This document shows positions 1 through 54,197 of a DNA stretch of 54,197 nucleotides, piece by piece. This stretch comes from Mycolicibacterium chubuense (GTDB lineage: Bacteria > Actinomycetota > Actinomycetes > Mycobacteriales > Mycobacteriaceae). The translations under genes were made by a program, and so were the position numbers. The stretch's first letter is position 1, and every line of letters starts with the position of its first letter. The stretch spans positions 1 to 54,197 of the forward strand of contig NZ_JYNX01000012.1 in the NCBI RefSeq assembly GCF_001044255.1, given 5' to 3'. A model generated the notes under the pieces. The model had not been told where the DNA came from and searched no databases. It saw only the letters and a program-made list of their open reading frames with translations.

Positions 1-99
1 CAATCGGGACGCGGCGTCGTGCAGGGTGGCGGCGTGGCCGCTCGCAGCGCAGCCGTAGCCGCGCACCGTGTCGGTGTCGACGGACAGTCGGGCGAACAT
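1..99 (-). CDS. EspC-like (type VII secretion-associated) small protein, 5' fragment
   Basis: Reading leftwards from an ATG at 99 gives 33 codons that run off the window edge. The translation begins MFARLSVDTDTVRGYG and continues with an Ala-rich amphipathic helix. The opening 'L.VD.D.LR.yg' followed by alanine-rich helix is typical of the small mycobacterial EspC-like/DUF2580 family, associated with ESX secretion. It is divergent from upp. Family assignment is by pattern only because the C-terminal part is missing. Confidence 0.55.
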   Translation of the reverse strand, partial: MFARLSVDTDTVRGYGCAASGHAATLHDAASRL

Positions 100-151
100 A
101 GAGGGTTAGACGCCGGGAAACGCCGCCCGGTTCCCGTTAAGGTCTGACCCC

Positions 152-775
152 ATGGATGTGCGCGTTGTCGACCACCCGCTGGCCGCGGCGCGGCTGAGCA
201 CTCTGCGCGACGAGCGGACCGACAACGCCGGCTTCCGTGCGGCGCTGCGCGACCTGACGTTGATGCTGGTGTACGAGGCCACCCGCGATCTGAGCGTCGA
301 GACCATCCCGGTGCGCACCCCGATGGCGGAGACGGCCGGCGCACGGCTGGCGAACCCGCCGCTGCTGGTTCCGGTGCTGCGCGCGGGGCTGGGCATGGTG
401 GATCAGGCGCACGCGCTGATCCCCGAGGCCCAGGTGGGGTTCGTCGGGGTGGCCCGCAACGAGGAGACGCATCAGCCCACCCCGTATCTGGAGTCGCTGC
501 CCGACGACCTGAGCGCACGTCCGGTGATCGTGCTGGACCCGATGCTCGCCACCGGCGGGTCGATGGTGCACACGCTGGAGCTGCTGTTCGCCCGCGACGC
601 CGTCGATGTCACCGCCATCTGTGTCGTCTGCGCTCCCGAAGGCGTTGCGGCACTGGAGAAGGCGGCGCCCGAACTACGGTTGTTCACTGCGAGCATCGAC
701 TCCGGTCTCAACGAGATCGCCTACATCGTCCCAGGTCTCGGCGACGCCGGCGACCGCCAATTCGGTCCGCGCTGA
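152..775 (+). CDS. upp: Uracil phosphoribosyltransferase
   Basis: 207 aa, full length for UPRTase. It makes UMP from uracil and PRPP in pyrimidine salvage. Visible family features are the N-terminal segment with HPL, the central VLRAGLGM block, the PRPP-binding loop [14 protein letters not shown] (about residues 128-141) and the uracil-binding C-terminal [14 protein letters not shown]. The ATG at 152 is preceded by TAAGGT (138-143) eight bases upstream, so a very short leader is likely. pmmB converges on it with a 7-base gap. Linkage to pmmB and purine nucleoside phosphorylase matches M. tuberculosis Rv3309c-Rv3307. Confidence 0.95.
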
Positions 776-782
776 CCCGGCG

Positions 783-2384
783 CTACACCAGCGAGCGAAC
801 GTCGTCGGCGAGCGCGGACTGCACCCGCGCGGCCCGCTCCCGTGCCGCCGCGAGCTCGCCCGTGCACCGAACTTCCAGGTAGCACTTCAGTTTCGGCTCC
901 GTACCCGACGGCCGCACCACCATCCGCACCGACGTCGTGTCATCGCCGCCGGTGAACACCAGCGCATCGGTGCGCTCCGCCAGATCGCTGACGTCGACGG
1001 AGAAGCCGGCCAGTCGGGTCGGTGGCTCGCTGCGCAGGCTCACCATGACTTCTGCTGCGGCCGAGGGTGATTGGACGCGCCGGGTGACGGCGGTGGTGGT
1101 GTGCACACCGTGGCGGCGGGCCAGCTCGTCCAGCGCGTCGGGCACCGACCGTCCCTCGGCGCGCAGTGCAGCCACCAGGTCGCATGCCAGGACGGCGGCG
1201 CTGATGCCGTCCTTGTCGCGCACCGCGGCCGGATCCACGCAGTGCCCGATCGCCTCCTCGTAGGCGTACACCAGCGTCCCGGGCACGTCGGAGTCGGCAC
1301 GTGCGAGCCACTTGAACCCGGTGAGCGTCTCGACATGCCGCGCGCCGTAGCTCGCGGCGATGCTCGCCAGCATCCGCGACGACACCACCGTGCTCGCCAC
1401 GACCGCCGTCGATGCATCGCCCTGCGAGAGAAGGTAATCGCCCAGCAGCCAACCGGTTTCGTCGCCGGAGAGCATCCGCCAGCCGGCCTCAGTCGGCACG
1501 CCGATGGCGCATCGGTCGGCATCGGGATCGAGCGCGACGGCGATGTCGGCGCCGACGTCGGCCGCCAGCGCCAGGAGTGCGTCCGTGGCGCCGGGCTCTT
1601 CGGGATTGGGAAACGCGACGGTGGGGAAGTCGGGGTCGGGCGCGAATTGCGCCGCCACCACGTGCACGTCGGCGAAACCGGCGAGCGCGAGCGCGTCGAG
1701 GGCGTACTCGCCGCCGACTCCGTGCATCGGTGTCAGCGCGATACGCACCGATCCGGTGGCGCGGCGTACGCCGGCGGCTCGTTCGACGTAGGCGCGGATC
1801 TGCTCGGCGCCGGACACCGCGACGGGGGAGCGGGGGATCTCGTCGGCGGGCGGGGCGGTGGCGATGGCCGCTTCGATCTCCGCGTCGACGGGCGGGATGA
1901 TCTGCAACCCGCCCGGGAAGTACACCTTGTAGCCGTTGTCCGACGCGGGATTGTGCGACGCGGTGATCTGCACGCCGGCCGCCGCGCCGGTGTGCCGAAC
2001 CGTGAACGCCACCACGGGAGTGGGCACCGGCGCGAACATCAGGAGAACCGGAAAGCCCTGTGCAGCAAATACTTCCGCACAAGCACGGCCGAACTCCGCG
2101 GACCGGTGCCGGGCGTCGTAGCCGACGACGACGTGATCGTCGCCGAGTCCGCGCCGGCTCAGCACCGTCGCCACCGCCCACGTCGCGCGCAGCACCACCG
2201 CGAGGTTCATACCGTTGGGGCCGGCGCGCAACGGGCCGCGCAGGCCTGCGGTGCCGAACGTCAGCGGCGCGGCGAAGCGATCGGCGAGGTCGGTGTCGGT
2301 GCAGGCGGCCAGCTCGGCGGCCGCGTTGGGATCCGGGTCGTGAGCCAGCCACTCCCGGACCGCCGCGTGGAGGTCGGACGTCAC
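783..2384 (-). CDS. pmmB: Phosphomannomutase/phosphopentomutase-type alpha-D-phosphohexomutase PmmB
   Basis: 533 aa, close to the M. tuberculosis PmmB length. It interconverts sugar 1- and 6-phosphates (or ribose phosphates beside a nucleoside phosphorylase). The phosphoserine loop is TASHNPASDNGYKVYF, the metal-binding loop is DPDADRCAIG, the sugar-binding loop contains EEAIG, and the C-terminal phosphate-binding loop is RPSGTEPKLKCYLEV. The GTG start at 2384 directly abuts the TAG stop of the MarR gene, so the two are probably cotranscribed. Exact substrate cannot be read from sequence. Confidence 0.93.
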   Translation of the reverse strand: MTSDLHAAVREWLAHDPDPNAAAELAACTDTDLADRFAAPLTFGTAGLRGPLRAGPNGMNLAVVLRATWAVATVLSRRGLGDDHVVVGYDARHRSAEFGRACAEVFAAQGFPVLLMFAPVPTPVVAFTVRHTGAAAGVQITASHNPASDNGYKVYFPGGLQIIPPVDAEIEAAIATAPPADEIPRSPVAVSGAEQIRAYVERAAGVRRATGSVRIALTPMHGVGGEYALDALALAGFADVHVVAAQFAPDPDFPTVAFPNPEEPGATDALLALAADVGADIAVALDPDADRCAIGVPTEAGWRMLSGDETGWLLGDYLLSQGDASTAVVASTVVSSRMLASIAASYGARHVETLTGFKWLARADSDVPGTLVYAYEEAIGHCVDPAAVRDKDGISAAVLACDLVAALRAEGRSVPDALDELARRHGVHTTTAVTRRVQSPSAAAEVMVSLRSEPPTRLAGFSVDVSDLAERTDALVFTGGDDTTSVRMVVRPSGTEPKLKCYLEVRCTGELAAARERAARVQSALADDVRSLV

Positions 2385-2828
2385 CTAGGTCAGTGTGCCC
2401 GTATCGGGGTCGGCGAGCTTGCGCAGGATGGGCGCCACGAGCATCAGCAGATCGAACTCGAGGGTGGACAACCGTTCCCGCATGGTCGTGTGCAGCCACG
2501 CGTCGCGCTCGGCGCGGTCGGCCTCCATCAAGGTGGTGCCGTCGGTGGTGATCTCGACGAGTTGGCGGCGGCGGTCGGAGGCGTCTGGCCGCCGGGCCAC
2601 CAGCCCCCGCGACTCGAGCTCGTTGAGCGAATCGGTCAGCGACTGCGCCTTGACGCCCAGCCGCACGCCCAGTTCCGCGGGTGTCGTGATGCCCGCCCGG
2701 CTGATCTCACCGAGAAGCTGCATCTGACTCAGCGTCAGCCCGTTGTCCGGACGGTGCCGCCGCAGCTGCCGGGCGACCGCCATCATCGACTCCCGCAGTT
2801 CGGTCGCCGCCGACGCCTCGATACCCAT
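2385..2828 (-). CDS. MarR-family transcriptional regulator
   Basis: 147 aa from ATG 2828 (MGIEASAATELRESMM). The winged-helix core is visible: LTLSQMQLLGEISRAGITTPAELGVRLGVKAQSLTDSLNELESRGLVARRPDASDRR, ending in the typical MarR wing. A longer frame exists upstream, but this start matches family length and lies just downstream of an inverted repeat that looks like its own operator. It abuts pmmB and is divergent from the AbrB-type membrane gene; the shared intergenic region holds two similar palindromes. Likely autorepressor and repressor of the divergent gene (inference). Confidence 0.9.
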   Translation of the reverse strand: MGIEASAATELRESMMAVARQLRRHRPDNGLTLSQMQLLGEISRAGITTPAELGVRLGVKAQSLTDSLNELESRGLVARRPDASDRRRQLVEITTDGTTLMEADRAERDAWLHTTMRERLSTLEFDLLMLVAPILRKLADPDTGTLT

Positions 2829-2830
2829 TA

Positions 2831-2846
2831 CCAAGTTATACCTTGG
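2831..2846. promoter_or_regulatory. Probable MarR operator, copy 1
   Basis: Perfect inverted repeat CCAAG-TTATAC-CTTGG immediately upstream of the MarR start codon (2828). It overlaps a TAACTT -10-like element on the minus strand, the expected place for autorepression. Confidence 0.6.
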
Positions 2847-2896
2847 CATCACCGCGCAAGTCACGCACGAAACCGCCGTTTGAGATCTTGATTTGC

Positions 2897-2910
2897 CAAG
2901 AGCATACTTG
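2897..2910. promoter_or_regulatory. Probable MarR operator, copy 2
   Basis: CAAG-AGCATA-CTTG has the same half-sites and 6-nt spacer as copy 1. It is centred 65 bp from copy 1 and lies seven bases upstream of the divergent membrane gene start (2917). Confidence 0.58.
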
Positions 2911-2916
2911 CCATTG

Positions 2917-4038
2917 ATGACGACGCGATTGCTGAGGTGGACGGCACTGCTAGCCGCGACGGTGGCGGTCACCGCCCCGTTCACGCTCCTCGGGGTGCCG
3001 TCGGCGGCGCTGTTCGCCGCGCTGGTGGTCGGCATCGCGTTCGCACTGCTGTCGGCGGGCCCCGCCGGCGTACCCCGCACCCTCGGCGTCGCGGCGCAGG
3101 GCGTGCTCGGCGTCTACATCGGCACGATGGTGCAGCACGACGCGCTGGGCGCCCTGGGCGGGGACTGGCCCGTCGTCGTCGGCGTGGCGGCCGGCACCCT
3201 GCTGCTCAGCGTCGTCGCCGGCGCGCTGCTCGGCCTGCACCGCAACGTCACCCCGCTCACCGGATCGCTGGCGCTCGTGGCCGGCGGCGCGTCCGGGCTC
3301 GTGGCGATCGCCCGGGAACTCGGCGGTGACGACCGTGTCGTCGCCGTGGTGCAATACCTGCGGGTCGGGCTGGTCACCATGTCGATGCCCGTCGTGGTCA
3401 CGCTGATCTACCACGCCGACACGTCCCGCGGCAGCGCCGACGCCGTGACGCCGCCCGGGCGGGCTCCGTGGTACCTGAGCCTGGCGATACTCGTCGTGCT
3501 CGTGCTGGTCGGCGCCACCGTCGGACGGCTGATCCGGCTGCCGGGCGCCGGCCTGCTCGGCCCGCTCGCGCTCACCGTCGCCCTGGAGGTCAGCGGGTTC
3601 TCGTTCGGTCTGTGGGTGCCGACGCTGCTGGTGCAGGCCGGTTACGTGCTGATCGGCTGGCAGGCGGGTCTGGCGTTCACCCGGGCGTCGCTGCGCGCGG
3701 TCAGCCGGCTGCTGCCCGCCGCGATCACGCTCATCGTCCTGATCGGCGTCGCCACCGCGGGTCTGGGCGTGCTGCTGGCCCGGGTCGCCGGGCTGACGCC
3801 GTTGGAGGGGTACCTCGCGACCAGTCCCGGTGGCGTCTACGCGGTGCTGGCGACCGCGGTGGAGACGGGGTCCAACGTGACGTTCGTGATCGCCGCGCAG
3901 GTGGTCCGGATCCTGATGATGCTCTTCGCGGCGCCGCTGCTGGCCCGCGCCGTGGTGTGGGCGAGCCGGCGGATCGGCGGCGATCAGAGCCGGGAGATCA
4001 CGGCCGAGAGCAGGGAACCCATCCGCGTGGCCGACTGA
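2917..4038 (+). CDS. AbrB-family (formerly 'ammonia monooxygenase'-annotated) integral membrane protein
   Basis: 373 aa from ATG 2917 ([39 protein letters not shown]). It is strongly hydrophobic throughout with about ten predicted membrane segments, in two similar halves as in the AbrB_dup family (membrane proteins, not the Bacillus regulator). A TTG eight codons earlier would extend into the operator, so ATG 2917 is preferred. The gene faces the MarR regulator across paired palindromes, suggesting controlled export or transport of a small ligand. Its last 55 bases overlap the convergent phosphorylase gene. Substrate unknown. Confidence 0.85.
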
Positions 4039-4778
4039 CGGCCGGCCTCGAGCACCTCGTCGTGGCTCAGCGGCTGCCCGGTCATCCCGGCGGCCAGGTT
4101 GGTCACCAGCGACACCCCCAGCACCGCCGCGCCGGCCGCGCGCGCCGCGATGGTCTCGTGCACGGTCGACATCCCGACGAGATCGGCGCCGAGGGTGCGC
4201 AGCATCCGGATCTCGGCGGGCGTCTCGTAGTGCGGTCCGGGCAGGCCGGCGTAGACGCCCTCGGCGAGGGTCGGGTCGATCTCGCGGGCGAGGGCCCGCA
4301 GCCGCGGCGCGTACGCGTCCACCAGGTCGACGAACTGTGCGCCGACCAGCGGCGAGCGGGCGGTGAGGTTGAGGTGGTCGCTGATCAGCACCGGTTGACC
4401 CACACTGAACTCCGGGCGCAGGCCGCCGGCGGCGTTGGTCAGCACCACGGTGTGCACGCCGGCGGCGCAAGCGGTGCGCACCGGATGCACGACGTGGCGC
4501 AGGTCGTGGCCCTCGTAGGCGTGAATCCGGCCCAGCAGCACCAGAACCCGGTGCTCGCCGACCCGCAGGGAGAGCGCCTGGCCGCCGTGGCCCTGCGCGC
4601 TGGGCGGGGTGAAACCGGGCAGCTCGGCCATCGGGACGACGGCGGTCGGCTCCCCGAGCCGCTCGGCGGCCGGTGCCCAGCCCGATCCGAGGACGACGGC
4701 GACGTCGTGGCGGTCGACGCCGGTGCGTTCGGCCAGGGCCCGGGCCGCCTGCTGCGCGGCTGTCCCGGGATCCTCCAC
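3984..4778 (-). CDS. deoD: Purine nucleoside phosphorylase
   Basis: 264 aa, trimeric PNP family. It phosphorolyses inosine and guanosine to base plus ribose 1-phosphate. Diagnostic segments are [91 protein letters not shown] and [12 protein letters not shown], almost collinear with M. tuberculosis Rv3307. The GTG start at 4778 has TAAGCT seven bases upstream on its strand (4786-4791), consistent with a leaderless message. The 3' end overlaps the convergent membrane gene by 55 bp. Confidence 0.95.
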
Positions 4779-4825
4779 GACCGGCAGCTTAGTGGGGGTG
4801 TCGGGGCAGTGAGATACTTGCCTGC

Positions 4826-6022
4826 ATGCCTACCGCCGCCGCGTCGTCGTCTCATGCGTCGACGACCGTCGAGGACGTGGTGCGCCGGCGCAGCGGCGAG
4901 TTGCTCGAGTTGTCGCATTCCCTGCACGCCGAGCCCGAGTTGGCCTTCGACGAACACCGCAGCTGCGCCAAGACGCAGGCCCTGGTCGCCGAGCGCGGCT
5001 TCGACGTGACGGCGAACGCGGGCGGATTGGACACCGCGTTCCGGGCCGAGTTCGGCAGCGGGCCGCTGGTCGTCGGGATCTGCGCCGAGTACGACGCGCT
5101 GCCGGGGATCGGGCACGCCTGCGGGCACAACATCATCGCCGCGTCGGCCGTCGGCACCGCGCTCGCGCTGGCCGAGGTGGCCGACGACCTCGGGCTGACG
5201 GTGGTGCTGCTCGGCACCCCGGCCGAGGAGGCCGGGGGAGGCAAGGTCCTGATGCTCGACGCCGGGGTGTTCGACGACATCGCCGCGACGGTGATGCTGC
5301 ACCCCGGTCCGATCGACATCGCCGCGGCGCGCTCGCTGGCCCTGTCGGAGGCGACGATCCGCTACACCGGCCGCGAAGCGCACGCCGCCGTCGCGCCGTA
5401 TCTCGGCGTCAACGCCGCGGACGCGGTGACCGTCGCGCAGGTCGCGATCGGCCTGCTGCGCCAGCAGCTCGCCCCGGGGCAGATGTGCCACGGCATCGTC
5501 ACCGACGGCGGTCAGGCCGCCAACGTCATCCCGGCGTCGGCGGAGCTGCGTTACACGATGCGGGCGACGAATTCGGAGTCGTTGCGCGCGTTGGAAACCC
5601 GGATCGCGGGCTGTTTCGCTGCGGGGGCGGTGGCCACCGGTTGCGAGCACACCGTGGAAGAGACCGCGCCCGCCTACGCCGAGTTGATCCCGGATCCGTG
5701 GCTGTCGGCGACGGTCCGGGCGGAGATGCTGCGGTTCGATCGCAGCCCGGTTCCCGAGGAGGTCGAGGCGTCAGTGCCGTTGGGCAGCACAGACATGGGC
5801 AACGTCACGCAGGTGATGCCGGGTATCCACCCGATCGTCGGCATCGACGCGGGGGGCGCGTCGATCCACCAGCCGGAGTTCGCCGCCGCCGCGGCCGGGG
5901 AGAGTGCCGACGCCGCGGTGATCGAGGGGGCGATCATGCTGTCCCGCACCGTGGTGGCGCTGGCCGGTGACGCCGCCCAGCGGGACAGGGTGCTGGAACT
6001 GCAGCAGAGGCGGGCGTCATGA
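4826..6022 (+). CDS. amiB1: M20-family amidohydrolase AmiB1
   Basis: 398 aa. M20D-type metal-dependent amidohydrolase/aminoacylase. The metal ligands are in GHACGHNI (first histidine and HACGHN), the bridging EE in PAEEAGGGK, and a later MLHPGP; a dimerisation domain sits in the middle. The substrate is unknown, probably an N-acylated amino acid or peptide. ATG 4826 follows the 5' side of pnp divergently. Its TGA overlaps the ATG of amiA1 (ATGA, 6019-6022), so the pair is translationally coupled, as Rv3306c-Rv3305c. Confidence 0.92.
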
Positions 6023-7185
6023 GTGTGTTGGCGCACGCCGCGGCGCGTTTCCTGTCGGCCCGCTACGACGACCTCGTGGCGTGGCGGCGGCATCTGCACA
6101 TGCATCCCGAGCTCGGTCGTCAGGAGTTCGCGACCACGCAGTTCGTCGCCTCGGTGCTGGCCGACGCAGGGCTCAACCCGAAGGTGCTGCCCGGTGGGAC
6201 GGGTCTGACGTGCGATTTCGGTCCTGACGACGGGCCGCGGGTGGCGCTGCGCGCCGACATGGACGCGTTGCCGATGGCCGAGCGGACCGAGGCGCCCTAC
6301 GCGTCGGTGGTGCCGGGCATCGCGCACGCCTGCGGTCACGACGCGCACACGGTGGTGCTATTGGGCGCCGCGCTGGCGCTGGCGTCGGTGCCGGAACTGC
6401 CGGTGGGGGTGCGGCTGATCTTCCAGGCCGCCGAAGAACTGATGCCCGGCGGCGCGATCGACGCGATCGCGGCGGGCGCGTTGACGGGGGTGTCGCGGAT
6501 CTATGCGCTGCACTGCGACCCGCATCTGGAGGTGGGCCGTGTCGCGGTCAAGCCGGGCCCCATCACGTCGGCGGCCGATCAGCTCGAGGTGGTCCTGCAT
6601 TCGCCGGGCGGGCACACGTCGCGGCCGCATCTGACCGGCGATCTGGTCTACGGGATCGGCACGCTGATCACCGGCCTGCCGGGCGTGCTGTCGCGGCGCA
6701 TCGACCCGCGCAACAGCACGGTGATGGTGTGGGGTGCGGTGAACGCGGGGGTGGCCGCCAACGCGATCCCGCAGTCCGGCACGCTGGCAGGCACCATCCG
6801 CACGGCCAGCCGCGAGACCTGGGTGACGATGGAAGACCTTGTCACCGAGACGATTTCGTCACTGCTGGCGCCGCTGGGCATCGAGCATGTGGTGAACTAC
6901 CGACGCGGCGTCCCGCCGGTGGTCAACGAAGAGGTGTCCACGCGCATCCTCACCCACGCCATCGAGTCGATCGGCCCGGATGTGCTCGCCGACACCCGGC
7001 AGTCCGGCGGCGGCGAGGACTTCTCCTGGTATCTGGAGGAGGTGCCCGGCGCGATGGCGCGGCTGGGCGTGTGGAGCGGGCAGGGCCCGCAGCTGGATCT
7101 GCACCAGCCGACGTTCGACCTCGACGAAAGGGCGCTCGGCGTCGGGGTGCGCCTGCTGGTCAACATCATCGCCAACAGCGCCTGA
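6019..7185 (+). CDS. amiA1: M20-family amidohydrolase AmiA1
   Basis: 388 aa, paralogue of the preceding gene. M20D features: RADMDALPM (metal-site Asp), IAHACGHDAHTVVLLG, FQAAEELMPGGA with the catalytic Glu pair, ALHCDPHLEVG, and GGEDFSWYLEEVPG near the C-terminus. It overlaps the upstream paralogue by 4 nt and may act with it in amide hydrolysis of an imported compound (inference). It converges with the gamma-glutamylcyclotransferase-like gene with only 3 bp between stops. Confidence 0.93.
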   Translation: MSVLAHAAARFLSARYDDLVAWRRHLHMHPELGRQEFATTQFVASVLADAGLNPKVLPGGTGLTCDFGPDDGPRVALRADMDALPMAERTEAPYASVVPGIAHACGHDAHTVVLLGAALALASVPELPVGVRLIFQAAEELMPGGAIDAIAAGALTGVSRIYALHCDPHLEVGRVAVKPGPITSAADQLEVVLHSPGGHTSRPHLTGDLVYGIGTLITGLPGVLSRRIDPRNSTVMVWGAVNAGVAANAIPQSGTLAGTIRTASRETWVTMEDLVTETISSLLAPLGIEHVVNYRRGVPPVVNEEVSTRILTHAIESIGPDVLADTRQSGGGEDFSWYLEEVPGAMARLGVWSGQGPQLDLHQPTFDLDERALGVGVRLLVNIIANSA

Positions 7186-7188
7186 CCC

Positions 7189-7668
7189 CTAGCCTCCCGG
7201 GCCCGGGCCGATGTTGCTCGACGGCCGCGTCCGCAGGTCGTACACGTATTCCGCTGGCGCTCCGGCGATTTCGGCCGCGTCGGCCATCACGCCGAGGTAG
7301 CGTGCCGACGGGATTCCGCCCTCCCAGGCGTCCACCACGTACAGCCACGCCAACGCGGGGTCGGTGTCGGTGTCGGACGCGGTGCGTTCCACCCGGCAGC
7401 GGATCTTCTTGTGGATGCCGAGCTCCGAGCCCTCCCAGCGGTCGAGGTTCTCCTCGTCTTCCTTGGTGACGTCGTAGAGCACGACGAACACCTTGGACCC
7501 GGGATCCTCGACGATGGTGGCCAGCGCGCCTTCCCAGCCGATGTCCTCGCCGCCGAACGTCAGCCGCCACCCGTGCAGCCAGCCCGTGCCCGCCATCGGC
7601 GAATGAGGGGCCCGTTGCAGCATCTGCTCGGGATGCATGTTCGACCCGTAGGCGGCGTAGAGCGGCAC
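7189..7668 (-). CDS. Gamma-glutamylcyclotransferase-like protein (Rv3304 type)
   Basis: 159 aa. It begins MPLYAAYGSNMHPEQMLQRAPHSP, the YGSN loop and fold signature of the GGCT/BtrG superfamily; the general acid/base Glu is probably in the WEGSELGIHKK region. These proteins cleave gamma-glutamyl or related amides by cyclisation; the physiological substrate is unknown. The GTG start at 7668 lies exactly six bases after TAAGCT on the minus strand, pointing to a leaderless transcript. It is divergent from lpdA. Confidence 0.85.
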   Translation of the reverse strand: MPLYAAYGSNMHPEQMLQRAPHSPMAGTGWLHGWRLTFGGEDIGWEGALATIVEDPGSKVFVVLYDVTKEDEENLDRWEGSELGIHKKIRCRVERTASDTDTDPALAWLYVVDAWEGGIPSARYLGVMADAAEIAGAPAEYVYDLRTRPSSNIGPGPGG

Positions 7669-7674
7669 GCGAGA

Positions 7675-7703
7675 AGCTTAAACGCATCTCTGTGCAATAG
7701 GTT
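7675..7703. promoter_or_regulatory. Divergent pair of leaderless-type promoters
   Basis: On the minus strand TAAGCT (7680-7675) is followed by six bases and the GTG at 7668. On the plus strand TAGGTT (7698-7703) is followed by six bases and the GTG at 7710. Both fit the mycobacterial TANNNT -10 element with transcription starting at or next to the start codon. Confidence 0.6.
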
Positions 7704-7709
7704 GGTGGC

Positions 7710-9125
7710 GTGGTAACGCGGATCGTGATCATCGGCGGCGGGCCGGCGGGCTACGAGGCGGCGCTGGTCGCGGCCGCTCACGGACGGGACGTCGCGCAGG
7801 TGACCGTCGTCGACTCCGACGGCCTGGGCGGCGCCTGCGTGCTCTATGACTGTGTGCCGTCGAAGACGTTGATCGCCTCCACCGGCGTGCGCACCGAACT
7901 ACGCCGCGCGCAGGGACTGGGCTACGACATCGGCATCGATGCGGCGCCGATCTCGCTGCCGGACATCAACAACCGCGTCAAGACGCTGGCCGCCTCCCAG
8001 TCCGCGGACATCGGCAGTCAATTGCTCAACCAGGGCGTCACGATCATCGGCGGCCGCGGTGAGCTCGTCGACGACATCGCCGGCATGGCCCACCACCGCG
8101 TCAAGGTCACCACGCCCGACGGCAAGGTCGGTGTGCTCAAGGCCGACATCGTGCTGATCGCGACCGGCGCCAGCCCGCGGGTGCTGCCCAACGCGGTGCC
8201 CGACGGCGACCGGATCCTGACGTGGCGGCAGGTGTACGACCTCGAGACGCTGCCCGAGCACCTGATCATCGTCGGTTCCGGGGTGACGGGTGCGGAGTTC
8301 TGCAACGCCTACACCGAACTCGGTGTGACGGTGACGGTGGTCGCGAGCCGCGATCAGATCCTTCCCCACGAGGACTCGGACGCGGCGGCGGCGCTGGAGG
8401 AGGTGTTCAACGAGCGCGGGGTGACGCTGGTCAAGAACGCCCGCGCCGACTCGGTGACCCGCACCGACACCGGTGTCCGGGTCGCGATCGCCGACGGCCG
8501 CGTCGTCGAGGGCAGCCATGCGCTGATGACCGTGGGTTCGGTGCCCAACACCGCGGGCCTGGGCCTCGACCGCATCGGTGTCGACCTCAAGCCGGGCGGC
8601 TACATCCCGGTCGACCGGGTGTCGCGCACACCCGCGTCAGGCGTCTACGCCGCCGGCGACTGCACCGGCCTGCTGCCGCTGGCCTCGGTCGCGGCGATGC
8701 AGGGCCGCATCGCGATGTACCACGCGCTCGGCGAGGGCGTCTCCCCGATCCGGCTGCGGACCGTCGCGTCCGCGACGTTCACCCGCCCCGAGATCGGCGC
8801 GGTCGGCATCCCGCAGTCGGCGATCGACGACGGCAGCGTCCCGGCCCGCACGCTGATGCTCCCGCTGAACACCAACGCCCGCGCCAAGATGTCCCTGCTC
8901 AGGCACGGTTTCGTCAAGATCTTCTGCCGCCCGGCGACAGGTGTGGTGATCGGCGGGGTGGTCGTCGCGCCGATCGCCTCGGAGCTCATCCTGCCGATCG
9001 CGCTGGCGGTGCAGAACCGCATCTCGGTGACCGACCTGGCCCAGACGCTGTCGGTGTACCCGTCGCTGTCCGGATCGATCGTCGAGGCCGCGCGCCGGTT
9101 GATGGCGCACGACGATCTGGACTGA
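7710..9125 (+). CDS. lpdA: LpdA-type NAD(P)H quinone reductase / flavoprotein disulfide reductase family
   Basis: 471 aa, closely following M. tuberculosis LpdA (Rv3303c). FAD fold IIGGGPAGYEAAL (7-19), second nucleotide fold VVGSGVTGAEF-like, and FAD motif VYAAGDCTGLLPLASVAAMQGR. Unlike the M. tuberculosis protein as I recall it, this one has both cysteines of a redox pair, C43 and C48 in GGACVLYDCVPSK. The C-terminal active-site segment is YPSLSGS instead of HPTLSE, so the His-Glu dyad of true lipoamide dehydrogenases is absent. Quinone reduction is therefore more likely than lipoamide oxidation. The GTG start at 7710 looks leaderless. glpD2 follows 46 bp downstream. Confidence 0.93.
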   Translation: MVTRIVIIGGGPAGYEAALVAAAHGRDVAQVTVVDSDGLGGACVLYDCVPSKTLIASTGVRTELRRAQGLGYDIGIDAAPISLPDINNRVKTLAASQSADIGSQLLNQGVTIIGGRGELVDDIAGMAHHRVKVTTPDGKVGVLKADIVLIATGASPRVLPNAVPDGDRILTWRQVYDLETLPEHLIIVGSGVTGAEFCNAYTELGVTVTVVASRDQILPHEDSDAAAALEEVFNERGVTLVKNARADSVTRTDTGVRVAIADGRVVEGSHALMTVGSVPNTAGLGLDRIGVDLKPGGYIPVDRVSRTPASGVYAAGDCTGLLPLASVAAMQGRIAMYHALGEGVSPIRLRTVASATFTRPEIGAVGIPQSAIDDGSVPARTLMLPLNTNARAKMSLLRHGFVKIFCRPATGVVIGGVVVAPIASELILPIALAVQNRISVTDLAQTLSVYPSLSGSIVEAARRLMAHDDLD

Positions 9126-9171
9126 GCCACGTAGGCTGGACCCGTACTGACCGGTAACAAGGAAGGTGCGC

Positions 9172-10902
9172 GTGAGCAACCAGGCCCCGGACTCGTTTCT
9201 CGGCCCAGATCAGCGTGCGCGAGCGTGGCAGCGGCTCGGCGCTGAGCAGTTCGACGTTGTCGTGATCGGCGGCGGCGTCGTCGGCGCCGGCGCGGCGCTC
9301 GACGCCGCGACCCGCGGGCTCAAGGTCGCGCTCGTGGAGGCGCGCGACTTCGCGTCGGGCACGTCGAGCCGCAGCAGCAAGATGTTCCACGGCGGACTGC
9401 GCTACCTCGAGCAACTCGAGTTCGGTCTGGTGCGTGAAGCGCTGCACGAGCGCGAGCTGTCGCTGACCACGCTGGCGCCGCATCTGGTCAAGCCGCTGCC
9501 GTTCCTGTTCCCGCTGACCAACCGCTGGTGGGAACGGCCCTACATCGCGGCGGGCATCTTCCTCTACGACAGCCTCGGCGGCGCGAAATCCGTTCCGGCG
9601 CAAAAACATCTGACGCGGGCGGGTGCGCTGCGGCTCTCGCCGGGCCTGAAACGCAGCTCGCTGATCGGCGGCATCCGCTACTACGACACCGTCGTCGACG
9701 ACGCCCGGCACACCATGATGGTGGCCCGGACCGCGGCGCACTACGGGGCGGTGGTGCGGACGTCGACGCAGGTGGTGGCGCTGCTGCGGGAAGGCGACCG
9801 GGTCACCGGTGTGCGGGTGCGCGACTCCGAGGACGGCACCGTCACCGAAGTGCGCGGGCACGTCGTCGTCAACGCCACCGGGGTGTGGACCGACGAGATC
9901 CAAGCGCTGTCCAAGCAGCGGGGCCGGTTCCGGGTGCGCGCCTCGAAGGGCGTGCACATCGTGGTGCCGCGGGACCGCATCGTCAGCGAGGTCGCGATCA
10001 TCCTGCGCACCGAGAAGTCGGTGCTGTTCGTGATCCCGTGGGGCACGCACTGGATCATCGGCACCACTGACACCGACTGGAAACTCGACCTGGCTCATCC
10101 CGCAGCCACCAAGGCGGACATCGACTACATCCTGCGCACGGTCAACACCGTGCTGGCCACCCCGCTGACCCACGACGACATCGACGGTGTCTACGCGGGG
10201 CTGCGCCCGCTGCTGGCCGGGGAGAGCGAGGAGACCTCGAAGCTGTCGCGCGAGCACGCGGTCGCGGTCCCGTCGCCCGGACTGGTGGCGATCGCGGGCG
10301 GCAAGTACACCACCTACCGGGTGATGGCCGCGGATGCGATCGACGCTGCGGCGGAGTTCGTACCGACCCGGGTGGCGAAGTCGATCACCGAGAAGGTCCC
10401 GCTGATGGGCGCCGACGGCTACTTCGCGCTGGTGAACCAGACGCAGAGCGTGGGCAAGCATCACGACCTGCACCCGTACCGGGTCCGGCACCTGCTCGAC
10501 CGCTACGGCTCGCTGATCGACGAGGTGCTGGCGATGGCCGACGATCGGCCCGAGCTGCTCGAGCCGATCACCGACGCGCCCGTCTACCTGAAGGTGGAGG
10601 CGGCGTACGCGGCGGCCGCCGAGGGCGCGCTGCATCTCGAGGACATCCTGGCGCGGCGCATGCGGATCTCGATCGAATACCCGCACCGCGGTGTCGACTG
10701 CGCGCGCGAGGTCGCCGAGATCGTCGCGCCCGTGCTGGGCTGGAGCCCGCAGGACGTTGATCGCGAGGTGGAGACCTACCGCGCCCGGGTGGAGGCGGAA
10801 GTGCTGTCGCAGACCCAGCCAGACGATGCGTCGGCCGACGCGTTGCGCGTCGCGGCGCCCGAGGCCCGCGCGGAGATTCTCGAGCCGGTTCCCCTCACGT
10901 GA
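9172..10902 (+). CDS. glpD2: FAD-dependent glycerol-3-phosphate dehydrogenase
   Basis: 576 aa. It oxidises sn-glycerol 3-phosphate to dihydroxyacetone phosphate and passes electrons to the quinone pool at the membrane. FAD-binding FDVVVIGGGVVGAGAALDAATRGLKVALVEARDFASGTSSRSSKMFHGGLRYLE, middle WIIGTTDTDW, and IAGGKYTTYRVMAADA are all present, with the DAO_C domain at the C-terminus. GTG 9172 (MSNQAP) is chosen over GTG 9166 because AGGAAGG (9160-9166) then sits five bases upstream. It follows lpdA as in Rv3303c-Rv3302c. The phoY1 gene found next in M. tuberculosis is absent here. Confidence 0.95.
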   Translation: MSNQAPDSFLGPDQRARAWQRLGAEQFDVVVIGGGVVGAGAALDAATRGLKVALVEARDFASGTSSRSSKMFHGGLRYLEQLEFGLVREALHERELSLTTLAPHLVKPLPFLFPLTNRWWERPYIAAGIFLYDSLGGAKSVPAQKHLTRAGALRLSPGLKRSSLIGGIRYYDTVVDDARHTMMVARTAAHYGAVVRTSTQVVALLREGDRVTGVRVRDSEDGTVTEVRGHVVVNATGVWTDEIQALSKQRGRFRVRASKGVHIVVPRDRIVSEVAIILRTEKSVLFVIPWGTHWIIGTTDTDWKLDLAHPAATKADIDYILRTVNTVLATPLTHDDIDGVYAGLRPLLAGESEETSKLSREHAVAVPSPGLVAIAGGKYTTYRVMAADAIDAAAEFVPTRVAKSITEKVPLMGADGYFALVNQTQSVGKHHDLHPYRVRHLLDRYGSLIDEVLAMADDRPELLEPITDAPVYLKVEAAYAAAAEGALHLEDILARRMRISIEYPHRGVDCAREVAEIVAPVLGWSPQDVDREVETYRARVEAEVLSQTQPDDASADALRVAAPEARAEILEPVPLT

Positions 10903-11762
10903 GGCGTCCCGCACCGCTTCCCGTGCGCGACGGGCTCGGGCCGGCGCGGGTGCGGTTGCGGGGCGGTGCGGTGCTGGTCGAGCTGGCCGACCGCTTCGGC
11001 GAGCAGGCGGCTGCCAAAGTGCTTGCCGGAGAGGTGCTCTGCGCTGACGGTACGGCCGTGACGGCGTCGACGGTCCTTCCGCCCGACGCGCACGTCTACC
11101 TCTACCGGGATCTTCCCGACGAGGTGCCGGTGCCGTTCGACGTGCCGATCCTGTACCGCGACGAGAACCTCGTCGTCGTCGACAAGCCGCACTTCTTGGC
11201 GACGATGCCCCGCGGCGGTCACGTCGCGCAGACGGCGCTGGTGCGGCTGCGCCGCTCACTCGAGCTGCCGGAGTTGAGCCCGGCGCACCGGCTGGACCGG
11301 CTGACCGCGGGCGTGCTGGTGTTCACCGCGCGCCGCGAGGTGCGCGGCGCGTATCAGACGCTGTTCGCCCGCGGGCGGGTGACCAAGACCTATCTGGCGC
11401 ACGCACCCGTCGACGCAGGCCTTACGTTCCCACTGACGGTGCGCAGCCGCATCGTCAAACGGCGCGGGTGTCTGCAGGCCGTCGAGGAGCCCGGGGAGCC
11501 GAACGCGGAGACGGTGATCGAGCGCTGCGACCCGGTGTACCGGCTGACACCGCGGACGGGCCGCACCCACCAGCTCCGCGTACATATGGGGGCGCTCGGG
11601 ATTCCGATCACCGGTGATCCGCTGTATCCCGACGTCATCGACGTGGCCCCCGACGACTTCTCCACGCCGCTGCAGCTGCTCGCCCACAGCCTCGAATTCG
11701 ACGACCCGCTGACGGGCGTCAGGCGCCGGTTCGCGAGCATGCGCACCCTTGCCGGCCCCTAG
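10899..11762 (+). CDS. RluA-family pseudouridine synthase (Rv3300c type)
   Basis: 287 aa. The GTG start overlaps the glpD2 stop (GTGA), so translation is coupled. It contains the RluA catalytic block AHRLDRLTAGVLVFTARREVRG with the nucleophilic Asp, the preceding YRDENLVVVDKPHFLATMPRGGH, and the C-terminal RTGRTHQLRVHMGALGIPITGDPLYP. It isomerises uridine in rRNA or tRNA; the RNA target is not predictable. The stop codon lies at the first bases of a strong hairpin (11761-11824). Confidence 0.93.
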   Translation: MRRPAPLPVRDGLGPARVRLRGGAVLVELADRFGEQAAAKVLAGEVLCADGTAVTASTVLPPDAHVYLYRDLPDEVPVPFDVPILYRDENLVVVDKPHFLATMPRGGHVAQTALVRLRRSLELPELSPAHRLDRLTAGVLVFTARREVRGAYQTLFARGRVTKTYLAHAPVDAGLTFPLTVRSRIVKRRGCLQAVEEPGEPNAETVIERCDPVYRLTPRTGRTHQLRVHMGALGIPITGDPLYPDVIDVAPDDFSTPLQLLAHSLEFDDPLTGVRRRFASMRTLAGP

Positions 11763-11824
11763 TGTGCGCTCAGATCGCAACTCCCCTCGGACAGTGACGC
11801 GCGATTGCGATCTGAACGCACACT
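11761..11824. repeat. Intergenic hairpin (near-perfect 20-nt inverted repeat)
   Basis: Left arm AGTGTGCGCTCAGATCGCAA (11761-11780) and right arm TTGCGATCTGAACGCACACT (11805-11824) pair with one mismatch in 20, around a 24-nt loop. It begins inside the stop codon of the pseudouridine synthase. It could be a transcription terminator or a dispersed intergenic repeat; no run of T follows. Confidence 0.8.
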
Positions 11825-12189
11825 GTGCGCCCGATGAGCGCACCCCCGAAATGTACGACATCGTCAAGAAGTTCGCTGGACGAATCGTTGATGTCATCAA
11901 ACACTTCCTCACAAGGGATTCTGTGGAAAAAGTCGGAAAACCGACCTTTGCTCATAGCTGTCGCGTAACCGCTACGTCAGGTCGCCGTAGCGCCGACCCC
12001 GCCGCAATACCCGTGTACTGTGCAGACGCCGAGCGCCGATGCGCGGACGTCGCCTGCTGGCAAATCGCCGCCCGTCGACCGTCGTCGCCCTCGTCTGCGT
12101 CCGCCGGGCGTGTTCGGCCGCGGGGCGAAGCGCCGACTGCCACAATCGACGCGTGTCCGCGGGCCCGCCGCGGGGGAGAAGGAGTGTGC
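11825..12189. other. Intergenic stretch with lower GC and an unproven small reading frame
   Basis: This 365-base gap holds a visibly less GC-rich stretch (about 11850-11965) that could encode a peptide starting MYDIVKKFAGRIVDVIKHFL from ATG 11851. The frame stays open into the downstream secreted-protein gene and has no clear ribosome binding site. A short stem GTCGG-AAAA-CCGAC lies at 11932-11945. No gene is called. The segment after 11970 shows no recognisable feature apart from the RBS of the next gene. Confidence 0.4.
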
Positions 12190-12528
12190 GTGCGCATCAC
12201 CTGGCTCGTCGCAACCGCCGTGATCGTGGGTGGGGGCTCGGCGCTCGTCCCGGCGCCGCCCGCGCAGGCCATCTGCGGATCGGTCGGCGGCCCGCACCTG
12301 GACGTCAGCGGCTGCTCGGATCCGTTGTACGAACTCAACGACGTGCTGGACTACCCACCGCCACCGCCACCGCCTCCGCCTCCGCCGGGTGCGCCGCCGC
12401 CTGCTGACGCCCCGCCCCCGCCACCTCCGCCACCTCCGCCGCCGCCACCACCTCCCGTGGCGTACGCACCGAACGTCGCGGTCTGCGCCGACGTTGGGCG
12501 ACGGATCAGCGTCGGCGGGTGCATCTAG
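12190..12528 (+). CDS. Secreted proline-rich protein with two flanking Cys-Cys minidomains
   Basis: 112 aa. GTG 12190 has AAGGAG (12179-12184) five bases upstream. A Sec signal peptide (MRITWLVATAVIVGGGSALVP...AQA, about residues 1-28) is followed by ICGSVGGPHLDVSGC, a linker rich in polyproline, and a C-terminal VCADVGRRISVGGC. The two Cys-containing ends resemble each other (C, 11-12 residues, C), so the mature protein reads as two similar small disulfide loops joined by a stiff polyproline rod. Function unknown. The TAG stop overlaps the start of the following SDR gene by one base, if that starts at 12528. Confidence 0.75.
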   Translation: MRITWLVATAVIVGGGSALVPAPPAQAICGSVGGPHLDVSGCSDPLYELNDVLDYPPPPPPPPPPPGAPPPADAPPPPPPPPPPPPPPPVAYAPNVAVCADVGRRISVGGCI

Positions 12529-13298
12529 TGGACCGCTCCTCGTTCGACAGGCTGTTCGACATGACCGGCCGCACGGTGATCGTCACCGGCGGCACACGCG
12601 GGATCGGGCTCGCCCTGGCGGAGGGTTACGTGCTGGCTGGCGCCCGGGTGGCGGTGGCCAGCCGCAAGGCCGACGCGTGCGAGCGGGCCGCGGCACATCT
12701 GCGGGAGCTCGGTGGGGAGGCGATCGGGATCCCCACTCATCTCGGGGAGGTCGACGATCTCGGCGCGCTCGTCGACCGTACGGTCGCCGAGTTCGGCGGG
12801 CTGGACGTGCTGGTCAACAACGCCGCCAACCCGTTGGCGCAGCCGCTGGAGCAGATGACGGTCGACGGGCTGACGAAGTCGTTCGACGTGAACCTGCGCG
12901 GCCCGGTGTTCCTGGTGCAGGCCGCACTCCCGCATCTGAAGGCGAGCGAGCACGCCGCGATCCTGAACATGGTGTCGATCGGGGCGTTCATCTTCGCGCC
13001 GATGCTGGCGATCTACGCGTCGATGAAGGCGGCGATGATGTCGTTCACCCGGTCCATGGCCGCCGAGCTGGTGCACGACGGCATCCGCGTCAACGCGCTG
13101 GCGCCCGGACCCGTCGACACCGACATGATGCGCAAGAACCCGCAGGAGGCGATCGACGGGATGGTCAGCGGGACGCTGATGCGCCGGCTCGCCACGGCCG
13201 ACGAAATGGTCGGCGCCGCACTGCTGTTGACGTCCGACGCGGGCAGCTACATGACCGGACAGGTGATCATGGTCGACGGGGGCGGCACCCCGCGCTAG
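12528..13298 (+). CDS. Short-chain dehydrogenase/reductase
   Basis: 256 aa, classical SDR. Cofactor motif VTGGTRGIG near residue 15, NNAAN, catalytic Ser in NMVSIGAF, YASMK Tyr-Lys pair, and the C-terminal VDGGGTPR typical of this family. NAD(P)-dependent oxidoreductase of unknown substrate. The start could be GTG 12528 (MDRSSFD) or GTG 12519, which would overlap the upstream gene by 10 bp. It is followed by hairpin repeat copy A and a convergent crotonase-family gene. Confidence 0.88.
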   Translation: MDRSSFDRLFDMTGRTVIVTGGTRGIGLALAEGYVLAGARVAVASRKADACERAAAHLRELGGEAIGIPTHLGEVDDLGALVDRTVAEFGGLDVLVNNAANPLAQPLEQMTVDGLTKSFDVNLRGPVFLVQAALPHLKASEHAAILNMVSIGAFIFAPMLAIYASMKAAMMSFTRSMAAELVHDGIRVNALAPGPVDTDMMRKNPQEAIDGMVSGTLMRRLATADEMVGAALLLTSDAGSYMTGQVIMVDGGGTPR

Positions 13299-13313
13299 CC
13301 CGTCCTCCCTTCC

Positions 13314-13376
13314 GCCGAACTTGCATTCCGGCAGGCCTCGTCTCGCACTTTTCCTGCGTGGGTGCAGTCTCGGCGG
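13314..13376. repeat. Dispersed hairpin element, copy A (degenerate right arm)
   Basis: Left arm GCCGAACTTGCATTCCGGCA (13314-13333), a loop containing CTCGCACTT, and an imperfect right arm CCTGCGTGGGTGCAGTCTCG (13353-13372). It shares arm and loop sequence with copies at 17204-17268 and 18215-18275. It lies between two convergent stop codons and may act as a terminator. Confidence 0.75.
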
Positions 13377-13380
13377 GGGG

Positions 13381-14160
13381 TCAGGCTTTGCGCAGCACCT
13401 TCGACGCGGCCTCGCGCATCTCGCCGCTCGTCGACGCCAAGATCTGGCTGCGGTTCTCCAGGTGCAGGGCCGCCTCGAGGCTGCCTGCGTCGAGGTTGGC
13501 CCACAGCACCTGCTTGGTCGATTCGACACCGAATTTGCCGTATTGACAGAGTGTCTCGGCGATCGTCAGCGCCTCGTCCAGTGCGGAGTCGGCGATCCGG
13601 GACACCAGTCCCAGGCGCAGTGCCTCGTCTGCGTCGACGGCCCGGGCGGTGAGGATCATGTCGAAAGCCGCTCCCGCGCCGACGATCCGGGGCAGCGTGT
13701 AGCTCACCCCTATGTCGCTGCCGCCCAGCCCGAGCTTGATGAACTGGGTGCAGAACCGCGCCGACGAGCCCGCGACTCTGATGTCGCAGGCGGCCGCGAT
13801 ACCCAGCCCTCCGCCGTAGGCGGCGCCGTTGACGGCCGCGATCACCGGTTGGCGCAATCGATGGATCTTCGCGGTGAGGTCGGCAATGCGTTCCTGCCAG
13901 CGCATGCCCGACCGGGGGAACTCGGTACCGCCACCGGCCTCGTCGGGGCTGGGGGCGCCCAGGTCCAGGCCGGAGCAGAATCCGCGTCCGGCGCCGGTCA
14001 GCACCACCACCCGGCAGGTGTTGTCGGCGGCGAGGGCGTCGAGTTCGGCGTGCAGCGCTTCGACGAGTTCGTAGGACAGGGCGTTGAGCTTGTCGGGCCG
14101 GTTGAGGGTCAGCACCGCGATCTCGGGCCGGGGGTGTGTCACTTCCAGAGCGGACGCCAT
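13381..14160 (-). CDS. Crotonase-fold (enoyl-CoA hydratase/isomerase family) protein
   Basis: 259 aa from ATG 14160 (MASALEV); an upstream ATG at 14178 would add six residues. Family marks: LNRPDKLNAL, oxyanion-hole GRGFCSGLDLG and AAVNGAAYGGGLGIAAACDIRVA. The two glutamates used by true hydratases are not at their usual places: GGGLGI has Gly where hydratases have Glu, and FIKLGLGGSDIG lacks the second. An Asp is present in GGSDIG, as in dienoyl-CoA isomerase-like members. Isomerase or other crotonase chemistry on an acyl-CoA is therefore more likely than hydration. Confidence 0.88.
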   Translation of the reverse strand: MASALEVTHPRPEIAVLTLNRPDKLNALSYELVEALHAELDALAADNTCRVVVLTGAGRGFCSGLDLGAPSPDEAGGGTEFPRSGMRWQERIADLTAKIHRLRQPVIAAVNGAAYGGGLGIAAACDIRVAGSSARFCTQFIKLGLGGSDIGVSYTLPRIVGAGAAFDMILTARAVDADEALRLGLVSRIADSALDEALTIAETLCQYGKFGVESTKQVLWANLDAGSLEAALHLENRSQILASTSGEMREAASKVLRKA

Positions 14161-14202
14161 GCCCGTCACGCTATCCATCGCCGGTTCGGCGCCGGGAATG
14201 GG

Positions 14203-14907
14203 TCAGCTGCTGCGCCAGCCGGCCACGCCGATGGTGATCATTCGCAGTTGTTTGATGGCGATCCGCCGGATCTCGGCCACGGTCGTCGGGTCGGTGGTGT
14301 CCTCGAGTGATTCGGCGATCACGATCATCGAGTTGACGAACACGCTGGCCAGGATGTTGAGGTCTTCGCCGCTCCAGGTGTTCAGGCCTGGGAAGCGGGC
14401 GAGGTCGATCGCGAGTTCGGAGGTGATGAGCCGGATCTCGGTGCGGATGGCGTAGCGCAGTACCGTGACGCCGCTGTTGCGTTCCCGTCCGATGAACAAC
14501 CAGTGTTCGCGGCGTTCCTGCACACCGTCGATGAGGATGTCGACCGACGATTCGATCACCCGATTGGGATCGAGCTTGCCGGCGCGTGCGCCGCGCAGCA
14601 TGTCGCGCAGGCTGCGGAACGACTCGTCGATGAGCACCAGGCCGAGCGATTCCATCGACTCGAAGTGGCGGTAGAACGCGGCGGGCACGATCCCGGCCTC
14701 GCGGGTGACCTCGCGCAGGCTCAGCGCGGTGAAGCTGCGTTCGGCGAGCAGGTGCAGTGCGGCGTCGACGATGGCGCGCCGGGTGGCTTCCTTGCGCTGC
14801 TCGCGGGTCAGGCCGGATCTCTCGCTGTCCCTGGTCCGAGACGAATCGCGCGACCTGCTCGACCTCCCGGACCGGTCAGAGTGTGATCTGGGCGTACGAC
14901 TGTTCAC
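14203..14907 (-). CDS. TetR-family regulator, probable repressor of the desaturase operon
   Basis: 234 aa. After an Arg/Ser-rich N-terminal tail (residues 1-35) comes a TetR HTH: TRRAIVDAALHLLAERSFTALSLREVTREAGIVPAAFYRHFESMESL. The fold and the 'REAG..P..FYRHF' helix resemble FabR-like lipid-metabolism regulators. It is divergent from a reductase-desaturase pair. Its GTG start (14907) lies inside a TTCAC-N5-GTGAA palindrome, suggesting autoregulation and control of membrane fatty acid desaturation. Ligand not known; an acyl-CoA is plausible. Confidence 0.88.
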   Translation of the reverse strand: MNSRTPRSHSDRSGRSSRSRDSSRTRDSERSGLTREQRKEATRRAIVDAALHLLAERSFTALSLREVTREAGIVPAAFYRHFESMESLGLVLIDESFRSLRDMLRGARAGKLDPNRVIESSVDILIDGVQERREHWLFIGRERNSGVTVLRYAIRTEIRLITSELAIDLARFPGLNTWSGEDLNILASVFVNSMIVIAESLEDTTDPTTVAEIRRIAIKQLRMITIGVAGWRSS

Positions 14908-14917
14908 TGCCTGTGAA
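14903..14917. promoter_or_regulatory. Probable TetR operator
   Basis: TTCAC-TGCCT-GTGAA is a perfect 5-bp-arm palindrome that covers the regulator's start codon. A related TTCACTGAA occurs at 14982-14990 over the start of the divergent reductase gene, and TTGACA (14943-14948) is a good -35 for that gene. Confidence 0.55.
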
Positions 14918-14978
14918 ACCTACCACAACCTGCAAGGACCCATTGACACGAGGCGGTCGATTGTCCAATGGTGTACAC

Positions 14979-16034
14979 ATGTTCACTGAAACGTTGACCA
15001 CGCGGGTGCGGCGGTCGGGGCTGCTGGATCTCCTCACGGGTCCCCACGGCGTCGACCGCTACACCGAACTGGTCGACCCGACCTGGACGCGCGGCCAGGC
15101 CCGCGCCCGGGTCGTCGCGGTGCGCCGCTCCACGCCGCGCAGCGTGACGTTGACCCTCGCACCCAACCGGGCGTTCTCGGGTTTTCGGGCCGGCCAGCAC
15201 ATCAACCTGTCGGTCGAGATCGACGGTCGCCGACGCACGCGGCCGTACTCGCCGGCCAACGCCGAGACCGACCGGCACATCGAGCTGACCGTCGGCCGCC
15301 ACGACGGCGGACTGGTCTCCACCTATCTCTTCGACCACGCCCGGCCCGGCATGATCGTCGGCCTGGACTCGGTGGCCGGCGAGTTCACCCTGCCGCAGCG
15401 ACTGCCCGAGCGGATCCTGTTCGTCTCCGGTGGCAGCGGCATCACGCCGGTGATGTCCATGCTACGGACGCTGCGCGCACGCGGTCATCGAGGGGAGGTC
15501 GCGTTCGTGCACTACGCGCGATCGGCGCACGAGGCGTGCTATCGCGGGGAACTCGCTGAGATCGCGACGACGATGCCGAATGTGACTGTCCGCCATGGGT
15601 TCACGCGCGAGACGGCCGAGTCGGAGCTGTCCGGCCGGTTCGCCGCCGACCACCTGCCGATCGCAGATCCCGAGGCGGTGTACGTCTGCGGGCCGCCTGC
15701 GCTGGTGGACGCAGTCCGCGAGATGTTCCCGTCCGCCCAGTACGAGAGCTTCGTGCCGCCGGTCTTCGAGGGTGAGGCCTCCGGCGGGCAGGTCACGTTC
15801 AGCGACAGCGGGATGGCTGTCACCGACGACGGCCGGCCGCTGCTCAACCAGGCCGAGGATGCGGGTCTGACTCCGGAGAGCGGCTGCCGCATGGGCATCT
15901 GCTTCTCCTGCACACGACGCAAGACCAGCGGCGTGGTGCGCAACGTCGTCACCGGTGCGGTGTCGTCGCCCGAGGAGGAGGACGTGCAGATCTGCGTGTC
16001 CGCCCCGGTCGGTGACGTCGACATCGCGCTCTAG
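14979..16034 (+). CDS. Ferredoxin-reductase-type electron donor for the acyl-CoA desaturase (Rv3230c type)
   Basis: 351 aa from ATG 14979 (MFTETLTTRV). Order of domains: FAD-binding barrel with RPYSPAN (88-94), NAD(P)-binding domain with VSGGSGITPVMSML and YVCGPPALV, and a C-terminal plant-type 2Fe-2S domain with Cys at about 303, 308, 311 (CRMGICFSC) and 339. Such proteins pass electrons from NADPH to the membrane desaturase; Rv3230c is the known partner of DesA3. There is no Shine-Dalgarno before the ATG, so the message may be leaderless. desA3 follows 44 bp downstream. Confidence 0.93.
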   Translation: MFTETLTTRVRRSGLLDLLTGPHGVDRYTELVDPTWTRGQARARVVAVRRSTPRSVTLTLAPNRAFSGFRAGQHINLSVEIDGRRRTRPYSPANAETDRHIELTVGRHDGGLVSTYLFDHARPGMIVGLDSVAGEFTLPQRLPERILFVSGGSGITPVMSMLRTLRARGHRGEVAFVHYARSAHEACYRGELAEIATTMPNVTVRHGFTRETAESELSGRFAADHLPIADPEAVYVCGPPALVDAVREMFPSAQYESFVPPVFEGEASGGQVTFSDSGMAVTDDGRPLLNQAEDAGLTPESGCRMGICFSCTRRKTSGVVRNVVTGAVSSPEEEDVQICVSAPVGDVDIAL

Positions 16035-16078
16035 ACCACCCAACCCAGAACATCACGCTCTCCGAGAGAGGAACCGAG

Positions 16079-17194
16079 ATGACCGAAACCTTGGACACCA
16101 CCACCCCCCAGGCCAAGACACTGACGAAGACGGTCGGCGGCCGAACGGTCACGCTGACCCCCGAGCAGGCCGAGGCCTTCGGCCGTGAGCTCGACGCGCT
16201 GAAGGAAAGCATCATCGCCGACCTCGGCGAACGCGACGCGACCTACATCCGTCGCATGATCAAGGCGCAGCGCGGCCTCGAGATCGGCGGCCGGGCACTG
16301 CTGTTCGGCGGCATCTTCCCGCCGTTCTGGCTCGCGGGCACCGCGATGCTGGGCCTGTCGAAGATCATCGACAACATGGAGATCGGCCACAACGTCATGC
16401 ACGGCCAGTACGACTGGATGGGCGATCCGGCGATCTCGTCGCGCGGCTTCGAATGGGACACCGCATGCCCGGCCGAGCAGTGGCGCCATTCGCACAACTA
16501 CATGCACCACACCTACACCAACATCGTCGGGATGGACCGCGACGTGGGCTACGGCATCCTGCGGATGAGCCCGGACCAGAAGTGGTCGCCCTACTTCCTG
16601 GGCAACCCGGTGTACGCCTTCCTGCTGATGGTGCTGTTCCAGTACGGAGTCGCGCTGCACGAGTTGGAGACCGAGCGGATCCGCGCCGGTGAGATCACCA
16701 TCGCCGACAAGCGGGACATCCTCGAGGGCATCTGGCGCAAGACCAAGCGGCAGACGCTCAAGGACTACGTGGCCTTCCCGCTGCTGGCCGGGCCGTTCGC
16801 GCCGTGGGTGTTCGCGGGCAATCTCACCGCGAACCTGATGCGCAACGTGTGGGCCTACATGATCATCTTCTGCGGACACTTCCCCGAGGACGTGCAGGAG
16901 TTCTCGATCGAGGAGACCAAGGCCGAGACGCGGGGGCAGTGGTACTTCCGCCAGGTGCTCGGGTCGGCGAACCTGACCGGCGGCAAGCTGTTCCACATTC
17001 TTTCCGGCAACCTGAGCTTCCAGATCGAGCACCACCTGTTCCCGGACATCCCGGCGTTCCGGCACGCGGAGATCGCGCCGAAGGTGCGCGACATCTGCGA
17101 GCGCTACGGCGTGCCCTACAACAGCGGCCCGCTGCCGCGGCAATTCGCGACGGTGGTGCGCAAGATCGTCAAGCTCGCGATGCCCTGGAACTGA
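16079..17194 (+). CDS. desA3: Membrane stearoyl-CoA Delta9-desaturase DesA3
   Basis: 371 aa, shorter than M. tuberculosis DesA3 (427 aa) mainly at the ends. The three histidine boxes for the di-iron centre are visible: HNVMH (104-108), HNYMHH (139-144) and QIEHHLFP (315-322), with hydrophobic segments between. It converts stearoyl-CoA to oleoyl-CoA using electrons from the upstream reductase. GAGAGAGGAACCGAG precedes ATG 16079. Downstream lies hairpin copy B, placed between its stop and the convergent nuclease-like gene. Confidence 0.93.
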   Translation: MTETLDTTTPQAKTLTKTVGGRTVTLTPEQAEAFGRELDALKESIIADLGERDATYIRRMIKAQRGLEIGGRALLFGGIFPPFWLAGTAMLGLSKIIDNMEIGHNVMHGQYDWMGDPAISSRGFEWDTACPAEQWRHSHNYMHHTYTNIVGMDRDVGYGILRMSPDQKWSPYFLGNPVYAFLLMVLFQYGVALHELETERIRAGEITIADKRDILEGIWRKTKRQTLKDYVAFPLLAGPFAPWVFAGNLTANLMRNVWAYMIIFCGHFPEDVQEFSIEETKAETRGQWYFRQVLGSANLTGGKLFHILSGNLSFQIEHHLFPDIPAFRHAEIAPKVRDICERYGVPYNSGPLPRQFATVVRKIVKLAMPWN

Positions 17195-17203
17195 CCTCCC
17201 TCA

Positions 17204-17268
17204 GCGCCGAACTTGCATTCCAGCAGGCTTCAACTCGCACTTCCTCTGCCGGAATGCAAGTTCGGCGC
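17204..17268. repeat. Dispersed hairpin element, copy B
   Basis: Arms at 17204-17226 and 17246-17268 are reverse complements with 22 of 23 matches; the core is GCGCCGAACTTGCATTCC / GGAATGCAAGTTCGGCGC. The loop carries AACTCGCACTT, shared with the other copies. The right arm is translated as the last residues of the gene at 17230-18168. Confidence 0.85.
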
Positions 17269-18168
17269 ATCGCCGTGTGCGCGACGCCGCGGAGATGCGT
17301 AGGCGTAGCGGGGGATCTGCACCGCACCTCGCCACCCGCGCGCGACCAGTGCCTCGCGCAGGTCTCCGATCACCCGGACCGGATCGTCTTCTTTGACGAC
17401 GCTGATCACTGTCCAGCGGAGCCGGCGGAGCTCGGGGATGACCCAACGGTCTTTGAGGTACTGCGTTCGATCGGTCTGGTGCTGGTCGCCGTCGTACTCC
17501 ACGGCGACCTGGAATTCCCTCCAGCCGAAGTCAAGATATCTCACGTGCCGACCGAACTCGTCGACGACTGGGATCTGAGTCGTCGGCTTCGGGAACCCCG
17601 AGTCGATGACAACCTCTCGCCACCAGGACTCCATCGGTGACTGGGCGCCGCCGTCGACAAGGGGGAGAACGGCTTTGAGCTTGGCTACTCCTCGAGCGCC
17701 CTTGTATCGCTCGGTAAGCCGCATGACATCGTCAACGGTGTAAGGCTTCACCTGCATGAGCGCGTCGAGCCGGGACAAGGCGTCGTACCGTCGAAAACGA
17801 CCGAGGTCGAACGCTGTCCGCTCGGCGGTCGCCACCGGGATGCCGGCGATTCGCGTCCATTCGTCCGCTTGGATGCGGTCGTCGCGGGCAATGATCCCGC
17901 GTGGTGCTCGGGGGAACTTGAAGACCAGTTCGATGTCGATATCGCGATCTACCCATGCCGAGCCATGCAGCGCCGATGCGGCGAGGCCAGTGACGATCCC
18001 TTCCCGTCGTGAGAACAACCATGCCGCAAAGATGCGGTCGCGCAACGTGATCATGCGGTTCTTGGGTGCGTGAACGTTCCCGAAGATCGGCCGGTACCAC
18101 CGCTGCAGTTCGTAACGGGTGACGACGCCGTCCCTGACAGCTTCGGTGCCGATGATGATGTCTTCCAT
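17230..18168 (-). CDS. AbiEi-like N-terminal region fused to DUF559/Vsr-type nuclease domain
   Basis: 312 aa from ATG 18168. The N-terminal half (about 20-150) resembles AbiEi-type antitoxin/regulator proteins of mycobacteria. The C-terminal half carries PMESWWREVVI...VRYLDFGWREFQVAVEYDGDQH, the PD-(D/E)XK pattern of DUF559/Vsr-like nucleases. Its last dozen codons (PNLHSGRGSAS) are the right arm and loop of hairpin copy B, so the C-terminus was probably changed by repeat insertion. Hairpin copy C lies just upstream. GC looks lower than in neighbours, suggesting acquisition. Role could be a solitary defence or toxin-antitoxin-derived gene; no partner toxin is visible. Confidence 0.75.
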   Translation of the reverse strand: MEDIIIGTEAVRDGVVTRYELQRWYRPIFGNVHAPKNRMITLRDRIFAAWLFSRREGIVTGLAASALHGSAWVDRDIDIELVFKFPRAPRGIIARDDRIQADEWTRIAGIPVATAERTAFDLGRFRRYDALSRLDALMQVKPYTVDDVMRLTERYKGARGVAKLKAVLPLVDGGAQSPMESWWREVVIDSGFPKPTTQIPVVDEFGRHVRYLDFGWREFQVAVEYDGDQHQTDRTQYLKDRWVIPELRRLRWTVISVVKEDDPVRVIGDLREALVARGWRGAVQIPRYAYASPRRRAHGDAPNLHSGRGSAS

Positions 18169-18214
18169 GGCCGAATACTGCGCGAGCCCACCGACAGCAC
18201 GGGCTCTCTCACGA

Positions 18215-18275
18215 CGAGCTTGCCGTGGAGCAGAGGTTCACTCGCACTTCCTCTGCTGGAATGCAAGTTCGGCGC
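18215..18275. repeat. Dispersed hairpin element, copy C (degenerate left arm)
   Basis: Right arm CTCTGCTGGAATGCAAGTTC plus GGCGC (18251-18275) matches copy B; left arm at 18215-18236 pairs at 17 of 22 positions; the loop again contains CTCGCACTT. It sits between the start of the nuclease-like gene and the stop of nei. Confidence 0.75.
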
Positions 18276-18294
18276 GAACGGGGACGGGGGCGGG

Positions 18295-19056
18295 TCAGCG
18301 CTGGCAGGTGGGGCACCAGTAGGTGACGCGATCGCCGTCCTTGTCGGTCTCGATGCGCGTGCCGCAGCGGCGGCACGGCAGCCCGGCGCGCCCGTACACC
18401 CAGACGTCCTGGCCGGGCCGGGTGTTTCCGGTGGTGGTGCGGTTGATCCGTAACCGGTTGAGCCACAACATCTGCTGGGCCCGACTGACCACCCGCAGCG
18501 GATCGGTGAGCTCGCCGACCGGTGTGGTGGGCCGCAATCCGAACACGAACGACATCTCGTTGGCGTACACGTTGCCGACCCCCGCCATCACCCGTTGATC
18601 GAGCAGCGCCTCGGCCACCGGCCGCGACGGGTTGGCCATCAGATTCGCCGCCGCTGTCTTCGCGGCCTCCGCCGACCAGTCCGCGCCGAGCAGGTCCGGC
18701 CCCAGGTGCGCGACCGCGTCCATGTCATGCGCGCGCTCGAGGACCTCGAGTACCCCGAGGTCGATGCCCGACGCCACCGAATCGGCCGTCCCCAACACGA
18801 TGCGAATCTTGTACGCCGGCGCCCGAACCCGGCCGATCACCCACGCCCCGTCCATCTTCAGGTGCGAGTGGATGCTGGCCTCACCGACCCGGATGAACAG
18901 ATGCTTGCCGCGGCTGATCACCTCGTCGACCACCTGACCGCTCAGGTCGACCGCGGCGTAGCGGGGGACGCGGACGTCGCAGCGCGTCAGCGTCTTGCCC
19001 TCCAGCGCGGTGCGCAGCTTGTCGGCGGTGCGGAAGACGGTGTCACCTTCGGGCAT
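18295..19056 (-). CDS. nei: Endonuclease VIII-type DNA glycosylase (Fpg/Nei family)
   Basis: 253 aa. It begins [14 protein letters not shown] with the catalytic N-terminal Pro2-Glu3. The middle has the helix-two-turns-helix ending [15 protein letters not shown], and the C-terminus a zinc finger [26 protein letters not shown] with four cysteines. It excises oxidised pyrimidines and nicks the abasic site. Its ATG overlaps the lhr stop by one base (TGATG), so it is coupled to lhr, the same pairing as Rv3296-Rv3297. Confidence 0.94.
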
Positions 19057-22000
19057 CAGCGCAGCCGCAGCCCGCGCGGCGTCCGGGAGAATCCGGCGTG
19101 CACCAGCGACTCGGCCGCCAGCGAGTCCCGGCTCTCGAGCACCGGCACACCGTCGATCCGCTCGACGAGAAGCGCCGGCACGCGTTGCCGGGTGACCAGT
19201 TCCGCCAGTGCGGCCGCTGCGGCGTTGTGCACTTCGGCGTCAGCGGTGAAGCTCAGCAGCGACCGTCCACCGCGCTCGACGAACCACGCCAATTCCCCGT
19301 CGACGAGCACTACCAGCGCGCCTGCCTTGCGGCCGGGCCGGTGCGCGGCCTCGCCCTGGGCCGGCCACGGCAGCGCCGCCCCGAACGGATTGGCCGGGTC
19401 GGTGGCGGCCAGCGCGATCGCGCGGAGGTTCTGCTGTTTGTCGTCGATGCTGTCGGCGTGGCTGCGCAGCCGGTCGACCGTGCTGGCGGTCGCGAATTGC
19501 GCACCGCCCAGCGATTCGACGAAATAGCCGCGCTGACAACGCCCCGCTTCCTCCATCGTGGTCAGCACCTTGTACATCGACGCGAAACCGCCGGCGATGT
19601 TCTCCGCGGCGACGGCGCCTTTGGTGAGCACCCCGTGCCGGGCCAGAAGCTGGTCGGCCTGGTACGACGCCCGCACGGTGGTGTCGACCTCGGCCGTCGG
19701 CAGCGCGGCCCACCGGCCCGCCACCGTCGGATCGGTGTCACGGTGCGCGCCCAGCCCGGCCGTGCTGATGCTGTAGCGGCTCAGCCGCGGCGCGCGCCGG
19801 TGCCGGTGCGCCGGGGCGGCGGTGCGCCGAGTACCGGAGCCGCGGGTGCCCGCCAACAGCGCCCGCACCGGGGCGAAGGTGTCACCGCCGACGTAGCCGG
19901 CCCAGATCAATTGCCACAGCGCTTCTTTGAGCGATTCGGTACTGACCCCGTCGACGCTGAGTTGGCGGAAGAAGTACGCGCCGCCGCCGCTGAGTGCGCC
20001 GAGGACGGCGTGATGGGTGTCGGTGAGGTCGAGTTCGCCGGGCGGAGCGAGCGAGAGCGGCGCGGTGTCGGCGGGATGGAAGGCGACCCAGCCGTCGGAC
20101 GACGACAGCGACCCGGCGCCCGACCACAACACCTCGCCGGACGCCAACAGCTCGTCGAGCATGCCGGGCTGATAGTCGCGCACTCGCTGACCGAAGATCA
20201 GCGGCTCGACCGCCGACGCCGGCACCGGCACGCCCGCCAACTGGTCGATCACCGACGCCAGACCGTCGACCCCGGACACCCTGTCGTTGCCCAGTTGCTG
20301 CCACGCCGGCAGGAAGCGGCCGAACGCCGCGGTGCTGACCGGCTCGATCTGGGCGCGCAGTGCCGCCAGCGAGCGCCGGCGCAGGATCCGCAGCACCTCG
20401 GCGTCGCACCACTGGTCGCCCGAATCGACCGGCGTGTCGGTGAATTCGCCGCGGACCAGCTTGCCGTCCGCGGCGAGGCGGCCCAGCACGTCGGCCGCCA
20501 CCCGCAGCCCGAGCCCGAACCGCGCCGCCGCCTCACCGGTGGTGAAAGGCCCCCGCGTGCGGGCGTACCGCGACAGCAGCTCGCCCAGCGGATCGACGAC
20601 CGGCTCGAGGAACGCGATCGGCACACCCACCGGGACCGCGACCCCGACGCCGTCGCGCAGCCGGCCGATGTCCTCGACGCTGGCCCACCAGGTCTGACCG
20701 GCATAGGACACGCTGACGATCCGTTTGGCGGTGAGCAGCCCTTCCAGCCATCCGCCGACGTCGTCGGCCGTGCAGCGCGTGGTGATCTCGTCGACCGTCA
20801 GGGGACCGAGCATGCGGAGAAGGTCGGCCACTCCTTCGGCGTCGCGCACCGTTCGTTCGGGCGTCAGGTGCTGGAGCTGCCGCGTGGTGTTGGCCACCAC
20901 GTCGGCGTCGAGCAGTTCGCGCAGTTCGACGCGGCCCAGCAGCTCGGCCAGCAGTGTGGGATCCAATGCCAATGCAGCGGCGCGCCGTTCGGCCAGCGGG
21001 CTGTCACCCTCGTACATGAACGCGCCGACGTAGCCGAACAGCAGGGACGCCGCGAACGGTGACGGGGTGGGCGTCTCCACCTCCAGCAGCCGCACTCGGC
21101 GTTGCGCGATGCGGGCCATCAGATCGGTGAGCATCGGCACGTCGTAGACGTCCTGCAGGCACTCGCGCACGGCCTCGAGGACGACGGGGAAGTCGGGATA
21201 GTTGCGGGCCACGTCGAGAAGTTGCGCAGCGCGCTGACGCTGGTGCCACAGCGGGGACCGCTTGCCGGGGTGGCGGCGGGGCAGCAGCAGCGCCCGGGCG
21301 GCGCATTCCCGGAACCGGGAGGCGAACAGCGCCGATGAGCTGACCTCGGTGGTGACCAAGGGTTCGATCTCGTCGGGGTCGAACACGAAGATGTCAGCGC
21401 CCGGGGCGGTGTCGTCGGTGTCGGGCAGCCGGACGATGATCCCGTCGTCGGAGGCGGTGGGCTTCTCGTCGATGCCGAACCGCTCATAGAGCCGCTTGCC
21501 CACCGCGAGAGCCAGCGGGCCGTGCACCCGCAGGCCGTAGGGGGAGTGCAGGATGATCCGCCAGTCGCCGAGCTCATCGCGGAACCGCTCCACCACGAGC
21601 GTGGTGTCCGACGGCACCGCCGACGTCGCATTGCGCTGCTCGTCGATGAGCTGCCACAGGTTGTCGGTGGCGAACGCGTCGAATCCCACGCTCTGACAAC
21701 GTGTCTCGAAGGCGCCGCGATCCAGGCGGGCCAGTTCGCCGGTGAAGGCGCCGATCGCCGCACCCAGTTCGGCGGGCCTGCCGACGCCGTCACCGCGCCA
21801 GAACGGCAGCCGGGCGGGTTCACCGGGGGCGGGGATGACGAGCACCCGGTCGTGAGTGATCTCGGTGATCCGCCAGCTGGTCGCGCCGAGTGAGATGACG
21901 TCACCGGGGCGGGATTCGTAGACCATCTCCTCGTCGAGTTCGCCGACCCGCGAGGGCTTTTCGGAGTCCGCGCTGGAGGCGAGGAACACGGTGAAGAGTC

Positions 22001-23585
22001 CGCGGTCGGGGATGGCGCCCCCGGAGGTGACCGCGAGCCGCTGCGCGCCGGGCCGTGCGGTGAGGGTTCCCGCGTCGCGGTCGTAGACGATGCGGGGTCG
22101 CAGCTCGGCGAATTCGGTCGACGGGTACTTCCCGGACAGCAGGTCGAGCGTCGCCTCGAACGCGCTGCGCGGCAACGTCGCGAACGGTGCGCTGCGCCGT
22201 ACGGTGTCGAACCACGACTCGGCGTTGATCGGCTCCAGCGCGCAGGCGGCCACGGTGTGCTGGGCCAGCACATCGAGCGGGTTGGCCGGCACTCTCATCG
22301 TCTCGATCTGACCGCCCAGCATGCGTTGCACACTGACCGCGCAACCGATCAGGTCGGTGCGGTGTTTGGGGAACAGCACGCCCTGGCTGATCTCGCCGAC
22401 CTGGTGGCCGGCCCGACCGATGCGCTGTAGCCCGCTGGCCACCGACGGCGGCGTCTCGACCTGGATCACCAGATCGACCGCGCCCATGTCGATGCCGAGC
22501 TCGAGGCTGGACGTCGCGACGACGGCCTTGAGCCGGCCGCTCTTGAGCGCGTCCTCGACGTCGGCGCGGGCCTCCTTGCTGACCGAGCCGTGGTGGGCCC
22601 GGGCCAGCAGCGGCTCGGCGCCGTAGGACTGCCCGCTGCCCATCAGATGCGCGGGCGCACCGCCGGCCACGCCCGGGTTCGGCCCGCCCAGTTCGATGCC
22701 GTTGCGTTCGGCGTGGATCTCGTTGAGGCGGGCGGTCAGCCGCTCGGCCAGCCGGCGCGAGTTGGTGAACACGATCGAGCTGTTGTGTGCCTCGATCAGG
22801 TCGACGATGCGTTCCTCGACGTCGGGCCAGATCGAGTTGTTCTCCAGGTTGGCCATGTCCGGCACCGGGACCTGCACGGTCAGGTCGAACGTCTTCGCCG
22901 CGGGCGGCGCCACGATCGTCGTCGGCGCGGCTCCGGACAGGAAGCGGGCCACTTCCTCGGGGGGACGCACCGTCGCCGAGAGCCCGATGCGCTGCGCGGG
23001 CCGCTCGAGCATGGCGTCCAGCCGCCCCAGCGACACCGCCAGATGGGCGCCGCGCTTGGTGCCCGCCACCGCGTGCACCTCGTCGACGATGACGGTCTGC
23101 ACGCCGGCCAGCGTCTCCCGCGCGGCGGAGGTCAGCATCAGGAACAGCGACTCCGGCGTGGTGATCAGGATGTCGGGCGGTTTGGTGATCAGCTCGCGGC
23201 GCTTGGCGGGCGTGGTGTCCCCGGAGCGGACGCCGACGCTGATCTTGGGCGGCTCCTGACCGCCGCGTTCGGCGATGCGCGAGATCCCGGTCAGCGGCGT
23301 GCGCAGGTTCCGTTCGACGTCGACGGCCAGCGCCTTGAGCGGGGATACGTACAGGACCCGGGTGGCCGGCTCGGACGCCGGGGACCTGGCCAGACCGTCG
23401 ATCGCCCACAGGAAGGCCGCGAGGGTCTTCCCGGATCCAGTCGGGGCGATGACCAGCGTGTTGTCCCCGTCGGCGATGGCGTTCCAGGCCTGGGCCTGGG
23501 CCGGCGTGGGCTCGACGAACGTGCCCGCGAACCACTCGCGCGTCAACGCGCTGAAGCGGGAGAGCGGATCGGTGTTCAGGGGCAC
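19056..23585 (-). CDS. lhr: Lhr superfamily 2 DNA helicase
   Basis: 1509 aa, full length (M. tuberculosis about 1513). ATP-dependent 3'-5' helicase acting on DNA:DNA and RNA:DNA in repair. N-terminal core: Q-motif region, Walker [10 protein letters not shown] (about 45-53), DEVH box [23 protein letters not shown], and the second RecA domain with [10 protein letters not shown] and [10 protein letters not shown]. Then comes the winged-helix and Lhr-core domain, followed by the long C-terminal Lhr-CTD (from about 880). GTG start at 23585. It is the only transcription unit upstream of nei, which shares one base with its stop. Confidence 0.95.
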
Positions 23586-23631
23586 GTGTCCATGGTGCCA
23601 AGGTCCACCGACAACACCGGCGTCCGCGCCC

Positions 23632-24414
23632 TCAGAGGGTGAAGCCGCCGTCGACGTTGAGCGTGGACCCGGTGATGTATCCCGTGTCCCGTCGGGCGAG
23701 GAATGCCACGGCGTTGGCCACGTCGGCGGGCTGGCCGTAGCTCCCGGTCGCCAGCATCGGCCGGAGCTGATCGGCGAAGTCGCCCTCGTCGGGATTCATG
23801 TCGGTGGCGATCGGGCCCGGCTGCACGTTGTTGACGGTGACGCCGCGAGGTCCGAGTTCCCGGGCGAGACCGCGGGTCAGGCCCGCCACGGCGGCCTTGG
23901 TCATCGCGTAGACCGAGAAGCCCGGTGTGGGCACGCGGTCGGCGTTGACACTGCCGATGTTGATGATCCGGCCACCGTCGGTCGTGGCGAGGTGCGGAAC
24001 CGCGGCCTTGGTGGCGGCGAAGACTCCGCGCACGTTCACCGCGACCAGGCGGTCGAACTCCTCGAGGGTGAAGTCCTCGATGACCGCGCCGGACGCCACG
24101 CCCGCATTGTTGACCAGGATGTCCAGGCCGCCCAGCCGCTCGACGGTCTCGGCCACCGCGGCTGCGATCGCGTCGGCGTCGCGGCTGTCGGCCTGCAGCG
24201 CCACGACGGTCGGTCCCGACGCGGCGGCTTCTGTGGCCAGTTTGTCGGCGGCCTCAGCCGACGACTGATACGTGAACGCCACCGCGGCGCCGTCCGCGGC
24301 CAGGCGACGCACGATCTGCGCGCCGATTCCCCTCGCGCCGCCGGTGACCAGTGCCCGGCGGCCGTTCAGTGGTCGTCCGGTGGTGTCCGGTGCGCTGTCG
24401 GTAGCTGTGCTCAT
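23632..24414 (-). CDS. SDR-family oxidoreductase (3-ketoacyl-ACP reductase-like)
   Basis: 260 aa from ATG 24414 (MSTATDSAPD). VTGGARGIG cofactor loop, NNAGV, IINIGSVNADRVP with catalytic Ser, YAMTK Tyr-Lys, PGPIATDMNPDEG and terminal LNVDGGFTL. The 'PDEGDFAD' and 'GSTLNVDGGFTL' ends are common in FabG-like SDRs of streptomycetes and mycobacteria. Substrate unknown. The frame opens further upstream to 24576, but the extension is not SDR-like. It is divergent from the LuxR-type regulator. Confidence 0.88.
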   Translation of the reverse strand: MSTATDSAPDTTGRPLNGRRALVTGGARGIGAQIVRRLAADGAAVAFTYQSSAEAADKLATEAAASGPTVVALQADSRDADAIAAAVAETVERLGGLDILVNNAGVASGAVIEDFTLEEFDRLVAVNVRGVFAATKAAVPHLATTDGGRIINIGSVNADRVPTPGFSVYAMTKAAVAGLTRGLARELGPRGVTVNNVQPGPIATDMNPDEGDFADQLRPMLATGSYGQPADVANAVAFLARRDTGYITGSTLNVDGGFTL

Positions 24415-24591
24415 GTGTCCATCCCGTCGTCGGCGTTTCCCTCGGCAAGCCGTGTGGTCGTCGCATCCATTCCCCATGTGACGGGCGTCACACCAACAGC
24501 AGGGGGCGGAAGACGGTGGGTCGGCCTCCGAGAAGACGTGATCCATGGTGCCGACGACGCCTGACAGCATGGTCAATACGTTTGTTCACCA

Positions 24592-24619
24592 GTGACAACG
24601 AGGCGAAGCCGCCTACGAT
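24592..24619 (+). promoter_or_regulatory. Promoter of the LuxR-type regulator (leaderless)
   Basis: GTGACA (24592-24597), 16-nt spacer and TACGAT (24614-24619) lie six bases before GTG 24626, consistent with transcription starting on the initiation codon. Confidence 0.55.
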
Positions 24620-24625
24620 GACGCC

Positions 24626-26827
24626 GTGGTTGCGGGGGATTGGCGGGCGTACGTGCCGACGGCCACCGTGGGGCGTCCACGGATCGTCGACACCGCCCTG
24701 CCGCGCGCCGACCTCGTGGATCAGCTCGCCGCCCGCGGCGACGCGCACCTGGTCACGGTGACGGCTCCGGCCGGCTACGGCAAGACGACCGCGGTGGCGC
24801 TGTGGGACGACGCCGATCCCCGACCGTTCGCCTGGGTCCGTGTCGACCATCTCGACGAGGATCCCGCGCACCTGCTCCTGCACATCGCGAGCGCCGTCGC
24901 GGCGGTACGTCCTGTCGACTGCGCCGTCCTGACCTACCTGCGCGGCCCGGGTCGCGACCCCCTCACCCATCTGCTGCCCGCGCTGAGTGCAGCTCTCGAG
25001 GCCACCGGACCCCTGGTGCTGGTCATCGACGACGCCCATCACCTGAGTGCGGCCGACGCCGTCGCCGCTCTGCACGCAGTCATCTTCACTGCGCCGGCGC
25101 ATACGGCAATCGCAGTGGTCGGGCGCCACCAGCTTCGCATCGAGCTCGCCCGGCGCCGATTGATGGAGGAGGTCGTGGAGATCGACGCGTCGGCACTGCA
25201 GTTCTCCGACGAGGAGGCGGCGGCGCTGCTCGTGTCGGTGAGCGGCCTCGATCGCCGGGCTCGTGCCATCCCGGCGGTGGTCGAGCTCTGCGAGGGATGG
25301 CCGGCCGGAATCATGTTGACGGCCATGGCCCTTCGAGGCGGCGCGTCGGTCGAATCCCTCGGCGGCAGACGCGGGCCACTGGCCGACTACCTCGTGGAGG
25401 AGGTGCTCGACCTGATCGAACCCGCGACGGCGAGGTTCCTTCTCGAATCGTCTGTGCTGGAACGCTTCACCGCAGCCCAGCTGGACGCGATGCTCGGCCG
25501 CGACGACTCCGCGCGGATGATCGACGCGCTCGCCGACGCGGGCAACCCGTTTCTCGTCGTGCTGGACCAGCACGGTATCTGGTTCCGCTATCACCGCCTC
25601 TTCGCCGACGTGCTGCGTCAGCGGTTGCGGACGATTGCTCCGCACCGGTTCCGCGAGTTGGCGATCCGAGGAGCCGATCTGCTGGAACGCGAAGAAGACA
25701 TCGATGGCGCCCTGCAGCTTGCGCTCGCTGCCGGTGACGAACCCCGGGCGGCCGCACTGGTGGGCCGCGACGCGGTCCGTCTCGGATTCGACGGCCGCGC
25801 CGGTGTGCTCGCGCGGCGCTTGGCGCTGCTCGAGCCCAGGGTCTTCGCCGAGTATCCCGACGCGGCGCTGGCCCGCGCGTGGCTGGGCGTCACCACCGGC
25901 GATGCCGACGCGATCCATCGGTCGCTGATGCTGGCTCATCACGCGGATCGTGGAGCTCCGCTCGCCGACGGTACCCCCTCGGTGAAAGTCGCTGCGGCGC
26001 TGGTCGGTTCACTGATCGGAGTCGGCGGCATCGAGGAGGTGCTGCACTGCGCCGACGTCGTCCGCGCCGCCGGAGACAGCCTCGTCAATCCGTGGTGGGG
26101 GGCGGCGACGGTGATGAAAGGCGCCGCAGAATCGATGCGCGGTCAGACCCCGCAGGCTCGGCTGCTTCTGGAATCGGCCTTACCGGTGACCGACGATCTG
26201 CCGGGCTTCCAGGCCGCCGCCCTGGCGCATCTGGCACTGCTCGATCTGGCGGCGGGTGACGACGCCGGGGCCATCGAACGGAGCGACGCCGCAAGGACTC
26301 TCGTCGACAAATACGACCTGTGTGACGTCGTCCCGATGGTGGTCGTCTACGCGGTGAGCGCGGTGATGGCGGCGCGGACCGGCGACGTCTCGACGGCACA
26401 CGAGTCTGTCGAGGTGACCGAGCACCTCCTCGACCGGCTGGGGCGGCTGGCGGCGCGCACGGCGCTGCTCGGCTACGGTCTGCTGGCGTGGACCGATGCG
26501 GTCTTGGGCGACCGGGATCTGCTCGCCGTCCATCTCCACGCCGCCGAGCGGGCCCGTCGACGCGAACCCGGGGCCATCGCGCTATCCGCTCGCGTCGACC
26601 GGGTGCGCGCCATGGTGGCGGGCAACGCTCACCCCCTGACGGCCGCGGAGTTGCGGCTCCTGCCTCTGTTGGCCACCCACTTTTCCCTGCAGCAGATCGC
26701 CGACGACCTGATGATCGGTCGCGAGACCGCCAAGAGTCAGGCGACGTCGGTCTACCGCAAGCTCGGGGTGTCCACACGCGCCGCCGCCGTGGACGAGGCA
26801 CGACGGATCGGGCTCCTCAGCGGATAG
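24626..26827 (+). CDS. Large ATP-binding LuxR-family (LAL/MalT-type) transcriptional regulator
   Basis: 733 aa. The N-terminal AAA/STAND ATPase has Walker A VTAPAGYGKTTAV (about 46-58) and a Walker B-like LVLVIDDAHHLS. A long helical TPR-like middle follows, then a C-terminal LuxR HTH (about 670-733): LTAAELRLLPLLATHFSLQQIADDLMIGRETAKSQATSVYRKLGVSTRAAAV. Such proteins activate transcription on binding an inducer. It is convergent with the DyP operon (10-bp gap) and divergent from the SDR gene, so it is a candidate activator for either; this is inference. Confidence 0.9.
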   Translation: MVAGDWRAYVPTATVGRPRIVDTALPRADLVDQLAARGDAHLVTVTAPAGYGKTTAVALWDDADPRPFAWVRVDHLDEDPAHLLLHIASAVAAVRPVDCAVLTYLRGPGRDPLTHLLPALSAALEATGPLVLVIDDAHHLSAADAVAALHAVIFTAPAHTAIAVVGRHQLRIELARRRLMEEVVEIDASALQFSDEEAAALLVSVSGLDRRARAIPAVVELCEGWPAGIMLTAMALRGGASVESLGGRRGPLADYLVEEVLDLIEPATARFLLESSVLERFTAAQLDAMLGRDDSARMIDALADAGNPFLVVLDQHGIWFRYHRLFADVLRQRLRTIAPHRFRELAIRGADLLEREEDIDGALQLALAAGDEPRAAALVGRDAVRLGFDGRAGVLARRLALLEPRVFAEYPDAALARAWLGVTTGDADAIHRSLMLAHHADRGAPLADGTPSVKVAAALVGSLIGVGGIEEVLHCADVVRAAGDSLVNPWWGAATVMKGAAESMRGQTPQARLLLESALPVTDDLPGFQAAALAHLALLDLAAGDDAGAIERSDAARTLVDKYDLCDVVPMVVVYAVSAVMAARTGDVSTAHESVEVTEHLLDRLGRLAARTALLGYGLLAWTDAVLGDRDLLAVHLHAAERARRREPGAIALSARVDRVRAMVAGNAHPLTAAELRLLPLLATHFSLQQIADDLMIGRETAKSQATSVYRKLGVSTRAAAVDEARRIGLLSG

Positions 26828-26837
26828 CCGGCCGCGA

Positions 26838-27848
26838 TCAGGGCATGGTCACGAGGTTGTGCCACAGCTGGCGCAGACTGTCGGTGCCGCCGAACAGCGT
26901 GGTGAAGTGTGTCGAGTCGACCAGCACGATGTCCCCCGCGCGGTCGCCGGTCGGGGGCATCCAGATCATCGCGTTGAACTCGGTGTTCCCGGCGGCGGTG
27001 AACGGATGCGGCCGGGTGGGGTCGACGCGTTGGCGCGCCAGCACGCGCAGGGTGGAGTCCGCGGCGGCCGTGAGCTCGTAGTGCGGCAGATGCTGGTGGA
27101 AACTCAGCGTCGGCACGTCGCGCAGGAGACCGCGGTCGTCCAGATCGCGAAAGGTGGTCAGCGGGGCGATCTCTGCAGTGCCGTCGATGACTGCGGGTCG
27201 CAGACCCCACGTGTTGTGCACCGGAACGTCGAGTGCCCGCATCAACGACCGGGTGTACTGGCTGAAGCGTTGTTGTCGAGGGACCAGTCGATCGCCGTGG
27301 TGCTCGTACTCCATTTGACGCTGGGCGAGGTCGTCGGTGAAACCGACGTCGTGGTGGGGCGCGAGAAGCAGGCACGTCCCCTCGCGACGGAGCCACTCCT
27401 GGATGGCCTCGACTTCCGTGGACGTCACGTCCAACCCCGAGATGAGGTGGTCGAGTCCGAACACCATCAGCGTGTCGGTGTCGGCCAGGATGCGTTCGTC
27501 GATCGGCTGGTGATAGCCGGCTTGGTCGACGCGCTGGAACACGGCCACCGGGTGCCCGGTCGCGTCACCCGCGAGGTTCTGGAACGACAGCGCGGAGCGG
27601 TGGAACAACTCGAGCGTCCCGGCGATGCCCTGCAGAAAATTCGCCGCGTCGAACTCCGGCGTCTCGTAGGCCGGGTAGATGACGTTGCGCACCTCAGTGA
27701 TCGTCGAGAATCGGTTCGCCATCGCCGCCGGGTCGCGTTGGGCCTCAGCGGGATAGCTCCACGTCCAATAGATACTGACGCGGCGCCCCCCGGTCGCGGG
27801 GCGGGCGACGTGGGTTTGGTTGTACGTGCGTGCCGACGAGGAACTCAT
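26838..27848 (-). CDS. GATase1/ThuA-like protein of the DyP operon
   Basis: 336 aa from ATG 27848, which overlaps the DyP stop (ATGA). No firm family match from memory. The middle, DTDTLMVFGLDHLISGLDVTSTEVEAIQEWLRREGTCLLLAPHHDVGF, has the strand-helix-strand form of class I glutamine amidotransferase/ThuA/DUF4350 folds. The end, GDIVLVDSTHFTTLFGGTDSLRQLWHNLV, fits the last strand of such a fold. No nucleophilic Cys elbow is seen. No signal peptide or membrane segment. Third gene of a coupled operon with the peroxidase, so a role in substrate or cofactor handling for it is inferred. Confidence 0.65.
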   Translation of the reverse strand: MSSSSARTYNQTHVARPATGGRRVSIYWTWSYPAEAQRDPAAMANRFSTITEVRNVIYPAYETPEFDAANFLQGIAGTLELFHRSALSFQNLAGDATGHPVAVFQRVDQAGYHQPIDERILADTDTLMVFGLDHLISGLDVTSTEVEAIQEWLRREGTCLLLAPHHDVGFTDDLAQRQMEYEHHGDRLVPRQQRFSQYTRSLMRALDVPVHNTWGLRPAVIDGTAEIAPLTTFRDLDDRGLLRDVPTLSFHQHLPHYELTAAADSTLRVLARQRVDPTRPHPFTAAGNTEFNAMIWMPPTGDRAGDIVLVDSTHFTTLFGGTDSLRQLWHNLVTMP

Positions 27849-29179
27849 GGTCGGCCCCCCTTCCCGAGGCCCGCCAGATAGCGCAGTGCGCCGATGCCCG
27901 GCAGGAAGAAGTAGGCCCCGCCGGTCAGGGTGGTGAACGCCGGAATACCCCTGTGCACCTTCCGGATCGGCCGTTTGGGCACGGTGAAGTCCAGCGTTCC
28001 GTCCTGCGTTCCGCAGATGGGATCGTGTTCGTTGCCCAGTTCGTGGAAGGTCTTGTCGTTGATCCACACGTTCTGGGCGAACTCGAACTGTCGGACCAGA
28101 CTCGCGCAGATGATGAACGCGGCGATACCGCGGTCGACGCCGTCTTCGGGGGCGCCGTCGGGCAGTGCGGCGCCATAGGTGGCGCCGCGGCGGATCATCC
28201 GTCGCCGGTTCATGTTCGGGGCGGTGTCGCGCGGATTCAGGCGTCGGGCGTGCGACCCCAGGGGGCAGGCGTAACCGAACGGATCCATGTCCCTGTAGCC
28301 GAAGTTGTTGTTGCGCAGGGGATCAGCGCCGAGGTCTGGGTCGTCCCCGTCGGGCGCCAGCACCAGGGGCGCGCCGCTGCGCCAGCGGCCCATGAACTTC
28401 GCGGCGAGCAATTCCTGCTCCGCAGGTGTGCCGGCGTGGTCGGCCAGATAGCCGCGGAACGCGCCGACGTGTTCCTGCAGGCGACGGTACGCCATGTAAC
28501 TTCCATTGCGAGAGAGGATCTCGGGCTGGGGAAGGTCGGTGGGCGGACCGTATTCGTCGGGATAGCCGAGGATGAACTCGCCGGGTTCCAGGGCATCGCC
28601 GGAGCCGGGGGTGGGTGGCTCGCCGGAACCCTTGATCGCCGGTTGCGACAGCCGGTCGCGAAAGCCGAAGTGGTCGTGCGCATAGTTGAACGGCGGGGTG
28701 GCATTGAGATCGAGATACGACAGCGTGCGCACGCCGTCGCAGCGCGCGACCAGCGCGTCATGCTCGCCGACACACCGGCGATGCTCGGCGTCGTCGCGCG
28801 CGAACAGGATGGCGATTGCATGGACGTCGTCACCGGCGAGACCACCGATCCAATTGCTCGGGTGATTCGGGCCGGTGTCACCGAGGATGTCGGCCCGCGA
28901 CGCCATCCCTTCGCGGAACTCGTCGGGAAACGTTGCGAGCGCCTGGTCCGGCACGCCCAGCGCCCGCAATCCCGTCCAGGTGAACGCGAGCGTCACCCAC
29001 CGGCGAGAGCTGTCCATCGTCTCGCCCACGTCCGCTGCCGACTGCACGACGTCGAGCAGTTCCGACAGCCACGCCCGACCCGCCTGCGGGGTGTCGAAGG
29101 TGAGGAACTCGTAGCGCCCGGTCATGGCCGGCGTGCGCGTCAGCAGGATGTGCTGAATATCGTCGAGCTCGAGTGTCAC
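27845..29179 (-). CDS. DyP-type heme peroxidase family protein
   Basis: 444 aa from GTG 29179, which overlaps the upstream stop (GTGA). The DyP landmarks are NYAHDHFGFRDRLSQPAIKG (169-184), with the distal Asp175 but Arg in place of the second Gly of GxxDG; PFGYACPLGSHARRLNPRD, with the proximal heme His about 310; and RRRMIRRGATYG. A late VRQFEFAQNVWIND also fits. No Tat or Sec signal is visible, so it is cytosolic or encapsulated. It should use H2O2 to oxidise dyes, phenolics or other electron donors. The altered GxxDR may change distal-pocket chemistry. It is the middle gene of three with 4-nt overlaps on both sides. Confidence 0.85.
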   Translation of the reverse strand: MTLELDDIQHILLTRTPAMTGRYEFLTFDTPQAGRAWLSELLDVVQSAADVGETMDSSRRWVTLAFTWTGLRALGVPDQALATFPDEFREGMASRADILGDTGPNHPSNWIGGLAGDDVHAIAILFARDDAEHRRCVGEHDALVARCDGVRTLSYLDLNATPPFNYAHDHFGFRDRLSQPAIKGSGEPPTPGSGDALEPGEFILGYPDEYGPPTDLPQPEILSRNGSYMAYRRLQEHVGAFRGYLADHAGTPAEQELLAAKFMGRWRSGAPLVLAPDGDDPDLGADPLRNNNFGYRDMDPFGYACPLGSHARRLNPRDTAPNMNRRRMIRRGATYGAALPDGAPEDGVDRGIAAFIICASLVRQFEFAQNVWINDKTFHELGNEHDPICGTQDGTLDFTVPKRPIRKVHRGIPAFTTLTGGAYFFLPGIGALRYLAGLGKGGRP

Positions 29180-29736
29180 TGCATCTGGTCGAGCATGTCG
29201 GAGAAGGCCGACTTCAGCCGGAGCGCCTTCTTGATCTCTTCGGCGGTGACGTAGGGGTATTCGCCGTATTCGAGGAAGCTCGGGCATTGGTGGTCGCGGA
29301 CGAACGCGATGAACGCCTCGGGATTGGTCTTCCAGTCATCGGGAAAGCCCTCGAGATTCGTGAAGACGGTCGTGATGCCGGTTTCACTGAACAGTCGGAC
29401 AGCGTCCTCGGTGTACTTGTCGAAATCGGTGTCGAAGATTCCCTGGTACTGGAAGTGCAGCCCGGAGCCGACGTCGAACAGCACCCAGCGCAGGTAGTGC
29501 AGCCGGAGCGGGGCGAGGACGTCGGGGCTGCCGGCGACCGCTTCCTCGATCTGCTTGCCGTAGGCGCGGACCGCCTCTTCGCGACCCTCTTTGACCTTCG
29601 CGATGATCGAGAATCCGTAGCAGGCGGGCGTCCGCGGGTATGTCGGCCCGTACCGTCCGCGCTCGAGCTCGAAATAGCCCTCTGGGGGAATCGCCTGTGC
29701 CGCTGGGCGGGACCAGTCCTCGTCGTGTACGGCCAT
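29176..29736 (-). CDS. Ferredoxin-like alpha/beta-barrel protein, first gene of DyP operon
   Basis: 186 aa, ATG 29736 preceded by AAGGGGG. The sequence ACYGFSIIAKVKEGREEAVRAYGKQIEEAV...LHYLRWVLFDVGSGLHFQYQGIFDTDFDKYTEDAVRLF has the beta-alpha-beta pattern of dimeric alpha/beta-barrel proteins, the same fold family as the two halves of DyP peroxidases. The last four bases overlap the peroxidase gene. A helper, heme-handling or half-peroxidase-like partner is possible. No catalytic motif can be named. It is transcribed from the boxed promoter at 29765-29812. Confidence 0.7.
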   Translation of the reverse strand: MAVHDEDWSRPAAQAIPPEGYFELERGRYGPTYPRTPACYGFSIIAKVKEGREEAVRAYGKQIEEAVAGSPDVLAPLRLHYLRWVLFDVGSGLHFQYQGIFDTDFDKYTEDAVRLFSETGITTVFTNLEGFPDDWKTNPEAFIAFVRDHQCPSFLEYGEYPYVTAEEIKKALRLKSAFSDMLDQMQ

Positions 29737-29764
29737 GGCGCCCCCTTGCAGTTGCCTCTCAACG

Positions 29765-29812
29765 ACACTACGACCAGAACGCGAAGGAAGTCGCCCCCCG
29801 ATTCGGGGGACG
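29765..29812 (-). promoter_or_regulatory. Boxed promoter of the DyP operon
   Basis: On the minus strand CCCCCGAATCGGGGG (palindromic, 29809-29795) is followed by exactly 24 nt and TAGTGT (29770-29765), then about 28 nt to the ATG at 29736. The same spacing occurs at two plus-strand promoters nearby. Confidence 0.6.
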
Positions 29813-29942
29813 CGGCCAGCCGGCCGGCGAGGCCTGGGGTCAGCACCAGAGTGCGGCGCAAGGGAAGGCCGGCGCTGCGCTGACCCCAGGCGATTGGCAG
29901 ATTACTCCGGGGGCGGACCGTTCGCGTTGAGATTCGACATTT

Positions 29943-29987
29943 CACCCGTTGTGGGGGATGCCGGGTCTCAGGACGCGCTCCTATCCT
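29943..29987 (+). promoter_or_regulatory. Boxed promoter of the first secreted Gly-rich protein
   Basis: CACCCGTTGTGGGGG (29943-29957), then 24 nt (starting ATGCC) and TATCCT (29982-29987). The gene starts at 30047. The rest of the 310-base divergent gap (29737-30046) shows no gene. Confidence 0.6.
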
Positions 29988-30046
29988 CACCTCACCGGGG
30001 TGCCGTGGTCGGTTGACCATGCGCTCACCGAGGAAGCGGGGCAGTG

Positions 30047-30397
30047 ATGAGAATCGTCGAAGTTGTTGTCGGCTCAGTCCTTCTGGCGTCATCAGCGGCA
30101 TGGAACTCGGTGGCGACCGCACCCCTCGCCGTGGCTGGATGCGTGAAAAGCAGCGGTATCACCGTCTGCGATCAGGAGAACGGCAACACCTCCGGACCTG
30201 CTGTGCCGTACCCCTGCGATCTGGACTGGTACTGCTACGACGGTTCGACATGGGACCTGGGGATAGACATCGACGCGCCGCCGCCGCCGAGGCCTGACAA
30301 CAGCCTGCCCCGGCCCGATGTCGGACGGCCGGGAACGCCAGGCAACCGGCCCGGCGGAGGCGGCGGTATCGGCGGTGGTGGCGGTGGCCGGCGCTGA
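30047..30397 (+). CDS. Secreted small Cys/Gly-rich protein, paralogue 1
   Basis: 116 aa. ATG 30047 follows AGCGGGG. A signal peptide (about residues 1-30, ending LAVA) is followed by four cysteines in GCVKSSGITVC and VPYPCDLDWYCYDGSTWD, then a Pro-rich segment and a Gly-rich tail ending RR. It is paralogous to the next gene, sharing the CV.S.G.TVC and VPYPC..DWYC.DG.TWD blocks and the GNRPGGGGG tail. Probably exported; unknown function. It has its own boxed promoter. Confidence 0.75.
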   Translation: MRIVEVVVGSVLLASSAAWNSVATAPLAVAGCVKSSGITVCDQENGNTSGPAVPYPCDLDWYCYDGSTWDLGIDIDAPPPPRPDNSLPRPDVGRPGTPGNRPGGGGGIGGGGGGRR

Positions 30398-30416
30398 ACC
30401 TCCTGCAGGCCAGCAT

Positions 30417-30461
30417 CACCCGATTCGGGGGATGCCCCGGGCCGATCAGGGTCCCTATGCT
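30417..30461 (+). promoter_or_regulatory. Boxed promoter of the second secreted Gly-rich protein
   Basis: CACCCGATTCGGGGG (30417-30431), 24 nt (again starting ATGCC) and TATGCT (30456-30461); the gene starts at 30516. Box, spacing and -10 match the promoter at 29943-29987. Confidence 0.6.
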
Positions 30462-30515
30462 CGGCATGAGCATGGTCGTTCGACCACGCGCGACCACAAG
30501 CGGGGACTGTTGACG

Positions 30516-30854
30516 ATGCGATCAGCCTACGTTTTCGCCTCGGGGATTCTGATCGTCGCCCTGGTCGAAGCCGCACCGCCCGCCAGTGCCGACTGTGTGA
30601 GCTCTGGGGGCACCACGGTGTGCTCACAAGGTGATGTTCGCGGTGCCGACAACGGCGCGGGTCCCGGCACGGGATCGGGGCCGTACGTGCCCTATCCGTG
30701 CTCGTACGACTGGTATTGCAACGACGGCGTCACGTGGGACATCAACATGGATTGGGATCCCGGAGTCGGTATCGGGGCGCCAGGCAGGCCTGGAAACCGG
30801 CCCGGCGGTGGCGGCGGCGGCCGTGGGGGCGGCGGCCGTGGGGGACGACGTTGA
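30516..30854 (+). CDS. Secreted small Cys/Gly-rich protein, paralogue 2
   Basis: 112 aa from ATG 30516, with AGCGGGG upstream as for paralogue 1. Signal peptide MRSAYVFASGILIVALVEA to about PPASA, then DCVSSGGTTVC, VPYPCSYDWYCNDGVTWD and a Gly/Arg tail. A tandem duplication including the promoter explains the pair. Four conserved cysteines suggest two disulfides. A hemophore-family gene follows after 35 bp and may be cotranscribed. Confidence 0.75.
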   Translation: MRSAYVFASGILIVALVEAAPPASADCVSSGGTTVCSQGDVRGADNGAGPGTGSGPYVPYPCSYDWYCNDGVTWDINMDWDPGVGIGAPGRPGNRPGGGGGGRGGGGRGGRR

Positions 30855-30889
30855 CGACAACAGTGACGATCGAGGAGAAGACAGTGGTC

Positions 30890-31213
30890 ATGCAATTCAT
30901 CACCGCGCGAAGGCTGTTGGCGGCAGCACTCGGGGTCGCTGCCGTCATGGCCGGCAGCGCGGTGCCCGCGCAGGCGCAACCCAACTGCACGGCAGCAGAT
31001 CTCGCGGGCATCATGTCCGGCATCACCGCTGCGACGTCGGCCTACCTGTTCACGCACCCTCAGGTCAACGACTTTTTCACGTCCCTCAAGGATGTGCCGA
31101 AGGAGGACCGCCAGGCGGCGCTGTCCGACTACGCGACCGCCAACCCACAGGTGCAGGCCGAGCTGCAGGGTATCCGGCAGCCCGCGGTCGACTTCCGCAA
31201 CCGTTGCGGTTGA
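30890..31213 (+). CDS. Hemophore-related secreted protein (Rv0203/Rv1174c-like family)
   Basis: 107 aa. GAGGAGAAG (30872-30880) precedes ATG 30890; a GTG at 30884 is an alternative. A signal peptide ends AVPAQA (about 1-29). The mature part reads NCTAADLAGIMSGITAATSAYLFTHPQVNDFFTSLKD...YATANPQVQAELQGIRQPAVDFRNRC. One Cys at each end, a central YL..HP and a late 'NP....L..I..P' are the mycobacterial hemophore-like (MHB) pattern. Family members may bind heme; not all do. It sits beside a heme peroxidase operon. Confidence 0.82.
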   Translation: MQFITARRLLAAALGVAAVMAGSAVPAQAQPNCTAADLAGIMSGITAATSAYLFTHPQVNDFFTSLKDVPKEDRQAALSDYATANPQVQAELQGIRQPAVDFRNRCG

Positions 31214-31391
31214 GCGGAGACCGCGCGAAAGAGCTCCGTCCCTCGAGCATTGACGCTGACGGTATTGCCCAGAGCGATCAAGCGATGTGTCTCAGGGTCG
31301 AGGGCGGACCCAGCCGTGTTCTCCGACTGCGTGCAGACCGGCGCGGCAAGAGCATGGCCACTTCACACCGACGGATGAACGAGAGAGCAAC

Positions 31392-32651
31392 ATGGCCACT
31401 AGTTGTACGTCGAAGCAACGCGGAATGGCCGCCCTCGTCGCGGCCACCGTGTCGGGTGGATTCATTGCAGGCGCCGGTCTTTGGTCCGCGCCTCCGGCCG
31501 AAGCGACATGTTTATCGGCCTTCGGCATCGGCAACAGCGCCAGTTGCAGCAGCACGCTGTTCGGGGTCGCGTTTGCGCTCGGGCAAGGAGCGGAAGCCCA
31601 CGCCGAGGGGTTCTTCGGCGCCTCGTTCGCCATCGGCGACAGTGCCTCCGCCACCACCAGTGACGCTTTTACGCTGGCCAGCGCAGTCGGCAGGAATTCC
31701 TCTGCCGAGGCCCGTGGTCTCGGCGGACTCGGTCTCAGCCTCTTCGGCGACGACAACCACGTGGTGGCCGGGGGATCGGGATCAGTGCTGACCATCGCCA
31801 CCAATTGGTTCGGCAGCGGCAACAGCGTCACGGTGCAGGCCGGCGGCCTGTGGAATCGCGCTGGCAACTACGGCGGCAGGGACAACGCGGTCACGACACA
31901 GGGCAGCAGGTTCAACCACTCGCGCAGCATCTTCGGCAGCAACAACGTGGTGTCGACGACAGGGGGCTACGGCAACGCGGCGCAGAACGCGTTCGGCAAT
32001 GGGAACGACGTCATCCAGACGGGCGGGACCTACAATCTGGCGAAGAACTTCTTCGGCAACGACAACCCGGTCCAAATTGACGGCGGGTACGCGAACTTCG
32101 CGCGGAATCGATTCGGCGACCGCAACCAACTGACGATCGTCGGCGGCAATCGCAACCTGGCGAGCAACATCATCGGCACCGACAACCAGGTGGACGTGGC
32201 AGGCGGATTGTTCAACAGAGCAAGGAACGCCGGCGGCAGTGACAATGAGTTGTCCGCCGGCGGTGTCAACAGTCGCTTCAACTTCGTCTACAACGTCGGC
32301 GGGGGTGGCAACACAGTGGACGCCGGCGGCCCCGGCAGCTTCAACGCGGGCTTCAACGTCCTCGGTTCGGACAACACCGTGAAGGCGGGACCGGGTCCGT
32401 TCGCCTTGGCCGGCACCCTCTTTCAGGACGGTCGATCCGTGACCAAGTCCGGTCCCGGCATCGCGATCAACAACATCCGCATCGGTGGCGCCTCGACCGT
32501 ACGTCAGCGCGGTGACTCGGAGTCGACGGCACGGGCCGATTCTGTCAGGCCGGCACGCAAGGCCACGGTGGAGCGAGTGGGAAAGAAGCAAAGGAACGAA
32601 GAGAGAAGCGCTCGGCGGACAAAGGCATCATCGAATTCTGACGGCGAGTAA
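31392..32651 (+). CDS. Secreted solenoid protein with about ten 20-residue repeats
   Basis: 419 aa from ATG 31392. Signal peptide or anchor MAALVAATVSGGFIAGAGLW...AEA at about 12-38. Residues about 120-350 form tandem 20-residue units of the form FG..N.V...GG..N.A.N., for example FGNGNDVIQTGGTYNLAKNF and FGNDNPVQIDGGYANFARNR. The regular Asn/Gly ladder predicts a right- or left-handed beta-solenoid exposed outside the cell. The last 50 residues are strongly basic (RKATVERVGKKQR...). No enzyme motif. It could be an adhesin-like or surface-layer component; unrelated to PE/PPE by N-terminus. Confidence 0.75.
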   Translation: MATSCTSKQRGMAALVAATVSGGFIAGAGLWSAPPAEATCLSAFGIGNSASCSSTLFGVAFALGQGAEAHAEGFFGASFAIGDSASATTSDAFTLASAVGRNSSAEARGLGGLGLSLFGDDNHVVAGGSGSVLTIATNWFGSGNSVTVQAGGLWNRAGNYGGRDNAVTTQGSRFNHSRSIFGSNNVVSTTGGYGNAAQNAFGNGNDVIQTGGTYNLAKNFFGNDNPVQIDGGYANFARNRFGDRNQLTIVGGNRNLASNIIGTDNQVDVAGGLFNRARNAGGSDNELSAGGVNSRFNFVYNVGGGGNTVDAGGPGSFNAGFNVLGSDNTVKAGPGPFALAGTLFQDGRSVTKSGPGIAINNIRIGGASTVRQRGDSESTARADSVRPARKATVERVGKKQRNEERSARRTKASSNSDGE

Positions 32652-32676
32652 CGGGCCCAGGTGTGGGGCCTGCACC

Positions 32677-33468
32677 CTATGTTCCGCGATCGATGGAATC
32701 GAACACATTCAGCGATTGCTCGAACGGCGCGGATGTGACGCCCAGTTCGTTGCCGAATGGATGATCCAGCCAGAAGACGACGAAGAGAAGCAGACCCAGT
32801 AGGACGGCGACCGCACCCAGCAGGAACAGATGCGCACGTGCACTACCCAGGCGCATGAAGCCGCCGATGCCCAGTAGGACGACGCCGCCGAACAGCAGAC
32901 CGGTCCACAGCAGCCCCGGGATCCGCGGGGTGGCGTCGAGAATTCGCTGATTCCGCTGTGAGGCCAAGGTGGTGAGTTGGTCCAAGAACTTCTGAGTGAT
33001 GGGATTCGTTGCGACGCTGGAATCCTGATCGCCGAGAACGGTGTACATCTCATTGAGGGCATCGCGCGCCGTCTCTGTTCCCATGCCGGCGCTCAGAGAA
33101 TTCCGCCACTCGGGGCCCTCGACAGCATGCGCATACTTCCGCAGCAGGGTCCGCATCTGCGCCTGCTCGGACAGCGGCATGGCGACGGTCTGCCGGTACA
33201 TGGTGACGATGGTCGACGCCTCGTTGGAGACGTTCGTCTCCGCGGAAGAGAACTGCTCCCATGCGACAACGATGGTGAAGCCCAGCAGGGCACCGTAGAC
33301 CAAACTCACACAGGTCAGAAAAGGAGAGAGCGCCGAATTATGGCCCTCGTTAACGGTTTTGGGCAGCGTCCGGTTGGCGATCAGAACGGCGCCGGTCGCG
33401 ATCAGGATCGAAACTACGAGGGATCCTGCCAGCAGGATCCACAGACCCGCCATACCGTAACCGCCCAT
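32677..33468 (-). CDS. DUF4239-type membrane protein
   Basis: 263 aa from ATG 33468, with GGGGAG seven bases upstream. Four hydrophobic segments: about 6-28, 48-68, 178-200 and 208-230. Between the second and third is a soluble part, EQFSSAETNVSNEASTIVTMYRQTVAMPLSEQAQMRTLLRKYAHAVEGPEW, the signature of DUF4239 (bestrophin-like) proteins. Function unproven. Divergent from a small channel-like gene, with which it may share a 155-bp promoter region. Confidence 0.8.
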   Translation of the reverse strand: MGGYGMAGLWILLAGSLVVSILIATGAVLIANRTLPKTVNEGHNSALSPFLTCVSLVYGALLGFTIVVAWEQFSSAETNVSNEASTIVTMYRQTVAMPLSEQAQMRTLLRKYAHAVEGPEWRNSLSAGMGTETARDALNEMYTVLGDQDSSVATNPITQKFLDQLTTLASQRNQRILDATPRIPGLLWTGLLFGGVVLLGIGGFMRLGSARAHLFLLGAVAVLLGLLLFVVFWLDHPFGNELGVTSAPFEQSLNVFDSIDRGT

Positions 33469-33623
33469 GACCAACTCCCCAGAAGTCGCCGCTGTCGCTG
33501 AAACCGTCGCCTACCCACCACCACGATCGCTCGCTGAGTACCCGGTCGAGGCGGAGATTACCGGCGCCCCGAACAAGGGGAAATGAGGGCACCAGAGAGC
33601 CTGACAGATGGTAGGGAGGACAC

Positions 33624-34094
33624 GTGGACTTGGCGAGCTGGAGCCTGGGGCTGTCGCTCATCGTGCTGACGATAGCGATCCACACGACGGCGGTGGTCGG
33701 GATGGCACTGGGACTCGAGAAGAGAGTGGCCGGCCGTTCGGGCGCTCTGGCGCCCACTCGGCGGAAAGCAATCCCGATCGTGATCATCCACATAGGGACC
33801 ATCGCCGTGCTTCTGGCTGCCCTTCACGGAGTCGAGGGCGTCATCTGGGCGGTGGCATACCGATGGCTCGGCATTTTCGATTCGTTCACCGATGCGTCCA
33901 CGTACTCGCTGGCAGCCATGACGACGTCCGAAACCTTGGCCGTGCCGCGCGCGTCGCGGTGGCCAATGCTCAGTGCGCTGGAAGCCGTCAACGGTGGGCT
34001 CCTGTTCGGGATCAGCACGGCCTTCCTCTTCGCTGTCATCCAGGTTCACTGGCAGACCCTCCTGCACCGGCGTCACACCTCCCCGGACCGCTGA
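33624..34094 (+). CDS. Small two-pore/Kv-channel-like membrane protein with non-canonical filter
   Basis: 156 aa, GTG 33624 with AGGGAGGAC directly upstream. Hydrophobic helices at about 5-27 and 48-68. A pore-loop-like segment DASTYSLAAMTTSETLAVP (about 90-108) precedes a final helix, MLSALEAVNGGLLFGISTAFLFAVIQ. The layout matches Ion_trans_2-type bacterial channel proteins, where the loop would read TTVGYGD; here it is TTSETL, so K+ selectivity is doubtful. It may conduct another ion or act as a sensor. Confidence 0.6.
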   Translation: MDLASWSLGLSLIVLTIAIHTTAVVGMALGLEKRVAGRSGALAPTRRKAIPIVIIHIGTIAVLLAALHGVEGVIWAVAYRWLGIFDSFTDASTYSLAAMTTSETLAVPRASRWPMLSALEAVNGGLLFGISTAFLFAVIQVHWQTLLHRRHTSPDR

Positions 34095-34197
34095 CTCGGA
34101 GCCCCGTCGGCTGCCGCGTTTTGCCGTTCCGCGAAGGCGTACCGGACTAGAATCTCCCGTGCGGGGAACAGTGTTCGATGATCGAGGGTGGTCCGGG

Positions 34198-35373
34198 ATG
34201 AAGTCATCGAACAAGAATGCGCGAGCTCGGATCGCATGCGCCGGCAGGACGTTGACGACCTTCGGCGTTGCGGCGGCGCTCGTCGGTGCGGTGACGATCG
34301 TTCCACCGTCTAATCCACCGCCACAGCGAACGGTGCCTGCGGTCGACCTCACCGCCGCCTACCTTCCCCTGGCACTGCAACAGCAGCTTCACGAGTTGAG
34401 TGCCCGCGCCGTCACCCTGCCACAGCAGCTGAATGAGGCTACCCCTGCGCCGAGCACGCGCCGGCCGACGTTTCCGACGCCACCCACTATCCCGCCGCCG
34501 GTGGTCACTGCCTTCGAGTTCGAAGACGCGATCATCAACACCTATCACGCCATCGAGCCCTGGGTTCGTTACGGATTCGAACTGGGGACCTACGTCGTCG
34601 GTTGGGTGCCGTGGGTGGGTTGGCTGGCGCCACAGATCATGATCTTCTACAACTTCGGCGAACGCATCGTCGAGAGTCTTGTGGTCAATTCGGCCAATTG
34701 GCTGTGGGGCCCGCTCCCCTTTGGCGAGGGTCTGGCCAACGTGGCGCGGGACAGCTGGAACGCTCTCGTGCAATTCGGCCGAGACGAATGGAACTTCTGG
34801 CTGCCACCGCTACCGCCTCTGCCTTTCACCGCCGACCAGACGGCAGATCCGACGCAAGACGGCATCGCGGGCACGGTCGACGAGTCAGCCGCTCCGTCGG
34901 CCGGGCGGCCGCACCCTGTTCGGGATGCCCTTGCCCGTCTGCTCCCAGCTCTCGATCCGGCCGCGCCGCACAAAGCACAGCGGCCGCGATGGTTCGACCG
35001 CATCGTCGGGCACCCCACCACTGCCGACGCCGAGGCTGCGACACCGATAGAGGATCCGGAAGGGCAGCCCGCACAGGTCGATTCGCACGACGGCAGCAGC
35101 GCCCTCACCGAGCCCGACCGGTCGGCCCCGGACGCGATGGATCCTTCCGATGCCTCCCCACACGAGGCGCGCTCGGCCGACACGGCCGACGACGAGAGCG
35201 CGAACATGGGCTCGCCGGATACCGATGGCGCCTCGCACGAAACTCGCTCAGACGACGGGGCGAACTCAAGGGCCTCCCGCACACCCCGTCTTCGCAACAC
35301 GCGGGATGGCGGCGGCAACGGCGTCCTGAACCGACATGCGCTCCGGGACTCCGGCGGTACCACGTCGGACTGA
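34198..35373 (+). CDS. Secreted Trp/Pro-rich mycobacterial protein of unknown function
   Basis: 391 aa from ATG 34198; TAGAAT at 34148-34153 is a likely -10. An N-terminal signal-like segment (about 12-40) is followed by a Pro-rich stretch. A conserved aromatic block, WVRYGFELGTYVVGWVPWVGWLAPQIMIFYNFGERIVESLV...WNFWLPPLPPLP (about 125-205), resembles a family of secreted mycobacterial proteins. The C-terminal half is low-complexity, rich in Asp, Ser, Ala and Pro. No catalytic motif; probably cell-envelope associated. It converges on the TetR gene with a 5-bp gap. Confidence 0.7.
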   Translation: MKSSNKNARARIACAGRTLTTFGVAAALVGAVTIVPPSNPPPQRTVPAVDLTAAYLPLALQQQLHELSARAVTLPQQLNEATPAPSTRRPTFPTPPTIPPPVVTAFEFEDAIINTYHAIEPWVRYGFELGTYVVGWVPWVGWLAPQIMIFYNFGERIVESLVVNSANWLWGPLPFGEGLANVARDSWNALVQFGRDEWNFWLPPLPPLPFTADQTADPTQDGIAGTVDESAAPSAGRPHPVRDALARLLPALDPAAPHKAQRPRWFDRIVGHPTTADAEAATPIEDPEGQPAQVDSHDGSSALTEPDRSAPDAMDPSDASPHEARSADTADDESANMGSPDTDGASHETRSDDGANSRASRTPRLRNTRDGGGNGVLNRHALRDSGGTTSD

Positions 35374-35378
35374 CCGGG

Positions 35379-36029
35379 TCAGCGCTGCGGCGCCGCGACC
35401 GCGTCGGCGAGCACCGCCGGAATCCCCGGCAGTCGGCCGACGCCGTCCATCAGGGTGTGCGCGCAGAGGTCGGCGATGAGGTCGACGTCCAGCGACGGGT
35501 CCATCAACCGCTGTCGGCACATCTCGAACGTGAACGCCAGCCAGCCGTACACCGTCGCGCGCAGGTCCCGCTCCACCTTGTCGTCCATCGGCCCGCCGAT
35601 GACGGCGGCCATCCGGCCGAGGATGCGGTCGGCCTGGCGGTCGTTGTCGATGTCCTCGATGCCCCGCAGCAGTGGATCCGTCCGGCCGATGCCCGTCGAC
35701 GCGGCCCACGCGCGGTGCGGATGTTCCTCGTCGTAGCGCAGGTACGCCAGCACTCCGAAGCGCACCTGCCCGAAGAGTGTCTGCCCGGGCAGCGGCGGTG
35801 TGTTGGTCGCTTCGAACAGGCGCTCACCTTCGGCGCGCACGACGGCGGCGAAGAAGGCTCGCTTGTCCGGGAAGTAGTGGTACATCAGTGCGCGGGAAAC
35901 CCCGGCCCGTTCGGCGATCTCGTCGATGCGGACGTTGTCGTACGGCCGCTGGCCGAACACCTCGGCGCCGAGTGCCAGCAGTTCGGTGCGGCGCGCGTCG
36001 GGTGACAGGCGTCGGCGTGGTCGCGCCAT
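35379..36029 (-). CDS. TetR-family regulator of the polyketide cluster
   Basis: 216 aa from ATG 36029 (MARPRRRLSPDARRTELLALG). HTH: VFGQRPYDNVRIDEIAERAGVSRALMYHYFPDKRAFFAAVV. The rest is a helical ligand domain. It is the last gene of the minus-strand row running from the halogenase-like enzyme and is separated from the antiporter by 50 bp. It is the natural candidate to sense the cluster product and control export. It also resembles M. tuberculosis TetR proteins in this chromosomal neighbourhood, so it could belong to the core genome. Confidence 0.87.
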   Translation of the reverse strand: MARPRRRLSPDARRTELLALGAEVFGQRPYDNVRIDEIAERAGVSRALMYHYFPDKRAFFAAVVRAEGERLFEATNTPPLPGQTLFGQVRFGVLAYLRYDEEHPHRAWAASTGIGRTDPLLRGIEDIDNDRQADRILGRMAAVIGGPMDDKVERDLRATVYGWLAFTFEMCRQRLMDPSLDVDLIADLCAHTLMDGVGRLPGIPAVLADAVAAPQR

Positions 36030-36079
36030 GACGCCGATCCTGACACATGTCCGACACCGGTCGAGCGCAGGCTCGCCGC

Positions 36080-37423
36080 CTAGGCCTGCGACGCCTCCCG
36101 GTCGGGTTGCACCCCGCTGGGGCCGAACCGCGCCCCGGTGCGCCTCAGCCGGCGCTCGAACAGTCGCTGCAGCGGTGTGGCGACGAACGTCGTGATGATC
36201 GTCATCACCGCCAGGATCGTGTACAGCTTGCCCGAGATCAGGCCCGCCTCCAGGCCGATGTTGAGCAGGATGAGCTCCATCAGGCCGCGGGCGTTCGCGA
36301 GTGCGCCCATCGACCCGGCCTCGTACCAGCTCATGCCCTGCCAGCGCGCCGCCAGCCCGACGGCGCCGAACTTCGCGGCGAACGACACCAGCAGCACGAT
36401 GGCCGCCATCAGCAGGGTGGAGCCGTCGAGGATCAGCGTCAGCTGAGTGTTCAGGCCCGAGTAGATGAAGAAGCCGGGCAGCAGCAGGTAGGCGGTCAGC
36501 GGTTCGAAGCGCTCCCGGACCGCGTCGAGCAGCGCGCCGCGCGGCATCACCAGCCCGGCCACGAAAGCGCCGAACACCGAATAGATGCCGACCAGGTCGG
36601 TGAACCAGCTCGCGGTCAGCACGACCAGCAGGATGATGCTCAGCTGCGCGATCGGCAGGCCGCCGGTGCGTTCGGTGTCGCCGCGGCGCGGCGTCCACGT
36701 CTCGAGGCGCGCCAGCAGCGGCCGGCCGAGATACACCATGAACAGCAGGTAGAGCAGACCGCCGCCGACGGCCACGACGGCGCCGAGCACGCTGCCCTTC
36801 GCCGTCGCCACCACGGTCGCCAGCAGCACCCACGAGCAGGCGTCGTCGACCGCCGCGCAGGACAGCGACATCGTGCCCAGCCGGGTGTTGAGCAACCCGG
36901 AGTCGTAGACGATCCACGCCAGCATCGGGAACGCGGTGATGGCTACGGCCGCCGCCACGAAGAGACCGCCCTGCCAATGCGCGACCTTGTCGGTGAAGTA
37001 GCCGCCGGAATCCACCATCCACCAGCCGAGCACACCGCCGAGGACCAGCGGGACGCCGATGCCGGCCGCCGACGTCGCGCCCGCCTGCCGGCTGTGCGCG
37101 CCGAGGATGTCGAGCTTGAACGACGAACCGACCAGGAACATGTAGAGCACGAGCCCGAGCTGGCCGACGACGTAGATGGCGACCAGGTTGGGATGCGTGA
37201 TGGTCTCGGCGCCGACGGTCAGCGTCTTGGGGAACAGCCAGTGCTGCGCGGCCGGCCACAGCCACCCGAGAACCGAAGGGCCGAGCAGGAATCCGGCCAC
37301 CATGATGGCGACCACCTGGACCTGGCCGAGGCGGCGGAACAGCGGCCACAGCAGCCGGTAGGTCGCCAGGATCACCACGATCTGCAGGAAGAAGTGGTAG
37401 GTGATGGTCAGCAGCGGCGGCAT
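36080..37423 (-). CDS. CPA2-type cation:proton antiporter
   Basis: 447 aa, about 12-13 hydrophobic segments. Family blocks: VAIMVAGFLLGPSVLGW near the N-terminus, GLVLYMFLVGSSFKLDIL, AITAFPMLAWIVYDSGLLNTRLGTMSLSCAAVDDACSWVLLA with the paired Asp of the transport site, and FGAFVAGLVMPRG. No RCK/TrkA domain at the C-terminus. It should exchange Na+ or K+ for H+ across the membrane. It starts one base after the permease stop codon, so it is translationally linked to the exporter, implying a joint role in export or self-protection. Confidence 0.9.
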   Translation of the reverse strand: MPPLLTITYHFFLQIVVILATYRLLWPLFRRLGQVQVVAIMVAGFLLGPSVLGWLWPAAQHWLFPKTLTVGAETITHPNLVAIYVVGQLGLVLYMFLVGSSFKLDILGAHSRQAGATSAAGIGVPLVLGGVLGWWMVDSGGYFTDKVAHWQGGLFVAAAVAITAFPMLAWIVYDSGLLNTRLGTMSLSCAAVDDACSWVLLATVVATAKGSVLGAVVAVGGGLLYLLFMVYLGRPLLARLETWTPRRGDTERTGGLPIAQLSIILLVVLTASWFTDLVGIYSVFGAFVAGLVMPRGALLDAVRERFEPLTAYLLLPGFFIYSGLNTQLTLILDGSTLLMAAIVLLVSFAAKFGAVGLAARWQGMSWYEAGSMGALANARGLMELILLNIGLEAGLISGKLYTILAVMTIITTFVATPLQRLFERRLRRTGARFGPSGVQPDREASQA

Positions 37424-37424
37424 G

Positions 37425-38282
37425 TCAGCGCTTCTCCGTCCATCGGAACACCCGCAGGCAGGCCAGCAGACCGACCACGGTCCACGCGGCCAGCACCAGG
37501 AAGATCCGCCCGTGCTCCCAGCTGCCGGCCGGCTCTGCGGTGACCATCTGTGGGGGGAGCAGCACCGACCGGAAACCCTGGGCCATCCACTTCACCGGGA
37601 ACAACGATCCGATGACGAGCATCCAGCCCGGGAGCATGATCAGCGGCACATAGGTGCCCGAGACGAACTGCAACCCGACCGCGGGGCCGTTGGTCAGCAC
37701 CGCCGCCGACACCGCGTTGTTCGCGATGTTGCTGACCAGCACCCCCAGCAGCGAACAGCTCGTGATGCCGAGCGCGAAAACCCAGCCCAGCGTCCACCAT
37801 TCGGCCAGGCCGGTCGGCAGCCGCAGACCGAACACGAGCACCCCGACGGCGAGCAGGATGACCGCCTCGGCGAGGCTGGCGATCGCGACCAGTGCGATCT
37901 TGCCGACGAAGTACGACGTGGCGGTCGCCGGGGTGCCGCGCAACCGGCGCAGCGCCCCGGTCTCGCGGTCGGCGGCGACGCTGATGCCCAGGTTGATGAA
38001 CGACGTCGAGAGGATGCCGTAGGCGAGCATGCTCGCCGCGATCACCGCTCCGGTGCTGACGTCGCTGCCGGGCATCGCCGCCGAGAAGATCGATCCGAGC
38101 AGCAGGCAGATGATCGCCGGCATCGAGAACGTCAGCACCACCTGCTCGGGGCGCCGGTAGAACATCTTGAGTTCCGGCACGATACGCGACACCCCGATGC
38201 GCAACGCCGAGGGCAGCGCAGGCGACGACGGGGCGGCACTGTGCCGGGCCCGTGCCGGCTGGTCGACACGGTTGGTCGCCAT
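37425..38282 (-). CDS. ABC-2-type exporter permease
   Basis: 285 aa from ATG 38282, overlapping the ATPase stop by one base (TGATG). Six hydrophobic segments; VVLTFSMPAIICLLLGSIFSAAMP, ISVAADRETGALRRLRGTPATATSYFVGKI and a late FVSGTYVPLIMLPGWMLVIGSLFPVKWMAQGF are typical of DrrB/ABC-2 permeases. It forms an efflux complex with the upstream ATPase. Substrate inferred to be the polyketide made by the adjacent synthase. Confidence 0.9.
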   Translation of the reverse strand: MATNRVDQPARARHSAAPSSPALPSALRIGVSRIVPELKMFYRRPEQVVLTFSMPAIICLLLGSIFSAAMPGSDVSTGAVIAASMLAYGILSTSFINLGISVAADRETGALRRLRGTPATATSYFVGKIALVAIASLAEAVILLAVGVLVFGLRLPTGLAEWWTLGWVFALGITSCSLLGVLVSNIANNAVSAAVLTNGPAVGLQFVSGTYVPLIMLPGWMLVIGSLFPVKWMAQGFRSVLLPPQMVTAEPAGSWEHGRIFLVLAAWTVVGLLACLRVFRWTEKR

Positions 38283-39133
38283 CACGGCTGCCCGATCAGG
38301 GTCAGATACGCGTCCTCGAGCGTGGGCCGGGTGACGGTGAGGTCGGTCATCTCGGTGCCGTCGGCCGACCGGGCCCGGATGAACTCGGTCGGGCGGTCGG
38401 TCTCCACGATGCGGGTCTCGCCGTGTTCTGTCCACCGCACCGTGGCCACCGAGTTCGCCTGCGCGGTCAGGCGTTCGGGCGTGTCGACAGCGACCACGCG
38501 GCCCCCGGCGATGACCGCGACGCGGTCCGCCAGCGTGGCGGCCTCCTCCAGGTAGTGGGTGGTGAGCACGATGGTGGTGCCGTCGGCGGCGAGAAGCCTG
38601 ATCAGATCCCAGAACTGGCGTCGCGCCTCCGGGTCGAAGCCGGTGGTCGGTTCGTCCATGAACAGCAGTTCGGGGGTGGCGATGATGCCGAGCGCGACGT
38701 CGAGCCGGCGGCGCTGGCCGCCCGACAGGGTCCGCACCCGGGAGTCTGCGGTCGCCGCGAGCCCGACGAGGTCGAGCACGTCGTCGGCCGCGCGGGCCCG
38801 TCCGTAGCACTGCCGGAACATCTGCACGGTCTCGGCGACGGTGAGCACGCCGAAGTCGCTGGCCTCCTGCAGCACGATGCCGATCTTGGCCCGCCACTGC
38901 CGATCCGCGGTCCCGGGATCTTCGCCGAGCACCCTTACCTGCCCGGCATCCCGCGCGCGGTGTCCCTCGAGGATCTCGATGGTCGTCGACTTGCCCGCGC
39001 CGTTGGGTCCCAGGATCGCGACGATCTCGCCGTACGCGACGTCCAGGTCGACGTCGCGGACGGCGGCCAGCCGGCCGTAGGACTTGCTGAGCCCCCGGAC
39101 ATGGACGGCAGGCGCCTGATCTGCCGCGGTCAC
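38282..39133 (-). CDS. ABC exporter ATP-binding protein (DrrA-like)
   Basis: 283 aa, GTG 39133, two bases after the PKS stop. Walker A ILGPNGAGKSTT (about 41-52), signature RTLSGGQRRRLDVALGI, Walker B ELLFMDEPTTGFDPEAR, H-loop VLTTHYLEEA. The C-terminal extension (about 215-283) resembles the regulatory tail of DrrA-type drug exporters. It powers the downstream ABC-2 permease. Confidence 0.93.
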   Translation of the reverse strand: MTAADQAPAVHVRGLSKSYGRLAAVRDVDLDVAYGEIVAILGPNGAGKSTTIEILEGHRARDAGQVRVLGEDPGTADRQWRAKIGIVLQEASDFGVLTVAETVQMFRQCYGRARAADDVLDLVGLAATADSRVRTLSGGQRRRLDVALGIIATPELLFMDEPTTGFDPEARRQFWDLIRLLAADGTTIVLTTHYLEEAATLADRVAVIAGGRVVAVDTPERLTAQANSVATVRWTEHGETRIVETDRPTEFIRARSADGTEMTDLTVTRPTLEDAYLTLIGQP

Positions 39134-39135
39134 CG

Positions 39136-42100
39136 CTAGCCGGCCCCTTCCAGGTCGTCGAGCAAGGCACGCAGTTCGTCGTCGGACAGCGTCTCGATCA
39201 GGCGGTCGAAGTCTTCTGCGGGATCCGCGGTCTCGGCGTCATGGCCGGCGGCCTCGGCCTCGCTGTCCGCGTGGATCTGCCGGAGCTCGGAGAGTATCCG
39301 TGCCGCCAGCGAGTTCACGCTGACACCGCGCAGGATCTCGAGCACCGGCAAGTCGATGGAGAACATGCTGTTCACCCGCACCCGGAACTCCATCGCCATC
39401 ATCGAGTCCAGGCCCAGGTCGTCGAGCATCACCTCGGGATCGATATCGCCTGGTGCGCAATCGAACACGTTGGCCACCACCGTACGGACGTGTTCGGTCA
39501 CGACGCCGAGCCGTTCGTCATCGGGGGTGGCGGCCAGGATGTCGATGATCGAGGCCCCTCCGGCGTCCCCGCCTGCGCCGCCGGTGTCCTGGAGGTCGCC
39601 GAAGATCGCCGGCAGGTGGGCGCTGAAGCTGGACTGGCGGGCGCGCCCCCAGTCGGCGGTGATCGCGACGACGTGCGGCGTCTTCTGTGCGAGGAGCCGA
39701 TCGAGGATCCGCACGCCCGCGCCGGGGGTGATCAGCTCGATGCCCCGCTGCGCATAGATCCGTTCCAGCTTCAGCTCCTCGACCATGCCGACCGACCACG
39801 GACCCCAGCCGATCGTCAACGCGGGCAGCCCGCGCAGCCGCCGGTAGTGTGCGAAGGCGTCGAGGTAGGCGTTGGCGGCGGCGTAGTTGCCCTGCCCGGG
39901 GGAGGCGATCACCGAGCCTGCCGATCCGAACATCACGAAGAACTCGAGCTCGGCCTTCTCGAAGGCGTTGTGCAACAGCCGGGTTCCGATGACCTTGGGG
40001 GCCATCACGGTGGCGAAATCCTGCTCGGTCATATTCACCAGCAACCGGTCGTCGACCGATCCGGCGGCGTGCACGATGCCACGGATGGGCGGCAGGCCGC
40101 CCTGCAGGTACTCGTCGCGCCAGCGTTCGACCTGCTCGGCATCGGTGATATCGACGGCGGCGCAGCGCACCTGGGCGCCGAGGCGTTCGATCCGGCGGAT
40201 CGTCTCGACGGTCGCGGCATGCGGGTCATCCTGCGGCAGATGCGGCCACAGGGCGCGGGCGGGGATCTTCCGGCGGCTCAGCAGCGTGATGTGCCGCGCA
40301 CCGCGCTCGGCGAGGTAGAGGGCGACGCTGCGGCCGAGCGCTCCGGTGCCGCCGGTGACGACGTAGGTGGCGTTGGCGCTCAGCTTGGTCGGGAACGGCT
40401 TGGTCAGCGTCGCGCAGGGACGCAGGCGGGGCGCCAGCGTGGTGTCGCCCCGCAGCGCGATCTGATCCTCGCCGTCGGTGCCGAGTAGGTGCCGGCAAAG
40501 CCGTCCGGCGGTCAGGTCCACGTCGTCGGTGTCGTCGATGTCGACCAGTCCGCCCCACAGTTCGGGGAATTCCTGGTGTCCGATGACCCGGCCCAGACCC
40601 CACACGGTGGCCTGGTCGACCGCCAGTTCCTCGGTGCCCAGCGCCGGTTGCGCGTTGGCGGTGACCACGTGCAGGCGCGGCTTGGCCCCGTCGAGTTGGG
40701 CGAGCGCGTTGACCAGGTGCAGCAGCGTGATGACACCGAGCCGGTCGTCGGAGCCGGCGTAGATGTCCACGGGCCAGAGGTCGATGACGCCGGTCAGGGC
40801 GCCGTCCCGTGCGGCCAGCACGGCGAGGAGTTCCCGAACCTGTTCTGCCCGTTGCGGGTTGACGGCGTACCCCTCGTCGACCTCGGTGAGGGCGTCGACG
40901 GGTTGGTGTATGACCTCGCAGACGCGGTGCCCGCGTGCGCGCAGTTGCCGACCGAGTGCCGCGCCGAATCCGACGGTGTCGTCGAAGATCAGCCACGAGC
41001 CGTCCTCGGCCTCCTTGGCCTCCTCGGCCTCAGCGATCGCCGGAAGTGCTTGCCACTGCACCTCGTAGAGGCCGCGGTCGATGCGCTCGGTCGACATCGC
41101 CGAGGATGCGCTGAGCGACTGGACCGTGAACCCGTGCAGCACCGCCAGGGTCTCGCCGAGCCGGTCGACGATCGTGATGTCGCTCTCGATCTCCTCCCGC
41201 CCGGCCGACACGACGCGCACGTGGACCGTCATGTCCTGTTGCGGCCTGCCGTAGACGGCGCTGTGCCGCACGCGCGTCGGGAGATAGGTGCCTGCGTCCG
41301 CCCCGGTGACGGCTGTCGTGCCGAACAGCGTCTGGAACGCGCCGTCGATCAGCGCGGGATGGAAGTGGAAGTCCTCGACATCGGTGGCGACCCCGGCCGG
41401 GACGGCGAGTTGCGCTCTGGCCCAGCCCTCGCCGCCGGCGACGTCACGCACCGAGCGGAACACCTCTCCGTACTCGAAGCCGAGCGACGCGGTGCGGGCG
41501 TAGAACTCGTCGGCGCTGAGGTGTACCGCGGCCCGGTCGTCGGTGGCGACGTCGTGCGCGGGCGGCGAGCCGAGGGTGTTGAGTTCGGCGGTGGCAGTCA
41601 CCGTCCACCCGAAGTCGCCGTCGCCGATCGCGGTGAACGCGGTGAACTCGATCGTGCCCTTGGCCTCGTCGAGGGTCGTCCGCACGACGGGGTCGCAGGT
41701 GTCGTCCAGGATCAGGGCGCGATGCAGCACGAGATCGTCGACGCTGCAGGCAGATCCGTACGTCACCGACGCTGCGGCCAATGCCATCTCGAGGAACACG
41801 GCGCCGGGGACCACCACGGTGCCCTGAACCTGGTGGTCGGCCAGGAACGGCAGCGCGGCGGTGCTGAGCTCGACCTCCCACGCCGGGTGTGCGCCCGCCA
41901 CCGGCTGTCCCAGCAGCGGATGCACCGGCTGGTAGTGCAGGTCCTCGGCCGCCTCTGGGGTCTCGTTCCAGTACCGCTTGGACTGCCACGGGTAGGTCGG
42001 CAGCCCGACGAGGCGCGCACCGTCGGCGGGATGCACCGTCTCCCAGTCGATGTCGTGGCCGTGGCTGTGCACGGTGGCGACGCAGTTCATCAGGGTGCGG

Positions 42101-44634
42101 GCGTCGTCGTCGCCGCGCCGCTGGCTCGGCACCGTGAGCACGCGTTGGGACCCGGCGATCTCCAGCAGTGACGCGGCCAGCACGGGGTGCGGGCCCAGCT
42201 CCACGAAATGGGTGTAGCCGTCGTCGAGCATCCGGCGCGCGGCGGCTTCGAAAAGCACGGTGGCGCGGGTGTTCTGCCACCAGTAGGCGGCGCCGGCGGC
42301 GTAGTCGGTGAGCCGTTCGCCGGTGACGGTCGAGTACAGCGGGAGGGTCGCCGTCGCCGACGACAGGCCGTCGAACGCCGCGTACAGGTCCTCTCTCACG
42401 GTGTCCATGTAGTGCGTGTGATACGGCACCTTCACGGCGAGGTAGCGGTTGAAGATCTGCGCCTCGTCGAGTTGACGGACGATCTCGGCGAGGACGTCTT
42501 CGTCACCGGCGATCGTCACCGCGTGCGGGCTGTTGATCGCCGCGACGGACACCCGATGGCCGAATTCCGCGGCGCTGGCGGGATCGATCGTCTGCATCAG
42601 CGCTTCGGCGCCGAGGCCCACGGCGACCATTCGGCCCAGACCGGTGGTGCGTTGCTGCAGCCGGCTGCGGTGGTAGATCACCGACACGGACTGCTCGAAG
42701 GTGAGCAGCCCGGCGAGATGGTGCGCGGCCACCTCGCCGGCACTGTGCCCGATCACCGCGTCGGGCACCACACCGAAGTGGCGCAGCTGTTCGGCCAGCG
42801 CGATCTGGATCGCGAAATTGGCCGGCTGCGCGACCTCGGTCTCACCCATCCGGGTCGAGTCGTCGTCGCGCCGCAGCTCTTCCAGCAGTGACCAGCCGCT
42901 GTGGCGGGCGAACTCGCGGTCGGTGCGTTCGATGCTGGCGGTGAAGACGGGGTAGACGTCGAGCAGCCCCCGGCACATCTGCGCCCACTGCGGACCCATG
43001 CCGGTGCAGACGAACGCCAGCTTCGGCGTCTCCGGCCCCGAGCGTCCGAGGACGGCCTGGCCGCCGCCGGCGGCCAGGGCGTCGAGCTGATCGCGGGCGT
43101 CGTCGATGCCGTCGACGGTCAGGGTGCGGCGGTAGCTCAGGTGCGATCGGCGCCGACTCAGGGTGTAGCCCAGGTCGGCCAGCGCCAGATCCGGTTGCGC
43201 GCGAAGGTGATCGGCGAGCTGGCGGGCCGTGGCGGTCAGCGCCTCCTCGGAGCGCGCGGACAGGGGCAGCAGCGTCAGGGCCGGGTCCTGACGAGGCTCA
43301 CGTGGAGCAGGGGCGGTCGGCGGTTCGGCGAGCACGACGTGGGCGTTGGTCCCGCCGAACCCGAACGAGTTCACGCCGGCGACGCGCCGCTTCCCGCCCG
43401 GGAACGGCTGCGCGGTGCGCGGGACGTCGAGATGCAGTTCGGCCAGTGGGCTGCTCGGGGTGGTCAGGTGCAGGCTCGCCGGGATCGTCCCGTGCTGCAG
43501 CGCCAGCGCGGCTTTGATCAGCCCCGCGACGCCCGCGCCGGCCTCGAGGTGGCCGATGTTGGTCTTCACCGAGCCGATCAGCAGCGGGTCGTCGGCGGAA
43601 CGGTCGGCGGCGAGCGCACCGGCCAGCGCCCGCGTCTCGACGGGGTCGCCCACCGGGGTTCCGGTGCCGTGCGCTTCGACATAGCCGACGTCGCCGGGCT
43701 GCACACCGGCCCGCTGCAACGCGGTGGTGATCGCTGCCCGTTGGGCGTCTTCGCTCGGCACCGTGATGCCGTCGGTGTGTCCGTCCTGGGTGACCGCGGT
43801 GCCGAGGATCTGGGCGTAGATGTGGTCGCCGTCGCGCAACGCCTCGGACAGGGGTTTGATGACGACGACGGCGCCGCCCTCGCCGCGGGCATAGCCGTCG
43901 GCGGATTCGTCGAAGGCCTTGCAGCGGCCGTCGGGGCTGAGGAAGCCGCTCTTGGATTCGGCGATCGCGGTGTTGGGGCCGACGATGATGTTGACCCCGC
44001 CGGCCAGCGCGAGCTCGCAGTCGCCGTTCCAGATACTCTGTGCGGCAAGGTGAACGGCGACCAGCGAGCTGGAGCAGGCGGTGTCGATCGCCATGCTCGG
44101 GCCGCGGAAGTCGAACGCGAACGAGATCCGGTTCGCGAGCATCGTCATCATCATCCCGGTCGCGGAATGCGGCTTGAAGCGGAACCGGCTGGTGCGGCCC
44201 TGGTTCTGCAGGAGCTGATAGTCGAGCGTGAAGCCGCCGATGAACACGCCGACGTCGGTGCCGGCCAGTCCTTCTGCGGGGATGCCGCCGTCTTCGAGCG
44301 CCTCCCAGGTGGCGTGCAGGAGCAGGCGCTGCTGGGGATCGAGCAGGTTCGCCTCGCGCGGCGAGATGCCGAAGAACGCGGCGTCGAACTGGTCGATCTC
44401 CTCGAGGTATCCGCCGCGGCGGGTGACCATCTTGCCGGCCTTGCCCGGATGCGGATCGTGGAATCGGGGTGCGTACCAGCGCGATTCGGGGACCTCGCGG
44501 GTGGCGTCGGTCTCACTCAGCAGGAGCCGCCAATAGTCCTGCGGCGAGTCGACTCCGCCGGGCAGGCGGCATCCGATGCCGACGATCGCCAGCGGCTCCC
44601 GGTGCTGGTCGGCAGGTTCGGTCATGCCTGTCAT
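39136..44634 (-). CDS. Single-module type I polyketide synthase, KS-AT-DH-KR-ACP
   Basis: 1832 aa from ATG 44634, overlapping the halogenase-like stop (ATGA). KS about 12-440 with Cys187 (DTACSSS), His322 (VEAHGTGT) and His362 (TNIGHLEAG). AT about 540-860 with Ser631 in GHSAGE; its specificity segment reads PYHTHYMD, neither classic malonyl nor methylmalonyl. DH with HQVQGTVVVP and LIDGAFQ. KR with VTGGTGALG, AAGSVDDRLL and the Ser/Tyr/Asn set in GSAGSV...GQGNYAAANAYLD. ACP with LGLDSMMAMEF near the end. There is no ER and no thioesterase. The layout matches iterative partially reducing synthases (6-methylsalicylate type) but could also be a one-step extender. It is cotranscribed with the halogenase-like gene and an exporter. 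Confidence 0.95.
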   Translation of the reverse strand: MTGMTEPADQHREPLAIVGIGCRLPGGVDSPQDYWRLLLSETDATREVPESRWYAPRFHDPHPGKAGKMVTRRGGYLEEIDQFDAAFFGISPREANLLDPQQRLLLHATWEALEDGGIPAEGLAGTDVGVFIGGFTLDYQLLQNQGRTSRFRFKPHSATGMMMTMLANRISFAFDFRGPSMAIDTACSSSLVAVHLAAQSIWNGDCELALAGGVNIIVGPNTAIAESKSGFLSPDGRCKAFDESADGYARGEGGAVVVIKPLSEALRDGDHIYAQILGTAVTQDGHTDGITVPSEDAQRAAITTALQRAGVQPGDVGYVEAHGTGTPVGDPVETRALAGALAADRSADDPLLIGSVKTNIGHLEAGAGVAGLIKAALALQHGTIPASLHLTTPSSPLAELHLDVPRTAQPFPGGKRRVAGVNSFGFGGTNAHVVLAEPPTAPAPREPRQDPALTLLPLSARSEEALTATARQLADHLRAQPDLALADLGYTLSRRRSHLSYRRTLTVDGIDDARDQLDALAAGGGQAVLGRSGPETPKLAFVCTGMGPQWAQMCRGLLDVYPVFTASIERTDREFARHSGWSLLEELRRDDDSTRMGETEVAQPANFAIQIALAEQLRHFGVVPDAVIGHSAGEVAAHHLAGLLTFEQSVSVIYHRSRLQQRTTGLGRMVAVGLGAEALMQTIDPASAAEFGHRVSVAAINSPHAVTIAGDEDVLAEIVRQLDEAQIFNRYLAVKVPYHTHYMDTVREDLYAAFDGLSSATATLPLYSTVTGERLTDYAAGAAYWWQNTRATVLFEAAARRMLDDGYTHFVELGPHPVLAASLLEIAGSQRVLTVPSQRRGDDDARTLMNCVATVHSHGHDIDWETVHPADGARLVGLPTYPWQSKRYWNETPEAAEDLHYQPVHPLLGQPVAGAHPAWEVELSTAALPFLADHQVQGTVVVPGAVFLEMALAAASVTYGSACSVDDLVLHRALILDDTCDPVVRTTLDEAKGTIEFTAFTAIGDGDFGWTVTATAELNTLGSPPAHDVATDDRAAVHLSADEFYARTASLGFEYGEVFRSVRDVAGGEGWARAQLAVPAGVATDVEDFHFHPALIDGAFQTLFGTTAVTGADAGTYLPTRVRHSAVYGRPQQDMTVHVRVVSAGREEIESDITIVDRLGETLAVLHGFTVQSLSASSAMSTERIDRGLYEVQWQALPAIAEAEEAKEAEDGSWLIFDDTVGFGAALGRQLRARGHRVCEVIHQPVDALTEVDEGYAVNPQRAEQVRELLAVLAARDGALTGVIDLWPVDIYAGSDDRLGVITLLHLVNALAQLDGAKPRLHVVTANAQPALGTEELAVDQATVWGLGRVIGHQEFPELWGGLVDIDDTDDVDLTAGRLCRHLLGTDGEDQIALRGDTTLAPRLRPCATLTKPFPTKLSANATYVVTGGTGALGRSVALYLAERGARHITLLSRRKIPARALWPHLPQDDPHAATVETIRRIERLGAQVRCAAVDITDAEQVERWRDEYLQGGLPPIRGIVHAAGSVDDRLLVNMTEQDFATVMAPKVIGTRLLHNAFEKAELEFFVMFGSAGSVIASPGQGNYAAANAYLDAFAHYRRLRGLPALTIGWGPWSVGMVEELKLERIYAQRGIELITPGAGVRILDRLLAQKTPHVVAITADWGRARQSSFSAHLPAIFGDLQDTGGAGGDAGGASIIDILAATPDDERLGVVTEHVRTVVANVFDCAPGDIDPEVMLDDLGLDSMMAMEFRVRVNSMFSIDLPVLEILRGVSVNSLAARILSELRQIHADSEAEAAGHDAETADPAEDFDRLIETLSDDELRALLDDLEGAG

Positions 44635-46391
44635 CGTGCCGCTGCGGTGCACAGAACCCAGTCGGTGCTGATCGGGTTGATCGCCTGCTGCTCGCGGTAC
44701 ACCGACCGGAGTTCGCGCAGCAACGAATCCCGCTGCCACGCCTGGGCCTGGGCCATCACGTCGTCGTCGGAGAAGCGCGACGCCTTGTCGGTGAGCACCT
44801 CGTCGATCACCTGGCCGGCGACCTGACGCAGCAGCAGCGCATTGGCGTCGAACTGCTCACGCACCGCCGTGGACGTTCCCATCATCGAATGATGCAGTGT
44901 CGCCATGAAGTTCAGCGGCACGTACAGGTCGACGAACCGCGGCGGGGAGGGGTCGTGCTCGACGGCGGCCCACTCGCGCAGGAACTGCTGCATGCGGTTG
45001 CTCAGGTCGATCAGCCCCTGCAGGTACGGCACGAGTTCGGGATCGTCGGCGACCTGTGTGAATCGGTCGTTGCTGTAAAGGAATCCGATGAAGCCCCAGT
45101 AGAACGCGATGTCCCAGATGACCTTGACCGCCATCACCGTCGGCGAGCCCATCAGCACGTACTGATCGCGGTAGATGTTGCACCACATGTCGGTCAGCGA
45201 GCGGAACAGGGAGTCGCTGATGGCCGCGCGGGCGACCACGTCGGCGCCGTCTAGCTCGCGGGTGATCAGGTCGGTGACCAGTCCGTTGCCGATCGCGACC
45301 AGGTCCAGCCCCGACGAGTAGAGCGGATCGAGGAAGACGCCCGCGTCACCGGTGAGGCACCAGCGGCTCTGTCCGTCGTAGACCTTGTCGACGGTGTGGC
45401 TGTAGTTCTTCATCACCCGGAAGTCCTGGATCTGCTCGGCGTGCTCGTCGAGCACCGCGGCGCACTGCGGTTCGTGCCGGCGCAGCCAGGTCATCGCCTT
45501 GTCCAGGGTGTTGTACTCGTCGAAGGGGTGGAACGCCGGGTCGGCCACGATGCCGACGCTGGTGGCGCCGGAGGCGAGCCGGATCAGCCACACCCAATAG
45601 CCCTCGCCCATCAGGTGATTGGTCGAGAATTCGCGTCGGCCCTCGGTCAGCCGGGAATGCCAGGTCGGGTCGTCGCTCCAGCCGCCGACGTCGATCTCGG
45701 TCTTGATGCGCAGCCACGCCGCGCTGCACTGGTGTCCGTTGGCGCGCTTGAGATCCAGTTCGCGGGGGAGCAGCCGGTTGCGGCCGGACGCGTCGACCAC
45801 CCAGCGGGCGGTGGTCTCGGTGACGTCGTCGTCGCGCTGGATGGACAGCCGGTGCGGCGCGGTACCGGCGCCGAGGTCCACCGACCGGACGCGGCCGGTG
45901 GCGAACGCGACACCGTCGGCGACGCAGCGGCGGTAGAGCTCGTTCTCCAGCCGGCCGCGGTCGATCTGATAGGTGGTCTGCGGCACGAACGCGCTGCTGC
46001 CGACCTCCACCCGCTGGGCGATGTCGGTGTTGCCGTTGTTGGTGAAGAACATCCGCAGCCCCATCTTGCGCAGCTGGGCGTCCTGCAGGTGGTCGGCCAG
46101 GCCGAGCCGGTCACGCAGATAGTGCGCGGAGATCTCGACCGTGGACTCACCGACGGTGTGGGTGATCTCGGGCACGGGGTGCGGTGTCGGCTCGACGACC
46201 AGGACCCGGGTGCCCGGCCGCTCGGAGCGCAGTTGCAGCGCCAGCGTCAGGGCCGCGACACCGCCGCCGATGATCGCGACGTGGTGCTCGCTCGGGTCGT
46301 CGCCGGCCGCGGCCAACCGCGATTTGATGCGTCGGGCGAGAGCGTCCCGTGCCTTGTCATCGAGTTGCGACACCTGCGCTCGCACGTCCAC
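44631..46391 (-). CDS. Flavin-dependent halogenase-like FAD monooxygenase
   Basis: 586 aa, GTG 46391 with AGGAAAGGACG upstream. FAD fold HHVAIIGGGVAALTLALQL (37-54); GESTVEIS at 81-88 corresponds to the halogenase GEST loop. Lys109 in RKMGLRMFF aligns with the catalytic lysine of flavin halogenases. The halogenase WxWxIP block is present as WVWLIR (266-271) with Arg for Pro; GDAGVFLDPLYSSGLDLV follows. The C-terminal 200 residues are helical. Halogenation or related hydroxylation of the PKS-bound or released product is inferred. First gene of the six-gene row. Confidence 0.8.
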   Translation of the reverse strand: MDVRAQVSQLDDKARDALARRIKSRLAAAGDDPSEHHVAIIGGGVAALTLALQLRSERPGTRVLVVEPTPHPVPEITHTVGESTVEISAHYLRDRLGLADHLQDAQLRKMGLRMFFTNNGNTDIAQRVEVGSSAFVPQTTYQIDRGRLENELYRRCVADGVAFATGRVRSVDLGAGTAPHRLSIQRDDDVTETTARWVVDASGRNRLLPRELDLKRANGHQCSAAWLRIKTEIDVGGWSDDPTWHSRLTEGRREFSTNHLMGEGYWVWLIRLASGATSVGIVADPAFHPFDEYNTLDKAMTWLRRHEPQCAAVLDEHAEQIQDFRVMKNYSHTVDKVYDGQSRWCLTGDAGVFLDPLYSSGLDLVAIGNGLVTDLITRELDGADVVARAAISDSLFRSLTDMWCNIYRDQYVLMGSPTVMAVKVIWDIAFYWGFIGFLYSNDRFTQVADDPELVPYLQGLIDLSNRMQQFLREWAAVEHDPSPPRFVDLYVPLNFMATLHHSMMGTSTAVREQFDANALLLRQVAGQVIDEVLTDKASRFSDDDVMAQAQAWQRDSLLRELRSVYREQQAINPISTDWVLCTAAAR

Positions 46392-46712
46392 GGTCGTCCT
46401 TTCCTCGAAGGCCGGAAGCGGCCGTCCAGAGTTCGGAGATTACACGCGGGGCGTGCCCCGCCCGGGCGAAAGAAAACGGCTGACCAGCGACGAATCGACG
46501 CTCCCGCGGGTGTACTGGGCGGCGCGGGCGCCGCCGACGACTGCGCGACCGCCACCCCTGCCGGCAGCCGGTGTTTGCCGGCGGGTGCGGGGACGGGGAC
46601 GACATGCGGGTGCTGACCGGTGTGTTGTTTGCGAGAAGTGGCTCACCCGGCACGGTCGCCATGCGCACGATGCGCTGGTCGTTACGGGTTTCTTACGAAT
46701 CCGCTGTTCTGG
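46392..46712. other. 321-base gap upstream of the halogenase-PKS operon
   Basis: No gene is supported here. On the minus strand TAATCT (46442-46437) is a good -10 for the halogenase-like gene, with a leader of about 39 nt containing the stem GGCC-GGAAGC-GGCC. The remainder lies beyond the Crp-like gene's 3' end (stop at 46713) and shows no clear feature. Confidence 0.5.
46446..46461. promoter_or_regulatory. Palindrome beside the -10 of the polyketide operon
   Basis: GCGGGGC-GT-GCCCCGC is a perfect 7-bp-arm inverted repeat lying immediately upstream of the TAATCT -10 on the minus strand, between -10 and -35. It is in position to bind a repressor such as the cluster TetR protein. Confidence 0.5.
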
Positions 46713-47396
46713 TCAGGCGGGGCGGTGCACGGCGATCAGCGCGTCGGCCTGCCGGGCGCACCGTCGTAGCGCGGCGAGGTCGCGGATCGTCACCCCGTGG
46801 TCGTCGAGGGTGATCCAGCCGTTGGCGACGAAGGCCGCGAGCGCGTCGGTGCCGGAGGTGTGCCCGGCGCCGGCCAGCTGGGTGAGGTCGTCGTTGTGCA
46901 GCCCGCACGCGATGTGCACGGTGCCGTCACTGCGGGTGTCGAAGCGCGACGCGAGGTGCACGAGCTGTCCGGCGATCCGGCCGGCGACCCCGGTCGACGC
47001 GAAGCCCACCAGCTGCGCCTCCACGTCGTCGAGCCGCTCGGTCAGCCGTTCGAGCAGCAACCAGCACCACTGCGGGTCGTCGGTGAGCACGGCGCGCAGC
47101 ATCTGCCGCGGGACCCTGGTGGCGATCACGCGGGACAGCGCGGTCGCCGTGCTGGTGCGCGGCCCGGGATCGAAGACGGCGAGCTCACCGAGCACGTCGC
47201 CGGGGCCGAGCACGGCCATCAGGAAGTCGCGGCCGTCGTGGCTGCGGCGTGAGACGCGGACGTGGCCGCTGCGGATGACGAGCATGTGATCGCCGGGATC
47301 ACCCTCACCGAAGATCACGGTCGACTCTCCGAACATCACGTCCGCGTTCAACCGGTCGAGCTCGCGCAGCTGCGCACGGTCGAGACGGCCCTTCAT
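46713..47396 (-). CDS. Crp/Fnr-family regulator
   Basis: 227 aa from ATG 47396. A cyclic-nucleotide-binding-type beta-roll (about 15-115) contains FGEGDPGDHMLVIRSGHVRVSRRS and LGPGDVLGELAVFDPGPRTSTATA. A dimer helix follows, then an HTH with LHNDDLTQLAGAGHTSGTDALAAFVANGWITLDDHGVTI. The GELAVFDPGPRTSTA loop resembles the cNMP phosphate-binding cassette, so cAMP binding is possible. No Fnr cysteines. Divergent from a CMD/AhpD-like gene across a palindrome at 47433-47448. Confidence 0.88.
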   Translation of the reverse strand: MKGRLDRAQLRELDRLNADVMFGESTVIFGEGDPGDHMLVIRSGHVRVSRRSHDGRDFLMAVLGPGDVLGELAVFDPGPRTSTATALSRVIATRVPRQMLRAVLTDDPQWCWLLLERLTERLDDVEAQLVGFASTGVAGRIAGQLVHLASRFDTRSDGTVHIACGLHNDDLTQLAGAGHTSGTDALAAFVANGWITLDDHGVTIRDLAALRRCARQADALIAVHRPA

Positions 47397-47432
47397 GGTT
47401 CACGACGCTACGAAGGGGGCCTCTACCGCATA

Positions 47433-47448
47433 AGGGCCTTTCGGCCCT
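47433..47448. promoter_or_regulatory. DosR-like palindrome between divergent genes
   Basis: AGGGCC-TTTC-GGCCCT is centred between the Crp-like start (47396) and the AhpD-like start (47483). It resembles variants of the DosR/DevR box (GGG.C..T...GNCCC), but it could equally be the Crp-like protein's own site. Confidence 0.45.
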
Positions 47449-47482
47449 CGCCGCCTGCGTCAATGGGCCTCAGACTCTCGGC

Positions 47483-47842
47483 ATGGACGACCATGGGCAT
47501 CATCACGACGTTCTCAACGACCTGCGGCCGCAGCATCGCGCGCTGCGGCAGATGATTCCGGACGTCTACAAGGGGTTCGCCGCGTTGAGCGAGGCGGCGC
47601 TCGTCGACGGTGCCTTGAGTCAGAAGGTCAAGGAGCTGATGGCGATGACGATCGGGATCGTGCACGGCTGCGACGGCTGTATCGCCTCGCACGCGCGGTC
47701 GGCCGCGCGTGCCGGTGCCACCTCAGAGGAGGCTGCCGAGGCCATCGGCGTGACGATCATGATGCACGGCGGCCCGGCGACCATTTACGGAGCACGGGCG
47801 TACTCGGCGTTCTGCGAGTTCGTCGGAGACGGCGCCGGATAG
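47483..47842 (+). CDS. Carboxymuconolactone decarboxylase/AhpD-like protein
   Basis: 119 aa, ATG 47483. All-helical CMD domain with the redox motif CDGCIASHARSAARAG (Cys-x-x-Cys and His), as in AhpD-like alkylhydroperoxidases. It likely reduces peroxides or acts as a thiol adaptor. N-terminal MDDHGHHHD is His-rich. It converges with the downstream SDR with a 12-bp gap. The palindrome upstream suggests regulation by redox or hypoxia signals (inference). Confidence 0.88.
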   Translation: MDDHGHHHDVLNDLRPQHRALRQMIPDVYKGFAALSEAALVDGALSQKVKELMAMTIGIVHGCDGCIASHARSAARAGATSEEAAEAIGVTIMMHGGPATIYGARAYSAFCEFVGDGAG

Positions 47843-47854
47843 GCTCGCCGCTCG

Positions 47855-48664
47855 TCAGAACGCGCGCAATGTCCGCTGGTAGCGCCGCATCCCGGAGATC
47901 CAACGGTCGTAGTCGCCGCCCTTGTGCCGGTACATCCCCAGCAGCTCGGCGTGGGGCAGCACCATGAACCGGTCGGCGAGCATCGCGTCGATCGTCGCGG
48001 TCGCGACGTCGGCCGCGCTGATCACCGAGGCAGACTGCTCGACCGACGACGCCCCGAGCCGGCCATCGGGATCGTCGGTGCTCCGGACCGCCTGCAGCAG
48101 CGGTGTTTCCACCCCGAGCGGGCACACACAGCTGACACCGATGCCGTCGTCGCCGTAGGTGATGGCAAGCCACTCGGCGAACCCGACCGCCGCATGCTTG
48201 CTCACCGCGTATCCGGCCGCGCCGAGTTGCGTCAGCAGTCCCGCCGCCGACGCCACCGCCACGAAGTACCCGGAGCCCCGCGACTGCCAGTGCGGGACAA
48301 CCAGTCTCGCCGCTCGGATGTGCGCGCGCAGGTTCACGTCGAGGATGACGTCCCAGTCGGCTTCGGACCCCAGTCCCGGGGCCCCCATGACGCCGGCATT
48401 GGCGACGTAGATGTCGACCGGATCGAACTCCCGACTGGCCAGCGTGATCATGCCTTCGATGTCGACCACGTCGGCAGCGTCCGCCCGCAGCGCCACCGCC
48501 TGGCCTCCGGCCGAGCGGATCGCCTCCGCCGTCGCGTGCGCGTTCTGCTCGTCGAGGTCGCCGACGACCACCCGCACTCCGCGCTGCGCGAGACCGTCGG
48601 CGATCGCCGCCCCGATTCCTGAGCCTGCGCCCGTGACGATCGCGACCTTGCCGTCCAATTCCAT
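47855..48664 (-). CDS. SDR-family oxidoreductase
   Basis: 269 aa from ATG 48664 (MELDGKVAIVTGAGSGIG); a GTG at 48730 would add 22 unrelated residues. VANAGV, catalytic Ser in VAVASAAG, YAVSKHA Tyr-Lys, and CPLGVETPLL after the active site. The C-terminus, LPHAELLGMYRHKGGDYDRWISGMRRYQRTL, is typical of mycobacterial SDRs that act on bulky or lipid substrates. Convergent with the AhpD-like gene. Substrate unknown. Confidence 0.87.
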   Translation of the reverse strand: MELDGKVAIVTGAGSGIGAAIADGLAQRGVRVVVGDLDEQNAHATAEAIRSAGGQAVALRADAADVVDIEGMITLASREFDPVDIYVANAGVMGAPGLGSEADWDVILDVNLRAHIRAARLVVPHWQSRGSGYFVAVASAAGLLTQLGAAGYAVSKHAAVGFAEWLAITYGDDGIGVSCVCPLGVETPLLQAVRSTDDPDGRLGASSVEQSASVISAADVATATIDAMLADRFMVLPHAELLGMYRHKGGDYDRWISGMRRYQRTLRAF

Positions 48665-48754
48665 GTGCTGATTGTCGACTGCGAGCGTGCGTGAACTCCC
48701 GGTCTGAGGCGGCGTGTCGGCCGCAGACACGCCCGCTCGCGCGCAAAGGGGCCT

Positions 48755-50299
48755 CTACCCGAAGTGGACGCCCTGGGCCAGCGGGAGCTCCGAGGAGTAG
48801 TTCACCGTGTTGGTGGCGCGCCGCATGTAGGCCTTCCACGCGTCCGAGCCGGACTCGCGGCCGCCGCCGGTCTCCTTCTCGCCACCGAACGCCCCGCCGA
48901 TCTCGGCGCCGGACGTGCCGATGTTGACGTTGGCGATCCCGCAGTCCGACCCGTCGGCGGCCAGGAAGCGCTCCGCCTCGCGGACGTCGAGGGTGAAGAT
49001 CGCTGACGAAAGTCCCTGCGGCACCGCGTTGTTCATCGCGATGGCCTCGTCGAGCGTCTCGTAGGTCATCACGTAGAGGATCGGCGCGAACGTCTCGAGG
49101 TGCACGACCTCGCTCTGCGCGGGCATCCGCACCACCGCGGGACGGACATAGAACGCGCCCTCGTCACCGACGTCCACGCGGTCGCCACCGGTCACCTCGC
49201 CACCCTCGGCGGCGGCCTGCTGCAGCGCGCCGACCATGTCGCGGTATGAGGTCTCGTGGATCAGCGGGCCCACCAGCGTGCCGTCGGCCGACGGGTCGCC
49301 GACCGGCAGTTGGGCGTACGCGGACACGATCCGCGACACCAGCTCGTCGGCGATCGAGGAGTGCACGATCAGCCGGCGAAGCGTCGTGCAGCGCTGACCG
49401 GCCGTGCCGGCCGCCGAGAACACGATGCCACGCACCGCGAGGTCCAGGTCGGCCGAAGGCGTCACCACCGCGGCGTTGTTGCCGCCGAGTTCGAGCAGCG
49501 CCTTGCCGAAGCGCTGCGCCACCCGCGGGCCGATCTGCCGGCCCATCCGCACCGAGCCGGTCGCCGAGAGCAGCGCGATGCGGTGATCCTCGACCAGCCG
49601 CTCGCCGACCTCGCGGCCACCCTGCACCAGCTGCGAAATGCCCTCGGGGGCGCCGACGTCGGCGCACGCCCGGGCCAGCAGCGCGTGGCAGGCGATCGCG
49701 GTCAGCGGGGTCAGCTCGGACGGCTTCCACACCACCGTGTCACCGCACACCAGCGCGACCGCGGTGTTCCACGCCCACACCGCGACGGGGAAGTTGAACG
49801 CGGTGATGACACCGACCACGCCCAGCGGATGCCAGGTCTCCATCAGCCGGTGTCCCGGCCGCTCGGAGGCGATCGTCTTGCCGTAGAGCTGACGGGACAG
49901 TCCCACGGCGAACTCGCAGATGTCGATCATCTCCTGCACTTCGCCCAGCGCCTCGGAGGTGATCTTGCCCGCTTCGATGGTCACCAGCGAGGCCAGCTCT
50001 TCTTTGTGCTCGACGAGCAGCTGACCGAGCCGGGCCACCAACGCGCCGCGCACCGGCGCCGGCGTGGTCCGCCACGTGGCGAACGCCTCCGCGGCCGCGG
50101 CGATCGCCGCGTCGACCTGATCGGGGGTCGACTCCGCGACGGTGAACAGCACGTCGCCGTTGATCGGCGAGCTGGCGGTGACGCCGCCGGCGTTCGGCTC
50201 GCCGAGCGGCACCTGCGCGCCGACGGCGGTCATCGCCTCGCGTACGCGGGTGCGCAGCGCGTCGGAGGTGGGCAGGGGGGATGTCACAACGGTGGTCAT
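48755..50299 (-). CDS. pcd: L-piperidine-6-carboxylate dehydrogenase (ALDH7 family)
   Basis: 514 aa from ATG 50299, overlapping the upstream DUF1338 gene stop by four bases (ATGA). NAD-dependent oxidation of 2-aminoadipate semialdehyde/piperideine-6-carboxylate to 2-aminoadipate. ALDH landmarks: TAFNFPVAVWAWN, WKPSELTPLT, ATGSVRMGRQIG, LELGGNNA with the general-base Glu, TAGQRCTTLRRL with the nucleophilic Cys, and FGGEKETGGGRESGSDAWK, characteristic of ALDH7. The neighbours Lat and LrpA confirm the lysine-epsilon pathway as in Rv3290c-Rv3293. Confidence 0.94.
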   Translation of the reverse strand: MTTVVTSPLPTSDALRTRVREAMTAVGAQVPLGEPNAGGVTASSPINGDVLFTVAESTPDQVDAAIAAAAEAFATWRTTPAPVRGALVARLGQLLVEHKEELASLVTIEAGKITSEALGEVQEMIDICEFAVGLSRQLYGKTIASERPGHRLMETWHPLGVVGVITAFNFPVAVWAWNTAVALVCGDTVVWKPSELTPLTAIACHALLARACADVGAPEGISQLVQGGREVGERLVEDHRIALLSATGSVRMGRQIGPRVAQRFGKALLELGGNNAAVVTPSADLDLAVRGIVFSAAGTAGQRCTTLRRLIVHSSIADELVSRIVSAYAQLPVGDPSADGTLVGPLIHETSYRDMVGALQQAAAEGGEVTGGDRVDVGDEGAFYVRPAVVRMPAQSEVVHLETFAPILYVMTYETLDEAIAMNNAVPQGLSSAIFTLDVREAERFLAADGSDCGIANVNIGTSGAEIGGAFGGEKETGGGRESGSDAWKAYMRRATNTVNYSSELPLAQGVHFG

Positions 50300-51525
50300 G
50301 AGCACGCGACTTTCTCGTAGAGGTCGTACGGGTCGTGAATGTGATGGCCGATGCGGCCGGCCATCCAGTCCTGGCTGTAGGAGGTGTTATCGGCGCCCTC
50401 GGCGGCCGGGGATTCGCTGTCGAGGTTGGAGCGGAAGATGCCGGCCGCCGACGCGGGCAGGAAGTCCTCGTACACAACGGGTCTGGCGGGGTCGCCGTCG
50501 TGGTAGTAGGCCAGCCCGGAGCCCGCCATCTCGGCGTCGGTCGCGGGGAAGTGCTGATCCCACACCGCGGCCGGGTCGGGGCACGCCATCGCCGCGTCGT
50601 AACGCTGCCGGCCCAGCGGGGTCAGTGCGACCCCGCGCTGCTCGACCTCGCCGAAGCGTACCCGCAGCGTCCCGTCCACCACGGAACCGTCGGCCAGCCG
50701 GAACCGGCGCGGCTCGGTGAGCGCCCGAAACGAGGTCTGCCGCAACAGCACCTGCGGGCCATCGGTGCGCGGCGGGCCCTGGATGTGGTCGATCATCGTG
50801 ATACCGCGCGCGGTCATGGCGCGCTGCAGCGCGTCGATGTCGAGCACCCGCGGGGTCAGGTGATTGATGTGGGTGGAGCGCACGCCGGCGATGTCGGCGG
50901 CCACTGCGGAGACCGCGGAGAGTTCGTCGTACCAGCCCCGGTCGATGGGCTCGCGCGACAGCGCGAACGCCGACACCGCGGCGGCGACGAAGTCGTCGGC
51001 CTCCGCTGTGGGGCACCCGCCGTCGGCGGCGATGCGCCGCGCCGCCGCGACGAGCGCGGGGTCGAACAGCCGGCGTGTCTCGAGGAAGGCCGCCACCCGC
51101 GCGCGCAGGTCGGCGGAGAAGAACCGCCGGTCGGCTGAGGCCAGGACGGAGGTGAACACACGGAAGGGGTTGCGCGCCAACTCCTCCGGATCGAGCGGCC
51201 GGAACGCCGTGGAGACCACGGGGACGGGGGAGGCAGCCTCGCGCAGGTCGTAGAAGCCGACGGGGTACATGCCGAACGCGGAGAACAGGTCGGCGACGTC
51301 AGCGAGTTCCTCGGCGGTGCCGATGCGGATCGCTCCGTGCCGTTCGGCGGTGACCCGGTCCAGCGAGCCGAGCCGCACGGCCTCGCCGTCGGCGGCGACA
51401 ACGCCGCGGTTCACCTCTGAGCTGACCTCGACGAGGGTGTGGTAGGCGGGGACCTCGGCGCCGTACATGGCCGCCAGCCCGGCCGCGAATTGCGCCCGCA
51501 AACGCCAGGTTTCAGTGATGGACAC
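50296..51525 (-). CDS. DUF1338 2-oxoadipate dioxygenase/decarboxylase (HglS-like)
   Basis: 409 aa from GTG 51525 (MSITETWRLR), with GGAAGGGGG nine bases upstream. The VOC-type metalloenzyme features of DUF1338/HglS are visible: THINHLTPRVLDIDALQRAM (metal His), GPPRTDGPQVLLRQTSFRAL and VRFGEVEQRGVALTPLGRQRYD (metal Glu). HglS converts 2-oxoadipate to D-2-hydroxyglutarate with O2. Coupled to pcd, it extends lysine breakdown past aminoadipate. It corresponds to Rv3292. The divergent lrpA starts 32 bp away. Confidence 0.88.
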   Translation of the reverse strand: MSITETWRLRAQFAAGLAAMYGAEVPAYHTLVEVSSEVNRGVVAADGEAVRLGSLDRVTAERHGAIRIGTAEELADVADLFSAFGMYPVGFYDLREAASPVPVVSTAFRPLDPEELARNPFRVFTSVLASADRRFFSADLRARVAAFLETRRLFDPALVAAARRIAADGGCPTAEADDFVAAAVSAFALSREPIDRGWYDELSAVSAVAADIAGVRSTHINHLTPRVLDIDALQRAMTARGITMIDHIQGPPRTDGPQVLLRQTSFRALTEPRRFRLADGSVVDGTLRVRFGEVEQRGVALTPLGRQRYDAAMACPDPAAVWDQHFPATDAEMAGSGLAYYHDGDPARPVVYEDFLPASAAGIFRSNLDSESPAAEGADNTSYSQDWMAGRIGHHIHDPYDLYEKVACS

Positions 51526-51545
51526 GGACGCATGCCCCCTTCCGA

Positions 51546-51551
51546 TACAGT
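51546..51551 (+). promoter_or_regulatory. -10 element of lrpA
   Basis: TACAGT lies exactly six bases before the lrpA ATG (51558), so the mRNA is probably leaderless. The divergent HglS-like gene must share this 32-bp interval. Confidence 0.55.
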
Positions 51552-51557
51552 GCGGCC

Positions 51558-52028
51558 ATGACCGGCCCCGAGGAATGCCCGCCGCTCGACGACATCGATC
51601 GCGTGCTGGTGCGTGAACTGGTCGCCGACGGGCGCGCCACACTGGCGCAGCTAGCTGCGACGGCGGGGCTGTCGGTGTCGGCGGTGCAGTCGCGGGTGCG
51701 CCGGCTGGAGTCGCGCGGCGTGGTCACCGGGTACACGGCCCGGATCAACCCCGAGTCCGTCGGCAACATGCTCTCGGCGTTCGTCGCCATCACTCCTCTC
51801 GATCCGTCTCAACCCGATGATGCGCCTGCCCGGCTCGAGCACATCCCCGAAATCGAGTCCTGCTATTCGGTGGCCGGGGAGGACAGCTACGTCCTGTTGG
51901 TGCACGTGGCGTCGGCGCGGGCGCTTGAAGGTCTGCTGCAGCGCATCCGCACCGCGGCCGATGTGAAGACCCGCAGCACGATCATCCTACATAAATTCTA
52001 CAGCGACAGACGCTACATACCGGAGTAG
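51558..52028 (+). CDS. lrpA: Lrp/AsnC-family regulator LrpA
   Basis: 156 aa. N-terminal AsnC HTH: DDIDRVLVRELVADGRATLAQLAATAGLSVSAVQSRVRRLESRGVVTGYTARINPESVG. The C-terminal RAM ligand domain contains VAGEDSYVLLVHVASARALEGLLQRIRTAADVKTRSTIILHKFYSDRRYIP. It is divergent from the HglS-pcd pair and tandem with lat, and should tune lysine catabolism and nutrient-stress genes. Equivalent to Rv3291c. Confidence 0.95.
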   Translation: MTGPEECPPLDDIDRVLVRELVADGRATLAQLAATAGLSVSAVQSRVRRLESRGVVTGYTARINPESVGNMLSAFVAITPLDPSQPDDAPARLEHIPEIESCYSVAGEDSYVLLVHVASARALEGLLQRIRTAADVKTRSTIILHKFYSDRRYIPE

Positions 52029-52049
52029 TAGCGGTCAAAAGTGGCTTTG

Positions 52050-52071
52050 ACGGTAAATATTCCGTTAGGAT
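52050..52071 (+). promoter_or_regulatory. lat promoter with LrpA-like palindrome
   Basis: ACGGTAAATATTCCGT (52050-52065) is an AT-centred imperfect palindrome, the only AT-rich patch nearby. It directly precedes TAGGAT (52066-52071), which is six bases from the lat ATG at 52078. A bound LrpA could control lat from here. Confidence 0.5.
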
Positions 52072-52077
52072 GCCCGT

Positions 52078-53427
<1,350 letters not shown>

Positions 53428-53962
53428 GCCGGCGGATCGTCGAGCGCAGCCTCGGCAATTCAGCGCCGCCGACCAGCTCACACCCGTGCAGTTCCGCGAG
53501 CTTGCGTGCGGCAGGGGTGAATTGGTGGTTGGTGACGACCATGGTGCGGGTGCAGTCCTGCATCGGGGCGCCGGCCACCACCTCCTGCACCGCGCCCGTC
53601 CCGACCGGCCGTGACTGACGCTTGCACTGCACCGCCAGGCGGTGCGGTCGGTGGCCGACGATGAGGTCGACGCCCCAGTCCCCGGACAGCGGCGTCATGA
53701 TCACGGGCACGCCGACCGAGCGCGCGATCCGCGCCACGTAGTCCTCGAACTCGGTGCCCGACATCTCGTCCCGCACGGCCCGCTCCCGCTCGCCCGGGGT
53801 GGCCGCGCCGACGACGATCGCGGCCAGGAAGCGCGGCAGCAGCGGTGTGACCGCCGCGAGCACCACACACCACCAGCCCGGCACCCCGAGCAGATACGCG
53901 CAGGCGCCCGCGGCGACGCCCAGCGCCATCGCCAGTCGCCAGCGTGTCCAGCTCACACCCGG

Positions 53963-53968
53963 ATCGTA
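53963..53968 (-). promoter_or_regulatory. -10 element of the Mrr-like gene
   Basis: TACGAT on the minus strand ends six bases before GTG 53956, supporting that start and a leaderless message over the longer alternative. Confidence 0.5.
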
Positions 53969-54026
53969 GGGGCGCACCCCGACACACCACGTTTACCCGC
54001 GGGGGTGTCCGGGAAGTCACGATTGC

Positions 54027-54197
54027 ATGACGGACCTGTCAGGCCACCGGAGCCGGCACGGCGTCGATTACGACGACCACGGTGTGCGCGACGCCGTGCG
54101 CGCCGGACTGGGTTTCGCGGCGGCGGGTCTGCTGTTCCTGATCACCGCCTCGCTGTGGATGAGCACCTGCACGGGTTCGACGGTCGACGCGCTGGCG
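54027..54197 (+). CDS. Membrane protein, 5' fragment
   Basis: From ATG 54027 an open frame runs 57 codons off the window: MTDLSGHRSRHGVDYDDHGV, then a hydrophobic helix (about residues 28-47, AGLGFAAAGLLFLITASLWM) and a Cys just after it. It is divergent from the Mrr-like gene. In M. tuberculosis the region beyond lat leads to Rv3289c and the sigF genes, so this may be the Rv3289c equivalent; the fragment is too short to be sure. Confidence 0.55.
   Translation, partial: MTDLSGHRSRHGVDYDDHGVRDAVRAGLGFAAAGLLFLITASLWMSTCTGSTVDALA

Follow-up and report, generated by a model that had tools for sequence, protein, structure and literature searches.

The window analysed here, a stretch of 54,197 nucleotides from Mycolicibacterium chubuense (contig NZ_JYNX01000012.1), contains genes for a flavin enzyme resembling halogenases and a one-module polyketide synthase (PKS) directly beside a set of transporter genes. 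To our knowledge, the products for which mycobacteria are noted are lipids and siderophores, and halogenated polyketides are not among them. No description of a mycobacterial halogenase-PKS pathway was found in the literature searched, mostly open-access papers, and no product of these genes has been reported. This raised the question of what the genes do together. Judging from the sequence, they probably make, halogenate and export a small polyketide, and a probability of roughly 55% is assigned to the reading that five of them form a self-contained cassette for a small halogenated polyketide.

Layout and conservation of the gene cluster

The initial annotation had described six tightly packed genes on the minus strand at positions 35379-46391, and re-derivation of the coordinates yielded the same order:

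44631..46391, minus strand: enzyme of the flavin-dependent halogenase family, 586 aa (GGGVAA, Lys109, WxWxIR, FLDPLYSSG)
39136..44634, minus strand: single-module type I PKS, 1832 aa (KS-AT-DH-KR-ACP; probably iterative)
38282..39133, minus strand: ATPase of an ABC exporter, DrrA-like (ABC_tran; score below the DrrA cut-off)
37425..38285, minus strand: ABC-2 permease, DrrB-like (ABC2_membrane; score below the DrrB cut-off)
36080..37423, minus strand: CPA2-type cation:proton antiporter, type A (Na_H_Exchanger)
35379..36029, minus strand: TetR-family regulator, accessory (TetR_N)

The spacing was also as annotated, with an overlap of 4 nt between halogenase and PKS and gaps of 2 nt (PKS/ATPase), 1 nt (permease/antiporter) and 50 nt (antiporter/TetR). 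The 1 nt overlap of ATPase and permease holds with a permease start at the ATG at 38282, and becomes 4 nt with the GTG at 38285.

Of 198 genomes sampled from the genus, 56 carried the halogenase gene. In all 40 regions retrieved from these 56 carriers, a set that left out the window's own region and those of 15 other carriers, the five biosynthesis and transport genes were found together. Because these five genes are kept together in 40/40 regions and show dN/dS values of 0.06-0.30 per gene (compared with five relatives sharing the window's antiporter type), and no family of flanking open reading frames recurred in more than 6 of 58 loci, a chance grouping was ruled out. The annotated six-gene cluster thus stands for five genes, but the TetR gene lies outside of the conserved unit. 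A homologue was detected in only one of the 40 regions at 1e-15 (L033) and in one of 82 loci at 1e-8 (L101), and the regulator was rejected as a core member, being shared by the closest relatives only.

At a threshold of 1e-80 the family was confined to the genus in a phylum-wide sample (4 of 396 genomes, including the window's own), and at 1e-60 it was found in 16 of 301 genomes and 4 of 31 genera of a family-wide sample. M. gordonae, M. neoaurum and the environmental species M. chlorophenolicum are among the carriers. None of the five genes encodes a flavin reductase, a thioesterase, a cyclase or a loading enzyme; one outside relative (L197) has a thioesterase gene next to its PKS.

The flavin enzyme and its halogenase relatives

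The enzyme matched the Pfam model Trp_halogenase (PF04820) with 42.3 bits (cut-off 21). When a profile of 37 family members was compared with the PDB, 20 of the best 21 matches were named halogenases, and the remaining one, 3nix, is an uncharacterised flavoprotein. The E-values were 5e-31 for PltA and 3e-29 for CmlS, the first monooxygenase-type match followed at 7e-7, and QhpG reached 0.0022. PltA, CmlS and ChlB4 are halogenases that depend on carrier-bound substrates, which are aromatic groups in the case of ChlB4 and PltA. By sequence, the FAD enzyme groups with these carrier-protein halogenases. The original call of a flavin-halogenase-like enzyme is thus borne out, and the competing placement, among non-halogenating monooxygenases, was not favoured by the profile.

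The FAD motif GGGVAA (residues 42-47) counts as a GxGxxG motif; in 37 aligned rows G42 and G44 were invariant, and G43 and A46 nearly so. Lys109 was invariant in the 37 rows and in 103/103 mycobacterial rows with sequence at this position, it was kept in 49/49 outside rows of at least 300 aa, and it aligned with a lysine of CmlS, ChlB4 and 3nix. A catalytic lysine of halogenases is described in PMC9469721, and Lys109 is its putative counterpart, with the exact residue correspondence predicted from the alignment. The motif F..P..S.G, here FLDPLYSSG, was found in 103/103 mycobacterial rows with sequence there, and in the outside rows its residues were kept in 43/49 (F), 47/49 (P) and 49/49 (S and G) cases. 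Some outside paralogues carry S in place of F or A in place of P. The profile family, the FAD motif, the lysine, the WxW pair and F..P..S.G are thus common to the cassette enzyme and PltA, CmlS and ChlB4, but the WxWxIP of the latter, which was present in 44/49 outside rows, is replaced by WxWxIR (WVWLIR) in 103 of 104 mycobacterial rows (82 distinct sequences). In addition, the cassette enzyme has GESTVE and YSSGLD, in contrast to GES without VE and FSSGV or similar in the aligned halogenase chains.

The polyketide synthase

A domain search confirmed the annotated order KS, AT, DH, KR and ACP, without a match for ER or TE. The catalytic residues of all domains were retained by 95% or more of 93 rows, which came from two retrieval routes with overlapping rows, and the AT carries motifs that we take to be malonyl-type. 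In the KS tree the cluster KS fell into a 98/92 clade with a Tsukamurella PKS-NRPS, Streptomyces NBC_01471, NBC_01237 (unannotated) and one Paenibacillus KS, and among these members a context like that of polycyclic tetramate macrolactam (PTM) clusters was readable only for NBC_01471. The closest KS relatives with readable context are the PTM-type PKS-NRPS cluster of NBC_01471 and the Tsukamurella PKS-NRPS. A narrower clade of the cluster, PTM and Tsukamurella sequences was rejected (p-AU 0.012); in the tree the Paenibacillus KS nests inside it.

The PTM/HSAF-type synthases of NBC_01471 and Eleftheria terrae are homologous over KS-AT-DH-KR-ACP and 39-40% identical across 92-98% of the query; the Eleftheria KS was split and formed no part of the tree. 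Both clusters are presumably of the PTM type, as assumed from a sterol desaturase, a PKS(-NRPS) and FAD oxidoreductases. In contrast, the cassette is devoid of the NRPS part, the sterol desaturase and the FAD oxidoreductases and has a halogenase and an antiporter; neither a fused or adjacent NRPS module nor PTM tailoring genes were found in the conserved unit. Enediyne cassettes (DUF1702, UnbU, type I PKS) on plasmids of S. clavuligerus and S. goshikiensis have a KS that is distant from the cassette KS. Lentzea and Pseudonocardiaceae relatives likewise have a DUF1702 gene, next to halogenase paralogues. A DUF1702 search of the window's genome gave no match, and control genomes were equally silent.

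Alternative readings of the cassette

The initial annotation had proposed an aromatic product, that is, an iterative PKS of the 6-methylsalicylate/orsellinate type, the aromatic acid of which would be chlorinated by the halogenase. The order KS-AT-DH(TH)-KR-ACP defines the 6-methylsalicylate synthase (6-MSAS) type, and the cassette PKS has the same order and a similar size; moreover, ChlB4 and PltA are among the nearest solved relatives of the flavin enzyme. However, the KS joins PTM-type and PKS-NRPS synthases, and two wider outside relatives carry the enediyne-cassette gene DUF1702. No 6-MSAS was named among the 60 listed of 75 PDB matches, nor among the plasmid matches examined. The aromatic reading is thus weakened, and not more than that because the KS tree was built without a 6-MSAS reference; it is considered rather doubtful. 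A cell-wall lipid moved by the ABC pair is very improbable. Mycobacteria make and move lipids with PKSs and transporters, and MAS ranked first among the PDB matches to the PKS as a whole, but a single clade of the cluster KS with the other Pks of the genome, themselves several lineages, was rejected with a p-AU of 1e-9, which discards an ordinary mycobacterial lipid Pks. The curated lipid-Pks models were missed as well (Pks2, 1027 of 2400 bits; Pks13, 776 of 2100 bits), an ER is lacking, the conserved unit contains no acyl-ligase or acyltransferase gene, and only 56/198 genomes carry the locus.

It is unlikely that the flavin enzyme is a monooxygenase or epoxidase of the halogenase fold that has lost halogenation, and that the cassette yields an oxygenated polyene. 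This would agree with WxWxIR in place of WxWxIP, with the missing flavin reductase gene, and with the NCBIfam models, in which the monooxygenase QhpG (77 bits) and CmlS (74 bits, with a missed cut-off of 900) were level. Against it stand the lysine and the WxW pair, retained in every row with sequence there, the F..P..S.G motif in all such mycobacterial rows, the PDB profile, and the enrichment of antiporter relatives near halogenases described below. The preferred reading is a halogenated polyketide: its support comes from a FAD enzyme that lies nearest to carrier-protein halogenases and a KS that groups with PTM and PKS-NRPS synthases, apart from the other Pks of the genome.

Exporter and antiporter

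Of the exporter, annotated as DrrAB-type, the ABC_tran and ABC2_membrane domains were found, but the curated models were missed (DrrA, 234 of 312 bits; DrrB, 50 of 223 bits), and the label applies in a loose sense only. The antiporter, to which the initial annotation had given no weight, is a telling part of the cassette. It matched Na_H_Exchanger (PF00999) with 170.5 bits (cut-off 26.2) and three solved Na+/H+ antiporter chains (best 4bwz, 3e-9), and stayed below the cut-off of the narrower CPA2 model TIGR00932 (117 of 238). At E<=1e-60 an antiporter was detected in the same 56/198 genomes as the halogenase and in 0/142 others, the two lists having been matched by eye; the hypergeometric value of 1e-50 refers to linked genes in related species, which are non-independent. 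The cassette antiporter is of two non-orthologous types; the halogenase tree shows at least three changes of type, and every one of the 56 genomes has an antiporter. Within the window's family, one genome (G402) has a 78% identical copy, and another (G463) a second copy with 57-58% identity, in 19.5-kb stretches without a halogenase-family or PKS match; therefore, the antiporter is not bound to halogenation everywhere. In a third genome (G452) an antiporter (62-64%) lies amid PKS genes, and the adjoining flavoenzyme is distant (26%).

In other bacteria, a count over 394 genomes placed antiporter relatives no more than 1 kb from 6 of the 15 Trp halogenases sampled (expected 0.017), and at 8 of the 15 loci, several of them cut by contig ends, no antiporter lay within 8 kb. 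One of 14 control stretches had an antiporter, which adjoined a halogenase cluster (L199). Two of eight annotated plasmid relatives were not beside a halogenase (Caballeronia NK8, Novosphingobium EMRT-2). Inspection by eye placed 0 of 24 antiporters within 8 kb of any KS among the matches listed, which were far fewer than the 401 KS matches in all, and a PKS-general antiporter seems less likely; the G452 antiporter amid PKS genes points the other way. The enrichment suggests that the antiporter is partnered with halogenation.

The literature places antiporter genes in clusters with halogenating enzymes for chloramphenicol, bis-indoles, glycopeptides, ascamycin and in the fluorinase cluster. 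The chloramphenicol cluster, as described there, resembles the cassette in uniting a halogenase (CmlS) and an ion antiporter (CmlN, Na+/H+); its scaffold is unrelated, and CmlN was likened by description, not by sequence. According to PMC4249514, production in the S. coelicolor host fell to about 40% when the antiporter gene was deleted, and its authors suggested an export drive. For cladoniamide/BE-54017, the halogenase ClaH, the antiporter ClaT and the flavin reductase ClaF are listed together (PMC3158105); in contrast to the cassette, this system, likened by description and not by sequence, has a tryptophan halogenase, a bis-indole product and a reductase. A word search of the accessible text of PMC9469721 and PMC8269204 gave no mention of an antiporter, and nothing on antiporter self-resistance was found in the literature searched.

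A proposed pathway

The PKS would iterate on malonyl units, as its KS clade suggests, and build an ACP-bound chain. As KR and DH are the sole processing domains, this chain is predicted to be unsaturated, and polyene-like by analogy with the KS clade, rather than a saturated lipid. Using O2, halide and FADH2 supplied by a reductase of the host, the flavin enzyme would act via Lys109 and halogenate the chain while ACP-bound or after release, which would proceed without a cassette TE. The ABC pair may export the product. The antiporter, the statistical link of which to halogenases was observed, may aid halogenation or product tolerance by halide, proton or cation homeostasis or as an export drive.

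Since relatives of the antiporter occur alongside halogenases whose chemistries are unrelated, and the mycobacterial one was exchanged but not lost, it is tempting to speculate that the antiporter is a partner of halogenation itself (halide/proton/cation balance) rather than a means of resistance to a single product, and that this halogenase subfamily (GESxVE, WxWxI[P/R]) halogenates polyene chains of iterative PKSs, a chemistry common to the DUF1702-bearing relatives and planctomycete PKS-halogenase tandems. This combined proposal is tentative and seems doubtful as a whole.

With five genes in 56/198 sampled genomes, the cassette is small enough to be expressed and tested as a whole. It also opens a wider question to testing, namely why genes for ion antiporters share clusters with halogenating enzymes whose chemistries are unrelated. 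As its two antiporter types are interchangeable, the mycobacterial cassette offers a natural experiment on this point.

Gene content of the cassette

The window is an entire contig (G000:C12) of a 5.95-Mb genome, and upon re-reading the six genes had the same order and placement as in the initial annotation. The relevant features are:

35379-46391, minus strand: genes for a halogenase-family enzyme, a PKS, an ABC ATPase, a permease and an antiporter (the cassette), with an adjoining TetR gene
33973-35373, plus strand: proline-rich ORF of 466 aa, immediately past the TetR gene
46713-50305: genes for a Crp-family regulator and an SDR, and another ORF on the minus strand (48755-50305), next to the cassette

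Pfam verified that the PKS is a single protein of 1832 aa with one KS-AT-DH-KR-ACP module and no match for ER or TE, and it assigned the other five proteins to Trp_halogenase, ABC_tran, ABC2_membrane, Na_H_Exchanger and TetR_N. The NCBIfam names DrrA, DrrB, Pks2, Pks13 and CmlS cannot serve as family labels, because the window proteins matched all five models under the curated cut-off, and the label "DrrAB-type" for the exporter is therefore loose. The proline-rich ORF had no match in Pfam or NCBIfam.

Conservation of five genes as a unit

At E <= 1e-30, 56 of the 198 genomes sampled from the genus, including that of the window, contained the halogenase gene. None of the 58 matches in these genomes contained an internal stop, and in two genomes the gene was split into two pieces on separate contigs. 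All 40 regions fetched from the 56 genomes contained the genes for halogenase, PKS, ATPase, permease and antiporter (in locus L069 the PKS match began after the first 232 residues). The TetR gene, originally regarded as a sixth member, was present in only one of the 40 regions (L033) and, among 82 loci of a second set, only in L101, so that conservation applies to five of the six genes. Among the 40 regions, the Crp neighbor was kept in L033 only and the SDR neighbor in L033-L035.

The surroundings were compared by clustering 445 flanking ORFs of 58 named mycobacterial loci (L101 excluded), predicted with a simple gene finder that may overlook small genes. No ORF family recurred in more than six of the 58 loci; the five genes thus stay together as a unit while their surroundings differ. 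In comparison with five relatives that share the window's antiporter type, each gene had a dN/dS of 0.06-0.30. With M. gordonae (L092), a carrier of the other type, the values were 0.21-0.27 for the four remaining genes and 0.48 for the antiporters, which are a non-orthologous pair. Taken together, the cluster was confirmed and is more widespread than had been claimed.

The nearest named carrier of the cassette is Mycolicibacterium chlorophenolicum DSM 43826 (L101), with a halogenase 99% identical to that of the window. This species is named after chlorophenol degradation.

The flavin enzyme and the synthase

A phmmer search and a 37-row profile search revealed halogenases (PltA, CmlS, ChlB4 and others) and the uncharacterized flavoprotein 3nix as top PDB matches. 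Monooxygenase-type chains, the alternative assignment, ranked later (7e-7 and weaker; QhpG 0.0022). Lys109 and WxWxI were present in all rows of at least 300 aa with sequence there. The residue after WxWxI was R in 103/104 mycobacterial rows, all but that of M. asiaticum (L102), whereas 44/49 outside rows had P. The F..P..S.G motif was intact in mycobacterial rows, while F or P varied in some outside paralogues. Because of the PDB ranking and these patterns, the enzyme is assigned to a distinct subfamily of putative halogenases.

In the synthase, at least 95% of 93 rows retained the catalytic residues of KS, AT, DH, KR and ACP. In the "VDD" motif of the KR, position 2 was not conserved. The AT motifs GHSAGE and VPYH, which we take to be malonyl motifs, suggest that malonyl units would be used. 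KS trees of 53 rows placed the cassette KS and its orthologues in one clade (98/92) with NBC_01471, which is from a PTM-type cluster, its unannotated near relative NBC_01237, a Tsukamurella PKS-NRPS and one Paenibacillus KS. Ten of the 11 KS of the window's genome lay apart from this clade, and the eleventh (L160) was a long branch immediately outside. A grouping with ordinary mycobacterial Pks had been an alternative; a single clade of the cassette KS and the genome's own KS, which represent several lineages, was rejected (p-AU 1e-9). PTM-type synthases produce polyenes, and because the cassette KS groups with them, the product might be a polyene. An aromatic product of the 6-MSAS type, as the initial annotation had proposed, is a minority view that we consider unlikely. 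The enediyne PKS were distant in the KS trees. In Eleftheria terrae a KS match was found in two pieces (L183, 12031-13304), possibly due to a frameshift or a sequencing error, and the plasmid table, which is incomplete, has no CDS over it.

Two antiporter types

At E <= 1e-60, the genomes with an antiporter were the 56 that have the halogenase (lists matched by eye), and the remaining 142 of the 198 had no antiporter match. Type A was found in 20 genomes (83-100% identical to the window antiporter) and type B in 36 (42-47%), one copy with an internal stop (G121). Type A lies downstream of the permease (16/40 regions), and type B upstream of the halogenase (24/40). On quick halogenase trees of 60 named loci, five changes between the types were needed, three of them forced by well-supported branches; without three outside rows there were four, three forced. 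Because of the repeated changes and its presence in 56/56 genomes, the antiporter is regarded as swapped rather than lost.

Halogenase clusters of other genera of the window's family and of Pseudonocardiaceae contain antiporters with 73-77% identity. At L202 and L203 an antiporter (73-75%) lies within a second cluster type, which also holds a halogenase-family gene, an SDR, an AMP-ligase, a hydrolase and a 4HBT thioesterase; the PKS is very unlike that of the cassette (L203 by Pfam: KS-AT-DH-MT-ER-KR-ACP-TE).

Two to three halogenase-family paralogues per genome were found in Lentzea (L131), a member of Pseudonocardiaceae (L124), Nocardia amamiensis (L132) and G446, G426 and G363 of the window's family. 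A type A antiporter accompanied them, within the stretch or a few kb off, in L124, L131, L132 (partial), G446 and G426; the best antiporter of G363 was a 35% relative. PKS like that of the cassette occur in L124, L197 and L198. L131 and L124 each combine three halogenase-family genes, the antiporter and Pfam-assigned DUF1702 proteins, and L132 has an ORF with a similar beginning. DUF1702 is also known from enediyne cassettes (PMC7692728), where its gene lies beside a type I PKS, in S. clavuligerus together with a protein annotated UnbU. Six planctomycete MAGs (L142, L144, L147, L148, L149, L152) have a two-KS PKS followed by two tandem halogenase-family genes, with an upstream AMP-ligase in L144, the one locus tested. 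In Deltaproteobacteria MAGs (L134, L135, L136, L138) a halogenase-family gene immediately adjoins an SDR gene, and no PKS match was found within the stretch covered.

Antiporters beside other halogenases

Plasmid regions with antiporter relatives included eight annotated ones, which were read, and two without annotation. In three Streptomyces regions of one cluster type, Trp halogenase, flavin reductase and antiporter are consecutive, and in two Sphingomonas regions the Trp halogenase adjoins the antiporter or is 0.8 kb away. The relatives in Caballeronia NK8 and Novosphingobium EMRT-2 have no halogenase beside them. In S. xanthophaeus, the eighth region, the relative adjoins an FAD oxidoreductase (25% match to the window halogenase). 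Apart from these eight, the antiporter adjoins the halogenase homologue in Janthinobacterium. Some cases in the window's family speak against a tie to halogenases: the stretches read around a G402 copy (78% identical; L218, 12726-14117) and a second G463 copy (57%; L222, 9277-10728) contained no match to the halogenase family or to a PKS, and in G452 the antiporter lies amid PKS genes, with a distant flavoenzyme as the only one beside it.

In a sample chosen blind to antiporters (15 Trp_halogenase genes, E <= 1e-80, from 394 class-level genomes), a CPA2 antiporter was present within 8 kb of seven genes and within 1 kb of six (gaps of 177-917 bp). The expectation within 1 kb was 0.017 (14 genomes, 24 antiporters, 109 Mb), and P(>=6) = 3e-14 is an overstatement, because the sampled genomes are related.

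Published halogenation clusters also contain antiporters, which are grouped here by description. Deletion of that of the chloramphenicol cluster lowered production to about 40%, and an export drive was suggested by the authors (PMC4249514). Further examples are ClaT, AbeT, AtmB and RebT of bis-indole clusters (PMC3158105), StaN and noc4/dbv35 of glycopeptide clusters (PMC11727664, PMC8291499), acmU of a cluster with two halogenases (PMC4257720) and flH of fluorinase clusters (PMC3999930). A cation/H+ antiporter is present in one gausemycin cluster and absent from that of strain B188M101 (PMC12471526). The passages cited here do not state a general partnership. The link between antiporter and halogenase may be general.

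Overall, the cassette probably directs the synthesis of a halogenated polyketide (probability about 0.55). A halogenase with an iterative PKS is of already known kinds, and the cassette adds the antiporter link. The finding is a conserved mycobacterial cassette rather than a single cluster.
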